From the NCBI GenBank assembly GCA_023653055.1, contig JAMNXR010000009.1, positions 1 to 64,000 on the forward strand: DNA of 64,000 bases. The letters run 5' to 3'. Made by a program: the position numbers and the translations under genes. Of the stretch, positions 1 through 64,000 are shown piece by piece (position 1 is the stretch's first letter; every line of letters starts with the position of its first letter). The stretch comes from Burkholderiaceae bacterium. GTDB taxonomy: Bacteria > Pseudomonadota > Gammaproteobacteria > Burkholderiales > Burkholderiaceae_B. The notes beneath the pieces are model-generated. The model ran no database searches. It had not been told where the DNA came from and worked only from the letters and a program-made list of their open reading frames with translations.

Positions 1-76
1 GCCGGTACCTTACCCAGTCGACGGTCCACGTTACCGATGGGACGAACCAACCCTATCCTGGGTAGAGATCTCCTAA
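1..76 (+). CDS. C-terminal end of a phage tail-type protein (partial)
   Basis: The frame starting at base 2 is open from the window edge to a TAA at 74-76. It gives 24 residues that include PYPVDGPRYRWDEPTLSWVE. A terminal 'PYP-DG-x-Y-x-WDE-x-x-x-x-W' segment is typical of the ends of phage tail and tail-fibre-associated proteins. A strong terminator follows within 10 bases, which fits the end of a structural-gene transcript just before the lysis cassette. The call rests on a short fragment and its context; the body of the gene lies outside the window. Confidence 0.5.
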   Translation, partial: PVPYPVDGPRYRWDEPTLSWVEIS

Positions 77-83
77 AGAAAAA

Positions 84-107
84 GCCCGCCTCGAGCGGGC
101 TTTTTCT
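84..107 (+). terminator. Rho-independent terminator after the tail gene
   Basis: GCCCGC (84-89) pairs with GCGGGC (95-100) over a 5-nt loop, CTCGA, and is followed by TTTTTCTTT. A run of A precedes the stem, so it could also act on the other strand. It separates the tail transcript from the lysis genes. Confidence 0.85.
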
Positions 108-260
108 TTGGTGCACATACGTGCGCACCTAACCCATACGATGCACTCATCCATTTGATTCAAAAAGGTACGGCCGTTTGAGCCAGACCTGAAAGACGTA
201 ACAAGTGATAACTGGCACCCCTTTCTTGCCAATTGGCTCAACCGCACCGGAAATTTAAAA

Positions 261-575
261 ATGGAAAAAGATCCTACCTCTTATTCGTTGCTTACGTACG
301 CGTGGGTTTTTTTACTTTCGATCCTGGGGGGAGTCGTGAACTTCATGCGCAAGTTACATGAGGGCCATGTTCGAGCCTTTAATATCATCGAGTTCATAGG
401 TGAGCTAGTGACATCAGCCTTCGCCGGCATCATTACTTTTTGGCTTTGTGAACACGCTCAATTTGCACCGCTCATTACGGCAGCACTCGTAGGTGTGTCG
501 GGCCATGCAGGCAGTCGAGCGATCTTTATGCTCGAGGAATTTCTAAAAAGTAAGTTTCCGGGGGCAAAGCTATGA
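261..575 (+). CDS. Phage holin, LydA-like (holin superfamily III)
   Basis: A small membrane protein of 104 residues predicted to open the inner membrane at the end of the lytic cycle and release the endolysin. Two hydrophobic segments are visible at about residues 11-27 (YAWVFLLSILGGVVNF) and 47-75 (GELVTSAFAGIITFWLC...), with a charged stretch between them and a Lys-rich tail. Size and pattern match the LydA-type holin family. Its stop overlaps the endolysin start as ATGA (572-575), so the two are translationally coupled. The family call rests on pattern recognition; the holin role is strengthened by the endolysin, Rz and Rz1 that follow. Confidence 0.8.
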   Translation: MEKDPTSYSLLTYAWVFLLSILGGVVNFMRKLHEGHVRAFNIIEFIGELVTSAFAGIITFWLCEHAQFAPLITAALVGVSGHAGSRAIFMLEEFLKSKFPGAKL

Positions 576-1081
576 AGTTCGACGTAGCGTTTGACCGGCT
601 CATCAAGCACGAGGGTGGCTACTCGGACGACCCTAGGGACTTGGGTAACTGGACGAGCGGCGCGATCGGTGTTGGCGAACTGAAGGGCACTAAGTTCGGT
701 ATCGCTGCGCACTCTTACCCATACCTAGACATCAAGAACCTCACCTTGGCCCAGGCCAAAGAGATATATCGGCGAGACTTTTGGGACATCCTGGGTAACG
801 CACACCCGGCCATCAAGTTCCAACTGTTCGACGCTGCAGTCAATCACGGACGTGGCAACGCGATCCGGTTCTTGCAGCGGGCGGTGCGCGTCGCCGATGA
901 TGGCCGATGGGGGCAGGTTTCCCAGTCCGCGCTCATGGCGATGGATCACAACGACGTGTTGCTGCGATTCGTCGCGTACCGCCTGAAGTTTTGGGCGGCG
1001 CTCAAGACCTTCGACACGTACGGCCGGGGGTGGACCAACCGCGGCGGCGACAACCTGTTGTTTGCGGCCGAGGACAACTGA
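572..1081 (+). CDS. Phage endolysin, glycoside hydrolase 108 (N-acetylmuramidase)
   Basis: A 169-residue muramidase that cleaves the glycan backbone of peptidoglycan. The N-terminus carries the family signature HEGGYSDDP with the likely catalytic Glu at residue 14, followed by a GTKFGIA segment. A C-terminal peptidoglycan-binding-like half (about 95-165, 'DGRWGQVSQSAL...RLKFWAALKTFDTYGRGWTNR') completes the usual GH108 layout. There is no signal peptide, so export depends on the holin just upstream, with which it shares a 4-base overlap. The length is normal for the family. Confidence 0.9.
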   Translation: MKFDVAFDRLIKHEGGYSDDPRDLGNWTSGAIGVGELKGTKFGIAAHSYPYLDIKNLTLAQAKEIYRRDFWDILGNAHPAIKFQLFDAAVNHGRGNAIRFLQRAVRVADDGRWGQVSQSALMAMDHNDVLLRFVAYRLKFWAALKTFDTYGRGWTNRGGDNLLFAAEDN

Positions 1082-1082
1082 C

Positions 1083-1463
1083 ATGAACTGGGTGTCGCTA
1101 CTCGCTAACAAGTACGTCATCCAAGGGGTGGCCGCGCTCGCGCTCATCCTTGCCGCCTGGGGCTACGGCACCTGGCAATACCACTCAGGATATGACGATG
1201 CAGAGCGCGCGCGCTCTATGGCCGATCTGGTGGCCTACGTGGACGAATCCCACCGGCTCTCAATCCTGGCCAACGAACTCGAAACCCGCATCGCCGAACT
1301 GCGCGATGTTCAACCCAAGATCATCGAGAGGTACAACCGTGTCGTGGTCGAGAAGCCTTTACCTGTTGACTGCCGCCTGGATCCTGACCGGCTGCAGCAC
1401 ATTACCCGCGCCATCGAGGCCGCCAATTCCGGCAAACCTGGCGAGCCAGTGCCCCGCGATTGA
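1083..1463 (+). CDS. Phage spanin inner-membrane subunit, Rz-like
   Basis: A 126-residue protein starting at the ATG one base after the endolysin stop. It has a single N-terminal transmembrane helix (about residues 9-31, VIQGVAALALILAAWGYGTW) and a long hydrophilic, coiled-coil-prone part ('ADLVAYVDESHRLSILANELETRIAELRDV'), as in Rz (i-spanin) proteins. These work with the outer-membrane lipoprotein Rz1 to fuse the two membranes in the last step of lysis. The upstream in-frame start at 1062 lies inside the endolysin and is less likely. Rz1 is nested in its 3' half in another frame. Confidence 0.8.
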   Translation: MNWVSLLANKYVIQGVAALALILAAWGYGTWQYHSGYDDAERARSMADLVAYVDESHRLSILANELETRIAELRDVQPKIIERYNRVVVEKPLPVDCRLDPDRLQHITRAIEAANSGKPGEPVPRD

Positions 1464-1599
1464 GCCCTTTTCCTCGCAGTCGTGGGACGATCTGGCCACG
1501 GCCTACATCAACCTCGCCGGCAAGTACGGGATCTGCAGCGCGAAGCACCAGGGGCTTGTGGAGGCATGGGCAAAACCCGTCCCATTGGGAGGGAATTAG
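1339..1599 (+). CDS. Phage spanin outer-membrane lipoprotein, Rz1-like, nested in Rz
   Basis: Read in a different frame within and beyond the Rz gene. From the GTG at 1339 it begins MSWSRSLYLLTAAWILTGC, a short lipoprotein signal peptide with lipobox ILTGC (Cys19). A Pro-rich stretch follows (STLPAPSRPPIPAN), the hallmark of Rz1 o-spanins. The mature part, about 67 residues, is longer than in lambda Rz1. An ATG at 1306 is an alternative start but would add a non-hydrophobic leader. The out-of-frame overlap with Rz is the usual spanin arrangement and supports both calls. Confidence 0.75.
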   Translation: MSWSRSLYLLTAAWILTGCSTLPAPSRPPIPANLASQCPAIEPFSSQSWDDLATAYINLAGKYGICSAKHQGLVEAWAKPVPLGGN

Positions 1600-1706
1600 T
1601 ATCAACAAAATCAAGGACTTGACGCGGTTGTAGTCACGCTTTTATGGGACAGTTGTAAACATCTAAGCGATTGATTATAAAAGCGAAAGCGACACCTAGA
1701 AAGGTA

Positions 1707-1753
1707 GGCTACGAACCAAGGGGTCGTGGGTTCGAATCCTGCCGGGCGCACCA
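1707..1753 (+). tRNA. 3' fragment of tRNA-Arg(ACG): prophage attR
   Basis: From GGCTACGAACCAAGG onward the sequence is the anticodon loop (ACG at 1711-1713), variable region, T arm (GTGGG-TTCGAAT-CCTGC), acceptor strand CGGGCGC, discriminator A and CCA of a tRNA-Arg. Immediately upstream the match stops. The 5' anticodon-stem strand reads GTAGG and cannot pair with CCAAG beyond two pairs, and no D arm or 5' acceptor strand (GCGCCCG expected) is present. This is therefore not a working gene but the part left at the far side of a phage insertion. An intact copy is expected at the other end of the prophage. Confidence 0.87.
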
Positions 1754-1760
1754 TTAAATC

Positions 1761-1800
1761 AGGGGCTTACAGATGAATTTCTGTAAGCCCCTGTCCATTT
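1761..1800 (+). terminator. Terminator downstream of the tRNA-Arg locus
   Basis: A perfect 12-bp stem, AGGGGCTTACAG (1761-1772) with CTGTAAGCCCCT (1781-1792), over an 8-nt loop. It is followed by a modest T-rich tail (GTCCATTTT). It probably ended the original tRNA transcript. Confidence 0.75.
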
Positions 1801-1853
1801 TGGCGTGTAAACCTAGACTTATTTCATACTCTTTTCGGCGTACAGCTGTCACC

Positions 1854-1875
1854 ATAACGTAAAAATTAGCGTTAT
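1854..1875. promoter_or_regulatory. Inverted repeat upstream of the winged-helix gene (candidate operator)
   Basis: ATAACG (1854-1859) and CGTTAT (1870-1875) form a 6-bp inverted repeat with a 10-base AT-rich spacer. It ends 9 bases before the start codon at 1885. Its size and place suit an autoregulatory operator for the winged-helix protein, but this is inference from position only. Confidence 0.4.
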
Positions 1876-1884
1876 TATTCAGTT

Positions 1885-2244
1885 ATGACTACTGAATCCA
1901 AATCATCTCTTACTTATCTGCGATTCTTGAATCTTGTTCATGCAATCAAGCAGATCCCCACATTTCCTTCGATGGATCCTGTCGAGGAGCGTCTGCTTGC
2001 GATGCTGGGTGTCAATTGGCACAATGGCAAAAAAGTCAGCGTCCTTGAAGCGATGGGTTTGTCGACTGAAATTTCGGCCACGACGGCACATCGCCGACTC
2101 AAGACCTTGCGTAAAAAAGGCATGATCGATCTCGACACGGATAAGATCGACAGCCGTGTGAAATATGTCGTACCCACCCCACTTGCAGAGCAGTATTTCG
2201 GCACGCTTGGACAGGCGATCGACAAGGCGCATCAATCAGGCTGA
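1885..2244 (+). CDS. Winged-helix DNA-binding protein (MarR-like)
   Basis: A protein of 119 residues. The middle (about 45-105) fits a winged helix-turn-helix: 'VSVLEAMGLSTEISATTAHRRL' as the recognition region, then 'KTLRKKGMIDLDTDKIDSRVKYVVPT' as the wing. The N-terminal 'LRFLNLVHAIKQIPTFPSMDPVEERLLAML' forms a leading helix as in small MarR/replication-initiator-like regulators. No ligand domain is visible, so the signal is unknown. It is followed 4 bases later by a membrane protein gene, which is its most likely partner or target. It is the first chromosomal gene after the prophage boundary. Confidence 0.7.
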   Translation: MTTESKSSLTYLRFLNLVHAIKQIPTFPSMDPVEERLLAMLGVNWHNGKKVSVLEAMGLSTEISATTAHRRLKTLRKKGMIDLDTDKIDSRVKYVVPTPLAEQYFGTLGQAIDKAHQSG

Positions 2245-2248
2245 TCTA

Positions 2249-2842
2249 ATGCTTTCTACGCCGCCAGGCGCCATCCATCGAACAAAACCTAATTATCGCC
2301 TCAGCATTGGGGCGATGATTTTATTTGCGTTGGGCGTCGCAGTCGCGTGGACGGCACTCTTTCAATTGAATAATTTACTCTTCTCAGATGTCAACCTCTC
2401 CAGCTTTATTAGCTGGATTTTTTTGCCTGCAGCGATTCGCATGTTGGCAGTGATGATTGGCGGTTGGGCGGGGACCTTGGGATTGTTTTTTGGGGCGATT
2501 CTAACTAATCTCAGTCAACTCGAGCTTGAACCCCTCAATGTGTTGGTACTTGCCGGACTCTCCGCGCTCGGTCCACTCGCAGCCGTTCATCTTTGCACAA
2601 GATGGTTGCAACTGCCTGTTGATTTTGCAGGATTACAGCGCTCTCAGCTCTTGGTGTTCGCAGTTGCAGGCGCCATTTTCAATGTATTTCCCCACAATCT
2701 TTTTTTCTATATGACCGGAATGTCTGATGACGCATGGTCTGGTGTATTGCCGATGTTTGTAGGAGATCTGGCTGGCACATTAATCGTACTTTATATCGCC
2801 AGCTTCTCTATTCGGATGGCGCTTAAAGGCGTGCGGGCATAA
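2249..2842 (+). CDS. Integral membrane protein, MASE1-like, function unknown
   Basis: A polytopic protein of 197 residues with about five to six hydrophobic segments: 'IGAMILFALGVAVAWTALF', 'FISWIFLPAAIRMLAVMIGG', 'AGTLGLFFGAIL', 'LNVLVLAGLSALGPLAAVHL', 'LLVFAVAGAIFNVFPHNLFF' and 'GDLAGTLIVLYIASFSI'. The spacing and the loop 'PAAIRMLAVMIGGWAGTLGLFFGAI' recall MASE1-type sensory membrane modules, but no output domain follows. The ATG at 2249, 4 bases after the upstream stop, is preferred over an in-frame start at 2165 inside the regulator gene. It likely forms a two-gene operon with the winged-helix protein. No function can be assigned. Confidence 0.6.
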   Translation: MLSTPPGAIHRTKPNYRLSIGAMILFALGVAVAWTALFQLNNLLFSDVNLSSFISWIFLPAAIRMLAVMIGGWAGTLGLFFGAILTNLSQLELEPLNVLVLAGLSALGPLAAVHLCTRWLQLPVDFAGLQRSQLLVFAVAGAIFNVFPHNLFFYMTGMSDDAWSGVLPMFVGDLAGTLIVLYIASFSIRMALKGVRA

Positions 2843-2857
2843 CCCGTATTCTGCTCG

Positions 2858-3103
2858 TTAGACCCAGCCCCTCAGCCAAAATTGTTGATCTTTCAGATCC
2901 CGCCAAGCCAGCCGAACCACGCGTCCAGTCATGGCCGCCTCTAGCTCTATCTCAACAACAGGTGCGCCGAGTATTTCTGGCTCAATCACCTTCGTTACCC
3001 AAAAATGCTTTTCCTTGTGCGTGGGTCGAACTGCAGTCCACTTACTCAGTAAAAGCTTTTTTGGGTGTACGTGATTTTGAGTGGTAACAGAATCACTTTT
3101 CAA
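2858..3103 (-). CDS. Small tryptophan-rich protein, TIGR02450 family, TTG start
   Basis: About 81 residues with the family hallmark [20 protein letters not shown], then 'WVTKV...[32 protein letters not shown]'. The family is widespread in Gram-negative bacteria and has no known function. No ATG or GTG lies between the conserved part and the end of the upstream receptor gene. The nearest in-frame start is TTG at 3103, which overlaps the receptor's last codons by 11 bases ([16 protein letters not shown]...). The protein identity is clear; the exact start is not. Confidence 0.75.
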
Positions 3104-4070
3104 TGGTGATGTTGCCGTCGGTAATGACTTTGTTCCACACGGCGCTTTCTTCAAGCATTTTTTTGGCAAATTCAGCCGAGCTGCCACCGCCTGGATCAAA
3201 GCCAAGCTTGGCAAGCTGCGCAAGCACTTTTGGATCCTTGAGCGATTGATTTAAGGCTGCGTTGAGCTTGGTCAACACGGGTTCACTCATCCCAGCTGGA
3301 CCAAAGACGCCAAACCACGTCAGTGACTCATAACCAGGCACAAAGTTGTTCAACGGTGGAATGTCTGGTGCGACAGAAAACGGTTTGCTGGATGTCACAG
3401 CAAGTGCACGAATCTTTCCCTCACGAATATGGGGCAAGGATACCGAGATCGAGTCAAACATCATATCCAGACGACCTGCCATTAAGTCAGGCATCGCTAA
3501 GGCCGTGCCTTTGTAGGGTACGTGCGTCATTTTTGTACCGGTCATGGCTAAAAACCGTTCGGCTGACAAATGCGGAATACCGCCTGTTCCTGCTGAGCCA
3601 AAGTTCAGCTTGCCTGGGTTTTTCTTGATGTATTCAATCAGCTCAGGCATCGTTTTGGCAGGCGATGTGAGTGGTACCACTACCACCTGTGGTGAAGACG
3701 CCAAGAACATAATGGGCGTAAAGTCTTTTGTGGGCGAGTAGGGGATCTTTGGATTGAGTAAGGGTCCGATCGTGTGGGTGCTAGAGGTCGCAACTAGGAT
3801 GGTGTAGCCATCGGGTGCAGAGCGAGCTACGGCCTCTGAGCCAATCACACCTGCTGCGCCAGCACGATTTTCAACTACAACAGTTTGACCCAGTTCTGTG
3901 CCGAGTTGTTGCGCGACAACACGTGCGACGAGGTCTGTTGCACCGCCCGCAGGAAAAGGCACAATGACTTTAATGGGCTTGTTCGGGTAGGCTTGCGCAA
4001 AGGCCGTGGGTGCGGTCAAACAGGCGAGTGCGGAAAGGCCTGCAATGAGTGCGATGCGTCTGGTTTTCAT
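3093..4070 (-). CDS. Bug-family (TctC) periplasmic solute receptor
   Basis: A 325-residue protein with an N-terminal signal peptide, probably cleaved at [10 protein letters not shown] (after residue 25). It has the family motifs '[25 protein letters not shown]', '[29 protein letters not shown]' and '[13 protein letters not shown]'. Bug proteins bind carboxylates or similar small anions, some for TctAB transporters. No tctA or tctB is present here, so it is an orphan receptor, as is common in Bordetella-type genomes. The ATG at 4070 is chosen because it gives a canonical signal peptide; the upstream start adds a second hydrophobic stretch. It is the last large gene of the AtuA operon, suggesting a ligand related to that pathway. 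Confidence 0.88.
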
Positions 4071-4120
4071 GAGGATGACTCCAAGCAAAGTGATGAAGGT
4101 AAATAGTACGGTAGTCTGTA

Positions 4121-4507
4121 TCAAACAGGTTGAGCATACTCTCTAACAGTGAGCTTTTTAGCGAGTTCTTGCGAGACCTCAAGCGGCATGTCCATCATCC
4201 AAAAGGATAAGCCTTTACCGTGGGTATCAAGATTGAGTGCGTCGTTGACACCACCATCAAGAATGCCTTCGAGCACAAAGTTCATGGCCTTGAGCTTAGG
4301 CAATACGTACCGCGTGACTTTAGTCGGGTGGCGATAGCCGAACCATTCTGCAACTTTGGCTTCAGTGGCTTGGGCAACCAAAACATCGAAACAAGCTTGA
4401 TCCCAGGCAATCACACTGATGTTAGAGGTGTTGCCCTTGTCACCGGCACGGCCATGCGCGAGTTGATAGAGTGGCAGTTGTGTAGTGGGTTGATTCATGG
4501 AAGTCAT
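4121..4507 (-). CDS. AtuA-associated C-terminal-type domain protein
   Basis: A 128-residue protein with the motif '[23 protein letters not shown]'. This segment is found at the C-terminus of long AtuA-type proteins or as a separate small gene beside the DUF1446 protein. Its start overlaps the upstream AtuA stop as ATGA (4504-4507), so both are made together and probably form one complex. The biochemical activity of the family is not established; it is associated with acyclic terpene utilisation and other acyl-CoA catabolic clusters. The upstream start codons at 4540 would overlap AtuA further and are not preferred. Confidence 0.75.
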
Positions 4508-5883
4508 GCGCGCTGCTCCTCGACAAAGCTGTAGCCACAAGGGACGGATTCACGGGGGATGGTGCACGACAAGGTGTCGAGTCGTGGTCTGAGAGAGGTA
4601 CGCACGCCACCGCCTCCTGCTGGACCGCAACAGTAAAGGGAGGTGACTTCGCGCAGAATTTTTTCTGCGATGGATTTATCTATGTGGACACCTGCAACAC
4701 GCAGGCGTACGTCACGCGACTCAGGTAAACCTTTGCCCATGAGCTCGCCTGCATCATCGCCAAAAATACTGATCGCGCCAATGAGGTCCACGCGCAAGGG
4801 CAGTAAGTGACCGATGCGTTTGCGTACGGTTTCACCTGCAAGTGCGGCACGCTCTCGTGCACGAAAGCCCGCATAGGAGATCTCTGCCTCTGCCAGATAG
4901 CCGTTGTCATAACAGACGTTGACTTTGAGTTCAGCGGGTTTCGGGTGTCCCTGAATGCCTTCGACCCGAATGCGATCGGGGCCTTCTTGCGTGATACTGG
5001 CCTCGGTGATGTCCGCTGTGACATCGGGCGTCAGGTAACGGGCGGGATCATGCACTTCATATAAAATTTGCTCGCGACCGGTTCGGTCATCAACGAGCCC
5101 GCCAGTGTCTCGGGCCTTAAACACTGAGAACGTGCCGTCTGCCCGGATTTCAGCGATTGGAAAACCAATCCGATCCATGCCAGGGACTGATTTTTGCCCG
5201 GGCACACTGTAATAGCCGCCCGAGACTTGAGTACCGCACTCAAGCATGTGCCCCGCCATGGTGCCGCAGCCCATTTTGTGCCAGTCATCCATGGCCCAGC
5301 CAAAATGTGCAATGGCAGGACCCAGGGTCAAGGACGGGTCTGAAACACGTCCGGTGACAACCACATCGGCACCTTCTTTAAGTGCCTGCGCAATCTCATA
5401 GGCGCCGATATAGGCGTTGGCGCTAACCACGCGCGCGGGATCGATATTGGAGCCCAGCTTTTTAAGTAAAAACTTGAGCTGCTCAGGTTCGGTCAGATCA
5501 TCTCCGTAAACGACCGCGATACGTGGAGTGCGCAGCTTTTGTTCACGGGCGAGTGCGAAAATTCTTTGCGCAGCGGCTTGTGGATTGGCAGCACCAAAAT
5601 TACTGACTATTTGAATCTTGTGATCCAGGCAGCGCTTGAGCACGGGCCCGACGAGATCCGCCAGCAATGGCTCATAGCCCATCTTGGGATCTTTACGTTT
5701 TTCAATTTGCGCGAGCGCGAGCGTGCGCTCCGCGAGTGTTTCAAAATTGAGTACGCCGCCACCTAGCGCAATCAGTGTGTCGACAACGGGACCTGCGCCA
5801 TCAGTTCGATCACCGGAAAAGCCGGTTGCACAGCCCACATAAAGGGGGCGCTGAGTGGAGTCAGAGGAAGATAAAGTGCTCAT
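4504..5883 (-). CDS. AtuA-family protein (DUF1446)
   Basis: 459 residues covering the whole DUF1446 domain: 'LYVGCATGFSGDRTDGAGPVVD' near the start, 'IVSNFGAANPQAAAQRI', 'VVVTGRVSDPSLTLGPAIAHFGW', and 'LYCCGPAGGGGVRTSLRPRL' near the end. In Pseudomonas the related AtuA is part of the citronellol/geraniol cluster, but its chemistry is unknown. No other atu genes (acyl-CoA carboxylase, dehydrogenase) are found here, so terpene use should not be assumed. It overlaps the upstream exporter gene and the downstream small partner by 4 bases each (ATGA), a tightly coupled set. Confidence 0.85.
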   Translation of the reverse strand: MSTLSSSDSTQRPLYVGCATGFSGDRTDGAGPVVDTLIALGGGVLNFETLAERTLALAQIEKRKDPKMGYEPLLADLVGPVLKRCLDHKIQIVSNFGAANPQAAAQRIFALAREQKLRTPRIAVVYGDDLTEPEQLKFLLKKLGSNIDPARVVSANAYIGAYEIAQALKEGADVVVTGRVSDPSLTLGPAIAHFGWAMDDWHKMGCGTMAGHMLECGTQVSGGYYSVPGQKSVPGMDRIGFPIAEIRADGTFSVFKARDTGGLVDDRTGREQILYEVHDPARYLTPDVTADITEASITQEGPDRIRVEGIQGHPKPAELKVNVCYDNGYLAEAEISYAGFRARERAALAGETVRKRIGHLLPLRVDLIGAISIFGDDAGELMGKGLPESRDVRLRVAGVHIDKSIAEKILREVTSLYCCGPAGGGGVRTSLRPRLDTLSCTIPRESVPCGYSFVEEQRA

Positions 5884-6788
5884 TTATTTGCCTGATTTGT
5901 AAGAGTGACGCCAGCAATAACAATCGCCCCGCCAATCACCATTGAGAGATAGATGGGTTCGTCGAGGATTAGATAGCTTAACAATAAGCCAAAAACAGGT
6001 ACAAGGTTTGTAAAGACGACGGTACGGGCGGGGCCGATCATCTTGACGCCTTCGTTATACCAAATGAAGGCGATTGCAGAACCAAAGGATCCAAGGTAAA
6101 AAACAGTGAAAAAGTTACTCCAGTTGAGCATCTCGGGTCGAAGCATGTCGATTTCGGTGAGTGCGGCCAGACCCAGCACGAGTGCGCCCCAGAGTGATGC
6201 ATAGGTCGTCGCTGCAATGGGGGAGAGGCCTCGCAATGCAAAGCGGCTAATGACGGTGTAACTCACCCAACTGATGATGGCGCCTAGCATCAGCAGTTCA
6301 CCCCAGCCAAAGGACTGCAATAAACCTTGCGTCGCACCCAAAAGGTCACCTTGTGTGACGATCGTGAGCGTACCGATTAACGCCAGAGCAATACCGCCCC
6401 ACCGATAGAGTCCAAGCTTTTCTTTCAGGATCAATGCCACCGTCACAGCGGTCATGATTGGGCTGAGTGCGACCAGCAGCGCAGTTTTCCCTGCAGGCAT
6501 GCGCTCAAGAGCCCCAAAGAAAAACACGTTATAGATCGCTACGCCGGTCAAACCCAACAGTAAGGTCACCCCAAGTTGTTGGTAACTAAGTTTTGGCAAG
6601 CCACCTTCGACGCGATAAGCAATCACGAGCAAGAGTAAGGAGGCCAACACAAAGCGACCGGTCGCCACCGTTAGTGGGGGCATAGCTTGAACCGCAATTC
6701 GGCCAGCGATAAACGTCGCACCCCAGAAAAAGGCACAGAGCACGAGTTTGATGTAGGCCGAGCGTAGTGACTGCGGGGTAGGTGACAT
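5880..6788 (-). CDS. EamA/DMT-family inner-membrane transporter
   Basis: A 302-residue protein with ten predicted transmembrane helices in two EamA repeats. The first begins 'YIKLVLCAFFWGATFIAGRIAV'; the second, 'GELLMLGAIISWVSYTVISRFAL', starts near residue 175. Such drug/metabolite transporters mostly export amino acids, nucleotides or metabolites. The true start is taken as ATG at 6788, since the longer reading begins with a TTG two codons earlier. It sits 13 bases after the dehydrogenase and overlaps atuA. Its substrate may be an intermediate of the same pathway, but nothing in the sequence fixes it. Confidence 0.85.
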   Translation of the reverse strand: MSPTPQSLRSAYIKLVLCAFFWGATFIAGRIAVQAMPPLTVATGRFVLASLLLLVIAYRVEGGLPKLSYQQLGVTLLLGLTGVAIYNVFFFGALERMPAGKTALLVALSPIMTAVTVALILKEKLGLYRWGGIALALIGTLTIVTQGDLLGATQGLLQSFGWGELLMLGAIISWVSYTVISRFALRGLSPIAATTYASLWGALVLGLAALTEIDMLRPEMLNWSNFFTVFYLGSFGSAIAFIWYNEGVKMIGPARTVVFTNLVPVFGLLLSYLILDEPIYLSMVIGGAIVIAGVTLTNQANK

Positions 6789-6801
6789 GCTCAAGAGGCT
6801 C

Positions 6802-7749
6802 TCAGCTCACCACGTTGACAGGTTTGCCTTCAGAAAACGCATTGAGATTTCCCACGATTCCATCCATTAGGCTGCGCATGCCGTGTTCATTGGCCCACGT
6901 GATGTGAGGTGTAATGATCAGGTTGGGCATATGCATTTGTAAGAGAGGATTTTCAGCTGGAGGCGGTTCGACTGCTAGAACATCCAGTGCGACGCCACCC
7001 AGTTGTCCGCTGAGCAAGCCATCTGCGACGGCTTGCTCATTAATAAGAGGACCACGGGCTGTATTGATCAGCATGGCGCCGCGTTTCATCTGCCCGATCT
7101 CTGCTTGTCCGATCATGCTGCGCGTGGCTTCTGTGAGCGGGCAATGTAAGGAAATGATGTCGCTTTGCGCCAATAGCGTTTCAAACCTGACATAGCCCGG
7201 CCGCACATCAGGACGGTTGCGATGCTCGCCAAAGAGCACGTTCATGCCAAGCGCTTGTGCAAGGGTCGCGACCTCATTGCCAATCGCACCGCGACCAAAA
7301 ATACCAAGCGTTGCACCTCGCACGTTGAGCACCGGGGCGCCATGGACGCAAAAGTGTGGGGAGTCTGGCCAAGCCTGGCGTGCTGTCGTTTGATAGTAAG
7401 GTAATGCACGCCGAAGAGAAAAAATGAAACCAATCACACCTTCACCTACGCTTTGGCGTGAGTAGCCTGGCACGTTTGAAACAATCACCCCGTGTTCGCG
7501 ACAGGCCTGCAAATCCACACAGTCATAACCGGTCGCCGCCACACACACAAACTTAAGTTTCGGTAGTCGCGCAAGGATGCCTTGCGTCAGTTTGATTTTG
7601 TTCGTGATGCAGACATCTGCATCGGCAAGCGCCTGAACTACTGCGTCTGGATCTTGCGCTGTTGCGGGGAGATTCACCCATTTAGTGGCCCATTCGGGGA
7701 CCGGCAAGGGTGTTGGAATGGTGTCGCTGTCAAGAAATACGATTTGCAT
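6802..7749 (-). CDS. D-2-hydroxyacid dehydrogenase (glycerate/hydroxypyruvate-type)
   Basis: A 315-residue NAD(P)-dependent oxidoreductase. Features: 'CVAATGYDCVDLQACREHGVIVSNVPGYSRQSVGE', Rossmann motif 'LGIFGRGAIGNEVA', substrate Arg in 'NTARGPLINE', Glu in 'LAVEPPP', and catalytic His in 'ITPHITWAN'. The pattern is closest to HprA-type glycerate dehydrogenases, but glyoxylate or other 2-ketoacids are possible. The ATG at 7749 (MQIVFLDSD) is the natural domain start; the in-frame upstream ATG at 7809 adds a poorly conserved leader. It is the first gene of the five-gene operon running to the Bug receptor, so it probably shares a substrate with them. Confidence 0.85.
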   Translation of the reverse strand: MQIVFLDSDTIPTPLPVPEWATKWVNLPATAQDPDAVVQALADADVCITNKIKLTQGILARLPKLKFVCVAATGYDCVDLQACREHGVIVSNVPGYSRQSVGEGVIGFIFSLRRALPYYQTTARQAWPDSPHFCVHGAPVLNVRGATLGIFGRGAIGNEVATLAQALGMNVLFGEHRNRPDVRPGYVRFETLLAQSDIISLHCPLTEATRSMIGQAEIGQMKRGAMLINTARGPLINEQAVADGLLSGQLGGVALDVLAVEPPPAENPLLQMHMPNLIITPHITWANEHGMRSLMDGIVGNLNAFSEGKPVNVVS

Positions 7750-7952
7750 GGTTACACTTTGCCCAAATGTGGTCTGATATCTACTGCCGTTTATTCGGCA
7801 ATTGAGCATTAAATCATGTTGGCGATCAGTGTGAACTTAGTGCAAGAGTAGGGCTCCAACCGAGCCTAAGGTTCAGTTATTTGGTGGCGCGCCCCTTTGC
7901 GAACTTTTAAGGGCTGTCGGATCTGATATTTCTATATAAATCATAAGTTTAA

Positions 7953-8543
7953 ATGAAAAGCAATCAACTAAAGAAAATCCGTATTTACTGGTTCTTGGCT
8001 TCTGTCACAGCGGTTGTAGGGCTCTGTTCCACTCAATTTGCGCTCGTCAATCTCTTGCCAGCAGCACATGCAACAGGTACACCATACAAATTAACAGGCA
8101 AGGTTGTGCGTGTTTCAGATGGTGATACGGTCAATTTGTTAGTTGAAAATAAACAGGAGCGTATTCGCTTGGCGAGTATTGACGCACCAGAAACGGCGCA
8201 CGGCAGCAGCCAGCCCGGGCAGCCTTTTGGTGAAGCTTCGCGAAAAAATCTTGCCGAGTATGTGGCGGGTAAAACACTGACGGTGGTCTGTTTTGAAAAG
8301 GATCACTATGACCGACATATTTGCGACATCCCGGTGAACGGGACTACCGCCAACCGCTTGCAAGTCGAGCAGGGCTATGCCTGGGCAAATCAGCAGGCCA
8401 AGGGAAAGTTTCTGCGCGATAAGACTCTGGTGGATTTAGAAAAATCTGCGCGCCAGAAAAAACTCGGGTTATGGGCTGAGCCAGGCGCTATCGCACCGTG
8501 GCAGTGGCGTGTGGAATGCTGGAAAAATAAAAAATGCTCCTAA
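7953..8543 (+). CDS. Secreted thermonuclease-family (SNase) protein
   Basis: A 196-residue protein with an N-terminal hydrophobic segment (about 12-36, WFLASVTAVVGLCSTQFALVN) that directs export. A staphylococcal-nuclease-like fold follows: 'GKVVRVSDGDTVNLLV', 'ERIRLASIDAPE', 'GEASRKNLAEYVAGKTLTVVCFEKDHYDRHICDIPVNG' and 'GYAWANQQAKG'. The key Asp, Arg and Glu positions of the family are present, so a Ca-dependent nuclease is likely. The C-terminus ends with a Trp- and Cys-containing tail. The following ABC receptor gene starts inside its last codons (10-base overlap), suggesting co-transcription, though a functional link is not obvious. Confidence 0.85.
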   Translation: MKSNQLKKIRIYWFLASVTAVVGLCSTQFALVNLLPAAHATGTPYKLTGKVVRVSDGDTVNLLVENKQERIRLASIDAPETAHGSSQPGQPFGEASRKNLAEYVAGKTLTVVCFEKDHYDRHICDIPVNGTTANRLQVEQGYAWANQQAKGKFLRDKTLVDLEKSARQKKLGLWAEPGAIAPWQWRVECWKNKKCS

Positions 8544-10825
8544 AGCGTCTGACAGGATGTTTTGTTTTGTTCGCAATCGTTTTGTTGAATGGTTGCGAAC
8601 AAAGCACCCCCTCTGGGCATGCCTCAGCGGATTCGCCAATTAACAGCCCGTATGCAACGGGTGCTGAGCAGCAAAATGTCTTGTACACCGCTTTTACACA
8701 GCGCTCCCCAAAGTACCTCGACCCTGCACGTTCTTATTCGACAGATGAGACGCCTTATACCTACAATATTTATGAGCCTTTATACGGCTATCACTATCTC
8801 AAGCGTCCTTACGAACTGATTCCCCGTACGGCGACGCATGTTGCTGAGCCCGTATTTCTGGACTGGCAAGGCAATATCCTGGATGCAGAGGCACCCGCCT
8901 CGGAGATTGTGGAAAGTATCTACGATATTTCATTGCGTCCAGAAGTGATGTACCAACCCCATCCTGCCTTTGCACGCAAGGAAGATGGCCGCTTTCAGTA
9001 TTGGCCAATAGAGGGAGAGGTGTTTGAAGGTAAGTTTTCAATTCCAGATTTCCAGCACACGGGCACACGCGAATTAACGGCTCACGATTACGTGTATGCC
9101 TTGCGCAGGCTGGCCAGCCCGCGCGTGGCTTCCCCTATTTTTTCTACCTTGGCCCAGCATATCATCGGCATGGAAGCCTATGGCAAGCGCTTACGTGAAA
9201 TCGACACTGAGCTGCGCCAAGGGGTTCCAGTCGGTGCGCGGGATTTACCGTGGCTGGACCTGCGCAGCCTAGGGTTTGCTGGCATTGAAGCCTTGGACGA
9301 GCACACGCTTCGTATCCGCGTAAAAGGGTTATATCCACAGTTCAAATATTGGCTCGCGATGACCTTTGTCGCACCCATTCCTTGGGAAGCGGATCGCTTT
9401 TATAGCCAGTCTGGTATGGCACAGCGCAATCTCTCATTGAATCATTGGCCGGTCGGCACGGGCCCCTATATGTTGACGGAGTCTCTGCAAAATAGACGCC
9501 ACGTCCTTTCGCGAAACCCAAACTTTCGTGGCGAGCCCTATCCTTGCGAGGGAGAGCCCGGTGATCAAGCCGCAGGACTGTTGGCGGACTGCGGAAAAAT
9601 GACGCCCTTTATTGATCGCATTGTTTTTAATATTGAAAAAGAAAGTATCCCACTGCAAGGCAAATTCATGCAGGGCTATTACGACATTCCCCAAGTGGAC
9701 CGTGGAGATACGGGCGTGGCTATGCTCGTGGCGGCAAGCGACTCGACCGAAAAAGCGGCGTTATATGCCAAGCATGGCATTCAGCTTCCCACCACAGTCG
9801 AAGCGCAAATGCAGTACTTTGGTTTCAATTGGCGTGACCCGGTGGTGGGACAGGGTGACACACCCGAACAGCAGATCCGCAATCGCAAACTACGCCAGGC
9901 TTTAAGCATCGCTTTTAACTGGGAAGAGTTTGTCGCGATCTTTCAAAACGATCAGGCGCAGGTGGCGTATGGACCGATTCCGCCCGGCATTCTGGGTTAT
10001 GAGAGCGGCGAGGCAGGGATCAACCGTGTGGTCTATGACGTCAAGGACGGTAAGCCACAGCGTAAATCGCTCGACGAGGCGCGACGCTTATTAGCCGAAG
10101 CGGGTTATCCAAATGGTCGGCATGAGAAAACAGGTGAACCGTTAGTGTTGTATTTTGATTCGGCAAGTGGTGCGGGTGGCTCAAGCCCCACGCTCGATTG
10201 GATGCGGCGTCAGTTTGCCAACATTGGTGTGCAGCTCGATGTGCGCTCAACGGACTACAACCGGTTTCAGGAAAAAATGGCACGCGGCGTCGCTCAAATG
10301 TATATGTGGGGCTGGGTGGCTGACTACCCCGATGCAGAAAATTTTCTATTCTTGTTGTATGGGCCAAACGTCAAGGCAGGCAAGGGTGGCGAAAATGCTT
10401 CCAACTATGTCAATCCGGAGTACGACGCGCTCTTCGAAAGAATGCGTGACTTGCCAGATGGCGATGAAAAGGCCAAAGTAATCGCGGAGATGATAAAAAT
10501 CCTGCAAGTGGATGCGCCTTGGATGTTTGGTGCCTTCCCTAAGTCTGGCGGGGCATTTCAACAATGGGTCGGCAACGCCAAGCCGACACAAATGGTACGC
10601 AATACGTTGCAGTACATGAAAATTGATCCAGTATTACGCGCCAAGAAAATCGCGGAATGGAATCCGCCAGTCTGGTGGCCACTCGGCGCATTGATTGCGC
10701 TGCTTGCTGCGGTGGTGTGGCCCGCGTGGCGTGTATTGCGCAGACAAGAACGTCTTAACGCGTTTGGTGAGCACGCGCAGATGCCTGATGTGCAGCGTGA
10801 GCCATCGCAGGAGCCGCGCAAATGA
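8534..10825 (+). CDS. ABC transporter substrate-binding lipoprotein (SBP family 5) with C-terminal membrane helix
   Basis: A 763-residue oligopeptide-type receptor. The N-terminus 'MLLKRLTGCFVLFAIVLLNGC' is a lipoprotein signal with lipobox LLNGC (Cys21). The family 5 core follows: 'YLDPARSYSTDETPYTYNIYEPLYGYHY', 'LTAHDYVYALRRLASP', 'VGTGPYMLTE', 'RQALSIAFNWEEFVAIFQND' and 'MYMWGWVADYPDAENFLFLLYGPN'. It is longer than OppA/DppA (about 540). Unusually, it also has a C-terminal hydrophobic helix (about 717-735, WPLGALIALLAAVVWPAWR) followed by a basic tail. It is the first gene of the importer operon; the permease start overlaps its stop (ATGA). Confidence 0.9.
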   Translation: MLLKRLTGCFVLFAIVLLNGCEQSTPSGHASADSPINSPYATGAEQQNVLYTAFTQRSPKYLDPARSYSTDETPYTYNIYEPLYGYHYLKRPYELIPRTATHVAEPVFLDWQGNILDAEAPASEIVESIYDISLRPEVMYQPHPAFARKEDGRFQYWPIEGEVFEGKFSIPDFQHTGTRELTAHDYVYALRRLASPRVASPIFSTLAQHIIGMEAYGKRLREIDTELRQGVPVGARDLPWLDLRSLGFAGIEALDEHTLRIRVKGLYPQFKYWLAMTFVAPIPWEADRFYSQSGMAQRNLSLNHWPVGTGPYMLTESLQNRRHVLSRNPNFRGEPYPCEGEPGDQAAGLLADCGKMTPFIDRIVFNIEKESIPLQGKFMQGYYDIPQVDRGDTGVAMLVAASDSTEKAALYAKHGIQLPTTVEAQMQYFGFNWRDPVVGQGDTPEQQIRNRKLRQALSIAFNWEEFVAIFQNDQAQVAYGPIPPGILGYESGEAGINRVVYDVKDGKPQRKSLDEARRLLAEAGYPNGRHEKTGEPLVLYFDSASGAGGSSPTLDWMRRQFANIGVQLDVRSTDYNRFQEKMARGVAQMYMWGWVADYPDAENFLFLLYGPNVKAGKGGENASNYVNPEYDALFERMRDLPDGDEKAKVIAEMIKILQVDAPWMFGAFPKSGGAFQQWVGNAKPTQMVRNTLQYMKIDPVLRAKKIAEWNPPVWWPLGALIALLAAVVWPAWRVLRRQERLNAFGEHAQMPDVQREPSQEPRK

Positions 10826-11799
10826 TGGCCTATATTATTCGGCGCTTACTGTATGGTGCGCTGATTTTGGTGGGCGTCAACGTGTTTACGTTTGTCTTGT
10901 TTTTTGCCGTCAATACCCCTGACGATATGGCGCGCCTCGCCATTGGCGGGCAGCGTGTCAGCGCCGATGCCGTCGAAAAATGGAAGGCAGATCGTGGTTA
11001 CGATAAGCCGCTATTTTTAAATACGGAGGCGGCAGGTCTCAGCAAATACACCGACACTATTTTTTACCAGCGCTCTGTTCCCTTGTTGAAGTTTGATTTT
11101 GGTGCTTCAGATGAAGGCCGAGATATTGGACGTGAAATCGGTGTACGAATGTGGCCCAGTCTTGCCTTGGCCATCCCGACGTTTATTCTCGGGCTACTGG
11201 TGAGTGTTGCCTTTTCTTTATCGTTGGTCTTTTTCCGCACGACACGACTCGATTTCTGGGGCGTCGTCTTATGTGTGCTGATGCTGTCGATCTCGGGCTT
11301 GTTTTACATCATCGCCGGTCAGTGGTTGTTTTCCAAGCTCTTGCGACTCGTCCCTTATTCAGGCTTCGCTTGGGGTTGGGATGCAGTCAAGTTTTTGGCC
11401 TTACCCATCGTGGTCGCCATCATCTCAAGGCTGGGACCTGAGGCGCGGTTTTATCGCAGTCTGTTTCTCGAAGAAGTGGGTAAGGACTATGTTCGCACCG
11501 CTCGAGCGCGCGGCCTGAGTGAACGTGTCGTGTTGTTTAAACATGTGTTGCGTAACGCAATGTTGCCGATTTTGACGGGCACGGTGTCTGCCTTGCCCTT
11601 GCTGTTCATGGGTAGTTTGATTGCCGAATCATTTTTTGGTATCCCAGGTTTGGGAAGCTATACGATTGATGCGATTGGCGCACAAGACTTTTCGGTTGTG
11701 CGTGCCATGGTGTTTCTGGGCGCGAGCCTTTATATCGTCGGTTTGATTCTGGCGGATATTTCCTACACGCTCGCCGATCCGCGCGTGCGTTTTGAGTAG
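10822..11799 (+). CDS. ABC transporter permease, OppB/YejB-like
   Basis: A 325-residue inner-membrane permease of the oligopeptide/dipeptide importer class. It has the typical N-terminus 'YIIRRLLYGALILVGVNVFTFVLFF', and six transmembrane helices can be read. The cytoplasmic EAA loop that contacts the ATPase is 'DYVRTARARGLSERVVLFKHVLRNAMLPILT' (about 215-245). The C-terminal 'ADISYTLADPRVRFE' is the standard ending for the family. The start overlaps the receptor stop by 4 bases; the fused partner begins 5 bases after its stop. It likely pairs with the N-terminal permease part of that fusion. Confidence 0.92.
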   Translation: MMAYIIRRLLYGALILVGVNVFTFVLFFAVNTPDDMARLAIGGQRVSADAVEKWKADRGYDKPLFLNTEAAGLSKYTDTIFYQRSVPLLKFDFGASDEGRDIGREIGVRMWPSLALAIPTFILGLLVSVAFSLSLVFFRTTRLDFWGVVLCVLMLSISGLFYIIAGQWLFSKLLRLVPYSGFAWGWDAVKFLALPIVVAIISRLGPEARFYRSLFLEEVGKDYVRTARARGLSERVVLFKHVLRNAMLPILTGTVSALPLLFMGSLIAESFFGIPGLGSYTIDAIGAQDFSVVRAMVFLGASLYIVGLILADISYTLADPRVRFE

Positions 11800-11804
11800 C
11801 CGCC

Positions 11805-14800
11805 ATGCCTAAAATTATTTTCCTTTGGACCGATATCGCAATCTTCGCCCTGTTCGCGGCGACCCTGATCTATGCCTGGCATGTTTCACGCTCCCGCAAT
11901 TTGCGTGCGACGTGGTCGAGAGTGGCACGCAGCGCGCCAGCGATGTGTTCGGCGGTGGTCCTTTCCGTGTTTGTCGTGATCGGCTTGCTTGACTCCATGC
12001 ATTTTCAGCCGCGTTTGCCACCCGTGGCGGGGGCGTCTGCGACGGCTGCACCGGTGTATGCCCCCAAGGTGGTATCGGTGCTTGATGTCTTGCTTGAGGG
12101 TACGGCATTCGTACGACCAGAAAAAACCTATTCAGCGCCTTTAGCTTGGCTACAGTTCACCAAGGAATCGATGCTGCAGGCGGGAGGTGTCCCTACGCGA
12201 GATTTTCCGCGCTTGCGTTTTGGTGGTCGACATCTCGAAGATCCGGCTGCTGAGTGGGGCAGCGATGTAGGACGCCGAGCGGGGCTGGGATTGCTGGCGG
12301 GTGCTTTAGTTGCGCTGTTGCTTTCAGGTGTGACGCTATTGTGTGTGGGCAAAGGCTCGCGCGCGGAGGTCTTTAGACAGATCGTGCGCGGCGAGTCCGA
12401 ACTCCCTTGGCGCGCGATGCTGATCACGGTCTGTGTGCTGTGTCTGTTGCTGGGCGTGGTGTTTGGTTTGGCCACGGGGTATCACGTACTCGGTACGGAT
12501 CGCACAGGCAATGATGTATTGTGGCAGGCTTTGAAAAGTATTCGCACCGCTTGGGTGATCGGCAGTCTCACCACGGTCGCGATGTTGCCACTCGCACTGA
12601 TTTTGGGGATTGCCGCAGGATACTTTAAAGGCTGGATTGATGATGTGATCCAGTACGTTTACACCACGCTCACGTCCATTCCAGGCGTGTTGTTGATCGC
12701 AGCCTGTGTGCTGATGATGCAGGTCTATATCGATACCCATCCCGGTCTGTTTCCGACCGCCGCTCAGCGCGCGGATCTGCGACTTTTTCTGCTGTGCATG
12801 ATTTTGGGATTGACCGGTTGGGCAGGCCTATGTCGGTTGTTGCGTGCCGAGGCGCTCAAATTGCGTGAGCTCGAGTATGTGCAAGCTGCTCGGGCTTTCG
12901 GTATTTCTCATTGGCGCATCATGGCGCGGCACTTGCTGCCAAACGTCATGCATATCGTCCTGATCACGGTGGTGTTGGAGTTCTCTGGGCTGGTCCTCTA
13001 TGAGGCCGTCTTGTCCTATCTCGGGATTGGTGTCGACCCAAGCATGAACTCTTTTGGCTCAATGATTGAAAAGTCACGCTTTGAAATGTCGCGTGACCCG
13101 ATGATTTGGTGGAACCTGCTCGCAGCGTTTGTGTTTATGCTGGCTCTGGTGCTGGCGGCTAATTTATTTGCTGATGCAGTGCGCGATGCATTCGATCCCC
13201 GCTCTAGGATGTTTCGCCCGAGACGGTTTAAGCTTTTTACCTCGAATGGTATGCCAAAGTCTGCTGGCGCCATAGCCTCCTCGGCAGCTTCAGCCAATAC
13301 TCATGCCACCGTCTTTGCGTCCAGCTTGGATACGCCCGCAGTAGCACCGATCCTTGAGGTGCAAGACCTCGACGTTGTGATAGATACCGGTGAGGCTTGG
13401 CGCCATGCTGTGCAGGCCTTGGCGTTGACCGTGCATCGTGGCGAGACCTTTGCCTTGGTGGGCGAGTCTGGCTCAGGCAAGAGCATGACGGCGCTCGCAT
13501 TGATGAGACTATTGCCCGAAGCCTTGCGTGTCACACAAGGAAAAATTGTGGTGGGGGGCGTGGATATCAATTCGTTGTCTGAGTCCTCAATGCGTGCCGT
13601 GCGTGGTGGTCGTGCAGGCATGATTTTTCAAGAGCCTGGTACCAGTTTGAACCCTGTCCTGCGGATTGGTGATCAGTTATGCGAGGCAATTGTTACGCAT
13701 ACGGATTTGCGCGGGGCTGCGGCGCGCGCGCGTGCGATTCAGTGGCTGCAGCGCGTTGGGATTCCTGACCCCGAACAGCGGATTGATGATTACCCCTTCC
13801 AGTTTTCTGGCGGACAAAAACAGCGCGTCATGATTGCGATTGCCTTGGCTGCAGAGCCTGAGATATTGATTGCTGATGAGCCGACCACTGCACTGGATGT
13901 GACCGTTCAGGCACAAGTACTAAGTTTGATTCGCGATATTCAGCAAGAACTCGGCATGGCGGTGTTGTTAATTACCCATGATTTAGCTGTCGTACATGAT
14001 GTGGCCGACACTGTGGCGTTGATGCGGCATGGTGAGATTGTTGAGACTGCGCCTGCAGAGCAATTTTTTAGAGCCCCCAAGCATCCGTATGCGCGCGAAT
14101 TGTTTGCTGCGATCCCGTCCTTTGCCAAGCGTGGACAACCATTGAGCGCGCAAGCGTCGACCGATGCGATGCCGCGCGCATTCCAGCAGCGCTTGCCTCT
14201 GAGTCCTGAGGGTGCATCGGCATTGGCGCCTCATGCGCAAGCCCCCGTCCTTTTGGTGGACCAATTGGCGGTCGGCTACCCCATTCGTAAGGGCTTGTTA
14301 CGCAGGCAAATCGGGGTGAATCAAGCGGTTCAGGGGGTAAGTTTTTCCCTGCAAAGGGGAGAGACGCTCGCGTTGGTCGGCGCCTCAGGCTGTGGCAAGA
14401 CCACCGTTGCCAAAGCATTGTTAAGGTTGCTGGATTCGTCTGCAGTGATCTCGGGTGCCGCGAGATTAGGCGACCAAGATCTGCTTACGGCCTCCCGTCA
14501 TACGTTGCGGACACTCCGACGTCGAATTCAGATCGTATTTCAGGATCCTTTCGCTTCGCTCGATCCACGCATGCGTGTGCGAGAGATCTTGCACGAAGGG
14601 ATCGTGGCATTGCGACCCGAGTGGAAAGTTGCGCAACAGTCTCAGCGTATTTCAGCGTTGTTAGTGCGTGTGGGTTTGCCCGAGGATGCGGGAGATCGTT
14701 ATCCGCATGAGTTCTCGGGTGGTCAACGTCAGCGCATTGCGATCGCCCGCGCGTTGGCCGTTGAGCCAGAGGTATTGATTTTGGATGAGCCCACCTCGGC

Positions 14801-15038
14801 ATTGGACGTGTCGGTGCAAGCGCAAATCCTTGATTTATTGACTGATTTGCAAAAAGAAACGGGTATGGCTTACTTGTTTATCACCCATAACTTTAGCGTA
14901 GTAGAGTATTTGGCCGATCGTGTGGCCGTGATGGATGCAGGTAGTGTCGTGGAGTGGGGCGATGCGACGCAGGTGTTGCAGTCACCCAAGAGTGCGGCCA
15001 CACGCGAATTGCTAGCGGCCGTGCCCCGACTAGGGTGA
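11805..15038 (+). CDS. Fused ABC permease (OppC/YejE-like) plus two ATPase domains (OppD- and OppF-like)
   Basis: A single 1077-residue chain. Residues 1-475 are a permease with an N-terminal helix pair, a long insert (about 65-195), and an EAA loop at 357-381 ([20 protein letters not shown]). Residues 517-780 are ATPase 1: Walker A GESGSGKS 553-560, signature FSGGQKQR 667-674, Walker B EILIADEP 686-693. Residues 815-1077 are ATPase 2: Walker A GASGCGKT 859-866, FSGGQRQR 970-977, Walker B VLILDEP 990-996. An Ala/Ser-rich linker joins permease and ATPases (484-515). All catalytic motifs look intact. YejF-type ATPase tandems are common; fusion of both to the permease is unusual. The reading frame is open throughout with no sign of a sequencing join. 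Confidence 0.92.
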
Positions 15039-15113
15039 AGTGCTCAAGGCCTAAGTGTCTCCGTTATACTTTGCAGGACTTGTTATTTACAACATTGCCC
15101 TAAGATTAGGTAT

Positions 15114-15608
15114 ATGGGACTCAAAGTTTTCGATTTGCAGTGTGAACACGGCCATCTCTTCGAGGGTTGGTTTGGTTCGCACGAAGATTACGACTCTCAA
15201 CAAAGTCGTGGGATGCTGACATGCCCCATGTGTCAGAGTGCCACGATTGAAAAGCGTTTGTCAGCACCTAGACTTAATGTGGGGCATTTTGAGGTTGCGC
15301 CACGCGCTTCAGAGGCCGGTAGTGGCGGCGCGAGCGCCTCACGTGAAACTGTGTTGGCGGCTTCGCCCGAGGCCCTTCAGTTAGCCCAAATCCAGGCCGC
15401 CATCATGCAACAGATGCGCGAGCTGGTCCGCAATACTGAAAACGTCGGGTCGGGTTTCGCTGATGAAGCCCGCCGTATTCACGAAGGTGAGTCCGAAGAA
15501 CGCCCGATTCGTGGCACGGCCACACCCGAGGAGCGAGAGTCGTTGGTCGAAGACGGGATCACTGTCGTCGCCTTGCCTGATTTTCTCGATGCCGATCGAT
15601 TGCAGTGA
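15114..15608 (+). CDS. DUF1178 family protein
   Basis: 164 residues starting '[22 protein letters not shown]', with a second Cys pair in 'MLTCPMCQS'. The four Cys/His-rich positions suggest a small zinc-ribbon at the N-terminus. The rest, including '[31 protein letters not shown]', is the conserved C-terminal region of the DUF1178 family, which has no known function. It shares a 4-base overlap (GTGA) with the following Cys-cluster gene, so the two are likely co-translated. Confidence 0.85.
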
Positions 15609-15886
15609 CCGCTTTCGCAGCAAAAGAACCCCCTCTGACTTGCCGTCCTAATTGCGGCGCCTGTTGCATCGCACCCTCTATCACGAGCCCAATACCGGGT
15701 ATGCCTCACGGCAAGCCTGCAGGTGTGCCGTGTATTCACCTGCAACAAGATTTTCGCTGCGCGATCTTTGGTCAACCAGAGCGACCCGCGTTTTGTGGTG
15801 GACTCCAGCCTTCCGTAGAAATGTGCGGGGAGGATCGGGAGTACGCGCTGCATTGGCTAGCTGATCTCGAGCGCGCGACTCAGTAA
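15605..15886 (+). CDS. YkgJ-family cysteine cluster protein
   Basis: 93 residues with the family Cys pattern '[13 protein letters not shown]', then 'PCIHL', '[13 protein letters not shown]' and 'MCG'. This arrangement resembles a metal- or Fe-S-binding site, and such proteins were once described as zinc/iron-chelating. The function is not established. The start is GTG at 15605, overlapping the DUF1178 stop (GTGA), which supports the choice and the two-gene unit. Confidence 0.83.
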
Positions 15887-15931
15887 AAAGTCTGCACGCT
15901 CGAGTGTCAGTTCAAAGTGAGTAGGGATTTA

Positions 15932-18900
15932 TTAAAACTGCACCTTCAAGCCCACATTCACCGTACCTAAGGTCTGGCCGCTGCGTGCCTCACCCGCGAG
16001 CCCAGCGTACGCAAACGTGTTATCAGACAGTTTGGCCGTCCCGTACACACCCGCTTGCACAAAGGTCGTGCCTGCGTTGGGTGTCGAGATGTTGGTGCCG
16101 ATCCCTGCCAGCGAGGCGTTGAGCGTCGGGTTTAACAGACCTGAGGAGTCTGCACCGACTCCCACATAGGCGCGGTAGGTATGCTTCGCCGTCATGGGGT
16201 TGTTGGCCTTGGAGCCGGCCGCGACACCAATCACACCGCGTACGCCGTTGCCGGTGTAGCGATTGACGGTGAGTGCGGACGCGACATCGCCTTCATTGAT
16301 GCCGGATTGCGAGACTATCTGCCACGTGACGCGGGCATACGGCGTGATGCGGACGCTTTCCATCTCGATTGGACGGCTCAAACCAAGGCTGATCAAGGCA
16401 TCATTGCCAGAGACGGTCTTGTTTCTAAAGCCCGTGCTCAGACCAGTGATGTCGCCCCGCGAGATATCGCTTGAGCTCAAGCCGAGACTGGCCATGGCAT
16501 CGACGACAAAGGTCTCGAGGGGCGTCTTGCCGTACGCAAAGAGCGATCCCTGCTGAATCGTGGCCGAACCATTGACGGGGTTGAGTGTGGTGCTCGAGAG
16601 CGCAAAGCCGCCGCCGATTGTTGTGCCGTTGGACGAGTAAAAGTCAGAACCAAACGTCAGTTGATAGAGGTTGCTATTCCAGCCGCCGGATTGCTGGTCA
16701 CCCGAACGATTGCCGCGCTGGTAGGCGAGGTCGCCCCAGACGTTACCATTGGAGAAGGTTTTAGCCTCAGTATTGGGGTTGACGTTTGGATTGGAGCTGA
16801 CCGCTGCAGTGGGTGCGCCGCCAAGGTTGGTTGGATTGTTACCTGCCATCGGTCCTGAAATACTCAGCCCAGCCGTATCCCCCAAGCGGCTCAAGACTGC
16901 CTGCTGTACGCGTTGAGTGGTTTGCGCCATCACTGTAACTGCGGCGGCATAAACCTCTCCGGCTAAGCTTTGTGCATATTGAGCAATGCTTTGAGCGGTT
17001 GTTTGACCAGAGGCCGAGTAGAGCAGTTGATCTTGTGCAGCGGTGGACGTGCCTGCTAAGCCAGCCTGTGCAGCCTGAGTCAATACATTACCCACGGATT
17101 GAGCGTTAGTGTTGCCCGAGGCTGAGGCAATCGTCGTTTGGTAGGAGGTGGGGATCACAGCCAGATCAAGACTGTTGCTGCCCGCCATGTTGTAAAACGG
17201 CATGAGCTGCGTGCCAGCCGTAAGCTCTGAGGGTTGAGTGAGAGAAGAGAACTTACCCGTGATCCCGCCGTCTGCCGACACGATGCGGAAGCGATCACCA
17301 AGTGCTGGTACATAGATCGCACTGCCATAGCCCGCTTCATCAGAGGTAAACAAATTTGCAACACGCGGGGCAAGTGTCGAACCCGCGTTGATTATGAATT
17401 GGCCACCGACTACGTTTAAGTATGAGTAGTAGCCTGTTGCGCCGACAGGTGTGGAACGCGAGGCCTGAGTCGTACCGGCAATATCCTGCTGGTAGGTTGA
17501 TCCTGCACTCATCGTGACGTTGCCTGTCGAGGCAAGATAGCCGGGAGAGTTACCGGGCTTAAGGATGCCGGCCACCTGGATGTTGCCGTTGATCGTACCT
17601 GTTCCCATAAGCGTGGCACCACTACTGACAAGAACGTCACCATATCCTGTCGGTGAGTTGCCCTGCACAGAGAGTGTGCCTGAGGAAACAGTCGTGCCGC
17701 CCGTATAACTATTAGCGCCGCTCAGCACAGTCGTGCCAGTACCTGTGAAACTCAAGCGACCTTCGCCAGAAATGAAACCTAATAACGAAGAAGATCCAGC
17801 GACTGATGATTCGACCGTGCCCCCAGTGGCATTGACCCTAAAACTCTGACTGGATGAGCTCCCAGCGGTAAGCGTGAGGACGCCTCCATCAAATACTGGG
17901 TTGGCTATGACACCTATCTCTGCAATATTAAATTTATTGCCTGAGACGATATTGCTTGCACTACCACCGCCGCTATTGCCACTACTACTACTGCCGCCAC
18001 CGCCACTACCCCCAGTCACCACAAGATCCCAAGTGCTTCCTGACGAATTGACGAGATTCCAGGTGTAAGCACCGTAAGTGCCAGTCAAACTGCTACTGAC
18101 CAACTCACTGGATGTCACTCCATCCAGCACCGCGCTGTATGTTCCAGCGGAAAGTACGGAAACAGGAACGCCCGCTACGCTACCGGCGTATACGCCAAAA
18201 CTTGTTGTAGAAGACATCAGACCACTTACAACCAATTTGCCATAGTTCGACGGCGAATAAACAATCACGTTGTAGTTCGTTGGCAGGATGCCCTCGTAAA
18301 GCAATGGCGAAGTACTTGCACCTTGTTTGTTATTCAAAGTGGTGATCGAGCCAAAATTCTTAACCCCAGGGTTTGAGCCGCCTGAAATTTGTCCAGAATT
18401 GGTAAAGTTTGTAATTTCGCCGGTTCCCCCAATGAATATGCCTGTACTCGAACCAGAAATCGTACCCGTATTCACCAAATTTGATACAAGAGCGGTAGGC
18501 CTTACAACGTTAGCTGATACTTGAATTCCGACTGATGTACTGAGTGGACCAATGTTTGAATAGTTGTAAATGCTGGCTTTCCCAGCAACATTTATGCCTA
18601 CAGCACCCCTTATTGCGGCGGTATTTGATGCTAGCGATAAATCACCATTGGTAATGACAGCATCGTTCACCCCTGGGTTGTTAACAAAGACTCCATTAGC
18701 AGAAACTCCAACTAATCCGGCGCTAATCAGTCCTAGATTAGTAAGAGCTGAAGAATCAAAATCCAGTCGAAATGTTGCGACTACGGTCGTAATCACGCTT
18801 CCGCTGGAGGTCACCGTTAAGGTACAGGGGCCCCCGGTATCGTAGACTCGAGTTGTTATCGCAGTTGTTATGTTGGGAGTCGCGCATGATGCCAAAGCTT

Positions 18901-19027
18901 TTGCTGAATAGGTCAAGGCAAAACTACTTGAGACAATAAGCCCTGCAGAGATAAGTAATGCTTTGATTGAATGAACGTTGGCAGTAAATTGATTCTTCTT
19001 GATGCGTGAAGATTGCGTTGGGTACAT
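15932..19027 (-). CDS. Autotransporter (type Va secretion) with beta-strand-repeat passenger
   Basis: A 1031-residue outer-membrane/secreted protein. The long N-terminus 'MYPTQSSRIKKNQFTANVHSIKALLISAGLIVSSSFALTYSAKALAS' is an extended signal peptide of the autotransporter type. The passenger (about 50-690) is rich in Gly, Ser, Thr and Asn, includes a Gly/Ser linker near residues 340-360, and has a beta-strand repeat ('GEGRLSFTGTGTTVLSGANSYTGGTTVSSGTLSV', about 420-455). The C-terminal barrel (about 760-1031) ends in 'TVNVGLKVQF', with the terminal Phe recognised by the BAM complex. No protease triad or RGD is visible, so an adhesin/biofilm role is more likely than an enzyme. A LysR gene is divergent on its 5' side. 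Confidence 0.88.
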   Translation of the reverse strand: MYPTQSSRIKKNQFTANVHSIKALLISAGLIVSSSFALTYSAKALASCATPNITTAITTRVYDTGGPCTLTVTSSGSVITTVVATFRLDFDSSALTNLGLISAGLVGVSANGVFVNNPGVNDAVITNGDLSLASNTAAIRGAVGINVAGKASIYNYSNIGPLSTSVGIQVSANVVRPTALVSNLVNTGTISGSSTGIFIGGTGEITNFTNSGQISGGSNPGVKNFGSITTLNNKQGASTSPLLYEGILPTNYNVIVYSPSNYGKLVVSGLMSSTTSFGVYAGSVAGVPVSVLSAGTYSAVLDGVTSSELVSSSLTGTYGAYTWNLVNSSGSTWDLVVTGGSGGGGSSSSGNSGGGSASNIVSGNKFNIAEIGVIANPVFDGGVLTLTAGSSSSQSFRVNATGGTVESSVAGSSSLLGFISGEGRLSFTGTGTTVLSGANSYTGGTTVSSGTLSVQGNSPTGYGDVLVSSGATLMGTGTINGNIQVAGILKPGNSPGYLASTGNVTMSAGSTYQQDIAGTTQASRSTPVGATGYYSYLNVVGGQFIINAGSTLAPRVANLFTSDEAGYGSAIYVPALGDRFRIVSADGGITGKFSSLTQPSELTAGTQLMPFYNMAGSNSLDLAVIPTSYQTTIASASGNTNAQSVGNVLTQAAQAGLAGTSTAAQDQLLYSASGQTTAQSIAQYAQSLAGEVYAAAVTVMAQTTQRVQQAVLSRLGDTAGLSISGPMAGNNPTNLGGAPTAAVSSNPNVNPNTEAKTFSNGNVWGDLAYQRGNRSGDQQSGGWNSNLYQLTFGSDFYSSNGTTIGGGFALSSTTLNPVNGSATIQQGSLFAYGKTPLETFVVDAMASLGLSSSDISRGDITGLSTGFRNKTVSGNDALISLGLSRPIEMESVRITPYARVTWQIVSQSGINEGDVASALTVNRYTGNGVRGVIGVAAGSKANNPMTAKHTYRAYVGVGADSSGLLNPTLNASLAGIGTNISTPNAGTTFVQAGVYGTAKLSDNTFAYAGLAGEARSGQTLGTVNVGLKVQF

Positions 19028-19264
19028 GACGACTCTTTATAAAAAAATAATAAAAAAAGACGCATCAATTTATGAGAAAAACAACTTTTGCTTAGATACA
19101 TTTAAGAACAACCAAAATTCCTAAATGGAAACATGATCAGTGATGACGAGTTGTTACAATTGCGCACAGTCACGTTTGACCCTATTCATCCCTTTAGAGC
19201 CTAAATTTAAACGCAATGGATTTTTAAACGTAATATTCCGAACACACTCTAACTAAGCGATTTG

Positions 19265-20182
19265 ATGAAAGATTTTGATTTGTTTACGCTCAGAATTTTT
19301 GTTGCGGTATGTGATGCAGGTAATATTTTGAGTATCAGTGAGCGGGAAAATATAGTTCCCTCTGCCATTACCAAAAGACTGACAAAGCTGGAGCAAGACT
19401 GTGGCGTCACCTTGCTCAATCGGACGACCAAAGGTGTGTCGCCAACAAGAGCAGGCATTGGTTTTTTGCACGAAGTACGAGCTTTGCTACTTCAAACAGG
19501 TCGTCTAGCCAGTCAGGTTAAAGATATCAAAGCTGAGCTGAGTGATACGGTCATGATCACTTCAAATACGACCATCTCCGCAGGTTTTTTACCCTACGAT
19601 GTCGGTAATTTTTTAATGCTGCCAGAAAATAAAAATATTAACGTCGATATCTCGGATGGGGATAGGGACTTGACGATACGGTCCGTACTTGAAGGGAGGT
19701 CAGCCTTAGGCATTGTTTATGATCGAGAAAAACTGAAGGGGTTGAAAGCGATGCCCTACAGAAAATCACGGCTATCAGCCTTTTGCCATAAGACACATGT
19801 CTTGAGCAAAATGAAAGAGTTGACCTATGACGACGTCAAAAATCATGATCGTGTTGCGGTCTACTCCAACCTCAATCTCGAGCGCCAACTTGATAGTAAA
19901 AAAATTATTAAGCGCGGTCCTACTAATAAATTTCGTGTACAGACACCTAACATGGAGATGGCGCTCAGACTGGTTGACATGCAAGTTGGTGTATTGATTG
20001 CCCCAGCTGAAATGAAGCTTTTTTTCAATCTGCCCAATATTGTGGCGATTCCACTGACGGATAGCTTTCTGCAGAGAGAGTACGTTGTGTGTTACCGCGA
20101 AGAAAGGACCTTACAGCTGGGCGCAAAAAGGTTACTCAAATATTTTTCTAATGTGGAAAAGCTCGGGCTCGATTGGTCTTAA
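19265..20182 (+). CDS. LysR-family transcriptional regulator
   Basis: 305 residues. The N-terminal winged helix is 'FDLFTLRIFVAVCDAGNILSISERENIVPSAITKRLTKLEQDCGVTLLNRTTKGVSPTRAG' (about 3-64). The effector domain runs from about 90 ('TVMITSNTTISAGFLPYDVGNFL...') to the end. ATG at 19265 is preferred over the TTG one codon earlier. It is divergent from the autotransporter gene across a 237-base AT-rich gap, the usual position for a LysR protein controlling its neighbour. The gene appears AT-richer than the surrounding chromosome, which hints at separate acquisition together with the autotransporter 5' half. Confidence 0.88.
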   Translation: MKDFDLFTLRIFVAVCDAGNILSISERENIVPSAITKRLTKLEQDCGVTLLNRTTKGVSPTRAGIGFLHEVRALLLQTGRLASQVKDIKAELSDTVMITSNTTISAGFLPYDVGNFLMLPENKNINVDISDGDRDLTIRSVLEGRSALGIVYDREKLKGLKAMPYRKSRLSAFCHKTHVLSKMKELTYDDVKNHDRVAVYSNLNLERQLDSKKIIKRGPTNKFRVQTPNMEMALRLVDMQVGVLIAPAEMKLFFNLPNIVAIPLTDSFLQREYVVCYREERTLQLGAKRLLKYFSNVEKLGLDWS

Positions 20183-20261
20183 GCCCATTAGAAATACTTA
20201 TCCGACCGATCCTGGTTCACCATGGTTCCGTTGCTCATGCAATTATTAAAGCTAGTAAAAA

Positions 20262-20289
20262 TCCCACCGTCACGATTGTGAGGGTGGGA
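20262..20289 (-). terminator. efp: Terminator of the efp transcript
   Basis: TCCCACCGTCAC (20262-20273) pairs with GTGAGGGTGGGA (20278-20289) over a 4-base loop with one G-G mismatch. Read on the minus strand it is followed by TTTTTAC, the expected U-tract. It may also serve LysR from the other side. Confidence 0.75.
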
Positions 20290-20344
20290 CTCTCAAAATA
20301 AAATTAAATGGCTCGTCTATGATAAGCCATTCGTACTTCACTAT

Positions 20345-20902
20345 TTACATCACGCGGCTACGGTACTCACCTGTGCGTGTGTCGATCTCAATCTTGTCGC
20401 CGATCGCGCAGAACAATGGTACGGGTAATTCGTGACCAGTGTTGATCTTGGCAGGCTTCATAACCTTGCCTGAGGTGTCGCCGCGCACGGCTGGCTCGGT
20501 GTAGATGATTTCGCGAACGAGCATTGTGGGCAATTCGATGGAAATTGCGCGGCCGTCGTAGAACACAACCTCAACTGGCATGCCTTCTTCGAGGTATTGC
20601 ATGGCGTCGCCCATGCTTTCTGCTTCGATTTCGTACTGGTTGAAATCAGCGTCCATAAACACATACATGGGGTCACCAAAGTACGAGTAGGAGCATTCTT
20701 TACGATCGAGTACGACTAATTCGAATTTTTCGTCTGCTTTGCAAACGTTTTCTGCGCCTGAACCGGTCAGCAGGTTTTTGAATTTGAATTTGACGACAGA
20801 GGCGTTACGGCCTGACTTGCTGTACTCGGCGCGCTGAATGACCATTGGGTCTTTGCCGATCATAATCACGTTGCCGACGCGCAGCTCTTGTGCTGTTTTC
20901 AT
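20345..20902 (-). CDS. efp: Elongation factor P (arginine type)
   Basis: 185 residues in three domains. The KOW-like N-terminal domain carries '[23 protein letters not shown]', then come the central OB domain and the C-terminal OB domain ending '[13 protein letters not shown]'. EF-P relieves ribosome stalling at polyproline stretches. The modified residue at the loop tip is Arg32 (SGRN), not Lys. This is the form rhamnosylated by EarP, whose gene lies directly upstream in the same direction. The spacer between them contains a repeated CTCCGG/CCGGAG set that could fold over the GGAG ribosome binding site. The predicted SD is 9 bases before ATG. Confidence 0.97.
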
Positions 20903-20909
20903 TCGAATA

Positions 20910-20953
20910 AACTCCGGTAGCTATTAGTCTCCGGGACTGTACAAGCCGGAGTT
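20910..20953 (-). promoter_or_regulatory. Possible alternative hairpins over the efp ribosome binding site
   Basis: In the earP-efp spacer the minus-strand RNA has AACUCCGG (from 20953-20946), then CCGGAG (20934-20929), then CCGGAGUU (20917-20910). The last contains the GGAG Shine-Dalgarno of efp. The first element can pair with the middle one (6 bp, SD free) or with the last (8 bp, SD hidden). These pairings exclude each other, as in a translational switch. This is read from complementarity alone. Confidence 0.4.
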
Positions 20954-20970
20954 AGGGATAGAAAAGCCTT

Positions 20971-22260
20971 TTATTTTAGCCTTTCTGAGGTAAGTTTGCT
21001 TTGTTCGCTTAACTTGCTCAGGCAGAACGTCGTCAGCGCAGCCGCCAAGTCAGTCTGAGCCATTTGACGGGTGCAAAAGTGATACGCATGCTGCTTCCAG
21101 GCGTGAAAGTTTTCCGGTTTGAGCTGTTGTTGCAGTGCGCTGGCAAATTCTACGGCTTTAGTCTGGCTGATGCGTGTGTCACCGTCATTGCTAAGTTTTT
21201 TATAGCTAGAAAGATGTATTTGATCGGCAAGCGCTGCTGCATTGACGCAGTCTTTTGCAGCAGCAGAGTCATTCTGCGCACTCTCTGGATTCCAGTGCAT
21301 CATGACATTGCAAATATCCTCAGGCAATCCTGTTTGCACGAACCATGCCCGTAATTTATCAAGATGGGTGTTCTCTGTCTGAGGGTAGATCTGCCAGATT
21401 AGTGGCTTGCCAGCCCATATCCCACGGACAATAGAATCCTCTCCACGGACAAAGTTCAGATCGGCAGTCCATAGGACTTTGTCGTATTCAGTTTGAGGTA
21501 AAAATGGCACACGTTCTATAAATAGCTGTCCCTGTTGTCCAGACGTATGTTGCGGATGAACGCCTTCAGGGATAAGCAAGACCGTTTGTCGTGCGTCTGC
21601 GCCCAGTACTTCGAATAGTTCGGCGACCGGCGCGTTGTCGTAACAGAACAAATTGACGAGCCTGGCTGCGGGGTGGTCCTGCGTGACAGGAAAAAGCGCA
21701 GCGACCGCAGCAGGACTCAAGCCCAGCTTTTCCAGAAATGCGCGTTGCGTTGCACGGTCATTTTGCCAAGTATCGCGCTCTGCAATCAGTGCCGATTCAC
21801 GCAGCAACCCCCCTGTTTGTGCCGTGAAACCAGGAAAGAAAAAATGCGAGGACAATCCGTCAGCGCGCAAGGAGGGCAGTCCATGACAGCCCTCCACCCA
21901 GTCCTCTGCACTCAGATATTCAAGATTGATCCACAGGCTTTCGGGTATCGTGGTTGGATGATTGCGCTGCGCACGCATGTGTGCGACGTACTGGTCTGGC
22001 AGATCACAAGAGAACATTGCAATCACGATTGGCGCGGGCGTGAAGTCGGTTGCCTGTGGCCAATGGGTGATGTCGATACCATCGATGTGTTGAGTGGCAG
22101 CAACGCAGACGCGTGGTTCGAGTCGCTGAAAACTGTTTAGATCATCGACCCAGAGTCTGATGCGCCAGTCATGCTCGCGCTGGAGTTGGCGCACTAAACG
22201 CCAGGTCACGCCGATATCGCCAAAGTTGTCGATCACTCGGCAAAAAATATCTGCGTGCAT
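20971..22260 (-). CDS. earP: EF-P arginine rhamnosyltransferase EarP
   Basis: 429 residues. It transfers rhamnose from dTDP-beta-L-rhamnose to Arg32 of EF-P. The N-terminal 'FCRVIDNFGDIGVTWRLVRQLQ' holds the conserved Asp residues of the sugar-nucleotide site. Near residues 267-300, 'DLNFVRGEDSIVRGIWAGKPLIWQIYPQTENTHLDKLRAW' is the donor-binding region of this GT-B-fold family. The pairing with an Arg32-type efp immediately downstream confirms the call. It is slightly longer than typical EarP. It ends 68 bases before efp and starts 2 bases after the DUF2863 gene stop, so the three are likely one operon. Confidence 0.95.
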   Translation of the reverse strand: MHADIFCRVIDNFGDIGVTWRLVRQLQREHDWRIRLWVDDLNSFQRLEPRVCVAATQHIDGIDITHWPQATDFTPAPIVIAMFSCDLPDQYVAHMRAQRNHPTTIPESLWINLEYLSAEDWVEGCHGLPSLRADGLSSHFFFPGFTAQTGGLLRESALIAERDTWQNDRATQRAFLEKLGLSPAAVAALFPVTQDHPAARLVNLFCYDNAPVAELFEVLGADARQTVLLIPEGVHPQHTSGQQGQLFIERVPFLPQTEYDKVLWTADLNFVRGEDSIVRGIWAGKPLIWQIYPQTENTHLDKLRAWFVQTGLPEDICNVMMHWNPESAQNDSAAAKDCVNAAALADQIHLSSYKKLSNDGDTRISQTKAVEFASALQQQLKPENFHAWKQHAYHFCTRQMAQTDLAAALTTFCLSKLSEQSKLTSERLK

Positions 22261-22262
22261 GT

Positions 22263-23477
22263 TTAGTGAAAGTGCGCGGGTGCTGTTTCAGCGTCTGCGG
22301 GGAGTTCGGCATGCACCATTTCACCGTTAGGGTTGGGGAAATAGGGTGCGCCGCAATCTTCGCAAAATTCGGGCGTCAAAATGCCTGGCAAACGACGAAT
22401 GTCGTTGACGCCGCACTCTTTGAGTAGCGCAGCAATTTCTTCAATCGTTTCAATCGGCGGGGGCTCGTGATCCAGCAAGGGCTCGTCATCTTCTCGACCA
22501 TACAGCGGCCACAGGCAGCCGTACACCACCTCATTTTGATTTTTTTGGGTAAAGCCAATTCGGTATTCATCCACGCGACGCTCACCGCAACCGGCGACAA
22601 CGGCGCGTAGTTGTGCCGCCTCGATATTCAGCGCGGCGCCCAGCCATGAGACTGCTGCTTTGACCGATAGCGGGCGCACGCAACGATCGGCATCTCTGTT
22701 GCTCACGTAGTACGCATCGGGCGTCAAAATCTCAAAGCCACAACCTGGTAAGAGCGTTGAAAAAATGCTCTTTGTGTCTGCAGCCCATTTTTCCAGGCAG
22801 CCTTCACGGGCTTGGCCCAGTTCACCGGGTTCTTCTTGCCAGCGAAATAAAGGCTTTCCTTGTTCAACGGCCACCGCCGCGACGAGATAGCGCGTGTCTG
22901 CCAACATATTGAACGCTTCAGGCTCACTATTTAACGTTGGAGCCGTATAGGAAGCGCCGAGCGCTGCGAGGCCGAGCTTTTGCAACCACTCCCATGTCTC
23001 GCAAAAGGTACGGGGCATTTGGTCGAGGCTGGTCAGGTGAGGAAACAGCGCAATCTGTGTGTCTTGCGCGAGGATATGGGCTTGCAGATGTTCGCGTAAA
23101 GCTTGAGCAGGACCGGTCGGTACCTCACAGGCGGGAATGCTATAACGTGTCCAGGCGACCAGTGGCGCCACCAAGAGCAAGACATCGTAACGCTTGCCGT
23201 CCTGCGTGAGGACGCAGGACTCCGACAATGTCTCAGCTTGCTCGATCAGGACCTCATAGCCACCCAAGTGCGTCTGTGACAGATGATCGAGCGCCGCATC
23301 AATCGCGGTATCGTTCTTTGCGCGCATGAGCTTGAGTAGGATGGCGGCCAGTTCGGTTTCCCAATAGGAGTCCTCGACGCGGCTGCCAGAGCTATGAAGC
23401 GCAAGTGCGAGTGCCACCAGACGCGAAGCATCTCGCGTCAAACGGGTGGTACCAGGGGTCGAACGAAGACGTGCCAT
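22263..23477 (-). CDS. DUF2863 family protein
   Basis: 404 residues matching the DUF2863 family, which is largely confined to Burkholderiales and has no known function. The N-terminal half is helical ('RDASRLVALALALHSSGSRVEDSYWETELAAILLKLMRAKND'). The C-terminus has a Cys pair in 'FCEDCGAPYFPNPNGEMVH' that looks like half of a zinc-binding knuckle. The gene lies 2 bases before earP in the same direction. It probably shares a transcript with earP and efp, but a role in translation is only a positional guess. Confidence 0.8.
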   Translation of the reverse strand: MARLRSTPGTTRLTRDASRLVALALALHSSGSRVEDSYWETELAAILLKLMRAKNDTAIDAALDHLSQTHLGGYEVLIEQAETLSESCVLTQDGKRYDVLLLVAPLVAWTRYSIPACEVPTGPAQALREHLQAHILAQDTQIALFPHLTSLDQMPRTFCETWEWLQKLGLAALGASYTAPTLNSEPEAFNMLADTRYLVAAVAVEQGKPLFRWQEEPGELGQAREGCLEKWAADTKSIFSTLLPGCGFEILTPDAYYVSNRDADRCVRPLSVKAAVSWLGAALNIEAAQLRAVVAGCGERRVDEYRIGFTQKNQNEVVYGCLWPLYGREDDEPLLDHEPPPIETIEEIAALLKECGVNDIRRLPGILTPEFCEDCGAPYFPNPNGEMVHAELPADAETAPAHFH

Positions 23478-23577
23478 GAGTTTGCGTGCCTGCCGACAAA
23501 AAGGAGTCTAGTGTAACGAACTATCTTCGCTTCGCTTACACTCGCCTCTATTCGCCGGCCTTGGCAGTATCTTCCTC

Positions 23578-26283
23578 TTACGCTGCGATCAACTGTCGTA
23601 ACACAAAGGGCAAAATCCCTCCGTGCTGGTAGTAATCTACTTCGATCGGAGTATCAATCCGCAATAACACCGCGACACGTTGGCTTGAACCATTTGGATG
23701 ATGAATGACCAGGGTGACGTCCTGTTGAGGCACGATGCCATTTTCAAGGCCTTCGACATCAAAGGTTTCGACCCCAGTCAGACCCAAGGACTCAGCGCTG
23801 TCATGCCCCTTAAACTGCAAAGGCAAGACACCCATACCGACCAAGTTGCTACGGTGAATGCGCTCAAAGCTCCGGGCAATGACGGCCTTGACCCCCAGTA
23901 GTTGAGTCCCTTTTGCAGCCCAGTCGCGCGAGGAACCCGTGCCATATTCCTCACCCCCGAACACCACAGTGGGGATGCCGCTGGCCACATATTGCATGGC
24001 GGCATCGTAAATCGATATTTGCTCGCCACTGGGTTGCAGCAACGTCTGTCCCCCTTCGACGCGTGAGCCATCTGGTCTGGCGGGAATCATGAGATTTTTG
24101 ATACGGACATTGGCAAACGTGCCGCGCATCATGATCTCGTGATTACCTCGGCGCGAGCCATAGCTATTGAAGTCAGCTTTTTGGACGCCATGCGCAAGCA
24201 ACCACTGACCGGCAGGAGAGTTTTCACTAATCGAACCCGCCGGTGAAATATGGTCAGTCGTGACCGAGTCGCCAAAAATACCCAAGGTACGTGCGCCTCT
24301 CACAGCAGGCATTGGCTTGGGTTCCATCGTAAAGTCATCAAAAAATGGTGGTTCGGCGATATAGGTTGAGCTTGGCCAGTTGTAAACATCCCCCGTGACC
24401 CCCTCAATGTTTTGCCAGAGCTTGCCTGGTTTTTTCTCGACCTTGGCATAGTTGTTGCGAAACACTTTAGGATCCATCGCAAACTTCATCAGCTTTTCAA
24501 CTTCTTGCGCACTCGGCCAGATATCGCCGAGGTAGACCGGTCCATGCTTACCCTCACCAACGGGTTCAGTCATCAAGTCACGCATCATGTTGCCGGCAAG
24601 CGCATAGGCGACGACTAGCGGAGGTGAGGCAAGAAAGTTTGCTTTCAAGTTGGGATGAATACGCGCTTCAAAGTTCCGGTTGCCTGACAGTACGGCTGCG
24701 CAGATAAGGTCGTTGTCGATGATGGCTTGGTTAAAGTCCGCAGCCAGATCGCCCGCATTACCAATACAGGTTGTGCAACCATAGGCTGCGACATCAAAAC
24801 CGAGCTGATCAAGATAAGGCAGCAGACCGGCTCGCTCCAGATATTCGGTGACGACACGCGAGCCTGGTGCGAGTGAGGTTTTGACATGTGCAGGCACTTT
24901 AAGACCGGCCTTTACCGCTTTTTTCGCGAGCAAACCGGCTGCTAACATCACGCTCGGGTTGGAGGTGTTGGTGCACGAGGTAATGCCTGCGATCAAAATG
25001 TCGCCGTTGTGCAGTGTTTTCCCAGTGGCTGTCGTAAAGGCTTTGCTGAGCTTAGCGGCAGGCTGATTAAAGCCATTATCCGCAATCGGTTTAGCGTAAA
25101 GCTTTTTAAAGGTTTTCTTTACCTCTCCGATTTCGATGCGATCCTGTGGTCGCTTCGGTCCAGCCAGTGAGGGGACAACCGAACTAAGATCCAGTTTCAC
25201 AACTTTGGTGAAGTCGATGTCGGCGGCATTGGGCACACCAAACATTTCCTGTGCCTTGAAATACGCCTCGAGAGCCTGGACTTCGTCTTTGGTGCGCCCG
25301 GTCCCATTGAAATAATCGATCGTGCGGTGATCGACAGGAAAAAATCCCATCGTGGCACCATACTCGGGTGCCATGTTGGCGATAGTGGCACGGTCTGTCA
25401 CCGAGAGTTTGGCTGTACCCGGACCACAAAACTCGACAAATTTGCCCACCACTTTTTCTTTGCGCAACAACTCAGTGATCGTGAGCACGAGGTCTGTTGC
25501 CGTGACGCCGCCTCGCAACTCCCCTGTGAGCTCGACACCGACCACGTCTGGGGTCAAAAAGTACACGGGCTGACCCAGCATGCCGGCTTCGGCTTCAATC
25601 CCGCCAACGCCCCAGCCTACAACGCCAATGCCATTAATCATTGTGGTGTGACTGTCGGTGCCCACGAGAGAGTCCGGGTAGTACACATCATGTTTTTTGT
25701 CGTGATGTACGCCGCGTGCGAGGTACTCAAGATTGATCTGATGCACAATACCAAAGCCTGGAGGCACCACGCCAAACGTATCAAATGCTTGCATGCCCCA
25801 TTTCAGAAACTGGTAGCGTTCTTTATTGCGCGAAAACTCAACTTTCATGTTGAGATCGAGAGCGTCCTTGGTCCCAAAATAATCAATCATGACCGAGTGA
25901 TCGACAACCAAGTCAACGGGTACCAAAGGCTCGATGGCTGTCGCGTCTTTTCCCATTTTCTGAGCAACGGCCCGCATGGCGGCGAGATCCGCCAGCAAGG
26001 GCACACCCGTAAAATCTTGGAGGACGACGCGCGCGACGACAAAGGGAATTTCAAGTTCGCGTTTAGTCTTGGGCTTCCAGGCCGCGAGCTCACGAATATG
26101 ACTTTCAGTCACTTTTTTACCGTCGCAGTTGCGCAGCACGGATTCCAACACAATCCGAATCGACATGGGCAGTCGAGAAACGTCGATGCCAAGAGACGCA
26201 CCGAGCGCCGGAAGCGAATAAAAGTGCGCTTCTTTTTTACCGATTTTGAATTTTTTAAGCGTGTTCAGGGTGTCATGTTTCAT
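23578..26283 (-). CDS. acnA: Aconitate hydratase A
   Basis: 901 residues, the usual length of AcnA/IRP-type aconitases. It interconverts citrate and isocitrate using a [4Fe-4S] cluster. Visible are '[32 protein letters not shown]', the first cluster Cys in '[22 protein letters not shown]', and the Cys pair in '[15 protein letters not shown]'. The C-terminal swivelling domain contains '[14 protein letters not shown]' and '[19 protein letters not shown]'. It follows acnB after a terminator and should have its own promoter; a TAGGAT -10-like box lies about 20 bases upstream of the start. It is one of three aconitase-family genes in this cluster. Confidence 0.95.
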
Positions 26284-26350
26284 GGCGGACGCTCCAAGAT
26301 GTTGATCTCTTTATCCTACACCAGCCGCACGTACTGCGCACAATAAAAAA

Positions 26351-26380
26351 ATCCTCCTGTGAAGATATCCACAGGAGGAT
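26351..26380 (-). terminator. acnB: Terminator of acnB
   Basis: An 11-bp stem, ATCCTCCTGTG (26351-26361) with CACAGGAGGAT (26370-26380), and an 8-base loop. On the minus strand it is followed by a run of T (26350-26345). It ends the acnB transcript before acnA. Confidence 0.88.
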
Positions 26381-26437
26381 TGAATGGCTTGGACTCATTT
26401 AAAAGGTATCCCAGCGCTATTTGCCGGGCGACCAGGT

Positions 26438-29017
26438 TTAAATGGCGTCGGCTACATCCTTGTAATCAGGGATCTGATCAAAATTGAGGTACTTGTAGAT
26501 CTGGGCGCTGCTGTCTTTGAGTACGCCCATGTCTGTCATGTACTCTTCTTTGGTTGGAATGCGACCGAGTTTTGAACAAATCGCGGCCAATTCGGCTGAG
26601 CCCAAATACACATTGGTATTTTTACCCAGACGATTCGGGAAGTTGCGTGTGCTCGTAGACATCACGGTCGCACCTTCGCGGACCTGTGCTTGGTTACCCA
26701 TGCACAATGAGCAGCCTGGTGGCTCCGTGCGCGCACCAGCCGAACCAAAGACGCCGTAGTGGCCTTCTTCAGTCAGCTGTGTCGCATCCATCTTAGTCGG
26801 GGGGGCAATCCAGAGTTTGACGGGCATATCGCGTTTGCCTTCGAGCAGCTTGGACGCGGCACGGAAGTGACCGATATTGGTCATGCAGCTGCCAATGAAC
26901 ACTTCGTCAATCTTGGTGCCAGAAACTTCTGACAACATTTTGACGTCATCAGGATCATTCGGGCAGGCCACGATGGGCTCGTGAATGTCAGCCAGGTCGA
27001 TTTCAATAACGGCAGCGTACTCGGCATCTGCATCAGGCTGGAGCAACTGTGGATTGGCCAACCAAGCTTCCATTGCCTGGATACGACGTGTGAGGCTGCG
27101 CTCGTCTTCGTAACCATTGGCAATCATCCACTTCAACATCACGATGTTGCTGTTGATGTATTCGATGATGGGTTCTTTGTTCAGACGAACAGTACAACCC
27201 GCAGCGGAACGCTCAGCTGACGCGTCTGACAATTCAAAGGCCTGTTCAGCTTTGAGGTTTGGCAAACCTTCGATTTCGAGGATACGGCCAGAGAAGATAT
27301 TGATCTTGTTTGACTTGTCCACGGTCATCAGGCCAGCTTTGATCGCGTACAAAGGAATTGCGCTGACCAGGTCACGCAAGGTGACGCCAGGTTGCATTGT
27401 GCCCTTGAAACGAACCAACACGGACTCAGGCATATCCAGAGGCATCACGCCCGTCGCAGCAGCAAACGCTACTAGACCAGAGCCAGCTGGGAAGCTGATA
27501 CCGATTGGGAAACGTGTGTGGGAGTCGCCGCCTGTACCCACCGTGTCGGGCAACAACATACGGTTGAGCCAGGAGTGAATCACGCCGTCACCGGGACGCA
27601 GCGAGATGCCGCCGCGGTTGCTCATAAACTCAGGTAGTGTGTGATGTGTTTTGACGTCAACAGGCTTTGGATAGGCCGAAGTGTGGCAAAACGATTGCAT
27701 CACGAGGTCAGCAGAAAAGCCCAAGCAGGCGAGATCTTTCAATTCGTCACGTGTCATGGGGCCCGTAGTATCCTGGCTACCCACGGAAGTCATCTTGGGC
27801 TCACAGTAGGCACCAGGACGAACGCCTTGGCCTTCAGGCAAGCCACATGCACGACCCACCATTTTCTGTGCCAAGGTAAAGCCTTTGGTAGAGGCGGCAG
27901 GATTTTGTGGCAGGCGGAACAAGGTCGATGGGGGCAAACCGAGCGCTTCGCGTGCTTTGCCTGTCAGACCGCGACCGACGATCAAAGGAATGCGTCCGCC
28001 GGCACGGACTTCGTCAAACAAGACATCCGACTTAACTTGAAACTTTGCGATGACCTTGCCGTCTTTCAATGCTTCGCCGTCATAAGGACGCAATTCGATC
28101 TCATCGCCCATGTTCATGTTGGAGACATCGAGTTCGATTGGGAGCGCGCCAGCATCTTCCATCGTGTTGTAGAAAATCGGGGCGATTTTGTTGCCCAGAC
28201 AGACGCCACCAAAGCGCTTGTTTGGCACAAAAGGAATGTCTTCGCCTGTAAACCACAACACGGAGTTTGTCGCGGATTTGCGCGAAGAGCCTGTGCCGAC
28301 CACATCACCGACGTAAGCAACGAGGTTGCCTTTTTTCTTGAGGTCATTGATGAACTTAACAGGTCCAGTCTTGCCGGGTTCTTGTGGCTCGATACCTGGA
28401 CGTGGGTTTTTCAACATCGCCAAAGCATGCAAAGGAATGTCAGGACGGCTCCATGCATCCGGGGCAGGAGACAGATCGTCCGTATTGGATTCGCCCGTCA
28501 CTTTCAAGACAGTAATCTTGAGACTCTTGGGGACTTCGGGGCGGCTGGTAAACCACTCGCCGTCTGCCCAGCTTTGCATCACAGCTTTAGCGTTGGCATT
28601 GCCTTTCGCAGCTTTTTCTTTCACGTCGTGAAAGGCGTCGAACATCAGCAAAGTCTTTTTGAGGCCGTCTGCAGCGATCGTGCCGACTTCTTTGTCGTCC
28701 AGCAGCTCAACCAACGGTCCAATGTTGTAACCCCCCAGCATCGTACCCAACAACTCTGTGGCTTTAGCGCGCGAAATCAGCGGGCATTTTTCTGAACCTA
28801 ACGCGACGGCTGCCAGGTAAGACGCTTTGACTTTGGCCGCATCATCCACACCCGCTGGCACGCGATGCGTGATCAGCTCAAGGAGTGCATCGCCTTCGCC
28901 TGCTGGAGGTGCTTTGAGCAGTTCGATGAGGTCAGCCGTTTGCTGAGCTGAAAGAGGAAGGGGAGGAATACCAAGGGTTGCGCGTTCGGCAACGTGTTGG
29001 CGATAGGCTTGTAGCAT
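26438..29017 (-). CDS. acnB: Bifunctional aconitate hydratase B / 2-methylisocitrate dehydratase
   Basis: 859 residues with the AcnB layout, in which the swivelling domain comes before the catalytic domains. The N-terminal HEAT-like domain starts '[35 protein letters not shown]'. The cluster ligands are in '[22 protein letters not shown]' and '[16 protein letters not shown]'. AcnB serves the TCA cycle and can also hydrate cis-2-methylaconitate to 2-methylisocitrate, so it links to the prp genes upstream. A near-consensus promoter with an abutting 21-bp palindrome precedes it, suggesting regulation with mdh by the local GntR protein. Confidence 0.96.
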
Positions 29018-29051
29018 GTGAGCGCCTTTCTATGTGGTGAAGAATGGAAGG

Positions 29052-29080
29052 ATTGTAGAGCGAAGATCGGGGTGTCGCAA
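29052..29080 (-). promoter_or_regulatory. acnB: Predicted sigma-70 promoter of acnB
   Basis: On the minus strand, TTGCGA (29080-29075) and TACAAT (29057-29052) are separated by 17 bases. This is a good match to the consensus and lies 35 bases from the acnB start. The palindromic element begins 2 bases upstream of the -35 box. Confidence 0.65.
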
Positions 29081-29082
29081 GT

Positions 29083-29103
29083 GTCTTATATCTTATATAA
29101 GAC
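29083..29103. promoter_or_regulatory. 21-bp palindromic operator upstream of acnB (copy 1)
   Basis: GTCTTATA-N5-TATAAGAC, perfect 8-bp arms. The arms overlap a second perfect palindrome, TCTTATATAAGA (29091-29102). Twenty of 21 bases recur at 37013-37033 between mdh and the GntR gene. At both sites it lies exactly 2 bases upstream of the predicted -35 hexamer and in the same orientation. Confidence 0.7.
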
Positions 29104-29120
29104 ATGAAAATAAGTAAGTC

Positions 29121-29393
29121 TTAACTGACAAGTGAAGCGTAAATGGGGTGTTTCTGGATATAGGCAGCTACATAGCTGCATTGAGGGATAACCCCCCAGC
29201 CTTTTGATTGCGCATGGTCTAGGGCAAACTTGGTGATTTCAGCAGCCAGACCACGTCCCCCAAGCTCGCTTGGAACGCCCGTATGGGTGATGGTCATCAC
29301 ATTGTTATTTAAGGTGTAGTCGAGCACACAGCGATGACCTTCAAGCCTGAGTTCAAAGCATTTTCCTGTGACATTGTGTTCAATCGTGCTCAT
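29121..29393 (-). CDS. Small GNAT-like acetyltransferase (YjdJ type)
   Basis: 90 residues starting at ATG 29393, one codon after a TTG. The motif 'ITHTGVPSELGGRGLAAEITKFALDHAQSKGWGVIPQCSYVAAYIQKHP' is the short GNAT fold of the Acetyltransf_CG group, with the acetyl-CoA loop at 'GGRGLA' and the conserved 'CSYV...YIQKHP' ending. The substrate is unknown; the wider family includes N-acetyltransferases of uncertain function. It starts 3 bases after the preceding membrane protein gene and lies upstream of the acnB promoter, probably at the end of the prp transcript. Confidence 0.8.
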   Translation of the reverse strand: MSTIEHNVTGKCFELRLEGHRCVLDYTLNNNVMTITHTGVPSELGGRGLAAEITKFALDHAQSKGWGVIPQCSYVAAYIQKHPIYASLVS

Positions 29394-29396
29394 CAA

Positions 29397-29786
29397 TTAA
29401 GACCCTATGATCAAAAGCGCCCAAAGTCCCAACATTGCGACAATTCCCACTGCGCAGCTACCCCACAGGCCCACAATGGGCCAGCGAACACTCATCGGTA
29501 GGTTCACGGGATCAACGTGCGACAACAAACTGTTCGCGTTGCTGGCAAACGAGGCGGTCGATTTGTGAAAAATGATTCGTAAAAAGTAGTCCAGCGTAAT
29601 CGTCAATCGAATGCTGATGGGTAGATCTCCGAATCTACGTTCCTTCAGATAGGGATGTTTAAAGCGCGCATTGACTTCGTTGATTTTAAAAAACCACAAG
29701 TACGCGCCTGAAATGAAAAATACAAAGGAGCATGTGACGAAAAACGTAAAAGTTAGAACGAGTGCGTGAGAAAAATATTGTTGCAT
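29397..29786 (-). CDS. Small membrane protein of unknown function
   Basis: 129 residues with an N-terminal membrane helix (about 8-33, ALVLTFTFFVTCSFVFFISG) and another near the C-terminus (about 104-127, PIVGLWGSCAVGIVAMLGLWALLI). A basic middle loop separates them ('YLKERRFGDLPISIRLTITLDYFLRIIFHK'). No family was recognised. It lies 36 bases after prpF and 3 bases before the GNAT gene, so it is probably on the prp transcript. Whether it contributes to propionate metabolism is unknown. Confidence 0.7.
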   Translation of the reverse strand: MQQYFSHALVLTFTFFVTCSFVFFISGAYLWFFKINEVNARFKHPYLKERRFGDLPISIRLTITLDYFLRIIFHKSTASFASNANSLLSHVDPVNLPMSVRWPIVGLWGSCAVGIVAMLGLWALLIIGS

Positions 29787-29822
29787 AGTGCCTACTTGAT
29801 TGTTGATACGTGTTCGCTCGGT

Positions 29823-31004
29823 TTAACCCGGAATGCGAACCCATCCTTCCATAAGAACACGGGCACTGCGACTCATCATGGCTTTTTTGACTTGCCATTC
29901 TCCATCCACTTTATCAGCCTGTGCACCCACTCGCAGCGTGCCTGATGGATGTCCAAAACGAACCGCGTCCAAGTTACCGCCCCCCGCAGCGAGATTCACA
30001 AGCGTGCCAGGAATCGCCGCTGCAGTACCAATGGCAACAGCCGCTGTGCCCATCATGGCGTGGTGGAGTTTACCCATCGACAACGCGCGGACCAGCACAT
30101 TGACATCCGATGCTGAGATCGCTTTGCCACTCGACGCAATGTAATCAGCAGGGTTGGCAACGAATGCGACCTTGGGAGTGTGTTGACGTTTAGCCGCCTC
30201 ATCGAGATGACTGATGAGGCCCATACGCACGGCGCCATGGGCACGGATTTTTTCAAACATTTCCAGCGCTTTTGGATCGCTATTGATATCGTCTTGAAGC
30301 TCGGTCCCTTTGTAACCTACGGCTTCCGCATTAATAAAAATTGTAGGAATGCCGGCATTGATCATGGTGGCTTTGAGTGTGCCCACTCCAGGCACAACCA
30401 GATCGTCCACGATATTGCCTGTGGGGAACATTGCGCCACCACCGCCTTCCTCTTCGGCTGCGGGGTCCATAAACTCTAGCTGTACTTCAGCGGCAGGAAA
30501 CGTCACGCCATCGAGTTCGAAATCTCCCGTCTCCTGCACAGCACCGTCTGTCATCTGGACGTGAGAAATAATGGTTTTACCAATGTTCGCTTGCCAGATC
30601 CGGACAGTTGCGATGCCATTTTTTGGAATACGACCCGGGTCAACTAAGCCATTGCTAATGCTAAAGGGGCCCACAGCAGCAGATAGGTTGCCACAATTGC
30701 CACTCCAGTCGATGAAGGGCTTGTCGATGGAGACTTGGCCAAACAAGTAGTCCACGTCATGATCTGGACGCGTACTTTTAGCCAGGATGACCGTTTTACT
30801 GGTACTTGAGGTCGCGGCGCCCATGCCATCGGTTTGTTTGCCGTAGGGGTCCGGGCTGCCGATGACGCGCATGAGTAAGGCGTCGCGCGCGGCACCCGGT
30901 ACCTGAGTGGCGGGTGGCATATCCTGCAAGCGAAAGAAAACGCCTTTGCTGGTACCGCCACGCATATAGGTGGCAGGAACTTTAATTTGAGGTGCGTGCG
31001 CCAT
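29823..31004 (-). CDS. prpF: 2-methylaconitate isomerase PrpF
   Basis: 393 residues starting 'MAHAPQIKVPATYMRGGTSKGVFF', the PrpF signature with the conserved 'RGGTSKG'. Further family segments are 'DWSGNCGNLSAAVGPFSI' and 'HHAMMGTAAVAIGTAAAIPGT'. The protein has two diaminopimelate-epimerase-like halves. PrpF isomerises the 2-methylaconitate made by AcnD into the cis form that AcnB can hydrate, so AcnD plus PrpF together replace PrpD. It lies 72 bases after acnD in the same operon. Confidence 0.95.
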   Translation of the reverse strand: MAHAPQIKVPATYMRGGTSKGVFFRLQDMPPATQVPGAARDALLMRVIGSPDPYGKQTDGMGAATSSTSKTVILAKSTRPDHDVDYLFGQVSIDKPFIDWSGNCGNLSAAVGPFSISNGLVDPGRIPKNGIATVRIWQANIGKTIISHVQMTDGAVQETGDFELDGVTFPAAEVQLEFMDPAAEEEGGGGAMFPTGNIVDDLVVPGVGTLKATMINAGIPTIFINAEAVGYKGTELQDDINSDPKALEMFEKIRAHGAVRMGLISHLDEAAKRQHTPKVAFVANPADYIASSGKAISASDVNVLVRALSMGKLHHAMMGTAAVAIGTAAAIPGTLVNLAAGGGNLDAVRFGHPSGTLRVGAQADKVDGEWQVKKAMMSRSARVLMEGWVRIPG

Positions 31005-31076
31005 TTGAACGTTTCCTAAAGTAAATAACTCTCAGCGGAGCGTGGCAGAGCCCTTTGTGAGGGCCCGCTTGTGTCG

Positions 31077-33671
31077 TTATGCCGCGGCTGTTGATTCCAG
31101 GAAGTCTTGGGCGAAACGCTGCAAGACTCCACCGGCCTCGTAAATAGAGACCTCTTCCGCCGTATCGAGACGACATGTCATCGGTACCTCGAGCCTTTCA
31201 CCGTTTTTACGTGTGATGACCAAGGTTAAGGTTGCCAATGGTGTCGGTTTACCCAGCACGTCGTAGATCTCCGTTCCGTCGAGCTGCAATGTCTTGCGGT
31301 CGACGCCAGCTTTAAACTCAAGCGGTAACACGCCCATGCCTACCAAGTTGGTGCGATGGATGCGCTCGAAGCCCTCGGCCGCAATGGCTTCAACGCCTGC
31401 AAGGCGAACCCCTTTGGCTGCCCAGTCGCGCGAGGAGCCCTGACCATAGTCCGCACCTGCCACGATGATCAATGGCTGTTTGCGCTCCATATAGGTCTCG
31501 ATCGCTTCCCACATACGTGTGACCTTGCCCTCTGGCTCGATGCGGGCCAGTGATCCCTGCTTGACCTTGCCGTTTTCCAACACCATTTCGTTAAGCAGCT
31601 TGGGGTTGGCAAACGTCGCGCGCTGCGCAGTCAGATGGTCACCGCGATGGGTCGCGTAAGAGTTGAAATCCTCTTCGGGCAAGCCCATTTTTTCCAGATA
31701 TTCGCCAGCCGCGCTATCGAGCATGATGGCATTCGAAGGCGACAAGTGATCCGTCGTGATGTTGTCACCCAGCACCGCCAGAGGACGCATCCCTTTTAGT
31801 TCACGCGCACCCGCGAGCGCGCCTTCCCAGTAGGGTGGACGACGGATGTAGGTGCTTTGAGGACGCCAGTTATAGAGTGGGCTGAGCTTCTCACCTGTGT
31901 CTACTGACACGGCGAACATCGGTTCGTATACCTTGCGGAACTGTTCGGGCTTGACGCTGGCTTTGACGATGGCATCAATTTCTTCGTCAGTAGGCCAGAT
32001 GTCCTTGAGCATGACGGGTTTGCCATGCTGATCGATCCCCAGCACATCACGCTCAATGTCAAAGCGGATCGTGCCTGCGATCGCATAGGCCACCACTAAA
32101 GGAGGAGAAGCGAGAAAGGCTTGTTTGGCATAGGGGTGAATACGACCGTCAAAGTTACGGTTGCCAGATAACACTGCCGTGGCATACAAATCGCGATCAA
32201 TGATTTCCTGTTGAATCACAGGATCTAGCGCACCGCTCATGCCGTTACAGGTTGTGCAGGCAAAGGCCACGATACCAAAGCCAAGCTTTTCGAGTTCAGG
32301 CAACAATTTTGCGTCATCAAGGTAAAGCTCAACAGTTTTTGATCCAGGTGCGAGAGAGCTCTTGACCCAAGGTTTGCGGGTCAGTCCTCGCGCGTTAGCA
32401 TTGCGCGCCAGCAAGCCCGCTGCAATCACGTTGCGTGGATTGCTCGTATTGGTGCAGCTCGTAATCGCCGCAATAATCACAGCACCATCAGGCATCAGAC
32501 CAGGTTCATTCTCTACCTTGCCGGAAATGCCCTTTGCAGCGAGATCAGTCGTGGCGACACGACGATGCGGATTGGAAGGGCCTGCGATATTTCTGACGAC
32601 CGAGGACAAGTCAAAATGCAAGACGCGCTCATACTCAGCGGTCTTGAGGCTATCAGCCCATAGGCCTGCTTGCTTGGCATAGGTCTCAACAAGTTTGACT
32701 TGCTCGGCCTCACGACCTGTCAAGGTCAGATAGTCGATCGTTTGCTGATCGATATAAAACATAGCCGCTGTTGCACCGTACTCTGGTGTCATGTTTGAAA
32801 TCGTTGCACGGTCACCGAGTGTCAGGTGCGCCGCACCTTCGCCGAAAAACTCCAGATAGGACGACACCACTTTTTGACTACGCAAATACTCTGTGAGTGC
32901 CAACACTAGATCGGTGGCGGTGATGCCAGGCTGTAATTTGCCGGTTAGTTCCACGCCAATAATGTCCGGCAGTCTCATCCAAGAAGCGCGACCGAGCATC
33001 ACGCTCTCGGCTTCAAGGCCGCCCACGCCAATCGCGATCACGCCAAGCGCGTCCACGTGTGGCGTGTGACTGTCTGTGCCAACCAAGGTATCCGGAAACG
33101 CGACACCCTCTTGGGCGTGCACAACAGGCGACATGCGCTCCAGATTGATCTGATGCATGATGCCGTTTCCGGGAGGAATTACATCAACGTTTTTGAAGGT
33201 CTTTTTTGTCCAGTTAATAAAATGGAAGCGATCTTCGTTACGTCGATCTTCGATGGCACGATTTTTTTCAAACGCATCCGGATCAAAACCGCCACACTCG
33301 ACGGCCAAGGAGTGATCGACAATCAACTGAGTCGGCACCACCGGATTGACGAGTGCGGGATCTCCGCCTTGTGCTGCGATCGCATCCCTCAGACCTGCCA
33401 GATCCACCAGCGCAGTTTGCCCGAGAATGTCATGACAAACCACTCTGGCTGGAAACCAGGGAAAATCCAGGTCGCGTTTGCGTTCGATGATTTGAGTCAA
33501 CGAAGCGACAAGTGTCGCAGGCTCGCAACGACGCACCAAATTTTCAGCCAACACACGCGAGGTGTAAGGCAACTTGTCATACGCCCCAGGCTTGATGGCA
33601 TCGATCGCCGCGCGGGTATCGAAGTAATCAAGCTTGGTGCCTGGAAGAGGTTTGCGATTCGCAGTGTTCAT
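31077..33671 (-). CDS. acnD: Fe/S-dependent 2-methylcitrate dehydratase AcnD
   Basis: 864 residues, aconitase family. Features: 'GTDSHTPHVDALGVIAIGVGGLEAESVMLGRASWMRLP', cluster Cys residues in '[21 protein letters not shown]' and 'FACTTCNGMSGALD', and the C-terminal '[47 protein letters not shown]'. The 'CTTCNGMSGALDP' segment and the neighbouring prpF separate it from AcnA. It dehydrates 2-methylcitrate in propionate catabolism. It starts 14 bases after prpC, so prpB-prpC-acnD-prpF is one operon. Confidence 0.95.
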   Translation of the reverse strand: MNTANRKPLPGTKLDYFDTRAAIDAIKPGAYDKLPYTSRVLAENLVRRCEPATLVASLTQIIERKRDLDFPWFPARVVCHDILGQTALVDLAGLRDAIAAQGGDPALVNPVVPTQLIVDHSLAVECGGFDPDAFEKNRAIEDRRNEDRFHFINWTKKTFKNVDVIPPGNGIMHQINLERMSPVVHAQEGVAFPDTLVGTDSHTPHVDALGVIAIGVGGLEAESVMLGRASWMRLPDIIGVELTGKLQPGITATDLVLALTEYLRSQKVVSSYLEFFGEGAAHLTLGDRATISNMTPEYGATAAMFYIDQQTIDYLTLTGREAEQVKLVETYAKQAGLWADSLKTAEYERVLHFDLSSVVRNIAGPSNPHRRVATTDLAAKGISGKVENEPGLMPDGAVIIAAITSCTNTSNPRNVIAAGLLARNANARGLTRKPWVKSSLAPGSKTVELYLDDAKLLPELEKLGFGIVAFACTTCNGMSGALDPVIQQEIIDRDLYATAVLSGNRNFDGRIHPYAKQAFLASPPLVVAYAIAGTIRFDIERDVLGIDQHGKPVMLKDIWPTDEEIDAIVKASVKPEQFRKVYEPMFAVSVDTGEKLSPLYNWRPQSTYIRRPPYWEGALAGARELKGMRPLAVLGDNITTDHLSPSNAIMLDSAAGEYLEKMGLPEEDFNSYATHRGDHLTAQRATFANPKLLNEMVLENGKVKQGSLARIEPEGKVTRMWEAIETYMERKQPLIIVAGADYGQGSSRDWAAKGVRLAGVEAIAAEGFERIHRTNLVGMGVLPLEFKAGVDRKTLQLDGTEIYDVLGKPTPLATLTLVITRKNGERLEVPMTCRLDTAEEVSIYEAGGVLQRFAQDFLESTAAA

Positions 33672-33685
33672 ATTCTTGATGCTAA

Positions 33686-34885
33686 TTAACGGCGTTTGGC
33701 GAGAGGAACGAATTTCTGATCATCAGGGCCGGTGTAGTTGGCTGCGGGACGAATGATCTTGTTGTCGATCCGTTGCTCAATGATGTGTGCAGACCAGCCT
33801 GCCGTGCGTGCGATCACGAACAGAGGTGTAAACATTGCTGTGGGTACGCCCATCATGTGATACGACACTGCGGAAAACCAGTCGAGATTGGCGAACATTT
33901 TTTTCGCATCCCACATCACAGCCTCAAGACGATCGGCGATGTCGTACATCTTTGTGGTGCCGGCTTTCTTTGACAGACGCAAGGCTACATCTTTAATCAC
34001 CTTGTTACGTGGATCAGAGATCGTGTACACAGGATGACCAAAGCCGATGATGACTTCTTTGTTTTCAACGCGCGCACGAATATCCGCTTCGGCTTCGTTC
34101 GGGGTCTCGTAGCGTTTTTGAACTTCAAAGGCCACTTCGTTGGCGCCGCCGTGCTTGGGGCCGCGCAGCGCGCCGATGCCGCCAGCAATCGCAGAGTACA
34201 TGTCAGAGCCTGTGCCCGCAATGACGCGGCAGGTAAAGGTCGAGGCATTGAACTCATGCTCTGCGTACAAAATCAGTGAGGTGTGCATGGCACGGACCCA
34301 GTCTGCATTGGGTTTCTTGCCGTGTAACAGATGCAGGAAGTGGCCGCCGATCGAGTCGTCATCTGTTTGTACGTCGATGATGCGACCGTTGTGGCTAAAG
34401 TGATACCAGTAGAGCAGGGCAGAACCGAGGTTCGCCATGAGGCGGTCAGCAATGTCACGTGCATCAGGTGTATTGTGGTCTTCTTTTTCTGGCAGGATGC
34501 AACCCAGTGCCGAGGCGGCGGTCCGCATCACGTCCATGGGGTGACTGGCGGCAGGCAGCGATTCCAGAACCGTTTGCAGCTGGGCGGGCAGACCGCGCAA
34601 CGCGCGCAACTTTTCTTTATACGCGGTCAACTCAGCCTTGTTAGGCAGTTTGCCGTGAATCAGCAGGTGAGCGATTTCCTCGAACTCGCTAGTATCTGCG
34701 AAATCAAGAATGTCATACCCGCGATAGTGCAAGTCGTTACCGCTGCGACCGACGGTACACAGAGCAGTGTTACCTGCCGTCACACCTGACAATGCGACAG
34801 ATTTTTTTGGTTTAAAGACAGGTGCTGCAGTCTCGACAGCTTTTGCTGGAGCGGCGCGTTTCACCGTTTTTTTGGTTGTGGCCAT
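33686..34885 (-). CDS. prpC: 2-methylcitrate synthase PrpC
   Basis: 399 residues. It condenses propionyl-CoA with oxaloacetate. The citrate-synthase core contains '[22 protein letters not shown]', catalytic His in '[24 protein letters not shown]' and '[18 protein letters not shown]', and ends '[21 protein letters not shown]', typical of PrpC. The first about 35 residues are a Lys/Ala-rich extension ([20 protein letters not shown]...) not usual for the family and of unknown role. It lies 18 bases after prpB and 14 before acnD. Confidence 0.95.
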
Positions 34886-34903
34886 ATTGATTTCCTTGAT
34901 AAA

Positions 34904-35797
34904 TTATTTGGATTTGCCTTGGGCAAACAGTACGTCGAGTTTGCCTTCGAATTCATGATAGTTGATGCGGTCGTAGAGTTCATCACGCGTTTGCATGAGG
35001 TCAATGACGTTGCGCTGGTGGCCGTCGCGGCGGATGGCGGTATACACCGTCTCTGCCGCTTTGTTCATGGCTCGGAAAGCAGACAGCGGATAGAGCACCA
35101 TGCCCACACCTGAGCTGCGCAACTCTTCGACTGAAAAAAGTGGGGTTTGACCAAATTCAGTAATGTTTGCGAGCAAGGGTACGTTGACGGCTTTGGAAAA
35201 CTTTTCAAACGTGGCGAGGTCGTAGGCGGCTTCGGCAAAAATCGCATCTGCACCCGCCTCAACGCATGCCATCGCACGCTCAATCGCAGCATCGACGCCG
35301 TGTGAGGCAATCGCATCGGTACGCGCGATCAGGTAAAAGCTGTCATCGGTACGGGCATCCGCCGCGGCTTTGACGCGGTCGCGCATCTCTTCTGTTGAAA
35401 CGATTTCTTTGCCAGGGCGATGGCCGCAACGCTTGGCGCCGACTTGGTCTTCAATGTGACAGCCGGCCGCGCCGAACTTGCTCAAACTTTGAATGGTCCG
35501 CGCAATGTTAAAGGCCGAGGGACCAAAACCTGTGTCGATGTCGACGATCAAAGGTGTGTCACAGACATCGGTGATACGACGCACATCAGTCAGTACGTCA
35601 TCAAGCGTGTTGATACCTAGGTCAGGCAAACCTAAAGAACCTGCTGCCACGCCGCCACCGGAGAGGTAGATGGCCTTAAAGCCGGCGCGCTTGGCAAGCA
35701 GAGCGTGGTTAGCGTTAATGGCGCCGATAATTTGCAAAGGCTTTTCGGCTGCGAGTGCTTCGCGAAACCGTTGACCAGCGGGGGCTTGTTTGGACAT
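34904..35797 (-). CDS. prpB: 2-methylisocitrate lyase PrpB
   Basis: 297 residues, isocitrate-lyase/PEP-mutase family. It cleaves 2-methylisocitrate to pyruvate and succinate. Visible are '[22 protein letters not shown]', Mg-binding '[18 protein letters not shown]', and the lid motif with the catalytic Cys, '[13 protein letters not shown]'. The ATG at 35797 ([11 protein letters not shown]) is chosen; the longer reading starts in the mdh terminator. It is the first gene of the prp operon, 51 bases from that terminator. The leader contains TGATCT three times and a half copy of the GntR-region palindrome. Confidence 0.96.
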
Positions 35798-35833
35798 CTT
35801 GATCTCCGTGACAAATATTGATCTTTTGAAAAA

Positions 35834-35843
35834 TGATCTTATA
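35834..35843. promoter_or_regulatory. Half-site resembling the mdh/acnB operator, upstream of prpB
   Basis: TGATCTTATA at 35834-35843 matches one arm of the 21-bp element (TCTTATA) but has no second arm, and it touches the mdh terminator stem. It could be a weak site for the same regulator or a chance match in an AT-rich leader. Confidence 0.25.
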
Positions 35844-35847
35844 AAAA

Positions 35848-35870
35848 AATGGGCCCTTGTGGGGCCCATT
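35848..35870 (-). terminator. mdh: Terminator of mdh
   Basis: AATGGGCCC (35848-35856) and GGGCCCATT (35862-35870) with a 5-base loop, followed on the minus strand by TTTTTTAT. It ends 11 bases after the mdh stop and separates mdh from the prp operon. Confidence 0.88.
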
Positions 35871-35880
35871 AACTCGGTGC

Positions 35881-36870
35881 TTACTTGAGCAAATGAGCGA
35901 CTGCGTCGCGCTCTTCTGTGAGTTCTTTAAGCGTCAGATCCATACGCTCACGCGAGAATGCATCCACCTCAAGCCCTGTTACGCGGTGATATTCGCCGCC
36001 TTCGCAGGTGACGGGTACGCCGTACATGATGCCTTCGGGGATACCGTAGGTACCATCGGAAGGCACGCCCATCGTGACCCACTTGCCATTTGTGCCCAGT
36101 ACCCAATCACGCACGTGATCGATAGCAGCATTTGCGGCTGAAGCGGCGGAAGACAAGCCACGCGCTTCAATGATGGCCGCGCCACGCTTACCAACTGTTG
36201 GCAAGAACACGTCGCGGTTCCATGCGGCATCGTTGATCAGCTTTTCCACGCTCTGTCCGCCAATGGTGGCGAAACGGTAGTCTGCATACATGGTGGGTGA
36301 GTGGTTGCCCCACACTGCCAGCTTTTGGATGTCTGCAACAGGCTTGCCCATTTTTGAAGCCAACTGTGACAACGCACGGTTGTGATCCAGACGAAGCATG
36401 GCGGTAAAGTTTTTCGCTGGCAGGCTTGGCGCAGATTTCATTGCGATATAAGCGTTGGTGTTAGCAGGGTTGCCGACTACCAACACTTTGACGTTACGGT
36501 TTGCCACTGCGTTCAGCGCTTTACCTTGAGCGGTAAAAATGGCGGCATTCACAGCCAGCAGGTCTGCACGTTCCATGCCGGGGCCGCGGGGACGCGAACC
36601 GACCAGTAAGGCAACCTCGACGTCTTTGAAGGCTTCGAGTGGGTCACTGTGTGCAGTCATGGACTGCAACAAAGGAAATGCGCAATCATCGAGCTCCATC
36701 ATCACGCCCTTAAGCGCTTTTTGAGCTTTTTCGTCCGGAATTTCCAGCAGTTGCAAAATAACAGGCTGGTCTTTGCCAAGCATTTCACCTGAAGCGATGC
36801 GGAACAATAGGGCGTAACCGATCTGGCCTGCTGCACCAGTAACCGCAACACGCATGGCGGGTTTGGACAT
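35881..36870 (-). CDS. mdh: Malate dehydrogenase
   Basis: 329 residues, NAD-dependent, oxidising malate to oxaloacetate. Features: Rossmann motif '[25 protein letters not shown]', substrate Arg loop '[16 protein letters not shown]', '[13 protein letters not shown]', and catalytic His in '[16 protein letters not shown]'. The length and sequence match the group of cytosolic-type bacterial MDHs found in betaproteobacteria. It is divergent from the GntR gene. Its predicted promoter (TTGACG-18-TAGCAT) is preceded by the 21-bp palindrome, as at acnB. It stands alone before a terminator. Confidence 0.97.
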
Positions 36871-36980
36871 AACGATCTCCGATAGAACTGAGAGGATTGT
36901 GAGAAAAGATAACTAAAGAGTTTAGCTTTTTTGTGGCACGTCTTTTTAAAGAGGTGATGCACAAGAAAATCAGCCTTCAA

Positions 36981-37010
36981 ATGCTAATGCAAATACAGTC
37001 GTTTCGTCAA
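36981..37010 (-). promoter_or_regulatory. mdh: Predicted sigma-70 promoter of mdh
   Basis: On the minus strand, TTGACG (37010-37005) and TAGCAT (36986-36981) with an 18-base spacer, about 110 bases upstream of the mdh start. The operator-like element begins 2 bases upstream of the -35 box, the same spacing as at acnB. Confidence 0.5.
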
Positions 37011-37012
37011 CG

Positions 37013-37033
37013 ATCTTATATCTTATATAAGAC
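37013..37033. promoter_or_regulatory. 21-bp palindromic operator between mdh and the GntR gene (copy 2)
   Basis: ATCTTATA-N5-TATAAGAC, differing from the acnB copy only in the first base. It lies in the mdh/GntR divergent region, 67 bases before the GntR start, so it could control both directions. It contains the perfect 12-bp palindrome TCTTATATAAGA. Size and symmetry suit a GntR-family dimer, and the neighbouring GntR protein is the natural candidate. Confidence 0.7.
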
Positions 37034-37099
37034 ACAAGAGTGATGGACTTTCGACTAGGGTTATGCCACAATGTTGAATGATTTTTAAAAGCCATTCTG

Positions 37100-37870
37100 A
37101 TGTCTGATAGCGCTCAACCTCGTACTGCCTCAGCCGACTCTGGAACGAGTACGGCGGCCGCATTTAGTCCTCTTTACCAGCAGATTAAAGCTTTGCTGGT
37201 CAAGTCGCTCGATGCCGGTGAGTGGAAGCCCGGTGAGTCTATCCCGAGTGAGATCGAGTTGGCCGCGCGTTTTCAGGTGAGTCAGGGGACGGTGAGAAAA
37301 GCGGTTGATGAATTGGCGGGTCAAAATATTCTATTAAGACGTCAGGGCAAGGGTACCTTTGTCGCGACCCATCTCGAGCCGCGCGTGCGCTTCAGATTTT
37401 TGAGGCTTGCGCCGAACGAAGGGGCGCCTGAGCCCGCACAAAGCAAGATATTGGATTGTCGTCGCATCCGTGCGAATGCTGAAATTGCGCGTGCCCTAGA
37501 GATCAAGTCGGGTGAGCCTGTGGTGGCGATTCGTCGCGTGTTGTCATTCTCTAATGTCCCAACTGTGGTGGACGATATTTATTTGCCAGGAGCCTTATTT
37601 AAGGGTTTGACTGCAGATTTGTTAAATGACTACTCGGGGCCGCTTTACGGATTGTTTGAGTCTGAGTTTGATATCAGTATGGTGCGTGCCGATGAACAGC
37701 TGCGGGCTGTTGCCGCACCGGACGATATTGCACTTGCTCTTGGTTTGACGGCTGCAATACCCCTACTTTGTGTAGAGCGAATTTCCTTCACCTATGGAAA
37801 CCGTCCTGTAGAATTACGTATCGGTCATTATGTGACTAATGAGTATTATTATCGTAATAGTTTGAATTGA
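37100..37870 (+). CDS. GntR-family (HutC/UTRA-type) transcriptional regulator of the TCA cluster
   Basis: 256 residues. After a Ser/Ala-rich leader (1-22) comes the GntR winged helix at about 24-92: 'SPLYQQIKALLVKSLDAGEWKPGESIPSEIELAARFQVSQGTVRKAVDELAGQNILLRRQGKGTFVA'. The effector domain (about 95-250) resembles the UTRA fold, with 'RRVLSFSNVPTVVDDIYLP' and 'LLCVERISFTYGNRPVELRIGHYVTNEYYY'. The ligand is unknown; a TCA or propionate intermediate is a reasonable guess. It lies between mdh and sdhC, ends 90 bases before sdhC, and is next to one of two near-identical palindromes. Confidence 0.9.
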   Translation: MSDSAQPRTASADSGTSTAAAFSPLYQQIKALLVKSLDAGEWKPGESIPSEIELAARFQVSQGTVRKAVDELAGQNILLRRQGKGTFVATHLEPRVRFRFLRLAPNEGAPEPAQSKILDCRRIRANAEIARALEIKSGEPVVAIRRVLSFSNVPTVVDDIYLPGALFKGLTADLLNDYSGPLYGLFESEFDISMVRADEQLRAVAAPDDIALALGLTAAIPLLCVERISFTYGNRPVELRIGHYVTNEYYYRNSLN

Positions 37871-37960
37871 TTGACTTTTTTTATCGTTTTGCATGCAGTC
37901 TCACCATGAGTGAAAATAGCGTGTTTTCTCTTGTTTAACTGTTCTATGTTCGAGGTCGTT

Positions 37961-38371
37961 ATGTCTGACTCAGCTAACAAGCCGCGTCCTCAGTTCCGTA
38001 ACATTAATGTTATAGATTTGATGAAGTATCGCTTGCCGATGGCCGGTAAAGTTTCCATTCTTCATCGCGTGAGTGGAGCGTTACTCTTTTTGTGTCTGCC
38101 ACTCTTAATTGCATTGTTTGCAATGAGTTTCGTGAGCCAATCTGGGTTCAATGCAATGGCAATGGTCATTGGCCACCCCATCGTTAAGTTGATTCTTTTG
38201 GTCCTGATCTGGGGTTACTTGCATCACTTCTGTGCGGGTATTCGTTACTTGATCCTTGACCTGCATATCGGTTTGGACAAAGAATCTGCCGCGAAGAGCG
38301 CAAGTCTTGTCATGGGCGTGAGCTTGGCGCTTACTTTTGTCTTTGGTCTCAAATTATTCGGAGTGTGGTGA
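37961..38371 (+). CDS. sdhC: Succinate dehydrogenase cytochrome b556 subunit
   Basis: 136 residues with three membrane helices and the SdhC motif 'MAGKVSILHRVSGALLFLCLPLLIALF' (residues about 27-53), which contributes to quinone and haem binding. The haem-ligand His is probably in 'GYLHHFCAGIRYLILDLHIG'. The start is ATG at 37961, preceded by GAGG at a suitable distance; longer readings at 37910 or 37946 are less likely. A TTGACT box at 37871-37876 may belong to its promoter. It overlaps sdhD by one base (TGATG). Confidence 0.93.
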   Translation: MSDSANKPRPQFRNINVIDLMKYRLPMAGKVSILHRVSGALLFLCLPLLIALFAMSFVSQSGFNAMAMVIGHPIVKLILLVLIWGYLHHFCAGIRYLILDLHIGLDKESAAKSASLVMGVSLALTFVFGLKLFGVW

Positions 38372-38754
38372 TGGTTCCCGTCGAAAAAATCGGTCCCAAG
38401 CGTCTGGTAGTTGGCGCACACTACGGCACTGGCGAGTACATCGCTCAACGTGTCACGGCCATTATTCTTGCTGTCTACACGCTTGTACTGTTGGTCGGTA
38501 TCCTCACGATGCCTGGCTTTACGTATGAAGGTTGGAAAAATCTCTTCACGTTCACCGTGTTGTTCATGCCGTTAGGACAAATCCTCGCTTCGCTCGCAAT
38601 GTTTTCGCTTGCCTGGCATGCCTGGATTGGTGTGCGCGACATTTGGATGGACTATATCAAGCCCGTAGGCCTTCGCCTTTTTTTGCTGGTGTTGACAATT
38701 TTGTGGTTAGTTGGATCGGTCGTGTACTTTGTACACATCCTTTGGAGAAATTAA
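38371..38754 (+). CDS. sdhD: Succinate dehydrogenase membrane anchor subunit
   Basis: 127 residues with three transmembrane helices: 'VTAIILAVYTLVLLVGILTMPGF', 'FTFTVLFMPLGQILASLAMFSLAWHAWIGVRDIWMDYI' and 'LRLFLLVLTILWLVGSVVYFVHIL'. The 'AWHAWIGVRDIWMDYIKP' segment is the SdhD signature with the haem-ligand His. Together with SdhC it anchors SdhAB and forms the ubiquinone site. The ATG at 38371 overlaps the sdhC stop. Confidence 0.93.
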   Translation: MVPVEKIGPKRLVVGAHYGTGEYIAQRVTAIILAVYTLVLLVGILTMPGFTYEGWKNLFTFTVLFMPLGQILASLAMFSLAWHAWIGVRDIWMDYIKPVGLRLFLLVLTILWLVGSVVYFVHILWRN

Positions 38755-38757
38755 GCC

Positions 38758-40536
38758 GTGGCATCAGTCAAATCAAATTTACCGCGCCGTCAATTTGACG
38801 TCGTGGTCGTGGGTGCCGGCGGAGCCGGTATGCGTTGCTCGCTTCAACTCGCAAATGCGGGCTTGTCCGTTGCAGTGCTTTCAAAGGTCTTTCCAACACG
38901 CTCGCACACCGTTGCGGCGCAAGGTGGTATTGGTGCCTCTTTAGGCAACATGAGCGAAGACAATTGGTACTGGCACATGTACGACACCGTTAAGGGTTCG
39001 GATTGGCTGGGTGACCAAGATGCAATCGAATTCATGTGTCGCGAAGCACCCAATGCTGTGTATGAGCTCGAGCATATGGGTATGCCTTTTGACCGTAATC
39101 CTGACGGCACGATTTATCAGCGTCCGTTCGGTGGTCACACCGCCAATTTTGGTGAAAAGCCCGTCCAGCGTGCCTGTGCCGCTGCCGACCGTACAGGCCA
39201 TGCGCTTTTGCACACGCTCTATCAGCGTAACGTTGCTTCACGCACACAGTTTTTCGTAGAGTGGCTGGCGCTTGATCTTATCCGTAACGATGCTGGCGAC
39301 GTGTTAGGCGTCACTGCGCTCGAAATGGAAACGGGTGAGATTTACATATTTGAAGCCAAGACAACGGTGATTGCAACCGGCGGTGCAGGGCGTATTTGGG
39401 CGGCATCGACCAACGCCTTCATCAATACGGGTGACGGAATGGGTATGTGCGCTCGTGCGGGCATTCCCATGATGGATATGGAATTTTGGCAGTTTCACCC
39501 CACGGGCGTAGCCGGTGCGGGAGTGCTGATTACTGAAGGTGTGCGCGGAGAGGGCGGTATCCTCCTCAACAAGGATGGCGAGCGCTTCATGGAGCGTTAT
39601 GCCCCAACCTTGAAAGACTTGGCTCCGCGCGATTTTATCTCGCGTTGTATGGACCAGGAAATTAAAGAAGGTCGTGGCTGTGGACCGGACGGTGCTTACG
39701 TGCATCTCAAGCTCGACCACCTCGGCGCCGATGTGATCAACAAGCGCTTGCCTTCGATTCTAGAAATCGGACATAAGTTTGCCAACGTTGATGCCACTAA
39801 AGAGCCAATTCCTGTTGTCCCAACTATCCATTATCAGATGGGCGGCATACCTTGTAACTACAATGGTCAGGTCACCACGTGGGACGGCAAACAGGCAAAT
39901 ATTGTCAATGGCCTTTATGCGATCGGCGAGTGCTCGGCGACTTCTGTGCACGGTGCGAACCGCTTGGGAACCAACTCCTTGTTGGATCTGATCGTGTTTG
40001 GTCGTGCAGCAGGCAACCACATTGTTGCGGCACACCCTGAGCGTCAGCATGCTCACCAGCCATTGCCACAAGAGTCGGTGGACTTTTCACTTGATCGGGT
40101 TAACAAACTCGAGCAGCGTAAAACGGGTGAAAAAGCACAAGTCGTGGGTAATGAAATTCGCAATGCCATGCAACAGCACTGTGGCGTGTTCCGCACGATG
40201 GCTTCTCTCAAAGAAGGCGTGGCAAAGATCGATGCTTTGGCCGAGAAAGTCGATAACATCGCTTTCCAGGACAAGTCCAAGGTCTTTAATACTGCACGGA
40301 TTGAGGCGCTCGAACTGAGCAACATGATCGAAGTGGCACGTTCGACGATTCACTCAGCGGCAGCACGCACGGAAAGTCGTGGTGCGCACGCGTTGGATGA
40401 TTTCCCGACACGTGATGATGACAATTGGATCAAACACACGCTGTGGTATTCGGAAGGCAATCGCCTCGATTACAAGCCTGTGCAGATGCAGCCACTCACA
40501 GTCGAAAGCTTCCCGCCCAAGACCCGTACATTCTAA
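38758..40536 (+). CDS. sdhA: Succinate dehydrogenase flavoprotein subunit
   Basis: 592 residues. It oxidises succinate to fumarate with covalently bound FAD. Visible are the dinucleotide motif 'FDVVVVGAGGAGMRCSLQLANAG', the flavinylated His50 in 'PTRSHTVAAQGGIGASLGN', the active-site segment 'EFWQFHPTGVAGAGVLITEGVRGEGG', and 'GECSATSVHGANRLGTNSLLDLIVFGRAAG'. The start is GTG at 38758, 3 bases after sdhD. Length and motifs are fully typical. FAD attachment is helped by SdhE, encoded two genes downstream. Confidence 0.97.
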   Translation: MASVKSNLPRRQFDVVVVGAGGAGMRCSLQLANAGLSVAVLSKVFPTRSHTVAAQGGIGASLGNMSEDNWYWHMYDTVKGSDWLGDQDAIEFMCREAPNAVYELEHMGMPFDRNPDGTIYQRPFGGHTANFGEKPVQRACAAADRTGHALLHTLYQRNVASRTQFFVEWLALDLIRNDAGDVLGVTALEMETGEIYIFEAKTTVIATGGAGRIWAASTNAFINTGDGMGMCARAGIPMMDMEFWQFHPTGVAGAGVLITEGVRGEGGILLNKDGERFMERYAPTLKDLAPRDFISRCMDQEIKEGRGCGPDGAYVHLKLDHLGADVINKRLPSILEIGHKFANVDATKEPIPVVPTIHYQMGGIPCNYNGQVTTWDGKQANIVNGLYAIGECSATSVHGANRLGTNSLLDLIVFGRAAGNHIVAAHPERQHAHQPLPQESVDFSLDRVNKLEQRKTGEKAQVVGNEIRNAMQQHCGVFRTMASLKEGVAKIDALAEKVDNIAFQDKSKVFNTARIEALELSNMIEVARSTIHSAAARTESRGAHALDDFPTRDDDNWIKHTLWYSEGNRLDYKPVQMQPLTVESFPPKTRTF

Positions 40537-40558
40537 GTCAGGATATCTGGAATAAATC

Positions 40559-41275
40559 ATGAGCAAAAAACGCATCGTGAAGTTTGAAATTTACCGCTAC
40601 GATCCTGACAAGGATGAGCGTCCATACATGCAAAAACTCGAAGTTGAGTTGCAGCCTACTGACAAGATGTTGCTGGATGCGTTGATCCGCATCAAGATGG
40701 ATGTCGATGACAGCTTGGCACTTCGCCGTTCATGCCGCGAAGGCGTGTGTGGCTCAGATGCAATGAACATCAATGGTAAAAACGGACTGGCCTGCACAAC
40801 CAACATGCTCGAGCTCAAAGAGCCTGTGGTCTTGCGCCCACTTCCAGGTCTGCCAGTGATTCGCGATCTGATCGTCGACATGACGCAATTCTTTAACCAA
40901 TACCACTCTATTCGTCCGTATTTGATCAACGACACGCCACCGCCCGAAAAAGAGCGCTTGCAGTCGCCTGAGGCGCGCGAAGAGCTGGATGGTTTGTACG
41001 AGTGTATTTTGTGCGCCTGTTGCTCGACCTCGTGCCCATCATTTTGGTGGAATCCCGACAAGTTCGTGGGTCCTGCAGGATTGTTACAAGCGTATCGTTT
41101 TATTGCAGATACCCGCGATCATGCCACGGCTGAGCGTCTCGATAACCTCGAAGACCCATACCGCTTGTTCCGTTGCCACACAATCATGAATTGTGTGGAC
41201 GTGTGTCCAAAAGGTCTAAACCCATCGCGCGCGATAGGTAAGATTAAAGAAATGCTTGTGCGTCGTACGGTTTAA
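40559..41275 (+). CDS. sdhB: Succinate dehydrogenase iron-sulfur subunit
   Basis: 238 residues carrying three clusters: the [2Fe-2S] site in 'SCREGVCGSDAMNINGKNGLAC', the [4Fe-4S] site in 'CILCACCSTSCPSFWW', and the [3Fe-4S] site in 'CHTIMNCVDVCPKGLNP'. It passes electrons from SdhA to quinone. It begins 22 bases after sdhA and precedes sdhE by 12 bases. Confidence 0.97.
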   Translation: MSKKRIVKFEIYRYDPDKDERPYMQKLEVELQPTDKMLLDALIRIKMDVDDSLALRRSCREGVCGSDAMNINGKNGLACTTNMLELKEPVVLRPLPGLPVIRDLIVDMTQFFNQYHSIRPYLINDTPPPEKERLQSPEAREELDGLYECILCACCSTSCPSFWWNPDKFVGPAGLLQAYRFIADTRDHATAERLDNLEDPYRLFRCHTIMNCVDVCPKGLNPSRAIGKIKEMLVRRTV

Positions 41276-41287
41276 CAAAGAGCTCAA

Positions 41288-41548
41288 ATGGGAACGATAT
41301 CAGATCAGGATCGGATTAGGTTACGTTGGCGTGCTAGACGCGGCCTACTGGAAAATGATCTGATTCTTACCCAGTACCTCGATACCTATCAAGCAGATTT
41401 GACAGACGTCGAAGTCGGCGCGTTGACTCAGCTGTTTGAAATCTCAGATAACGAGCTGTTAGACTTACTTTTAGGTCGTGTTGAGCCCGAGGGGGCGCTT
41501 GACCGACCCGCAGTCAAGATGGTGCTTGCGCAGATACGCGCGGCATAG
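41288..41548 (+). CDS. sdhE: Succinate dehydrogenase assembly factor 2 (FAD assembly)
   Basis: 86 residues with the family motif 'RARRGLLENDLILTQYLDTY', which includes the conserved RGxxE needed for FAD attachment to SdhA. The ending '...LTQLFEISDNELLDLLLGRVEP' is also typical. It sits between sdhB and gltA as in many proteobacteria, giving a full sdhCDAB-sdhE unit. Confidence 0.93.
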   Translation: MGTISDQDRIRLRWRARRGLLENDLILTQYLDTYQADLTDVEVGALTQLFEISDNELLDLLLGRVEPEGALDRPAVKMVLAQIRAA

Positions 41549-41593
41549 ACAGCATTTTGCCTTGCTAACCAAATATAAACGAAGGAATTACGT

Positions 41594-42895
41594 ATGAAAC
41601 TGTCCGACAATAAAGCCACGTTATCGTTTTCAGACGGTAGCCCTTCGGTTGATTTTCCCATGTACGACGGCAGCGTCGGCCCACAGGTGATCGACATTCG
41701 TAAGCTTTACGGTCAGACCGGTTTGTTTACGTACGACCCGGGCTTTTTATCGACCGCTTCGTGTACTTCTAACATCACATATATCGATGGTGACAAGGGC
41801 GAGCTACTTTATCGTGGCTATCCTATCGAAGAGCTCGCAGTCAATTGCGATTTTATGGATATCAGTTACCTGATTCTGAATGGCGAGTTGCCAGACCCAA
41901 AGCAGAAGACTGATTTTGATACGCTTGTAACGCGTCATACGATGGTCAACGAGCAGATGCATTTTTTCCTGCGTGGTTTCCGTCGTGACGCGCACCCGAT
42001 GGCTGTCTTGACTGGCTTGGTGGGTGCACTTTCAGCTTTCTACCACGACTCGACAGATATCACCAACCCGCATCATCGCCATGTTTCGGCCATTCGTCTG
42101 ATCGCCAAGATGCCGACTCTTGTTGCCATGGCATACAAGTACTCGCAAGGCCAGCCCTACATCTACCCACAGAACAATCTTTCATACACGGGTAACTTCC
42201 TGCGTATGATGTTCGCAACACCTTGCGAAGAGTACGTGGTCAATCCAGTCGTCGAGCGCGCGCTCGATCGCATCTTTATTTTGCACGCTGACCACGAGCA
42301 AAATGCTTCAACTTCCACTGTTCGTTTGTGTGGATCTTCAGGTACCAATCCTTTTGCAGCGATTGCTTCGGGTGTCGCTTGTTTGTGGGGTCCCGCTCAC
42401 GGTGGCGCCAACGAAGCATGTTTGCAGATGCTCGAAGAGTTGCAGGCCAAAGGCGGCATGTCAAAAGTTGGCGAGTTCATGGAGCAGGTCAAAGACAAAA
42501 ACTCCGGCGTGCGTCTGATGGGTTTTGGTCATCGTGTTTACAAAAACTACGATCCACGCGCCAAGCTTATGCAGCAAACTTGCAAGGAAGTGTTGGCAGC
42601 CTTGGGTCTGGAAAACGACCCTCTGTTCAAACTTGCGATGGAAGTCGAGCGTATTGCGCTTGAGGATCCTTACTTTGTTGAGCGTAAGCTGTATCCAAAC
42701 GTTGACTTCTACTCTGGTATTGTTCAGCGCGCGATCGGTGTGCCAACAGCACTGTTTACTGCGATTTTCGCTTTGGCTCGTACCGTGGGCTGGATTGCGC
42801 AATGGAATGAAATGATTTCTGACCCAGAGTACAAGATTGGCCGTCCTCGCCAGCTGTACCAAGGTTCAGTGTCACGTTCGGTTCCAAAGCGATAG
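41594..42895 (+). CDS. gltA: Citrate synthase (hexameric, type II)
   Basis: 433 residues with an N-terminal beta domain of the NADH-sensitive Gram-negative type ('[60 protein letters not shown]'). Catalytic residues: His in '[22 protein letters not shown]', His in '[15 protein letters not shown]', and Asp in '[18 protein letters not shown]'. It condenses acetyl-CoA with oxaloacetate. It lies 45 bases after sdhE and ends the block at a terminator. PrpC, its paralogue for propionyl-CoA, is about 7 kb away. Confidence 0.97.
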
Positions 42896-42920
42896 ACATT
42901 TAAAATATCTTTTCAATGAA

Positions 42921-42950
42921 AAACGCCTGAATATTCAGGCGTTTTTTTTC
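42921..42950 (+). terminator. gltA: Terminator after gltA, probably bidirectional
   Basis: AAACGCCTGA (42921-42930) and TCAGGCGTTT (42935-42944) with loop ATAT, followed by TTTTTTC. A run of A on the other side makes it usable for maeB as well. Confidence 0.9.
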
Positions 42951-42999
42951 GTCTGGAGCGCGCACCCAAGCGCTGACTCCTAACGGACATTCATGCAAG

Positions 43000-45294
43000 T
43001 TAGCGTTGTTCTGCTTCCATCTGCGCATCAATCACGGCCAAAGCGGTCATGTTGATCACGCGACGCACAGTGGCGCTGTTTGTCAAGATATGAACTGGAC
43101 GCGCCGCACCCAACAAAACAGGACCCATTGCAACGCCGTTACTCCCTGTCATCTTCAACAGGTTATACGTGACGTTACCGGTATCGAGGTTCGGCATGAC
43201 CAAAAGATTGGCGCTACCTTTCAAGGTGCTGTCAGGATAATTTGCCGTCCGGATCGACTCAGAAAGCGCAGAGTCTGCATGCATCTCACCATCTACTTCG
43301 AGCGAAGGTGCGCGCTCACCAATGAGCTGTCGCGCGTGCGCCATTTTGCGTGATGAAGCCGTTGGACGACTTCCAAAGTTTGAGTGTGAGACCAAGGCGA
43401 TTTTTGGAACGATGCCAAAACTGCGCATTTTATTTGCAGCCTGCACGGTCATATCTGCCACTTGCTCGGCAGAGGGGTCTTCGTTGACGTGTGTATCGCA
43501 AATGAACAAAGTCTGCTCGGGAAGCATCAGCACATTCATCGCTGCAAAGGTCGTGGCACCTTTTTTCAAACCAATGACGTCTTCAACATACTGCAGCTGA
43601 TTATCGAAACGGCTACCAATGCCACACAGCACTGCGTCGGCATCGCCGCGCTTGAGGAGCAATACGGCGATAAGGGTGTTGTGCTTGCGCACCATTGCTT
43701 TCGCGACTGTAGGCGTTACACCCTCGCGACCCTTGATACGGTAATACTCCTGCCACGACTCGTTAAAGCGGGCATCATCCTCTGGATCTACAATTTCAAT
43801 ATTTTTACCGACCTCTAAACGCAAGCCCATTTTCTGGATGCGCATATTGATCACCGATGGACGACCAATGAGTATCGGAAAGGCGATTTTTTCGTCAGAC
43901 ACTGTTTGAGCCGCACGCAAGACACGCTCATCTTCACCATCCGCGTAAATCACGCGCTTAGGCGCACGTTTCGCTTGCGTGAAGAGTGGGCTCATGAGCT
44001 GTCCAGAGTGGTAGACCATTGCCTGGAGTTTGGCTTTGTAGGCCTCCATGTCTTGAATAGGTCTACGCGCCACACCAGAGTCGGCTGCGGCTTGCGCAAC
44101 GGCTGGAGCAATCTGCACGATCAATCTAGGATCAAAAGGCTTAGGAATAATGTAGTCCGGCCCAAAGGTCAGATCTTGACCTGCGTAGGCTTGCGCAACT
44201 TCGTCGCTCTGCTCGGCCTCTGCAAGTTCGGCAATCGCCTTGACGCAAGCAAGCTTCATGGCCTCGGTAATGCTGCTCGCCCCGGCATCCAGGGCGCCAC
44301 GGAAAATAAACGGGAAACAGAGGACGTTGTTGACCTGATTCGGGTAGTCGGAGCGACCCGTGGCAATAATGCAATCTGGACGCGCTGCTTTTGCAATTTC
44401 AGGGCGGATTTCGGGTTCAGGGTTTGCCAATGCCAAAATCAAGGGCTTCGTGCCCATGCTCGTGACCATTTCCGCATTTACGACACCAGGCGCGGAGCAG
44501 CCCAAAAATACGTCGGCGCCCACCATTGCTTCCGCAAGCGTGCGAAGTGCTGTTTTTTGTGCATAGCGTTTTTTATTTTCTTCCATCTGTGTATCTCGGC
44601 CTTCATAAATCACCCCACGCGAGTCACAGACAAAAATATGTTCTTTTTTGATACCGAGATGGACAAGCAAGTCCAAGCAGGCAATCGATGCCGCACCGGC
44701 GCCAGACACGACCAGTTTGACCTGATCCATTTTTTTACCTACGACCTTCAGGCCGTTCATGATCGCAGCCGAGGAGATGATAGCTGTGCCATGCTGGTCA
44801 TCATGAAAAACCGGGATTTTCATTCGCTCGCGCAGCTTTTTCTCAATATAAAAGCACTCGGGCGCCTTGATATCTTCGAGGTTGATACCGCCAAGGGTAG
44901 GCTCGAGGGCTGCGATGATATCTACGAGTTTGTCCGGGTCGGTTTCTGCAAGTTCGATATCAAACACATCGATCCCGGCAAATTTCTTGAATAAACAGCC
45001 TTTGCCCTCCATGACGGGTTTGGATGCCAAAGGACCGATGTTGCCAAGCCCCAATACGGCCGTGCCATTCGTGATGACGGCAACCAAATTGGAGCGTGAG
45101 GTGTATTTTGCCGCGGCCTCTTCGCCTCCCTCGTGGATGGCCATACACGCTGCCGCAACGCCAGGGGAGTATGCGAGGGACAAGTCATCCTGATTCGCGA
45201 GAGGCTTGGTCGGCGTGACCGAAATTTTCCCAGGGGTGGGATAGGCGTGGTAATCGAGGGCGCGCTTGGCGAAGTTGTCTTCCATGGATCTCAT
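43000..45294 (-). CDS. maeB: NADP-dependent malic enzyme with phosphotransacetylase-like domain
   Basis: 764 residues. The malic N-terminal domain covers about 1-160 ('[19 protein letters not shown]', '[42 protein letters not shown]'), and the NADP-binding domain about 165-415 ('[20 protein letters not shown]'). The C-terminal phosphotransacetylase-like domain (about 430-760, '[33 protein letters not shown]') is regulatory in MaeB-type enzymes. It decarboxylates malate to pyruvate, yielding NADPH and draining the TCA cycle. A second Met at 45285 is an alternative start. It is convergent with gltA and divergent from sucA. Confidence 0.95.
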
Positions 45295-45550
45295 CTATGC
45301 GTCAGGGGAAAAGGTGACACCTAGCTTACAGGCAAGCGCACGATTCGGCTTAAATTTCACATATTTTTCGATTTTGCGGTGCAGCATATGGAGGAACCAC
45401 GAATGGCTTGGGGTTATACTAATGTGCCGGCTCTTAAGGCTTTTAAATAACCGCCTTCTGCCCCGCTATCCGCAAATCGGTTTGGCCGAGAAAACGGAAG
45501 GTATTCCTGCATCGTAACGGGTGAAACATCCGAATAGGTGAAGCGCTAAA

Positions 45551-48415
45551 ATGTCATTTCTTGATTCTTTACAGAACTCTTATCTTTTTGGGGGCAATGC
45601 GCCCTACGTAGAAGAACTCTACGAAGCCTACTTGGATAACCCAGGTTCGGTCCCGGATAATTGGCGTAATTATTTTGACCAGTTGCAGCACATGCCCGCA
45701 ACGGATGGTCAAGAAGCCACACGCGACCAAGCACACGCACCCATCATCGAATCCTTTGCGCAACGCGCAAAAGCCAACGCGTTCGTTCAGCGTGGCCAGG
45801 AGCCCGATCTTGCAGTCGCGATGAAACAAGTGCATGTGCAATCCATGATTGCCGCGTATCGTTCACTCGGCTCGCGTTGGGCAGACCTAGACCCCCTCAA
45901 GCGTCAAGACCGTCCCAGTATTCCTGAGCTCGACCCTGCTTTTTATGGTTTGACTGAGGCCGATCTCGATCAGGTATTTTCAGCGACCAATACCTATTTC
46001 ACCAAAGCGACAACGATGACGTTGCGCGAAATTCTGAAAGCCTTGCGTGACACGTACTGCCGCTCAATCGGCGTCGAGTTCATGCACGCGTCAGATCCAG
46101 CCGTTAAGCGCTGGGTACAGGAGCGCCTCGAGTCAACACTTAGTACCCCCACGTTAGCAGCCGATCGCAAGCGTCATATTTTGCAGCAGTTGACCGAGGC
46201 CGAAGGCCTTGAGCGTTTTCTGCATACAAAATACGTAGGTCAAAAGCGTTTCTCACTTGAGGGTGGTGACAGTTTCATCGCGTCAATGGACGAGGTCGTC
46301 AATCACGCAGGTGAGTCAGGCGTTCAGGAAATCGTGGTGGGCATGGCTCACCGTGGTCGCCTGAATATGCTGGTCAATATTATGGGCAAGATGCCCGGTG
46401 ATTTGTTTGCCGAGTTCGAGGGTCATCATGCCGAAGGCTTGACCGACGGTGACGTGAAATACCACAACGGTTTTTCGAGTGATTTGTCCACCCGTGGCGG
46501 CCCAGTGCATTTGTCGCTGGCCTTTAATCCTTCTCACCTTGAGATCGTGAACCCTGTCGTTGAAGGCAGCGTGCGTGCGCGTCAAGAGCGTCGGGGTGCA
46601 GACGGCTACAAGCAGGTCTTGCCTGTGTTGGTGCACGGTGATGCTGCTTTCGCAGGTCAGGGCGTTGTGATGGAAACACTCAACCTCGCTGAAACCCGCG
46701 GTTATGGTACGGGCGGTACATTACACCTGGTCATCAACAACCAGATCGGCTTTACCACTTCTGACCCGCGCGACACACGTTCGACGATTTACTGTACCGA
46801 CGTTTCCAAAATGATCGAAGCCCCCGTGTTTCACGTGAACGGTGATGATCCTGAGGCGGTGGTATTCGCAACACGTATGGCACTAGATTTCCGCATGCAG
46901 TTTGGTAAGGACGTCGTAGTCGACATCGTTTGTTTCCGTAAACTCGGTCACAACGAACAAGACACACCATCCCTGACCCAGCCACTGATGTACAAAACCA
47001 TTGGTGCGCACCCCGGCACACGCAAGCTCTATGCGGACAAGCTGACGGCGCAGGGCGTGCTCAAAGACGGTGACGGAGACCAGCTCGTCAAAGACTATCG
47101 CCAGTACATGGAAGACGGTCGCCGTACGATTGAGCCTGTATTGACAGACTACAAGAGCAAGTATGCGATCGACTGGTCGTCTTACCTCAATGCTAAATGG
47201 ACAGACCAGGCCGACACTGCTGTGCCAATCACTGAGCTCAAGCGCATTGGTGAAAAGCTCACAGTCCTCCCTGAGGGCTTTGCTCCGCACTCACTCGTCA
47301 CCAAGTTATTGAACGATCGTCGCGCAATGGCGCGTGGTGAGATGAATCTCGACTGGGGTATGGGCGAGCATCTCGCTTTTGCAACACTGGTTGCCGCGGG
47401 CTACGCGGTTCGCATCACCGGCCAAGACTCTGGCCGTGGCACATTTACCCATCGCCACGCGGTATTGCATGACCAAAACCGTGAGCGTTGGGACGATGGT
47501 ACGTACATTCCTCTGCAACACGTGGCTGAGGGTCAGGCACCCTTCACGGTGATTGACTCTGTATTGTCCGAAGAAGCCGTACTTGGTTTCGAATACGGCT
47601 ACTCGTGCGCGGATCCCAAAACCCTCACCATCTGGGAAGCGCAGTTCGGCGACTTCGTCAACGGTGCACAGGTTGTGATTGACCAGTTCATCGTCTCCGG
47701 CGAGGCCAAGTGGGGTCGCCAGTCTGGTTTGACCATGATGCTGCCACATGGCTACGAGGGTCAGGGCCCTGAGCACTCATCCGCACGTATTGAGCGTTTC
47801 TTGCAGCTTTGCGCGGACAATAATATCCAAGTGGTTCAGCCCACAACAGCCGCTCAGATTTTCCATCTGTTGCGTCGTCAGATGATTCGTCAGTTCCGCA
47901 AGCCTCTCGTGATTTTGACGCCGAAGTCCTTGCTGCGTAACAAAGATGCGGGTTCCCCCCTGTCTGATCTGGCAAATGGCCGCTTCCGTCCAATCATTGC
48001 TGAGGTCGATGAGTCCATCAACCCCGCTTCGGTTAAGCGTGTGTTGGTTTGTTCAGGCAAGGTTTACTACGATTTGGTCAACGGTCGTCGCGAACGTAAA
48101 GACAACACGGTTGCGATCATTCGCGCCGAACAGTTGTATCCCTTTGCGCACAAGACCTTTGAAACCGAATTGCGCAAATACCCCAAAGCCACTGAAGTGG
48201 TCTGGGTTCAGGACGAGCCACAGAATCAGGGCTCTTGGTTCTATGTTCAGCATCACTTGTATCAAAACATGTCCAGCGGTCAAAAGCTTGGCTACGCAGG
48301 TCGTGCGGCCTCCGCCTCGCCAGCCGTTGGCTATTTGGCTAAACACCTTGAACAGCAGAAAGCGCTGGTCGAGCAAGCGTTTGGCAAGTTCAAGACTTTC
48401 ATGCTGACTAAATAA
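45551..48415 (+). CDS. sucA: 2-oxoglutarate dehydrogenase E1 component
   Basis: 954 residues. The thiamine-diphosphate enzyme decarboxylates 2-oxoglutarate and transfers succinyl to the lipoyl arm of SucB. The N-terminal E2-interacting segment is 'SYLFGGNAPYVEELYEAYLDNPGSVPDNWRNYF'. The ThDP site is in 'VHGDAAFAGQGVVMETLNLAETRGYGTGGTLHLVINNQIGFTTS' (about 355-400), with further family motifs 'MAHRGRLNMLVNIMGK' and 'LPHGYEGQGPEHSSARIERFLQL'. It is divergent from maeB across a 256-base gap in which no clear promoter was fixed. It starts the sucA-sucB-lpdA operon. Confidence 0.97.
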   Translation: MSFLDSLQNSYLFGGNAPYVEELYEAYLDNPGSVPDNWRNYFDQLQHMPATDGQEATRDQAHAPIIESFAQRAKANAFVQRGQEPDLAVAMKQVHVQSMIAAYRSLGSRWADLDPLKRQDRPSIPELDPAFYGLTEADLDQVFSATNTYFTKATTMTLREILKALRDTYCRSIGVEFMHASDPAVKRWVQERLESTLSTPTLAADRKRHILQQLTEAEGLERFLHTKYVGQKRFSLEGGDSFIASMDEVVNHAGESGVQEIVVGMAHRGRLNMLVNIMGKMPGDLFAEFEGHHAEGLTDGDVKYHNGFSSDLSTRGGPVHLSLAFNPSHLEIVNPVVEGSVRARQERRGADGYKQVLPVLVHGDAAFAGQGVVMETLNLAETRGYGTGGTLHLVINNQIGFTTSDPRDTRSTIYCTDVSKMIEAPVFHVNGDDPEAVVFATRMALDFRMQFGKDVVVDIVCFRKLGHNEQDTPSLTQPLMYKTIGAHPGTRKLYADKLTAQGVLKDGDGDQLVKDYRQYMEDGRRTIEPVLTDYKSKYAIDWSSYLNAKWTDQADTAVPITELKRIGEKLTVLPEGFAPHSLVTKLLNDRRAMARGEMNLDWGMGEHLAFATLVAAGYAVRITGQDSGRGTFTHRHAVLHDQNRERWDDGTYIPLQHVAEGQAPFTVIDSVLSEEAVLGFEYGYSCADPKTLTIWEAQFGDFVNGAQVVIDQFIVSGEAKWGRQSGLTMMLPHGYEGQGPEHSSARIERFLQLCADNNIQVVQPTTAAQIFHLLRRQMIRQFRKPLVILTPKSLLRNKDAGSPLSDLANGRFRPIIAEVDESINPASVKRVLVCSGKVYYDLVNGRRERKDNTVAIIRAEQLYPFAHKTFETELRKYPKATEVVWVQDEPQNQGSWFYVQHHLYQNMSSGQKLGYAGRAASASPAVGYLAKHLEQQKALVEQAFGKFKTFMLTK

Positions 48416-48465
48416 ACCCAGATCAACGCATTCAACGCATTTATCCAATTACGGAAAAAAACATA

Positions 48466-49701
48466 ATGGCTCTCACCGACGTTGTTGTTCCACAATTATC
48501 CGAATCAGTGTCCGAAGCGACTCTTTTGACTTGGAAAAAGAAACCTGGAGAGGCAGTTCAGGCCGACGAAATTTTGATCGAAGTCGAAACCGACAAAGTG
48601 GTCCTCGAAGTCCCAGCCCCCGCCTCTGGCGTACTGTCTGAAATCGTTAAAGGCGATGGCAGTTTGGTGACCTCCGGCGAACTCTTGGCGCGTATCGATA
48701 CAGCTGGTAAAGCCGCAGCAGCACCTGCCGCCGCAGCGTCTGCGCCAACTGCGGCTCCTGCTGCAGTCTCCGCTCCCCCGGCAGCAGCTTCAACATCTTC
48801 AGCCGGTATCGCTTCTCCTGCCGCTTCTAAAATTCTTGCTGACAAGGGCGTCTCTGCTGCCGCTGTTTCAGGTACAGGCCGCGATGGTCGTATCACCAAA
48901 GGCGATGCACTGGGTGCCTCTGCTGCGTCTGCCCCAGCTGCTGCAGCGCCTAAGGTTGCGTTGGCAAACCCTTCTGTGCCGATGACACAATCACTAGATG
49001 GTCGTCCTGAGCAGCGCGTACCCATGAGCCGTTTGCGTGCGCGTGTGGCGGAGCGTTTGTTGCAATCGCAACAGGACAACGCCATCTTGACGACGTTCAA
49101 CGAAGTCAACATGCAAGGTGTGATTGATCTGCGTAACCTCTACAAAGACAAGTTCGAAAAAGAACACGGCGTCAAGCTGGGCTTTATGTCTTTCTTTGTC
49201 AAAGCTGCGGTAGCTGCGCTTAAGCGCTATCCCATTTTGAACGCCTCGGTAGATGGCAAAGACATCATCTATCACGGCTATTTTGATATCGGTATCGCTG
49301 TAGGTAGCCCACGCGGTTTGGTCGTGCCAATCTTGCGTAACGCAGACCAACTGACGATCGCCGAAATCGAAAAGACGATTGCAGATTTTGGTAAGCGCGC
49401 TTCTGAGGGCAAGCTTGGCATCGAAGAGATGACAGGTGGTACCTTCTCGATATCGAACGGTGGCGTATTTGGTTCGATGCTGTCGACACCTATTATCAAT
49501 CCTCCACAAGCCGCGATTTTGGGCGTGCATGCAACAAAAGAGCGTGCCGTGGTTGAAAAGGGTCAGATCGTGATTCGCCCGATTAACTATCTTGCGATGT
49601 CTTATGACCACCGCATCATTGATGGTCGCGAAGCTGTTCTGGGCTTAGTTGCCATGAAAGAGGCGCTCGAAGATCCGCAGCGCATGCTGCTCGAAATCTA
49701 A
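48466..49701 (+). CDS. sucB: 2-oxoglutarate dehydrogenase E2 (dihydrolipoyl succinyltransferase)
   Basis: 411 residues. The lipoyl domain (2-77) has the lipoylated Lys44 in 'EVETDKVVLEVPAP'. A long Ala/Pro/Ser linker (about 82-120) follows, then a peripheral-subunit binding domain (about 118-150, 'ASPAASKILADKGVSAAAVSGTGRDGRITKGDAL'). The catalytic domain (about 182-411) has the active-site 'SYDHRIIDGREAV'. It forms the core of the complex. It lies 50 bases after sucA and 12 before lpdA. Confidence 0.97.
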   Translation: MALTDVVVPQLSESVSEATLLTWKKKPGEAVQADEILIEVETDKVVLEVPAPASGVLSEIVKGDGSLVTSGELLARIDTAGKAAAAPAAAASAPTAAPAAVSAPPAAASTSSAGIASPAASKILADKGVSAAAVSGTGRDGRITKGDALGASAASAPAAAAPKVALANPSVPMTQSLDGRPEQRVPMSRLRARVAERLLQSQQDNAILTTFNEVNMQGVIDLRNLYKDKFEKEHGVKLGFMSFFVKAAVAALKRYPILNASVDGKDIIYHGYFDIGIAVGSPRGLVVPILRNADQLTIAEIEKTIADFGKRASEGKLGIEEMTGGTFSISNGGVFGSMLSTPIINPPQAAILGVHATKERAVVEKGQIVIRPINYLAMSYDHRIIDGREAVLGLVAMKEALEDPQRMLLEI

Positions 49702-49713
49702 GCTGGAAAATTT

Positions 49714-51144
49714 ATGTCTTCAAATCAATTTGATGTGGTGGTGATTGGTGCGGGTCCTGGCGGTTATATCGCTGCGATCCGTGCGGCGCAGTTGGGAAAA
49801 ACCGTTGCGTGTATCGATGCATGGCAAAATGGACAGGGTGGTCCTGCACCAGGCGGTACCTGCACCAACGTAGGATGTATTCCCTCCAAAGCGCTGTTAC
49901 AGTCCTCTGAGCACTACGACCAAGTCAATCATCATTTGGTTGATCACGGAATCGAGGTCAAGGGTGTTTCGCTCAAGCTCGACAAAATGATCGGTCGTAA
50001 AAATAGCGTTGTTAAGCAAAATAACGACGGTATTCTCTATTTGTTTAAAAAGAACAAGATAACGTTCTTCCACGGCAAAGGTGCTTTTGCGGGTAAAGTT
50101 GATGGTGGCTGGGCGATCAAGGTTTCAGGTACGACGGAGGCCGATATTGTTGGTCAACACGTTGTGATCGCCACAGGCTCTTCAGCACGCGAACTGCCAG
50201 GCTTACCTTTTGACGAACAGCAAGTGTTGTCGAACGACGGTGCCCTGAATATCGCTGCGGTTCCCAAAAAGCTTGGCGTCATTGGCGCTGGCGTGATTGG
50301 TCTTGAAATGGGTAGCGTCTGGCGTCGTTTGGGTGCCGAAGTGACTATTCTTGAAGCGATGCCTGAGTTTTTGGCGGCAGTCGACACACAGGTTGCCAAA
50401 GAAGCCCACAAAATCTTCACCAAACAGGGCTTAAACATCCAGATGGGCGTCAAGCTCGGCGAGATCAAGTCGACGCCCAAGCAAGTGACGGTGCCTTATA
50501 CGGACGCATCCGGTGCAGAGCAAAAACTCGTCGTGGATAAGCTGATTGTTTCAATTGGTCGCGTCCCTTACACGGGTGGCTTAAATGCTGACGCGATTGG
50601 TCTTAAACTTGATGAGCGCGGTTTTGTTGCTGTGGATGCAGATTGCAAAACCAACTTACCTAATGTTTGGGCAGTGGGTGACGTGGTGCGTGGTCCAATG
50701 CTTGCCCATAAAGCCGAAGAAGAAGGCGTTGCAGTGGCTGAGCGTATCGGTGGTCAGCATGGACACATCAACTTTGAGACGATTCCTTGGGTCATCTATA
50801 CCTCCCCAGAGATTTCATGGGTGGGTCAGACCGAGCAGCAGCTTAAGTCCTCGGGTCGCGCCTACAAAGCCGGCAGCTTCCCATTTCTGGCGAATGGTCG
50901 TGCACGCGCATTAGGCGACACCACAGGTTTCGTCAAGATTTTGGCGGATGCGGTTACCGACGAAGTGTTGGGCGTGCACATCATTGGTCCGATGGCTTCC
51001 GAGCTGATCGCCGAAGCGGTCACCATCATGGAGTTCCGTGGTGCCGCCGAAGATATCGCCCGCATCTGTCATGCACATCCGACGTTGTCGGAGTCTATGA
51101 AAGAAGCAGCCTTGGCGGTTGATAAGCGCACACTCAATTTCTGA
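49714..51144 (+). CDS. lpdA: Dihydrolipoyl dehydrogenase (E3)
   Basis: 476 residues, FAD/NAD pyridine nucleotide-disulfide oxidoreductase. Motifs: 'FDVVVIGAGPGGYIAAIRAAQLG', redox disulfide Cys50-Cys55 in 'GGTCTNVGCIPSKALL', 'GVIGAGVIGLEMGSVWRRLGAEVTILE' for NAD, 'VWAVGDVVRGPMLAHKAEEEG', and the C-terminal base His in 'CHAHPTLSESMKEA'. Its place directly after sucB makes it the E3 of the oxoglutarate complex; it may serve other complexes too. Confidence 0.97.
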   Translation: MSSNQFDVVVIGAGPGGYIAAIRAAQLGKTVACIDAWQNGQGGPAPGGTCTNVGCIPSKALLQSSEHYDQVNHHLVDHGIEVKGVSLKLDKMIGRKNSVVKQNNDGILYLFKKNKITFFHGKGAFAGKVDGGWAIKVSGTTEADIVGQHVVIATGSSARELPGLPFDEQQVLSNDGALNIAAVPKKLGVIGAGVIGLEMGSVWRRLGAEVTILEAMPEFLAAVDTQVAKEAHKIFTKQGLNIQMGVKLGEIKSTPKQVTVPYTDASGAEQKLVVDKLIVSIGRVPYTGGLNADAIGLKLDERGFVAVDADCKTNLPNVWAVGDVVRGPMLAHKAEEEGVAVAERIGGQHGHINFETIPWVIYTSPEISWVGQTEQQLKSSGRAYKAGSFPFLANGRARALGDTTGFVKILADAVTDEVLGVHIIGPMASELIAEAVTIMEFRGAAEDIARICHAHPTLSESMKEAALAVDKRTLNF

Positions 51145-51165
51145 GGCACTTGTCGTGCAACTTTC

Positions 51166-52257
51166 TTGAACGTCCTTCAACACTATGAGAGCAGTCTGGC
51201 TGAGCGCGGTTATCAGCCAGACCCCGCCCAGCGCACTGCCATCGAGCGTTTGCAAAAGTATTTTGACGACTGGATCGCGTTTAAAAGCGATCGGTCCAGT
51301 GCCGTCAAACGCTTATTCAAACGTCCTGATGTGCCCAGAGGTGTTTACCTGTGGGGTGGTGTCGGGCGCGGCAAGAGCTTCTTGATGGACGCGTTTTACG
51401 CCACTGTTCCAGTCAAGCGTAAAACCCGTCTGCATTTCCATGAGTTCATGCGTAGTGTGCATCGCCAACTTGACGAAGTCAAAGGCATGCAAGACCCGCT
51501 TGACGAGGTAGCCAAACGCATCTCCAAGCGCTATCGCCTTATCTGTTTCGACGAGTTTCACGTCTCAGATGTGGCCGATGCCATGATTTTGTATCGGTTG
51601 TTACTCAAATTTTTCGAGCATGGCACTTCATTTGTCATGACGTCGAACTACGAACCTTCATTGCTCTATCCTGATGGCTTACATCGTGATCGTATTTTGC
51701 CTGCGATTGCTTTGCTCAAAGACCGTATGGATATTTTGAATGTCGACGCGGGGATTGACTACCGCCGACGGACACTGGAGCAGGTCAAGTGTTATCACAC
51801 ACCGCTCGGTGCGCAAGCCGATCAGGCTTTACAAGAGGCCTTTGTTCAACTGTCTGATACGCCTCCACAGGATCCGGTGCTTTTGATCGAGCATCGCGAA
51901 ATCACGGCTAAAAAACGTGCGGGTAGCGTGGTCTGGTTTGATTTCGCGACTTTGTGTGGCGGACCAAGGTCGCAAAATGATTATCTTGAGATCGCCAGCC
52001 GATTTCATGCCGTGATTCTCTCAGACGTCCCAAAAATGGGACCGAAACATGCCTCTGAGGCCAGGAGATTCACTTGGCTGATCGATGTTTTCTATGATCA
52101 TAAGGTCAAGCTGATCATGTCTTCTGAGTGTGAGCCAGAGGAAATCTACACCTCTGGTCCCATGTCGAACGAGTTTCATCGCACTGTTTCGCGCATCCTA
52201 GAGATGCAGTCCAAGGAGTATCTGGACTCCGAGCAGCGCGATACTGTCAGTCTCTAA
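51166..52257 (+). CDS. zapE: Cell division ATPase ZapE (AFG1 family)
   Basis: 363 residues, AFG1-like P-loop ATPase: Walker A 'GGVGRGKS' at 64-71, Walker B '[22 protein letters not shown]', and the conserved '[31 protein letters not shown]' and '[25 protein letters not shown]'-like ending. In E. coli ZapE associates with the Z ring and is needed under stress. The only usable start is TTG at 51166, since no ATG or GTG in frame follows the lpdA stop before the conserved '[21 protein letters not shown]'. It lies 21 bases after lpdA, perhaps on the same transcript. Confidence 0.92.
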
Positions 52258-52267
52258 GGTCAACATC

Positions 52268-53626
52268 ATGAATACGCGCGTTCTCACCGGCATTACGACG
52301 TCGGGCACCCCGCATCTGGGGAATTATGTTGGTGCGATTCGTCCCGCTATTCAAGCGAGTCTTGAAAAAAATGTCGATGCCTTTTTCTTTTTGGCGGACT
52401 ATCACGCATTGATTAAGTGCGAGGATGCGGACCGTATTGCGCGTTCGCGTTTGGAGATTGCTGCAACGTGGTTGGCTTCTGGACTGGATCCCGCGCGCGT
52501 GACTTTTTACCGGCAGTCTGATGTGCCCGAAATTCCTGAGCTATGTTGGATGCTGACATGTGTGACAGCCAAGGGTCTGATGAATCGCGCACATGCCTAC
52601 AAGGCCTCGGTTGACCAGAATATTGCCAAGAGTGTGGAGCCTGATGACGGTATCAATATGGGTTTGTTTTCTTATCCCATTCTGATGGCGGCCGATATTT
52701 TGATGTTTAATGCACACAAAGTGCCTGTGGGTCGGGATCAGACTCAGCATCTTGAGATGGCACGTGACATTGCCCAGAGATTTAATCATTTGTATGGGCA
52801 GGGTAAAGACTTTTTCGTGCTGCCTGAGGCGGTCATCGCCGAAGATGTCGCGACCTTGCCTGGCCTTGATGGGCGCAAAATGTCCAAGAGCTATAACAAT
52901 ACTGTTCCATTATTTGAGGGTGGGTCGCGCGCACTTAAATCCACCGTCGCTAAGATCGTCACAGACTCTCGCGGTCCGGGTGAACCAAAAGATGCAGAGG
53001 CCTCGCATCTTTATCTCATATATAAAGCCTTTGCATCGTCAGCCGAAACTGCGGAGTTTCGCCAAGCGCTCGCGGCGGGAATGGGCTGGGGTGATGCCAA
53101 GCAGAAATTATGTGAGCGTATCGAGCAAGAGCTTGGACCGAAGCGTGATGATTACGAATCTTTGATGGCAAATCCCAATCGGATCGAAGAGATTTTGCAA
53201 GAAGGTGCGCGTAAAGCGCGTGCGATTGCGACACCCTTTATTCAAGAGCTCCGCCAAGCGGTTGGCTTGCGCACGCTCATAACTGAAACAAAATCTAGCG
53301 CTGCCAAGCAGGCTAAAAGTGGTGGCAAAGGCGCGCGTTTTGTCAGTTTCCGTGACGACGCAGGACAATTTCGCTTTCGCTTTATTGGCATGGATGGAGC
53401 CGAGATCTTTTCTTCAATCGCGTATGCAGACCCCAAGATGGCAGGTGCTGCCATGCGTGCACTGCAAGGCGGTGACTTTGAGGCCATGCTGACACTCTCA
53501 GGCGAGTTAGACTTTAGTTTGACACTAGAGGGTTCTATTGTGGCTTCTGGTGTGACAAGCGTTTCGAGCGCTCAGCGCGCAGAACGTATCGAAGCCTTGC
53601 GGGCGGCATTAAGCCCGACTGAGTGA
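52268..53626 (+). CDS. trpS: Tryptophan-tRNA ligase with C-terminal DUF1508-like extension
   Basis: 452 residues, versus about 335 for standard TrpS. The class I core covers 1-338: HIGH-like '[10 protein letters not shown]' at 11-20, '[21 protein letters not shown]', and KMSKS at 204-208. After a Lys/Ser/Gly-rich linker (about 341-356) comes a small domain. Its '[44 protein letters not shown]' (357-400) resembles the YegP/DUF1508 fold, followed by a second, weaker part to 452. Tail-bearing TrpS proteins occur in Burkholderiales; the tail's role is unknown. The gene is 10 bases after zapE. Confidence 0.93.
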
Positions 53627-53691
53627 TTGCTGCGCGCTGAGTGACGCTAACCTATCGGAAAGGCACTCAGCGTATGCAAACGCTTGGGCCT

Positions 53692-56202
53692 TCAGCGTTT
53701 AAGTTTCGCGAACGCAGCCGCCATTGCGCCTTGTCCAGTGGTCTCGGGTGCACTGTTGCGGCTCGGCTTGGCACCACCCATGCCGCCTCCACCAGACGCC
53801 CCCCCCGAACTCCCTGAACGATTCTTTCCTGAGGCGTGACCACTCGTCGCGCCTGCATTCATGGAGCGTGCTGGCGGTGCTTCGTCATTTAAACGCATCG
53901 TCAAGGCGATACGTTTGCGCGGGATGTCGACTTCTTGCACACGGACGCTGACGGTTTGTCCCACACGCACAACATCACGTGGATCAGAGACAAATTTTTC
54001 TGCGAGTGCAGAGATGTGGACCAAGCCATCCTGATGGACGCCGATATCAACAAAGGCGCCAAAGTTGGCAACGTTAGTGACAACGCCTTCGAGAATCATG
54101 CCGGGTAAGAGATCGTTGAGCGTCTCGACACCTTCTTTAAAGGTCGCAGTCTTGAACTCAGGGCGCGGATCGCGTCCAGGCTTTTCGAGTTCGAGCAAAA
54201 TATCCCGCACAGTTGGCACGCCAAAGCGTTCGTCTGTAAATTCTGAAGGCGAGAGGCCTTTGAGTTTTTCCCGGTTACCGATGACTTCCTTCATGTCTGC
54301 AGCGATTTTTTTCAAAATACGCTCAACGACTGGATAGGCTTCGGGGTGGACCGAAGAAGCATCAAGTGGATTATTACCATTGGGAATGCGTAAGAAGCCC
54401 GCGGCTTGTTCAAAAGCTTTTTCACCAAAGCGAGAGACTTCTTTGAGGGCGGCTCTATTGGGAAAAACACCCTTGTCGTCGCGATAGGCCACGATGTTTT
54501 TAGCCAAGGTGCTATTCAGACCTGAAACGCGGGCTAACAGAGCTGCAGAGGCGGTGTTCACATCAACACCCACGGCATTCACGCAGTCTTCGACCACGGC
54601 GTCCAGAGAGCGTGCCAGCTCGCGTTGATTGAGGTCGTGTTGATATTGACCTACCCCGATGGCTTTAGGTTCGATCTTGACGAGTTCCGCCAACGGATCT
54701 TGCAAGCGTCGTGCAATCGAGGCGGCACCGCGCAAGCTCACGTCCAGGTCTGGAAACTCAAGCGCAGCGAGCTCAGAGGCTGAATAGACCGAAGCCCCCG
54801 CCTCAGAAACCACAACACGTGTGAGTTTGAGATCAGGCTGTTCAGCCATCAGATCGGCAACGAGTTTTTCAGTTTCGCGCGAAGCCGTGCCATTGCCGAT
54901 TGCAACCAACTCAATCTTGTGACGACGGGCAATCGCAGCCAGTGTCGCCAAAGACCCAGAGCGGTCGCGTCTTGGCTCAAAGGGATAGACCGTTGCGGTC
55001 TCAACCAGTTTGCCAGTGTGATCGATCGCAGCAACTTTAACGCCTGTCCGAATGCCGGGATCGAGACCCAATACCGCTTTAGGACCTGCAGGTGCAGCGA
55101 GTAAGAGATCTTTGAGATTGGCGGCAAACACACGAATTGCTTCGGTCTCTGCGCTTTCACGCAAGCGTGTGATCATTTCTGTTTCAAACATGGTCAACAG
55201 TTTCACGCGCCACGTCCAGCGTGCCACATCTGCTAGCCATTTTGCGCGGGGCGAGGGCGTCGCATCAAATAGATCTCTACCCAGTTTCAGGAATTGCGCC
55301 ACGCGTTCGATGCAAGGATGCGGAACCAGAATGTCTTGACTGGCTTCGAGACCAATGCGGAGCTCCAGAACACCTTGTTGGCGGCCACGCAGCATCGCGA
55401 GGACGCGGTGCGAGGGAAGCGTACGAAGTGGTTCATTAAACTCGAACCAGTCGCGGAAATTCGCACCTTCGGCTTCTTTGCCCTCGGCTACTTTGGAGTA
55501 GAGGTAGCCATAGGACCACAAATGGGTACGCAGATCGGCCAGCAAATCCGCATTTTCAGCATAGCGCTCTGCGAGGATATCACGTGCACCATCAAGAGCA
55601 GTCTTTGCCTCCAGAATATTTGCATCCGGATTTAAATATTGTGCGGCCATCGCAATTGGGTCGCAACTCAGCTCTGCCAAAATAGCATCTGCGAGAGGCT
55701 CAAGACCTGCTTCTCTAGCAATTTGCGCACGCGTACGTCTTTTGACTTTAAAGGGTGCGTACAAATCTTCGAGTCGCTGCTTTGTGTCCGCCTGCTGGAT
55801 AGATTTTTCCAGCTCAGGCGTCAGTTTTTGTTGTTCGGTAATCGAGGCCAAAATGGCTGCACGTCGCTCCTCGAGGTCGCGCAGGTAAAGCAGGCGCGTA
55901 TCCAAATTTCGCAGCACGGTATCGTCTAGACCTCCAGTAGCCTCCTTACGGTAACGGGCGATAAACGGAATCGTTGCGCCGTCTTTTAGCAACTCGATCA
56001 CCGCGGCAACCTGCTGAGGTCTGATGCTGAGCTCTTGGGCAAGTTGAGCCGTAATGCGAAGCTCGGCCTGCGCCGCTGTCACAGGGGCAGCAAACGTCGC
56101 AGAGGATGCAGGCGTGGTCGCAGCAGAAACCGCCGCCGTCTCTAAAGGTTTTGCTGGCTGGCCGGTCTGCGGTGTGGACTGCGTGGTCATTGAATCGCTC
56201 AT
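53692..56202 (-). CDS. tex: Tex-family RNA-binding transcription accessory protein
   Basis: 836 residues. The order is Tex N-terminal helices, YqgF-like nuclease fold ('[33 protein letters not shown]'), HhH region ('[39 protein letters not shown]'), and an S1 RNA-binding domain at about 698-768 ('[33 protein letters not shown]'). A Gly/Ser-rich low-complexity tail (about 770-830) follows that is not part of the core. There is also a Thr/Ala-rich N-terminal leader. ATG 56202 ([11 protein letters not shown]) is preferred over an upstream start at 56250. Tex binds nucleic acid and affects gene expression and stress survival. Confidence 0.94.
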
Positions 56203-56308
56203 AATTTTCGGTACTGTTGAGATAACGGCAAACGGATGATTTTGCCACAACAGTTAAATCTGCCCACATTCAACGGGGTATGATCCGTGGTGCTCCTTGG
56301 TGTCCTTT

Positions 56309-58297
56309 ATGCAAGAACCTACAATTTCTGAGCTTTTCTCCCTTGATGGCCCGTTGGCCAGCATGTCTCCTGGCTTTCGTGTCCGCGCGTCCCAGATTGC
56401 CCTCGCACAAGCTGTCGAGCGAACAATTGCGGAGCACTCAACACTTGTCGCGGAGGCGGGGACGGGTACAGGGAAAACGTGGGCATATTTAGTGCCTGCA
56501 TTGCTGGGGGGTGGAAAGGTTCTCGTATCGACCGGCACTCGGACGCTGCAAGACCAGTTGTTTGCGCGTGATTTACCTAGGGTGCGAGATGCCCTGAGCC
56601 TACCGGCCTCGATTGCGCTGCTCAAGGGGCGCGGCAATTATGTTTGCCACTACCACCTGGAGCGACTCCAAGGAGAGGACCGTGCGTTGCATTCGCGCGG
56701 TGAGGTACAACAGTTACGACACATTCAAACCTTCTCTCAGCAAAGCAGTACGGGCGATCGTGCCGATCTGCCGTCAGTGCCTGAGGACGCAGAGATTTGG
56801 CAGCGTGTCACATCAACGCGTGAAAACTGTCTGGGACAGGATTGTCCCAACGTGCGAGATTGTTTTGTGCTCAAAGCACGTCGTCAAGCCCAAGAGGCCG
56901 ATGTGGTGGTGATCAATCACGCCTTGTTTATGGCGGATTTAATGTTGCGCGATGAGGGCATTACAGACTTGTTGCCTGCCGCGGATACGGTGATTTTTGA
57001 CGAAGCGCATCAGCTGCCCGACACGGCGACGCGGTTTCTCGGCACGAGCGTGTCGACGCACCAGTTGATTGATTTGTCCAAGCTCGTTGAAACAGCAGGA
57101 CTTGCTCATGCGCGTGAATTGACCAATTGGTCCGAGCAAGCCCGCAGGCTTGAGCATGCCACCAAAGAGCTCAGATTAAATTGTGCGGGTCTTGAAAAAA
57201 TGCCTTCGCGTCGCGTGACGTTCGAAGCTTTTCCTTCCCCCGAGGGTTTTGATGGTGCGCGCGATGTATTGCAGACGGCATTGGATGAAATCGCAAGCAT
57301 GCTTTCAAGCGTTGAGGAAAAGCATCCAGATTTGGCAGCGGCCGCCCGCAGTTGCCACGAGATCGCCGAGCGCTTGTCCGCATGGGGCAAGCCTGGAAGG
57401 TCTAGCCGAGCACCTGTGGAGGATGTCCAGCAGGTCGTGAGATGGGTAGAGTTAGGTTTACATCATGTGCGTCTGCATGCAGCGCCGCTCTCTGTCGCAG
57501 AGGCCTTTTCACGCTATCGGCAGGGGGGGCAAGCGTGGGTCTTTACTTCCGCGACCCTCTCCGTGCATGGAGACTTCTCTCATTTCACTTCGCGTCTGGG
57601 GCTTGAAAAAGCAGAGACCATACGGATGGAGTCTCCGTTCGACTACGCCAACCAAGCACTCCTGTTTGTCCCAAAGACACTCCCTGCACCGCAATCACCC
57701 GATTTTTTGCCTGCATTCGTTGAGACCTTGATGCCTCTCATTCAGGCCAGTCAGGGTGGCGCTTTGGTTTTGTGCACGACGTTGCGCGCAGTGGAGCGCG
57801 TCGCGGGCTTGCTCGCAGAGGCCTATGATCAGCTTGGATTAACGTGGCCCATTATGCGCCAGGGCAATGGCACGCGCAGAGATTTGCTCGAGCGCTTTCG
57901 TACATTGGATCATGCGGTTTTGGTGGGGAGTGCAAGTTTTTGGGAGGGGATCGACGTGGCCGGCGATCGTCTCACGCTCGTAGCGATCGACAAGCTTCCT
58001 TTTGCGCCACCTGATGATCCAGTTCTCGAAGCGCGTCTCAGAGCTTGTCGGAGCCGCGGGGGTAATCCGTTTATGGAATATCAGTTGCCTGAGGCCGCAA
58101 TCGCTCTCAAACAAGGGGCGGGGCGTCTGATTCGCACCGAGACGGATTGGGGCGTGCTGATGGTGGGAGATACCCGCTTGGTTGACAAACCCTATGGCAA
58201 GCAGCTTTGGCGGGGGCTACCCCCTTTTGCAAGAACGCGTGACGTTGAAGAAGCTGTCGCTTTCTATCAACGTCATATCGTAGCACCGGCGGCTTAA
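56309..58297 (+). CDS. ATP-dependent DNA helicase, DinG/YoaA-type (XPD-like)
   Basis: 662 residues, superfamily 2 helicase with an Fe-S cluster. Walker A 'GTGTGKT' is at 51-57 and DEAH at 231-234. The four cluster Cys residues are C113 in 'GRGNYVCHYH' and C174, C179, C185 in 'ENCLGQDCPNVRDCF'. The C-terminal helicase motif is 'VGSASFWEGIDVAGDRLTLVAIDKLPF', and motif VI is 'QGAGRLIRTETDWG'. The arrangement fits the YoaA/DinG group, which unwinds DNA with a 5'-3' polarity and acts in replication stress. ATG 56309 is preferred over the TTG four codons earlier. It is divergent from tex. Confidence 0.92.
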   Translation: MQEPTISELFSLDGPLASMSPGFRVRASQIALAQAVERTIAEHSTLVAEAGTGTGKTWAYLVPALLGGGKVLVSTGTRTLQDQLFARDLPRVRDALSLPASIALLKGRGNYVCHYHLERLQGEDRALHSRGEVQQLRHIQTFSQQSSTGDRADLPSVPEDAEIWQRVTSTRENCLGQDCPNVRDCFVLKARRQAQEADVVVINHALFMADLMLRDEGITDLLPAADTVIFDEAHQLPDTATRFLGTSVSTHQLIDLSKLVETAGLAHARELTNWSEQARRLEHATKELRLNCAGLEKMPSRRVTFEAFPSPEGFDGARDVLQTALDEIASMLSSVEEKHPDLAAAARSCHEIAERLSAWGKPGRSSRAPVEDVQQVVRWVELGLHHVRLHAAPLSVAEAFSRYRQGGQAWVFTSATLSVHGDFSHFTSRLGLEKAETIRMESPFDYANQALLFVPKTLPAPQSPDFLPAFVETLMPLIQASQGGALVLCTTLRAVERVAGLLAEAYDQLGLTWPIMRQGNGTRRDLLERFRTLDHAVLVGSASFWEGIDVAGDRLTLVAIDKLPFAPPDDPVLEARLRACRSRGGNPFMEYQLPEAAIALKQGAGRLIRTETDWGVLMVGDTRLVDKPYGKQLWRGLPPFARTRDVEEAVAFYQRHIVAPAA

Positions 58298-58334
58298 CCC
58301 GCTGTTGCTCAGCGTATTTCTGGTCAATGCAGGT

Positions 58335-59183
58335 TTAGAACAAGCGCAAAGGATTCCAGGCGCTGTACTTATCAGGAAAGCCTTTGGTAATGAGTGTGGT
58401 CTTGGGAAAGTTTTGTAGCAACACGCGCTCAGTATCGTTACGCAGATCCGTCATACCCAGCTTTTCATAGGACATCATCATGATGTAGAGCGCAGGTTCA
58501 GCGGCAGGTACGCCCTGATAGTCCGTAATCACGCTTTGTGCGCGACTGATGGCCGCGACATAGGCATAGCGGTCGTAGTAAAAACGCGCAATGGTCATTT
58601 CGTTTTCTGCCATGGTGTTAACCAGCCAGTTCAGACGCTTGCGTGCATCGGGTGTGTAACGGCTTTCTGGATATTGCTGAACCAACTCGGTAAAGGCGGC
58701 AAAGGATTGGCGCAGGGCACGCACGTCACGCTCACCAGGATTTTGACGGGTAAAGCTTGCGAAAACGGCGCTTGGGGGGGTGAAGTTAACCAGACCCTTG
58801 AGGTACAAGACGTAATCCATGGAAGGATTGCCTGGATACTGTTGCTGAAAACGTGTCAGCGTTCCAATCGCAAGTTCTGGCTCTTTATCTTTCCACTGAC
58901 AATACGCCAGATTAATTTGGGCCTGCTGGGCGTAGACGCCAAAAGGAAAGCGTGCTTCAACCGCGGCAAACCGTTCCTTGGCCACGCGCCAGTTAGCAGA
59001 GTTCATCTCTGTTTTGCCGTCTTGAAATAGTCGTTCGGCATTCCAGTTGGCTGTAGGGTCGTATTCCGGGGCCTTGGTCCCGCAACCAGAGATCAGCGCC
59101 AATGCGGCAAACATCAATAAAACCCGGCTGATGACGTGACTCAGCGAGAGTATAGGAGGAAAAGAAAAGGTGGCGCGATCCAT
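58335..59183 (-). CDS. bamD: Outer membrane assembly lipoprotein BamD
   Basis: 282 residues from ATG 59183, with a lipoprotein signal ending LALISGC (Cys34). TPR repeats follow, with the family pattern: 'WNAERLFQDGKTEMNSANWRVAKERFAAVEARFPFGVYAQQAQINLAYCQWKDKEPELAIGTLTRFQQQYPGNPSMDYVLYLKGL' and 'ENEMTIARFYYDRYAYVAAISRAQSVI'. BamD is an essential part of the BAM complex that inserts outer-membrane proteins, including autotransporters such as that at 15932-19027. An upstream Met at 59216 is possible. It is divergent from rluD. Confidence 0.95.
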   Translation of the reverse strand: MDRATFSFPPILSLSHVISRVLLMFAALALISGCGTKAPEYDPTANWNAERLFQDGKTEMNSANWRVAKERFAAVEARFPFGVYAQQAQINLAYCQWKDKEPELAIGTLTRFQQQYPGNPSMDYVLYLKGLVNFTPPSAVFASFTRQNPGERDVRALRQSFAAFTELVQQYPESRYTPDARKRLNWLVNTMAENEMTIARFYYDRYAYVAAISRAQSVITDYQGVPAAEPALYIMMMSYEKLGMTDLRNDTERVLLQNFPKTTLITKGFPDKYSAWNPLRLF

Positions 59184-59236
59184 CACGAGATGATCCTTGG
59201 TGTTAGCATTCTCCACTGATTATAAGACGAGTCGAA

Positions 59237-60193
59237 ATGCCTGATAACCCTATTTCTGAAGATACTCTTCCAGACGACGAACCGCAGATTTTTCGGGTCA
59301 CCGATGAAATGCCCCTGGAACGTCTCGATAAAGTGCTGGCGCAACTGGTGCCTCAGCATTCCCGTAGCCGGATACAGACCTGGATTGAGCGTGGCCATGT
59401 GTTGATCAATGGCAAGGTCGCCCGTGTGCGTCAGACCTTGCGTGAGGATGACATCATTACGGTGTACGAGCAACCCTCACCAGAGGAGGGTGCCTTTAAA
59501 CCTGAGCCAATCGCGTTTGACGTGATGGGTGAGAGCCCGGATTGGATTGTCGTTAATAAGCCCGTGGGCTTGGTTACCCATCCTGGTGCCGGGAATTGGA
59601 GCGGTACGCTTTTAAACGGTTTGCTCTATCGCTATCCAGAGCTCGCGCAGGTGGCGCGTGCAGGCATTGTTCATCGTCTGGACAAGGACACTTCTGGATT
59701 GTTGGTGGTGGCGAGAAACGAGGTGGCTCAGACACATTTGGTTCGACAGCTCCAAGCGCGCACGATGGGACGAGAGTATCTTGCGCTTGCACACGGTCGT
59801 ATGTTGGGTGTGGGCACTGTTGATCGACCCATTGGTCGAGATCCACGCGTACCTGTGCGCATGGCGGTTGAGCGCCCTAGCGCGCCTAAAACCGCCATCA
59901 CCCATTACTCGCTGATGCGAGTGGGTGAATATCATGACTCGAATATTTCTCAGGTCAGTTGTCGTCTGGAGACAGGGCGTACCCATCAGATTCGTGTTCA
60001 TTTGGCCAGTCTGGGCCACCCGCTGTTGGGCGACACGCAGTATGGAGGCCGTATCATCGGTGACGCCAATCGTCAGATGTTGCACGCCTTCCAGCTCCGC
60101 TTCGAGGACCCGACGTCTGGCGAAGAGGTGGCTTTTACTGCGCCACCTGCGGAGGATCTCCTGCGTGTTCAAGAGCAGATTCAATGGAAATAA
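59237..60193 (+). CDS. rluD: 23S rRNA pseudouridine(1911/1915/1917) synthase RluD
   Basis: 318 residues. The N-terminal S4 RNA-binding domain is about 24-85 ('ERLDKVLAQLVPQHSRSRIQTWIERGHVLINGKV'). The RsuA/RluA catalytic domain has 'HRLDKDTSGLLVVARN' at 146-161 with the nucleophile Asp149, and 'RLETGRTHQIRVHLASLGHPLLGD'. It modifies helix 69 of 23S rRNA. It overlaps pgeF by 10 bases, as is common for rluD-yfiH pairs, and is divergent from bamD, the usual neighbour order. Confidence 0.95.
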   Translation: MPDNPISEDTLPDDEPQIFRVTDEMPLERLDKVLAQLVPQHSRSRIQTWIERGHVLINGKVARVRQTLREDDIITVYEQPSPEEGAFKPEPIAFDVMGESPDWIVVNKPVGLVTHPGAGNWSGTLLNGLLYRYPELAQVARAGIVHRLDKDTSGLLVVARNEVAQTHLVRQLQARTMGREYLALAHGRMLGVGTVDRPIGRDPRVPVRMAVERPSAPKTAITHYSLMRVGEYHDSNISQVSCRLETGRTHQIRVHLASLGHPLLGDTQYGGRIIGDANRQMLHAFQLRFEDPTSGEEVAFTAPPAEDLLRVQEQIQWK

Positions 60194-60972
60194 ACCCTCA
60201 ACACTCCTTTTCTGTTGTGCAGCCTGCGCGCAACTGGCCTGGCGTCAGGGCGTTTTGTACAACGAGGGAGGGGGGGCTGGGTACAGCGCCTTTTGACACC
60301 TTTAATCTGGGACTTGGGGCAGGGGATACGCCAGAGGTTGTCTTAGCGAATAGGCAACTGCTCAATCGAGCGCTTCCTGCGGAGCCTGCTTGGTTGAAAC
60401 AAGTGCATGGTGTGCGTGTCGTTGATGCGGACGATTCGACGATTTTTGCATCAAATTTGAACGCGCCTGAGGCCGATGCGTCTGTGACAACCTGCCCTGA
60501 GCGGGTATTAGCAGTTTTGACTGCGGACTGCCTCTCTGTTGTGCTCTCGGATGATCGCGGCTCCGTCCTGGGCGCCGCTCATGCCGGCTGGAAGGGCCTA
60601 GCTTGGGGCGTTCTCGAAGAAACGCTTGCGCTGATGCTGCGCAAACAACCCAAAGGCTCAGGCTGGCGCGCTTGGATTGGTCCTGGTATTGGCGCCGCGG
60701 CTTTTCAAGTCGGGGCGGATGTTCGGGATGCTTTTTCAACAGAGCTTGCGATACAGCCTGACCTGTGTGTGGTTGACCCCTCCGTGGCGGAGCGCTGGAG
60801 GCTCGATCTGGCAGGGATCGCGCAACTGCGCCTTCACCGAATGGGGGTGCAAGATGTTGAGCTCAGTCATCGTTGTACAGTCAGTAATCCTAAGCAATTC
60901 TTTTCTTATCGCCGGGATCGTCAAGCTGGACGGATGGCAACAGTGGCTTGGATGGCCTCGCAGAAATCATAA
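60184..60972 (+). CDS. pgeF: PgeF/YfiH family protein (polyphenol oxidase/purine nucleoside phosphorylase fold)
   Basis: 262 residues. The metal-binding positions of the family are present: His in 'WLKQVHGVRVVDAD', Cys in 'VLTADCLSVVLSD', and His in 'GAAHAGWKGLAWGVLEETL'. The C-terminal 'SHRCTVSNPKQFFSYRRDRQAGRMATVAWM' is also typical. The family has been described as laccase-like, as correcting peptidoglycan errors (PgeF), and as a purine nucleoside phosphorylase. The start lies inside the rluD end, giving a coupled pair. Confidence 0.92.
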   Translation: MEINPQHSFSVVQPARNWPGVRAFCTTREGGLGTAPFDTFNLGLGAGDTPEVVLANRQLLNRALPAEPAWLKQVHGVRVVDADDSTIFASNLNAPEADASVTTCPERVLAVLTADCLSVVLSDDRGSVLGAAHAGWKGLAWGVLEETLALMLRKQPKGSGWRAWIGPGIGAAAFQVGADVRDAFSTELAIQPDLCVVDPSVAERWRLDLAGIAQLRLHRMGVQDVELSHRCTVSNPKQFFSYRRDRQAGRMATVAWMASQKS

Positions 60973-61044
60973 GTACTGTTAAATATCGTTAATCGACCAA
61001 AAGTATTGATTTGCGTCCGTTTCCCCTGATTGACATTCTCTTTA

Positions 61045-62712
61045 ATGCAGAGCAGGATTGGGTCACTGCGTGCTGATAAAGGTCACGATTTGAATTTCCC
61101 ATTTCCTGAAGGTTGGGTGCCTCCGACCAGTCTATCCCCCGAGGCACTCGCCAAGATTCAGCATGATTTTTTGGAGGGATGGCAACGCATTTCAAAGGAT
61201 GCGGCCGATGGTCATTTGACCCCGCTCAAGGACAGGCGTTTTGCAGCGTCGGCGTGGGCGACCAGTCCACCACACTTAATGATGGCGCATTTGTATTTGC
61301 TTTCAGCTGATGCCATGAGCCGCATGGTGTCTGCTGCGACGGCAGAGCCTGACGTCAAAAACCGCTTAGAGTTTTCGATTAGCCAGTGGCTCGATGCCTT
61401 ATCGCCCGCTAATTTTCTTGCGACAAATCCAGAAGCTCAGGCGGCCCTTGTCGACTCAGGAGGTGAGACGCTTGTGGCAGGTATGCAAAACCTGCTGACT
61501 GACCTGCAGAAAGGCCGTATTACCCAGACGGATGAGACCAAATTTAAGCTGGGTGAAAATGTTGCCACCACGCCAGGGTCGGTGGTGTTTCAAAACGCCT
61601 TTTTTCAGTTGATTCAATACGCCCCGAGCACACCCACGGTATTTCAACGTCCGATCTTGCTTGTGCCCCCGTGTATCAATAAGTTTTACATTCTTGACCT
61701 GCAACCCGAAAACTCGCTCGTCCGCTATTTAGTCGAACAAGGCTTTACGGTCTTTTTAATGTCTTGGCGCAACCCATTGGCAGAAGAGTCTGATGAGATG
61801 GCGCAGGCGACATGGGATGATTATTTAGAGCACGGCATTCTCAAGGCAATTGAAGTCACGCAAACGATCTCAAAACAGCCCCAAATCAACGCACTTGGCT
61901 TCTGTGTAGGTGGCACAATGCTCGCGACGGCGCTCGCCGTGGCGGCCGCCCGTGGAGAGGAGCCTGTTGCGGCGGTCACAATGTTGACTGCCATGGTGGA
62001 TTTCCATGACACCGGTATGCTCGGCGTGTTTGTTGACGAACAACATGCAAAATTGCGCGAGGGACAGATCGGCGAAGGTGGTTTGATGTCTGCCCGTGAA
62101 CTAGGCTCGACCTTTTCATTTCTGCGCCCGAATGAACTGGTATGGAATTATGTTGTTTCTAATTATTTAAAAGGTCAAACGCCTGTCGCTTTTGATTTGT
62201 TATTCTGGAATAGCGACGGTACGAATTTACCGGGTCCTTTTTTTACTTGGTATTTCCGTCATACTTATTTGGAAAACAAACTCTGTCAGCCGGATGTTCT
62301 GACCTGTTGCGGCGTACCGATTGATATGCGCAGAGTCAATATCCCGGCGTTTATTTACGCTTCACGCGAGGATCACATCGTGCCTTGGCGCTCAGCCTTT
62401 GCGACCTTGTCCTTATTTTCCGGTGACAAGACATTTGTCTTGGGTGCCTCTGGGCATATTGCAGGCGTGATTAATCCGCCTGCTAAACATAAACGAAGTT
62501 ATTGGGTAGGGACGCCAAAGGCTGACATCAATGATCCGGACAAGTGGGATCAGCAGTCCGTCGAAAAGCCAGGTAGTTGGTGGCCCACTTGGGTCGAGTG
62601 GCTGAGCATGCACAGCGGTAAGCGCGTGCGGGCACCAAAACTAGCCGGGCGAGCACCGTATCAAATCATTGAGGCGGCACCGGGGTCTTACGTTAAAGTT
62701 AGAGCAGTCTAA
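61045..62712 (+). CDS. phaC: Class I polyhydroxyalkanoate synthase
   Basis: 555 residues. It polymerises 3-hydroxyacyl-CoA into storage polyester. The lipase-like box is 'GFCVGG' with the nucleophile Cys287. The catalytic Asp lies in 'FWNSDGTNLPG' and the His in 'LGASGHIAGVINPP'. The N-terminal domain ('HDFLEGWQRI', 'FWATSPPHLMMAHLYLL'-like) is the class I type, and no phaE is present. ATG 61045 is used; the longer reading starts with TTG at 61030. It lies 45 bases before phaB. Confidence 0.95.
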   Translation: MQSRIGSLRADKGHDLNFPFPEGWVPPTSLSPEALAKIQHDFLEGWQRISKDAADGHLTPLKDRRFAASAWATSPPHLMMAHLYLLSADAMSRMVSAATAEPDVKNRLEFSISQWLDALSPANFLATNPEAQAALVDSGGETLVAGMQNLLTDLQKGRITQTDETKFKLGENVATTPGSVVFQNAFFQLIQYAPSTPTVFQRPILLVPPCINKFYILDLQPENSLVRYLVEQGFTVFLMSWRNPLAEESDEMAQATWDDYLEHGILKAIEVTQTISKQPQINALGFCVGGTMLATALAVAAARGEEPVAAVTMLTAMVDFHDTGMLGVFVDEQHAKLREGQIGEGGLMSARELGSTFSFLRPNELVWNYVVSNYLKGQTPVAFDLLFWNSDGTNLPGPFFTWYFRHTYLENKLCQPDVLTCCGVPIDMRRVNIPAFIYASREDHIVPWRSAFATLSLFSGDKTFVLGASGHIAGVINPPAKHKRSYWVGTPKADINDPDKWDQQSVEKPGSWWPTWVEWLSMHSGKRVRAPKLAGRAPYQIIEAAPGSYVKVRAV

Positions 62713-62757
62713 GTTCAGTTCAATGCATTTCACGCAGGATAACTTTGGAGAGTCAAT

Positions 62758-63495
62758 ATGAGTGCAAAGATTGCGTATGTCACAGGTGGAATGGGTGGGA
62801 TTGGTACTGCGATTTGCCAACGTTTGGCCAAAGAAGGGATGACAGTGATTGCGGGTTGTGGACCGAGTCGTGATCACCAGCAGTGGATCGACGAACAAGC
62901 GGCGCTGGGCTATACCTTTTATGCTTCTGTAGGAAATGTCTCTGATTGGAACTCCTGCGAAGCCGCCTTTAAAAAAGTGGTGGCCGAGCATGGTCCTATC
63001 GATATATTGGTCAATAACGCGGGTATCACGCGAGATGGTGTGTTTCGTAAAATGACCGCGGATGATTGGCGCGCTGTGATGGATACCAACCTCAACAGCT
63101 TATTTAACGTGACCAAGCAAGTCATCGATGGCATGGCGGATCGTGGTTTTGGACGTATTATCAATATCAGTTCTGTGAACGGCCAAAAGGGACAGTTTGG
63201 TCAGTGCAACTATGCAACAGCCAAAGCCGCGATTCATGGATTTACGATGTCGCTGGCACTTGAGGTCGCGAGCAAAGGTGTCACGGTCAATACCGTCTCA
63301 CCGGGTTATATCGGAACGGATATGGTACGGGCGATTCGCCCAGATGTGCTTGAGAAGATTGTGTCTACGATTCCGGTCAAGCGTCTGGGACGACCAGAGG
63401 AAATCGCTTCGATTATCAACTGGATCGCCTCTGAGGAGTCTGGATTTTCGACCGGTGCAGACTTTTCTCTCAATGGTGGTTTGCACATGGGTTAA
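62758..63495 (+). CDS. phaB: Acetoacetyl-CoA reductase (NADPH)
   Basis: 245 residues, short-chain dehydrogenase. Motifs: 'AYVTGGMGGIGTAICQRLA' for NADPH, 'ILVNNAGITRDGVFRKM', catalytic Ser in 'INISSVNGQKGQFGQCNYATAKAA' with Tyr-x-x-x-Lys in YATAK, and 'VSPGYIGTDMV'. It supplies (R)-3-hydroxybutyryl-CoA to PhaC. Preceded by GGAG 7 bases upstream. No phaA (beta-ketothiolase) is in the window, so acetoacetyl-CoA must come from a thiolase elsewhere. Confidence 0.95.
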   Translation: MSAKIAYVTGGMGGIGTAICQRLAKEGMTVIAGCGPSRDHQQWIDEQAALGYTFYASVGNVSDWNSCEAAFKKVVAEHGPIDILVNNAGITRDGVFRKMTADDWRAVMDTNLNSLFNVTKQVIDGMADRGFGRIINISSVNGQKGQFGQCNYATAKAAIHGFTMSLALEVASKGVTVNTVSPGYIGTDMVRAIRPDVLEKIVSTIPVKRLGRPEEIASIINWIASEESGFSTGADFSLNGGLHMG

Positions 63496-63496
63496 G

Positions 63497-63547
63497 CTAT
63501 TTAACTGACAAAGTGTTGAGTTACTAACAAATAAAGTAGTTAAATAG
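63497..63547. repeat. 10-bp inverted repeat in the phaB-phaR spacer
   Basis: CTATTTAACT (63497-63506) and AGTTAAATAG (63538-63547) are perfect inverted copies 31 bases apart, in the 73-base spacer before phaR. There is no U-tract, so it is not an ordinary terminator. It could be a regulator site for phaR, possibly by PhaR itself, but the spacing is long for one dimer. Confidence 0.4.
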
Positions 63548-63568
63548 ACGATAGATCTGGGGACAGGA

Positions 63569-64000
63569 ATGACTGAAGCAGCAGCAGGCGTCCCCGTACG
63601 CCTGATTAAAAAATATCCAAATCGACGCTTGTACGATACGCAAACGAGCACTTACATTACGCTTGCGGACGTCAAGCAACTCGTATTGGAAAATGAGTTG
63701 TTCAAAGTGGTGGATGCCAAGTCAGCCGAGGATTTGACGCGCAGCATTCTCCTCCAGATCATTCTCGAAGAGGAGAGCGGTGGCATGCCAATGTTCTCTT
63801 CAACGATGTTGGCGCAAGTGATTCGCTTTTATGGTCACGCCATGCAGGGCATGATGGGGACCTATCTTGAGAAAAATATCCAAGGGTTTATGGAGATTCA
63901 AGACCGGATGGCAGATCAGTCAAAAGGCTTGTATGGCACCAATCAGTTTGCGCCTGAGGCATGGTCGCAATTTATGACTGCTCAGACCCCAATGGTACAA
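63569..64000 (+). CDS. phaR: Polyhydroxyalkanoate synthesis repressor PhaR (cut by window end)
   Basis: 144 codons visible, frame open to the window edge. Preceded by AGGA. The N-terminal DNA-binding domain is 'VRLIKKYPNRRLYDTQTSTYITLADVKQLVLENELFKVVDAKSAEDLTRSILLQIILEEE' (about 10-69), the PHB-accumulation regulator signature. It is followed by the second PhaR domain ('MLAQVIRFYGHAMQGMMGTYLEKNIQGFMEIQDRM'). PhaR binds both DNA and PHA polymer and derepresses phasin genes when polymer appears. Its place after phaC-phaB supports the call. Confidence 0.95.
   Translation, partial: MTEAAAGVPVRLIKKYPNRRLYDTQTSTYITLADVKQLVLENELFKVVDAKSAEDLTRSILLQIILEEESGGMPMFSSTMLAQVIRFYGHAMQGMMGTYLEKNIQGFMEIQDRMADQSKGLYGTNQFAPEAWSQFMTAQTPMVQ

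Follow-up and report, generated by a model that had tools for sequence, protein, structure and literature searches.

Two nearly identical sequences in front of acnB and mdh are probably operators (at a rough probability of 0.88) through which the adjacent regulator SdhR would control TCA and methylcitrate genes jointly; this estimate leaves the sign of control aside. They lie in a stretch of 64,000 nucleotides from a Burkholderiaceae bacterium, the whole of which is called the window here. A regulator that had already been predicted very probably binds the repeated palindrome, and the regulatory system itself is not new. The arrays of 7-bp boxes at acnB, with the last box held near the -35 hexamer, are possibly new.

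The repeated element in the window and in the genome

The 21-bp copies, GTCTTATATCTTATATAAGAC at 29083-29103 and ATCTTATATCTTATATAAGAC at 37013-37033, differed in a single base. As originally predicted, each ended 2 bp from the -35 hexamer of a predicted promoter, and both promoters were recovered with the proposed hexamers and spacers (Table 1). A scan of the window for the repeat with up to three mismatches gave exactly two matches compared with 0.02 expected, and two matches were reached in none of 100 shuffles of the window.

The organism's own genome (2.84 Mb in 30 contigs, 95% complete) was scanned as well. The only matches to the 21-bp pattern without mismatch were the two known copies. 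Seven further matches were obtained with the forward pattern, two of which were overlaps of the known sites; the other five, located elsewhere, had three mismatches and compare with four matches of the reversed control pattern. The 14-bp core with no more than one mismatch occurred only at the acnB and mdh-sdhR sites, and at three mismatches it showed no excess (41 matches, compared with 100 for the control). A third operator in this genome was considered and rejected: the best extra core match, the only one with two mismatches, lay within an open reading frame (C26:66440).

The dyad drawn in the original prediction is present in both copies, with 8/8 and 7/8 of its outer pairs matched, and corresponds to an outer box paired with a core box. 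The conserved register is, however, a different one. The conserved element comprises 26 bp. Its core dyad TCTTATATAAGA has its centre at 29096.5 in the acnB copy and at 37026.5 in the mdh-sdhR copy, and outer boxes flank this core at 7-bp spacing.

Table 1. Predicted operators, promoters and genes of the SdhR system in the window.
Feature	Position	Strand	Remarks
acnA	23578-26283	-	154 bp behind acnB; from translation and blast matches only
acnB	26438-29017	-	
Predicted acnB promoter	29052-29080	-	TTGCGA-17-TACAAT
Predicted SdhR operator of acnB, 26 bp	29084-29109		faces acnB on the minus strand; core TCTTATATAAGA at 29091-29102
prpB, prpC, acnD, prpF	29823-35869	-	behind mdh; gaps of 11, 18, 14 and 72 bp
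mdh, malate dehydrogenase	35881-36870	-	first gene of apparent operon
Predicted mdh promoter	36981-37010	-	TTGACG-18-TAGCAT
Predicted SdhR operator in the mdh-sdhR divergon, 26 bp	37014-37039		core TCTTATATAAGA at 37021-37032
Possible sdhR promoter	37044-37072	+	TGGACT-17-CACAAT; weak, read from the sequence, not called by the scanner
sdhR (very probably), GntR + UTRA (HutC-type) regulator, 256 aa	37100-37870	+	PF00392, PF07702
sdhC, sdhD, sdhA, sdhB	37910-41275	+	behind sdhR

Probable identity of the regulator and conservation of its predicted sites

A 26-bp palindrome with additional symmetry is described in PMC4494728 as the motif of SdhR, a GntR-family regulator of the HutC subfamily; the source given there is Suvorova, Ravcheev and Gelfand 2012. 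The published motif TCTTATGTCTTATATAAGACATAAGA was matched at 24 of 26 positions by the mdh-sdhR site and at 23 of 26 by the acnB site. The consensus of 50 distinct 26-mers from relatives agreed with this motif, position 7 being A or G. The GT-N4-AC core was absent from both sites, which does not exclude HutC membership, because PMC4494728 ascribes this core to 'most' HutC sites and names SdhR as an exception. The published SdhR and the regulator found here further agree in being a GntR + UTRA protein with a gene beside sdhCDAB and mdh, the place beside the sdh genes being read from the name SdhR, and no difference in kind was seen; the present analysis measured how the boxes are arrayed at acnB and how far they lie from the -35 hexamer. 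The neighbouring GntR gene is thus very probably sdhR, and its product, which had been taken for an uncharacterised regulator, has a motif that is already in print. PMC4494728 was the only place where a limited search of the open-licence literature met the SdhR motif, and this search turned up no experiments on SdhR.

The encoded protein has the make-up of a HutC-type regulator, a GntR wHTH domain (PF00392, E = 6.1e-19) followed by a UTRA domain (PF07702, E = 1.5e-30). Residues 96-256 matched PDB entry 3cnv_A ('Putative GntR-family transcriptional regulator', E = 5e-60), a chain lacking the DNA-binding domain, which judging from this match probably represents an SdhR orthologue by its effector domain. 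DasR and YvoA (NagR), HutC-subfamily regulators of solved structure, are related to SdhR over most of the protein (4zs8_A and 2wv0_A). Their operator consists of two adjacent inverted half-sites, and we know of no array of outer boxes for either. Both act on N-acetylglucosamine genes (PMC4494728). TCA genes, sdh and gltA among them, are likewise placed under local metabolic regulators in the Shewanellaceae, where according to PMC5343134 the regulons of PdhR and PsrA were extended to them; these are different proteins in a different lineage.

Of 79 named loci, 78 carried the site in the gap between mdh and sdhR, and in all 24 scorable loci it was present upstream of acnB. Within the 1,267,427 bases of the loci the only other site lay in the divergon of L129, where mdh is off the contig. 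The acnB site was also found in 51 of 54 genomes of the family. As explanations of the repeats, coincidence, membership in a repeat family and AT-rich promoter DNA with no dedicated protein have practically no probability. The sites are indeed AT-rich and adjoin promoters, but the number expected in the window, the restriction to two copies in the genome, the recurrence of the same placement in these loci and genomes and a core conservation of about 1.8 bits per position all speak against these explanations; the scans and the conservation across relatives rule out a chance repeat or a repeat family.

Two of the three genomes without an acnB site (G317 and G348) had no sdhR and had lost the mdh site too. 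Their scores were at background (-16.0 and -5.9 at acnB, -3.1 and -6.9 at mdh), compared with 18.8-34.8 at acnB and 10.0-29.3 at mdh in four congeners with sdhR, one of which, G433, scored 10.0 at mdh and so remained below the highest shuffled score of 10.6. The co-loss in G317 and G348 may represent a single event. Among 300 genomes of the order, in counts that ignore relatedness, 102 had sdhR (at E 1e-60) and the motif (up to three mismatches), 142 had neither, 18 had sdhR only and 38 the motif only. The search for relatives that kept the GntR gene without the motif left the assignment standing. The exceptions were G326, in which sdhR was kept and the acnB site was absent; L079, where both sdhR and mdh were retained but the match at mdh was weak; and, among the 120 genomes of the order with sdhR, 18 that had no motif at three mismatches, 7 of which belonged to a single family (f29).

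Binding of SdhR is a prediction, and the 38 genomes with the motif alone could indicate that another transcription factor binds it, the GntR gene being no more than a conserved neighbour. We consider this very improbable, since a diverged GntR-UTRA gene stood between mdh and sdhC in all five of these genomes that were examined, the sites were lost along with sdhR in the two congeneric genomes, and PMC4494728 independently gives the motif to SdhR. Conservation, co-occurrence and co-loss point to one dedicated regulator for both sites, the neighbouring GntR protein, as had been proposed; from the same comparisons we infer that SdhR binds them directly.

Predicted targets and spacing to the -35 hexamer

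By position, mdh heads an apparent mdh-prpB-prpC-acnD-prpF operon, and the site in front of it faces sdhR-sdhCDAB as well. sdhR was followed by sdhC in all 75 loci containing both, out of 80 loci fetched, and prpB abutted mdh in 23 of 31 loci with both. Coordinated control of mdh and acnB is supported by the conserved sites at both genes, and the regulator's own upstream region shares an operator through the site in the divergent region. A controlled set of only mdh and acnB, as first proposed, was nevertheless too narrow; the operon layout adds the prp genes, acnD, sdhR and sdhCDAB, so that the predicted targets are mdh-prpB-prpC-acnD-prpF, acnB, and sdhR with sdhCDAB behind it. A separate operator for the prp genes was rejected in view of the adjacency of prpB and mdh and the lack of a site elsewhere in the 80 loci. 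In these loci sdhC had no site immediately ahead of it either. L148, a genome beyond the 80 loci, carried a site in front of acnD, and the statement on the prp genes applies to the loci seen. In some relatives sites were also present at acnA, acnD, icd and aceA. Distances from site to start codon were dropped for icd and aceA, where the query reading frames seem to be N-terminally extended.

The promoter calls alone were close to the shuffle expectation (2 found compared with 1.4, and 1 compared with 0.6). The spacing between operator and promoter, however, was kept in relatives. Among 74 distinct mdh sequences, the predicted -35 hexamer began 1-6 nt behind the 26-mer in 64 (0-6 nt in 17% of shuffles) and before the end of the 26-mer in only 2 (34% of shuffles). 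On the sdhR side the -35 lay at 0-6 nt in 26 of 75 distinct relatives and mostly at 10-23 nt in the rest, the commonest offset being 4 (20 of 75), a value that speaks for the possible sdhR promoter of Table 1. The acnB operators were arrays of 7-bp boxes in which the core slides, while the last box was 3 nt from the TTG of the -35 in 40 of 51 relatives. The best acnB promoter call started before the end of the 26-mer in 5 of 23 distinct sequences, of which two were shifted three-box sites and three had no credible promoter. The predicted position just upstream of the -35 hexamer is conserved across genera.

Proposed mechanism and direction of control

In Burkholderiales SdhR would be a local regulator that acts on TCA genes and methylcitrate genes. 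An SdhR dimer would most likely occupy the central TCTTAT/ATAAGA dyad and further subunits the flanking 7-bp boxes. The operator in the divergon would serve mdh-prpB-prpC-acnD-prpF in one direction and sdhR with sdhCDAB in the other, and the second operator would serve acnB. The protein would be switched by an effector bound in its UTRA domain; an intermediate of the TCA cycle or of the methylcitrate pathway is presumed.

Activation of mdh and acnB appears a little likelier than repression, because the operator abuts the -35 hexamer without overlapping it. The conserved place just upstream of the -35 fits the activation that was first proposed; other features fit it less well. HutC-subfamily regulators are repressors for the most part. 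At aceA, four relatives had double cores, 29-30 bp apart from start to start, the second of which was close to a -10-like sequence, and some of these sites look repressive. The spread of 1-6 nt at mdh and the 5 of 23 overlaps at acnB are not what a strict class II activator would predict.

The usual mode of HutC regulators, the variable spacing at mdh and the second aceA core would agree with the same regulator and sites if SdhR were a repressor that, bound beside the -35, impedes RNA polymerase at the promoters of mdh, acnB and sdhR until an effector releases it. We hold such repression to be a serious candidate, at somewhat less than even odds, but the mdh operator hardly ever overlaps the predicted -35, and a weak acnB -35 (TTGC..) with the last box mostly 3 nt away is a layout usual for activation.

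A more speculative proposal, which we consider rather unlikely as a whole, would make SdhR a dual regulator whose subunits line up in an array along 7-bp ATAAGAY boxes. The last-bound subunit would abut the -35 and activate mdh and acnB whatever the slide of the core (0, 7, 14 or 21 bp), the second aceA core near the -10 would mediate repression in other lineages, and operators would evolve by gain and loss of 7-bp units. If this were true, one HutC-type protein would favour carbon flow in the TCA cycle over flow into the glyoxylate shunt.

An unexplained palindrome has become a named and testable regulon, the regulator of which is widespread in Burkholderiales, with predicted sites at mdh, acnB and sdhR that are joined in some relatives by sites at acnA, acnD, icd and aceA. 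The effector domain of SdhR probably already has an orthologue of solved structure (3cnv), and the arrays of 7-bp boxes at a mostly fixed distance from the -35 hexamer represent a natural series on the interplay of a HutC-type regulator with RNA polymerase.

Two sites in the window and their motif

The original prediction had placed near-identical 21-bp palindromes, differing in one base, 2 bp from the predicted promoters of acnB and mdh. Both repeats were found exactly where and as described, and their distance from the promoters was confirmed. Full matches of the repeat occurred only at these two positions in the 2.84-Mb genome (95% complete), and no further sites were found there beyond those at acnB and mdh-sdhR. 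At up to three mismatches the window contained 2 matches versus 0.02 expected. By gene order, the second site is flanked by two blocks of TCA and methylcitrate genes. The names acnA and gltA were taken from translations and blast matches in relatives.

Features around the two predicted sites
Feature	Positions	Strand	Arrangement
acnB, acnA			minus strand; beyond the 129-aa ORF and the first site, leftward in that order
First site (acnB operator, 26 bp)	29084-29109		contains most of repeat 29083-29103
129-aa ORF	29397-29786	-	between prpF and acnB
mdh, prpB, prpC, acnD, prpF		-	left of second site; gaps 11, 18, 14, 72 bp
Second site (mdh-sdhR operator, 26 bp)	37014-37039		contains most of repeat 37013-37033
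GntR + UTRA regulator gene (very probably sdhR)	37100-37870	+	right of second site
sdhC, sdhD, sdhA, sdhB, gltA		+	behind the regulator gene

Pfam and NCBIfam searches gave no match for the 129-aa ORF; its counterparts near acnB or prp in the relatives shown were 39-93% identical. In the sdhB-gltA gap (41276-41593) an apparent short ORF like sdhE was seen by eye.

A passage of PMC4494728 lists for SdhR, of the HutC subfamily, a 'palindrome with additional symmetry TCTTATGTCTTATATAAGACATAAGA', and credits the motif to work on the catabolism of malonate and propionate published in 2012. From the motif as published in that passage the acnB site differed at 3 and the mdh-sdhR site at 2 of 26 positions. 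The repeats first noticed are the same element, with a different axis: they pair an outer box, one of the ATAAGA units spaced at 7 bp, with a box of the core. Among relatives, 50 distinct 26-mers (symmetrised) gave 1.80-1.87 bits per position for the central TCTTATATAAGA against 0.61-1.00 for the outer boxes; the conserved axis is therefore that of the central dyad.

Conservation and co-occurrence with sdhR

A scan of named genomes for relatives of the regulator supplied the 80 best loci, the closest named species belonging to the genus Zwartia; the set is rich in close relatives, e.g. 14 Caballeronia and 11 Undibacterium. All 79 loci with both genes had mdh and sdhR as divergent neighbours, and sdhC came after sdhR in all 75 loci with both of these. 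Sites were accepted with at most one mismatch in the core and at most 8 in all 26 positions. The expectation that the motif accompanies the GntR gene upstream of mdh and acnB largely held: mdh and sdhR flanked a site in 78 of 79 loci (the match at L079 was weak, with a matrix score of 10.4; at L129 the site was present and mdh off the contig). A site also preceded acnB in each of the 24 loci whose contig covered the acnB start plus 150 bp or more. No other sites were found in the 1,267,427 bases of the loci. Two loci (L057, L067; SdhR 77% and 70% identical to the protein encoded in the window) came from metagenome bins titled Bordetella parapertussis but ranked alongside Zwartia- and Sheuella-like ones, and the bin labels look doubtful.

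In the family sample acnB was present in 54 of 61 genomes and preceded by a site in 51; of the three exceptions, G326 retains sdhR, and the other two, G317 and G348, both of one genus (g153), lack it. These two gave background scores at both acnB and mdh, whereas scores in four g153 genomes with sdhR (G375, G397, G416, G433) were 18.8-34.8 for acnB and 10.0-29.3 for mdh. For G433 the mdh score (10.0) was exceeded by the best of 1200 shuffles (10.6, with a 99th percentile of 1.8); the shuffles came from 350-bp acnB regions, the scored mdh regions being 700 bp. The matrix was trained on sites of the 80 loci and therefore does not score close relatives independently. Overall, sdhR was detected in 137 of 151 family genomes (E 1e-30). 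A further GntR paralogue with roughly 40% identity to SdhR is present in several family genomes (e.g. G328:C1:622617-623321 and G098:C1:1545817-1546518).

An order-wide survey of 300 genomes (motif at up to 3 mismatches, sdhR at E of at most 1e-60) found the motif in 140 and sdhR in 120: both in 102, neither in 142, sdhR only in 18 (7 from one family) and the motif only in 38. Co-occurrence gave a Fisher p of 4e-29, uncorrected for relatedness. Five of the 38 motif-only genomes were examined, and each had a GntR-UTRA gene, flanked by mdh and sdhC, that fell below the threshold.

Forty stretches were fetched, the weak own-genome match and 39 around motif matches listed in the order survey; as these 39 were chosen by motif, their counts are no measure of site frequency. 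The sites lay at mdh-sdhR (9), acnB (11), acnA (3; L139, L140, L146), acnD (L148), isocitrate-lyase family genes (7; L132, L135, L151, L152, L155, L156, L160), isocitrate dehydrogenase (3; L136, L158, L161) and an acetyl/propionyl-CoA-synthetase-like gene assigned by Pfam (L163); four had no queried gene downstream (L134, L150, L157, L159).

Promoter spacing, box arrays and the proposed action of SdhR

At mdh, 64 of 74 distinct sequences had the best sigma-70-like -35 element beginning 1-6 nt past the 26-mer; shuffles placed it at 0-6 nt in 17%. It began ahead of the 26-mer's end in 2 of 74, against 34% of shuffles. At acnB it began at exactly 3 nt in 15 of 23 distinct sequences; in five it began before the 26-mer ended, two being shifted three-box sites (L075, L087) and three lacking a credible promoter. 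On the sdhR side the element was weak and its spacing variable (0-6 nt in 26 of 75, the rest mostly 10-11, 15-16 and 23 nt).

SdhR would bind the central dyad and adjacent boxes. At mdh and acnB it would then sit directly upstream of the -35 element without overlap, an arrangement compatible with stimulation of RNA polymerase, and we lean slightly towards activation of both genes by SdhR (probability roughly 0.55). Precedent in the HutC subfamily, whose regulators are mostly repressors, favours repression, and the variable spacing from site to -35 at mdh leaves room for it. At aceA of four relatives (L151, L152, L155, L156) a second SdhR-like core was seen by eye 29-30 bp further downstream and close to a -10-like sequence, a layout that looks repression-like. 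The UTRA domain of SdhR implies a small effector; PDB 3cnv_A matched residues 96-256 (E 5e-60) and, judged by this similarity, is probably the effector domain of an SdhR orthologue.

Read-through from sdhR may serve sdhCDAB, but the sdhR-sdhC gap of relatives by eye contains its own promoter-like element; no SdhR site was found there (80 loci). At 37887-37917 of the window and in the gaps of 19 relatives, a TTTGAT-like sequence followed after about 17-18 nt by GCGAAAAT or GTGAAAAT was seen by eye before sdhC in many cases, and in L069, L098 and L126 an inverted repeat ATTTGAT...CAAAT overlapped the promoter-like element. These elements possibly belong to a second sdh regulator.

Each of the 51 acnB operators of the family sample had three or more boxes (matching in 5 of 6 letters). 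Outer boxes upstream and downstream numbered (0,1) in 30, (1,1) in 10, (1,0) in 7, (0,2) in 3 and (0,3) in one. In 40 of 51 operators, spread over every box type, 3 nt separated the last ATAAGA box from TTG. From the box types and this spacing, the core dyad moves in 7-bp steps and the last box stays at the -35 element. The last box may be anchored for functional reasons, or units may just have been gained and lost within the array; related genomes share such events. In L186, L190, L201 and L208 two or three downstream boxes at 7-bp spacing extend the palindrome to an array. The g153 acnB sites, scored separately, had poorer outer boxes by eye in three of four (L230-L232).

The SdhR-type sites are real and conserved, and the system was already predicted in kind. 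The window contributes a clean instance of it; what may be new are the measurements of box arrays and promoter spacing.
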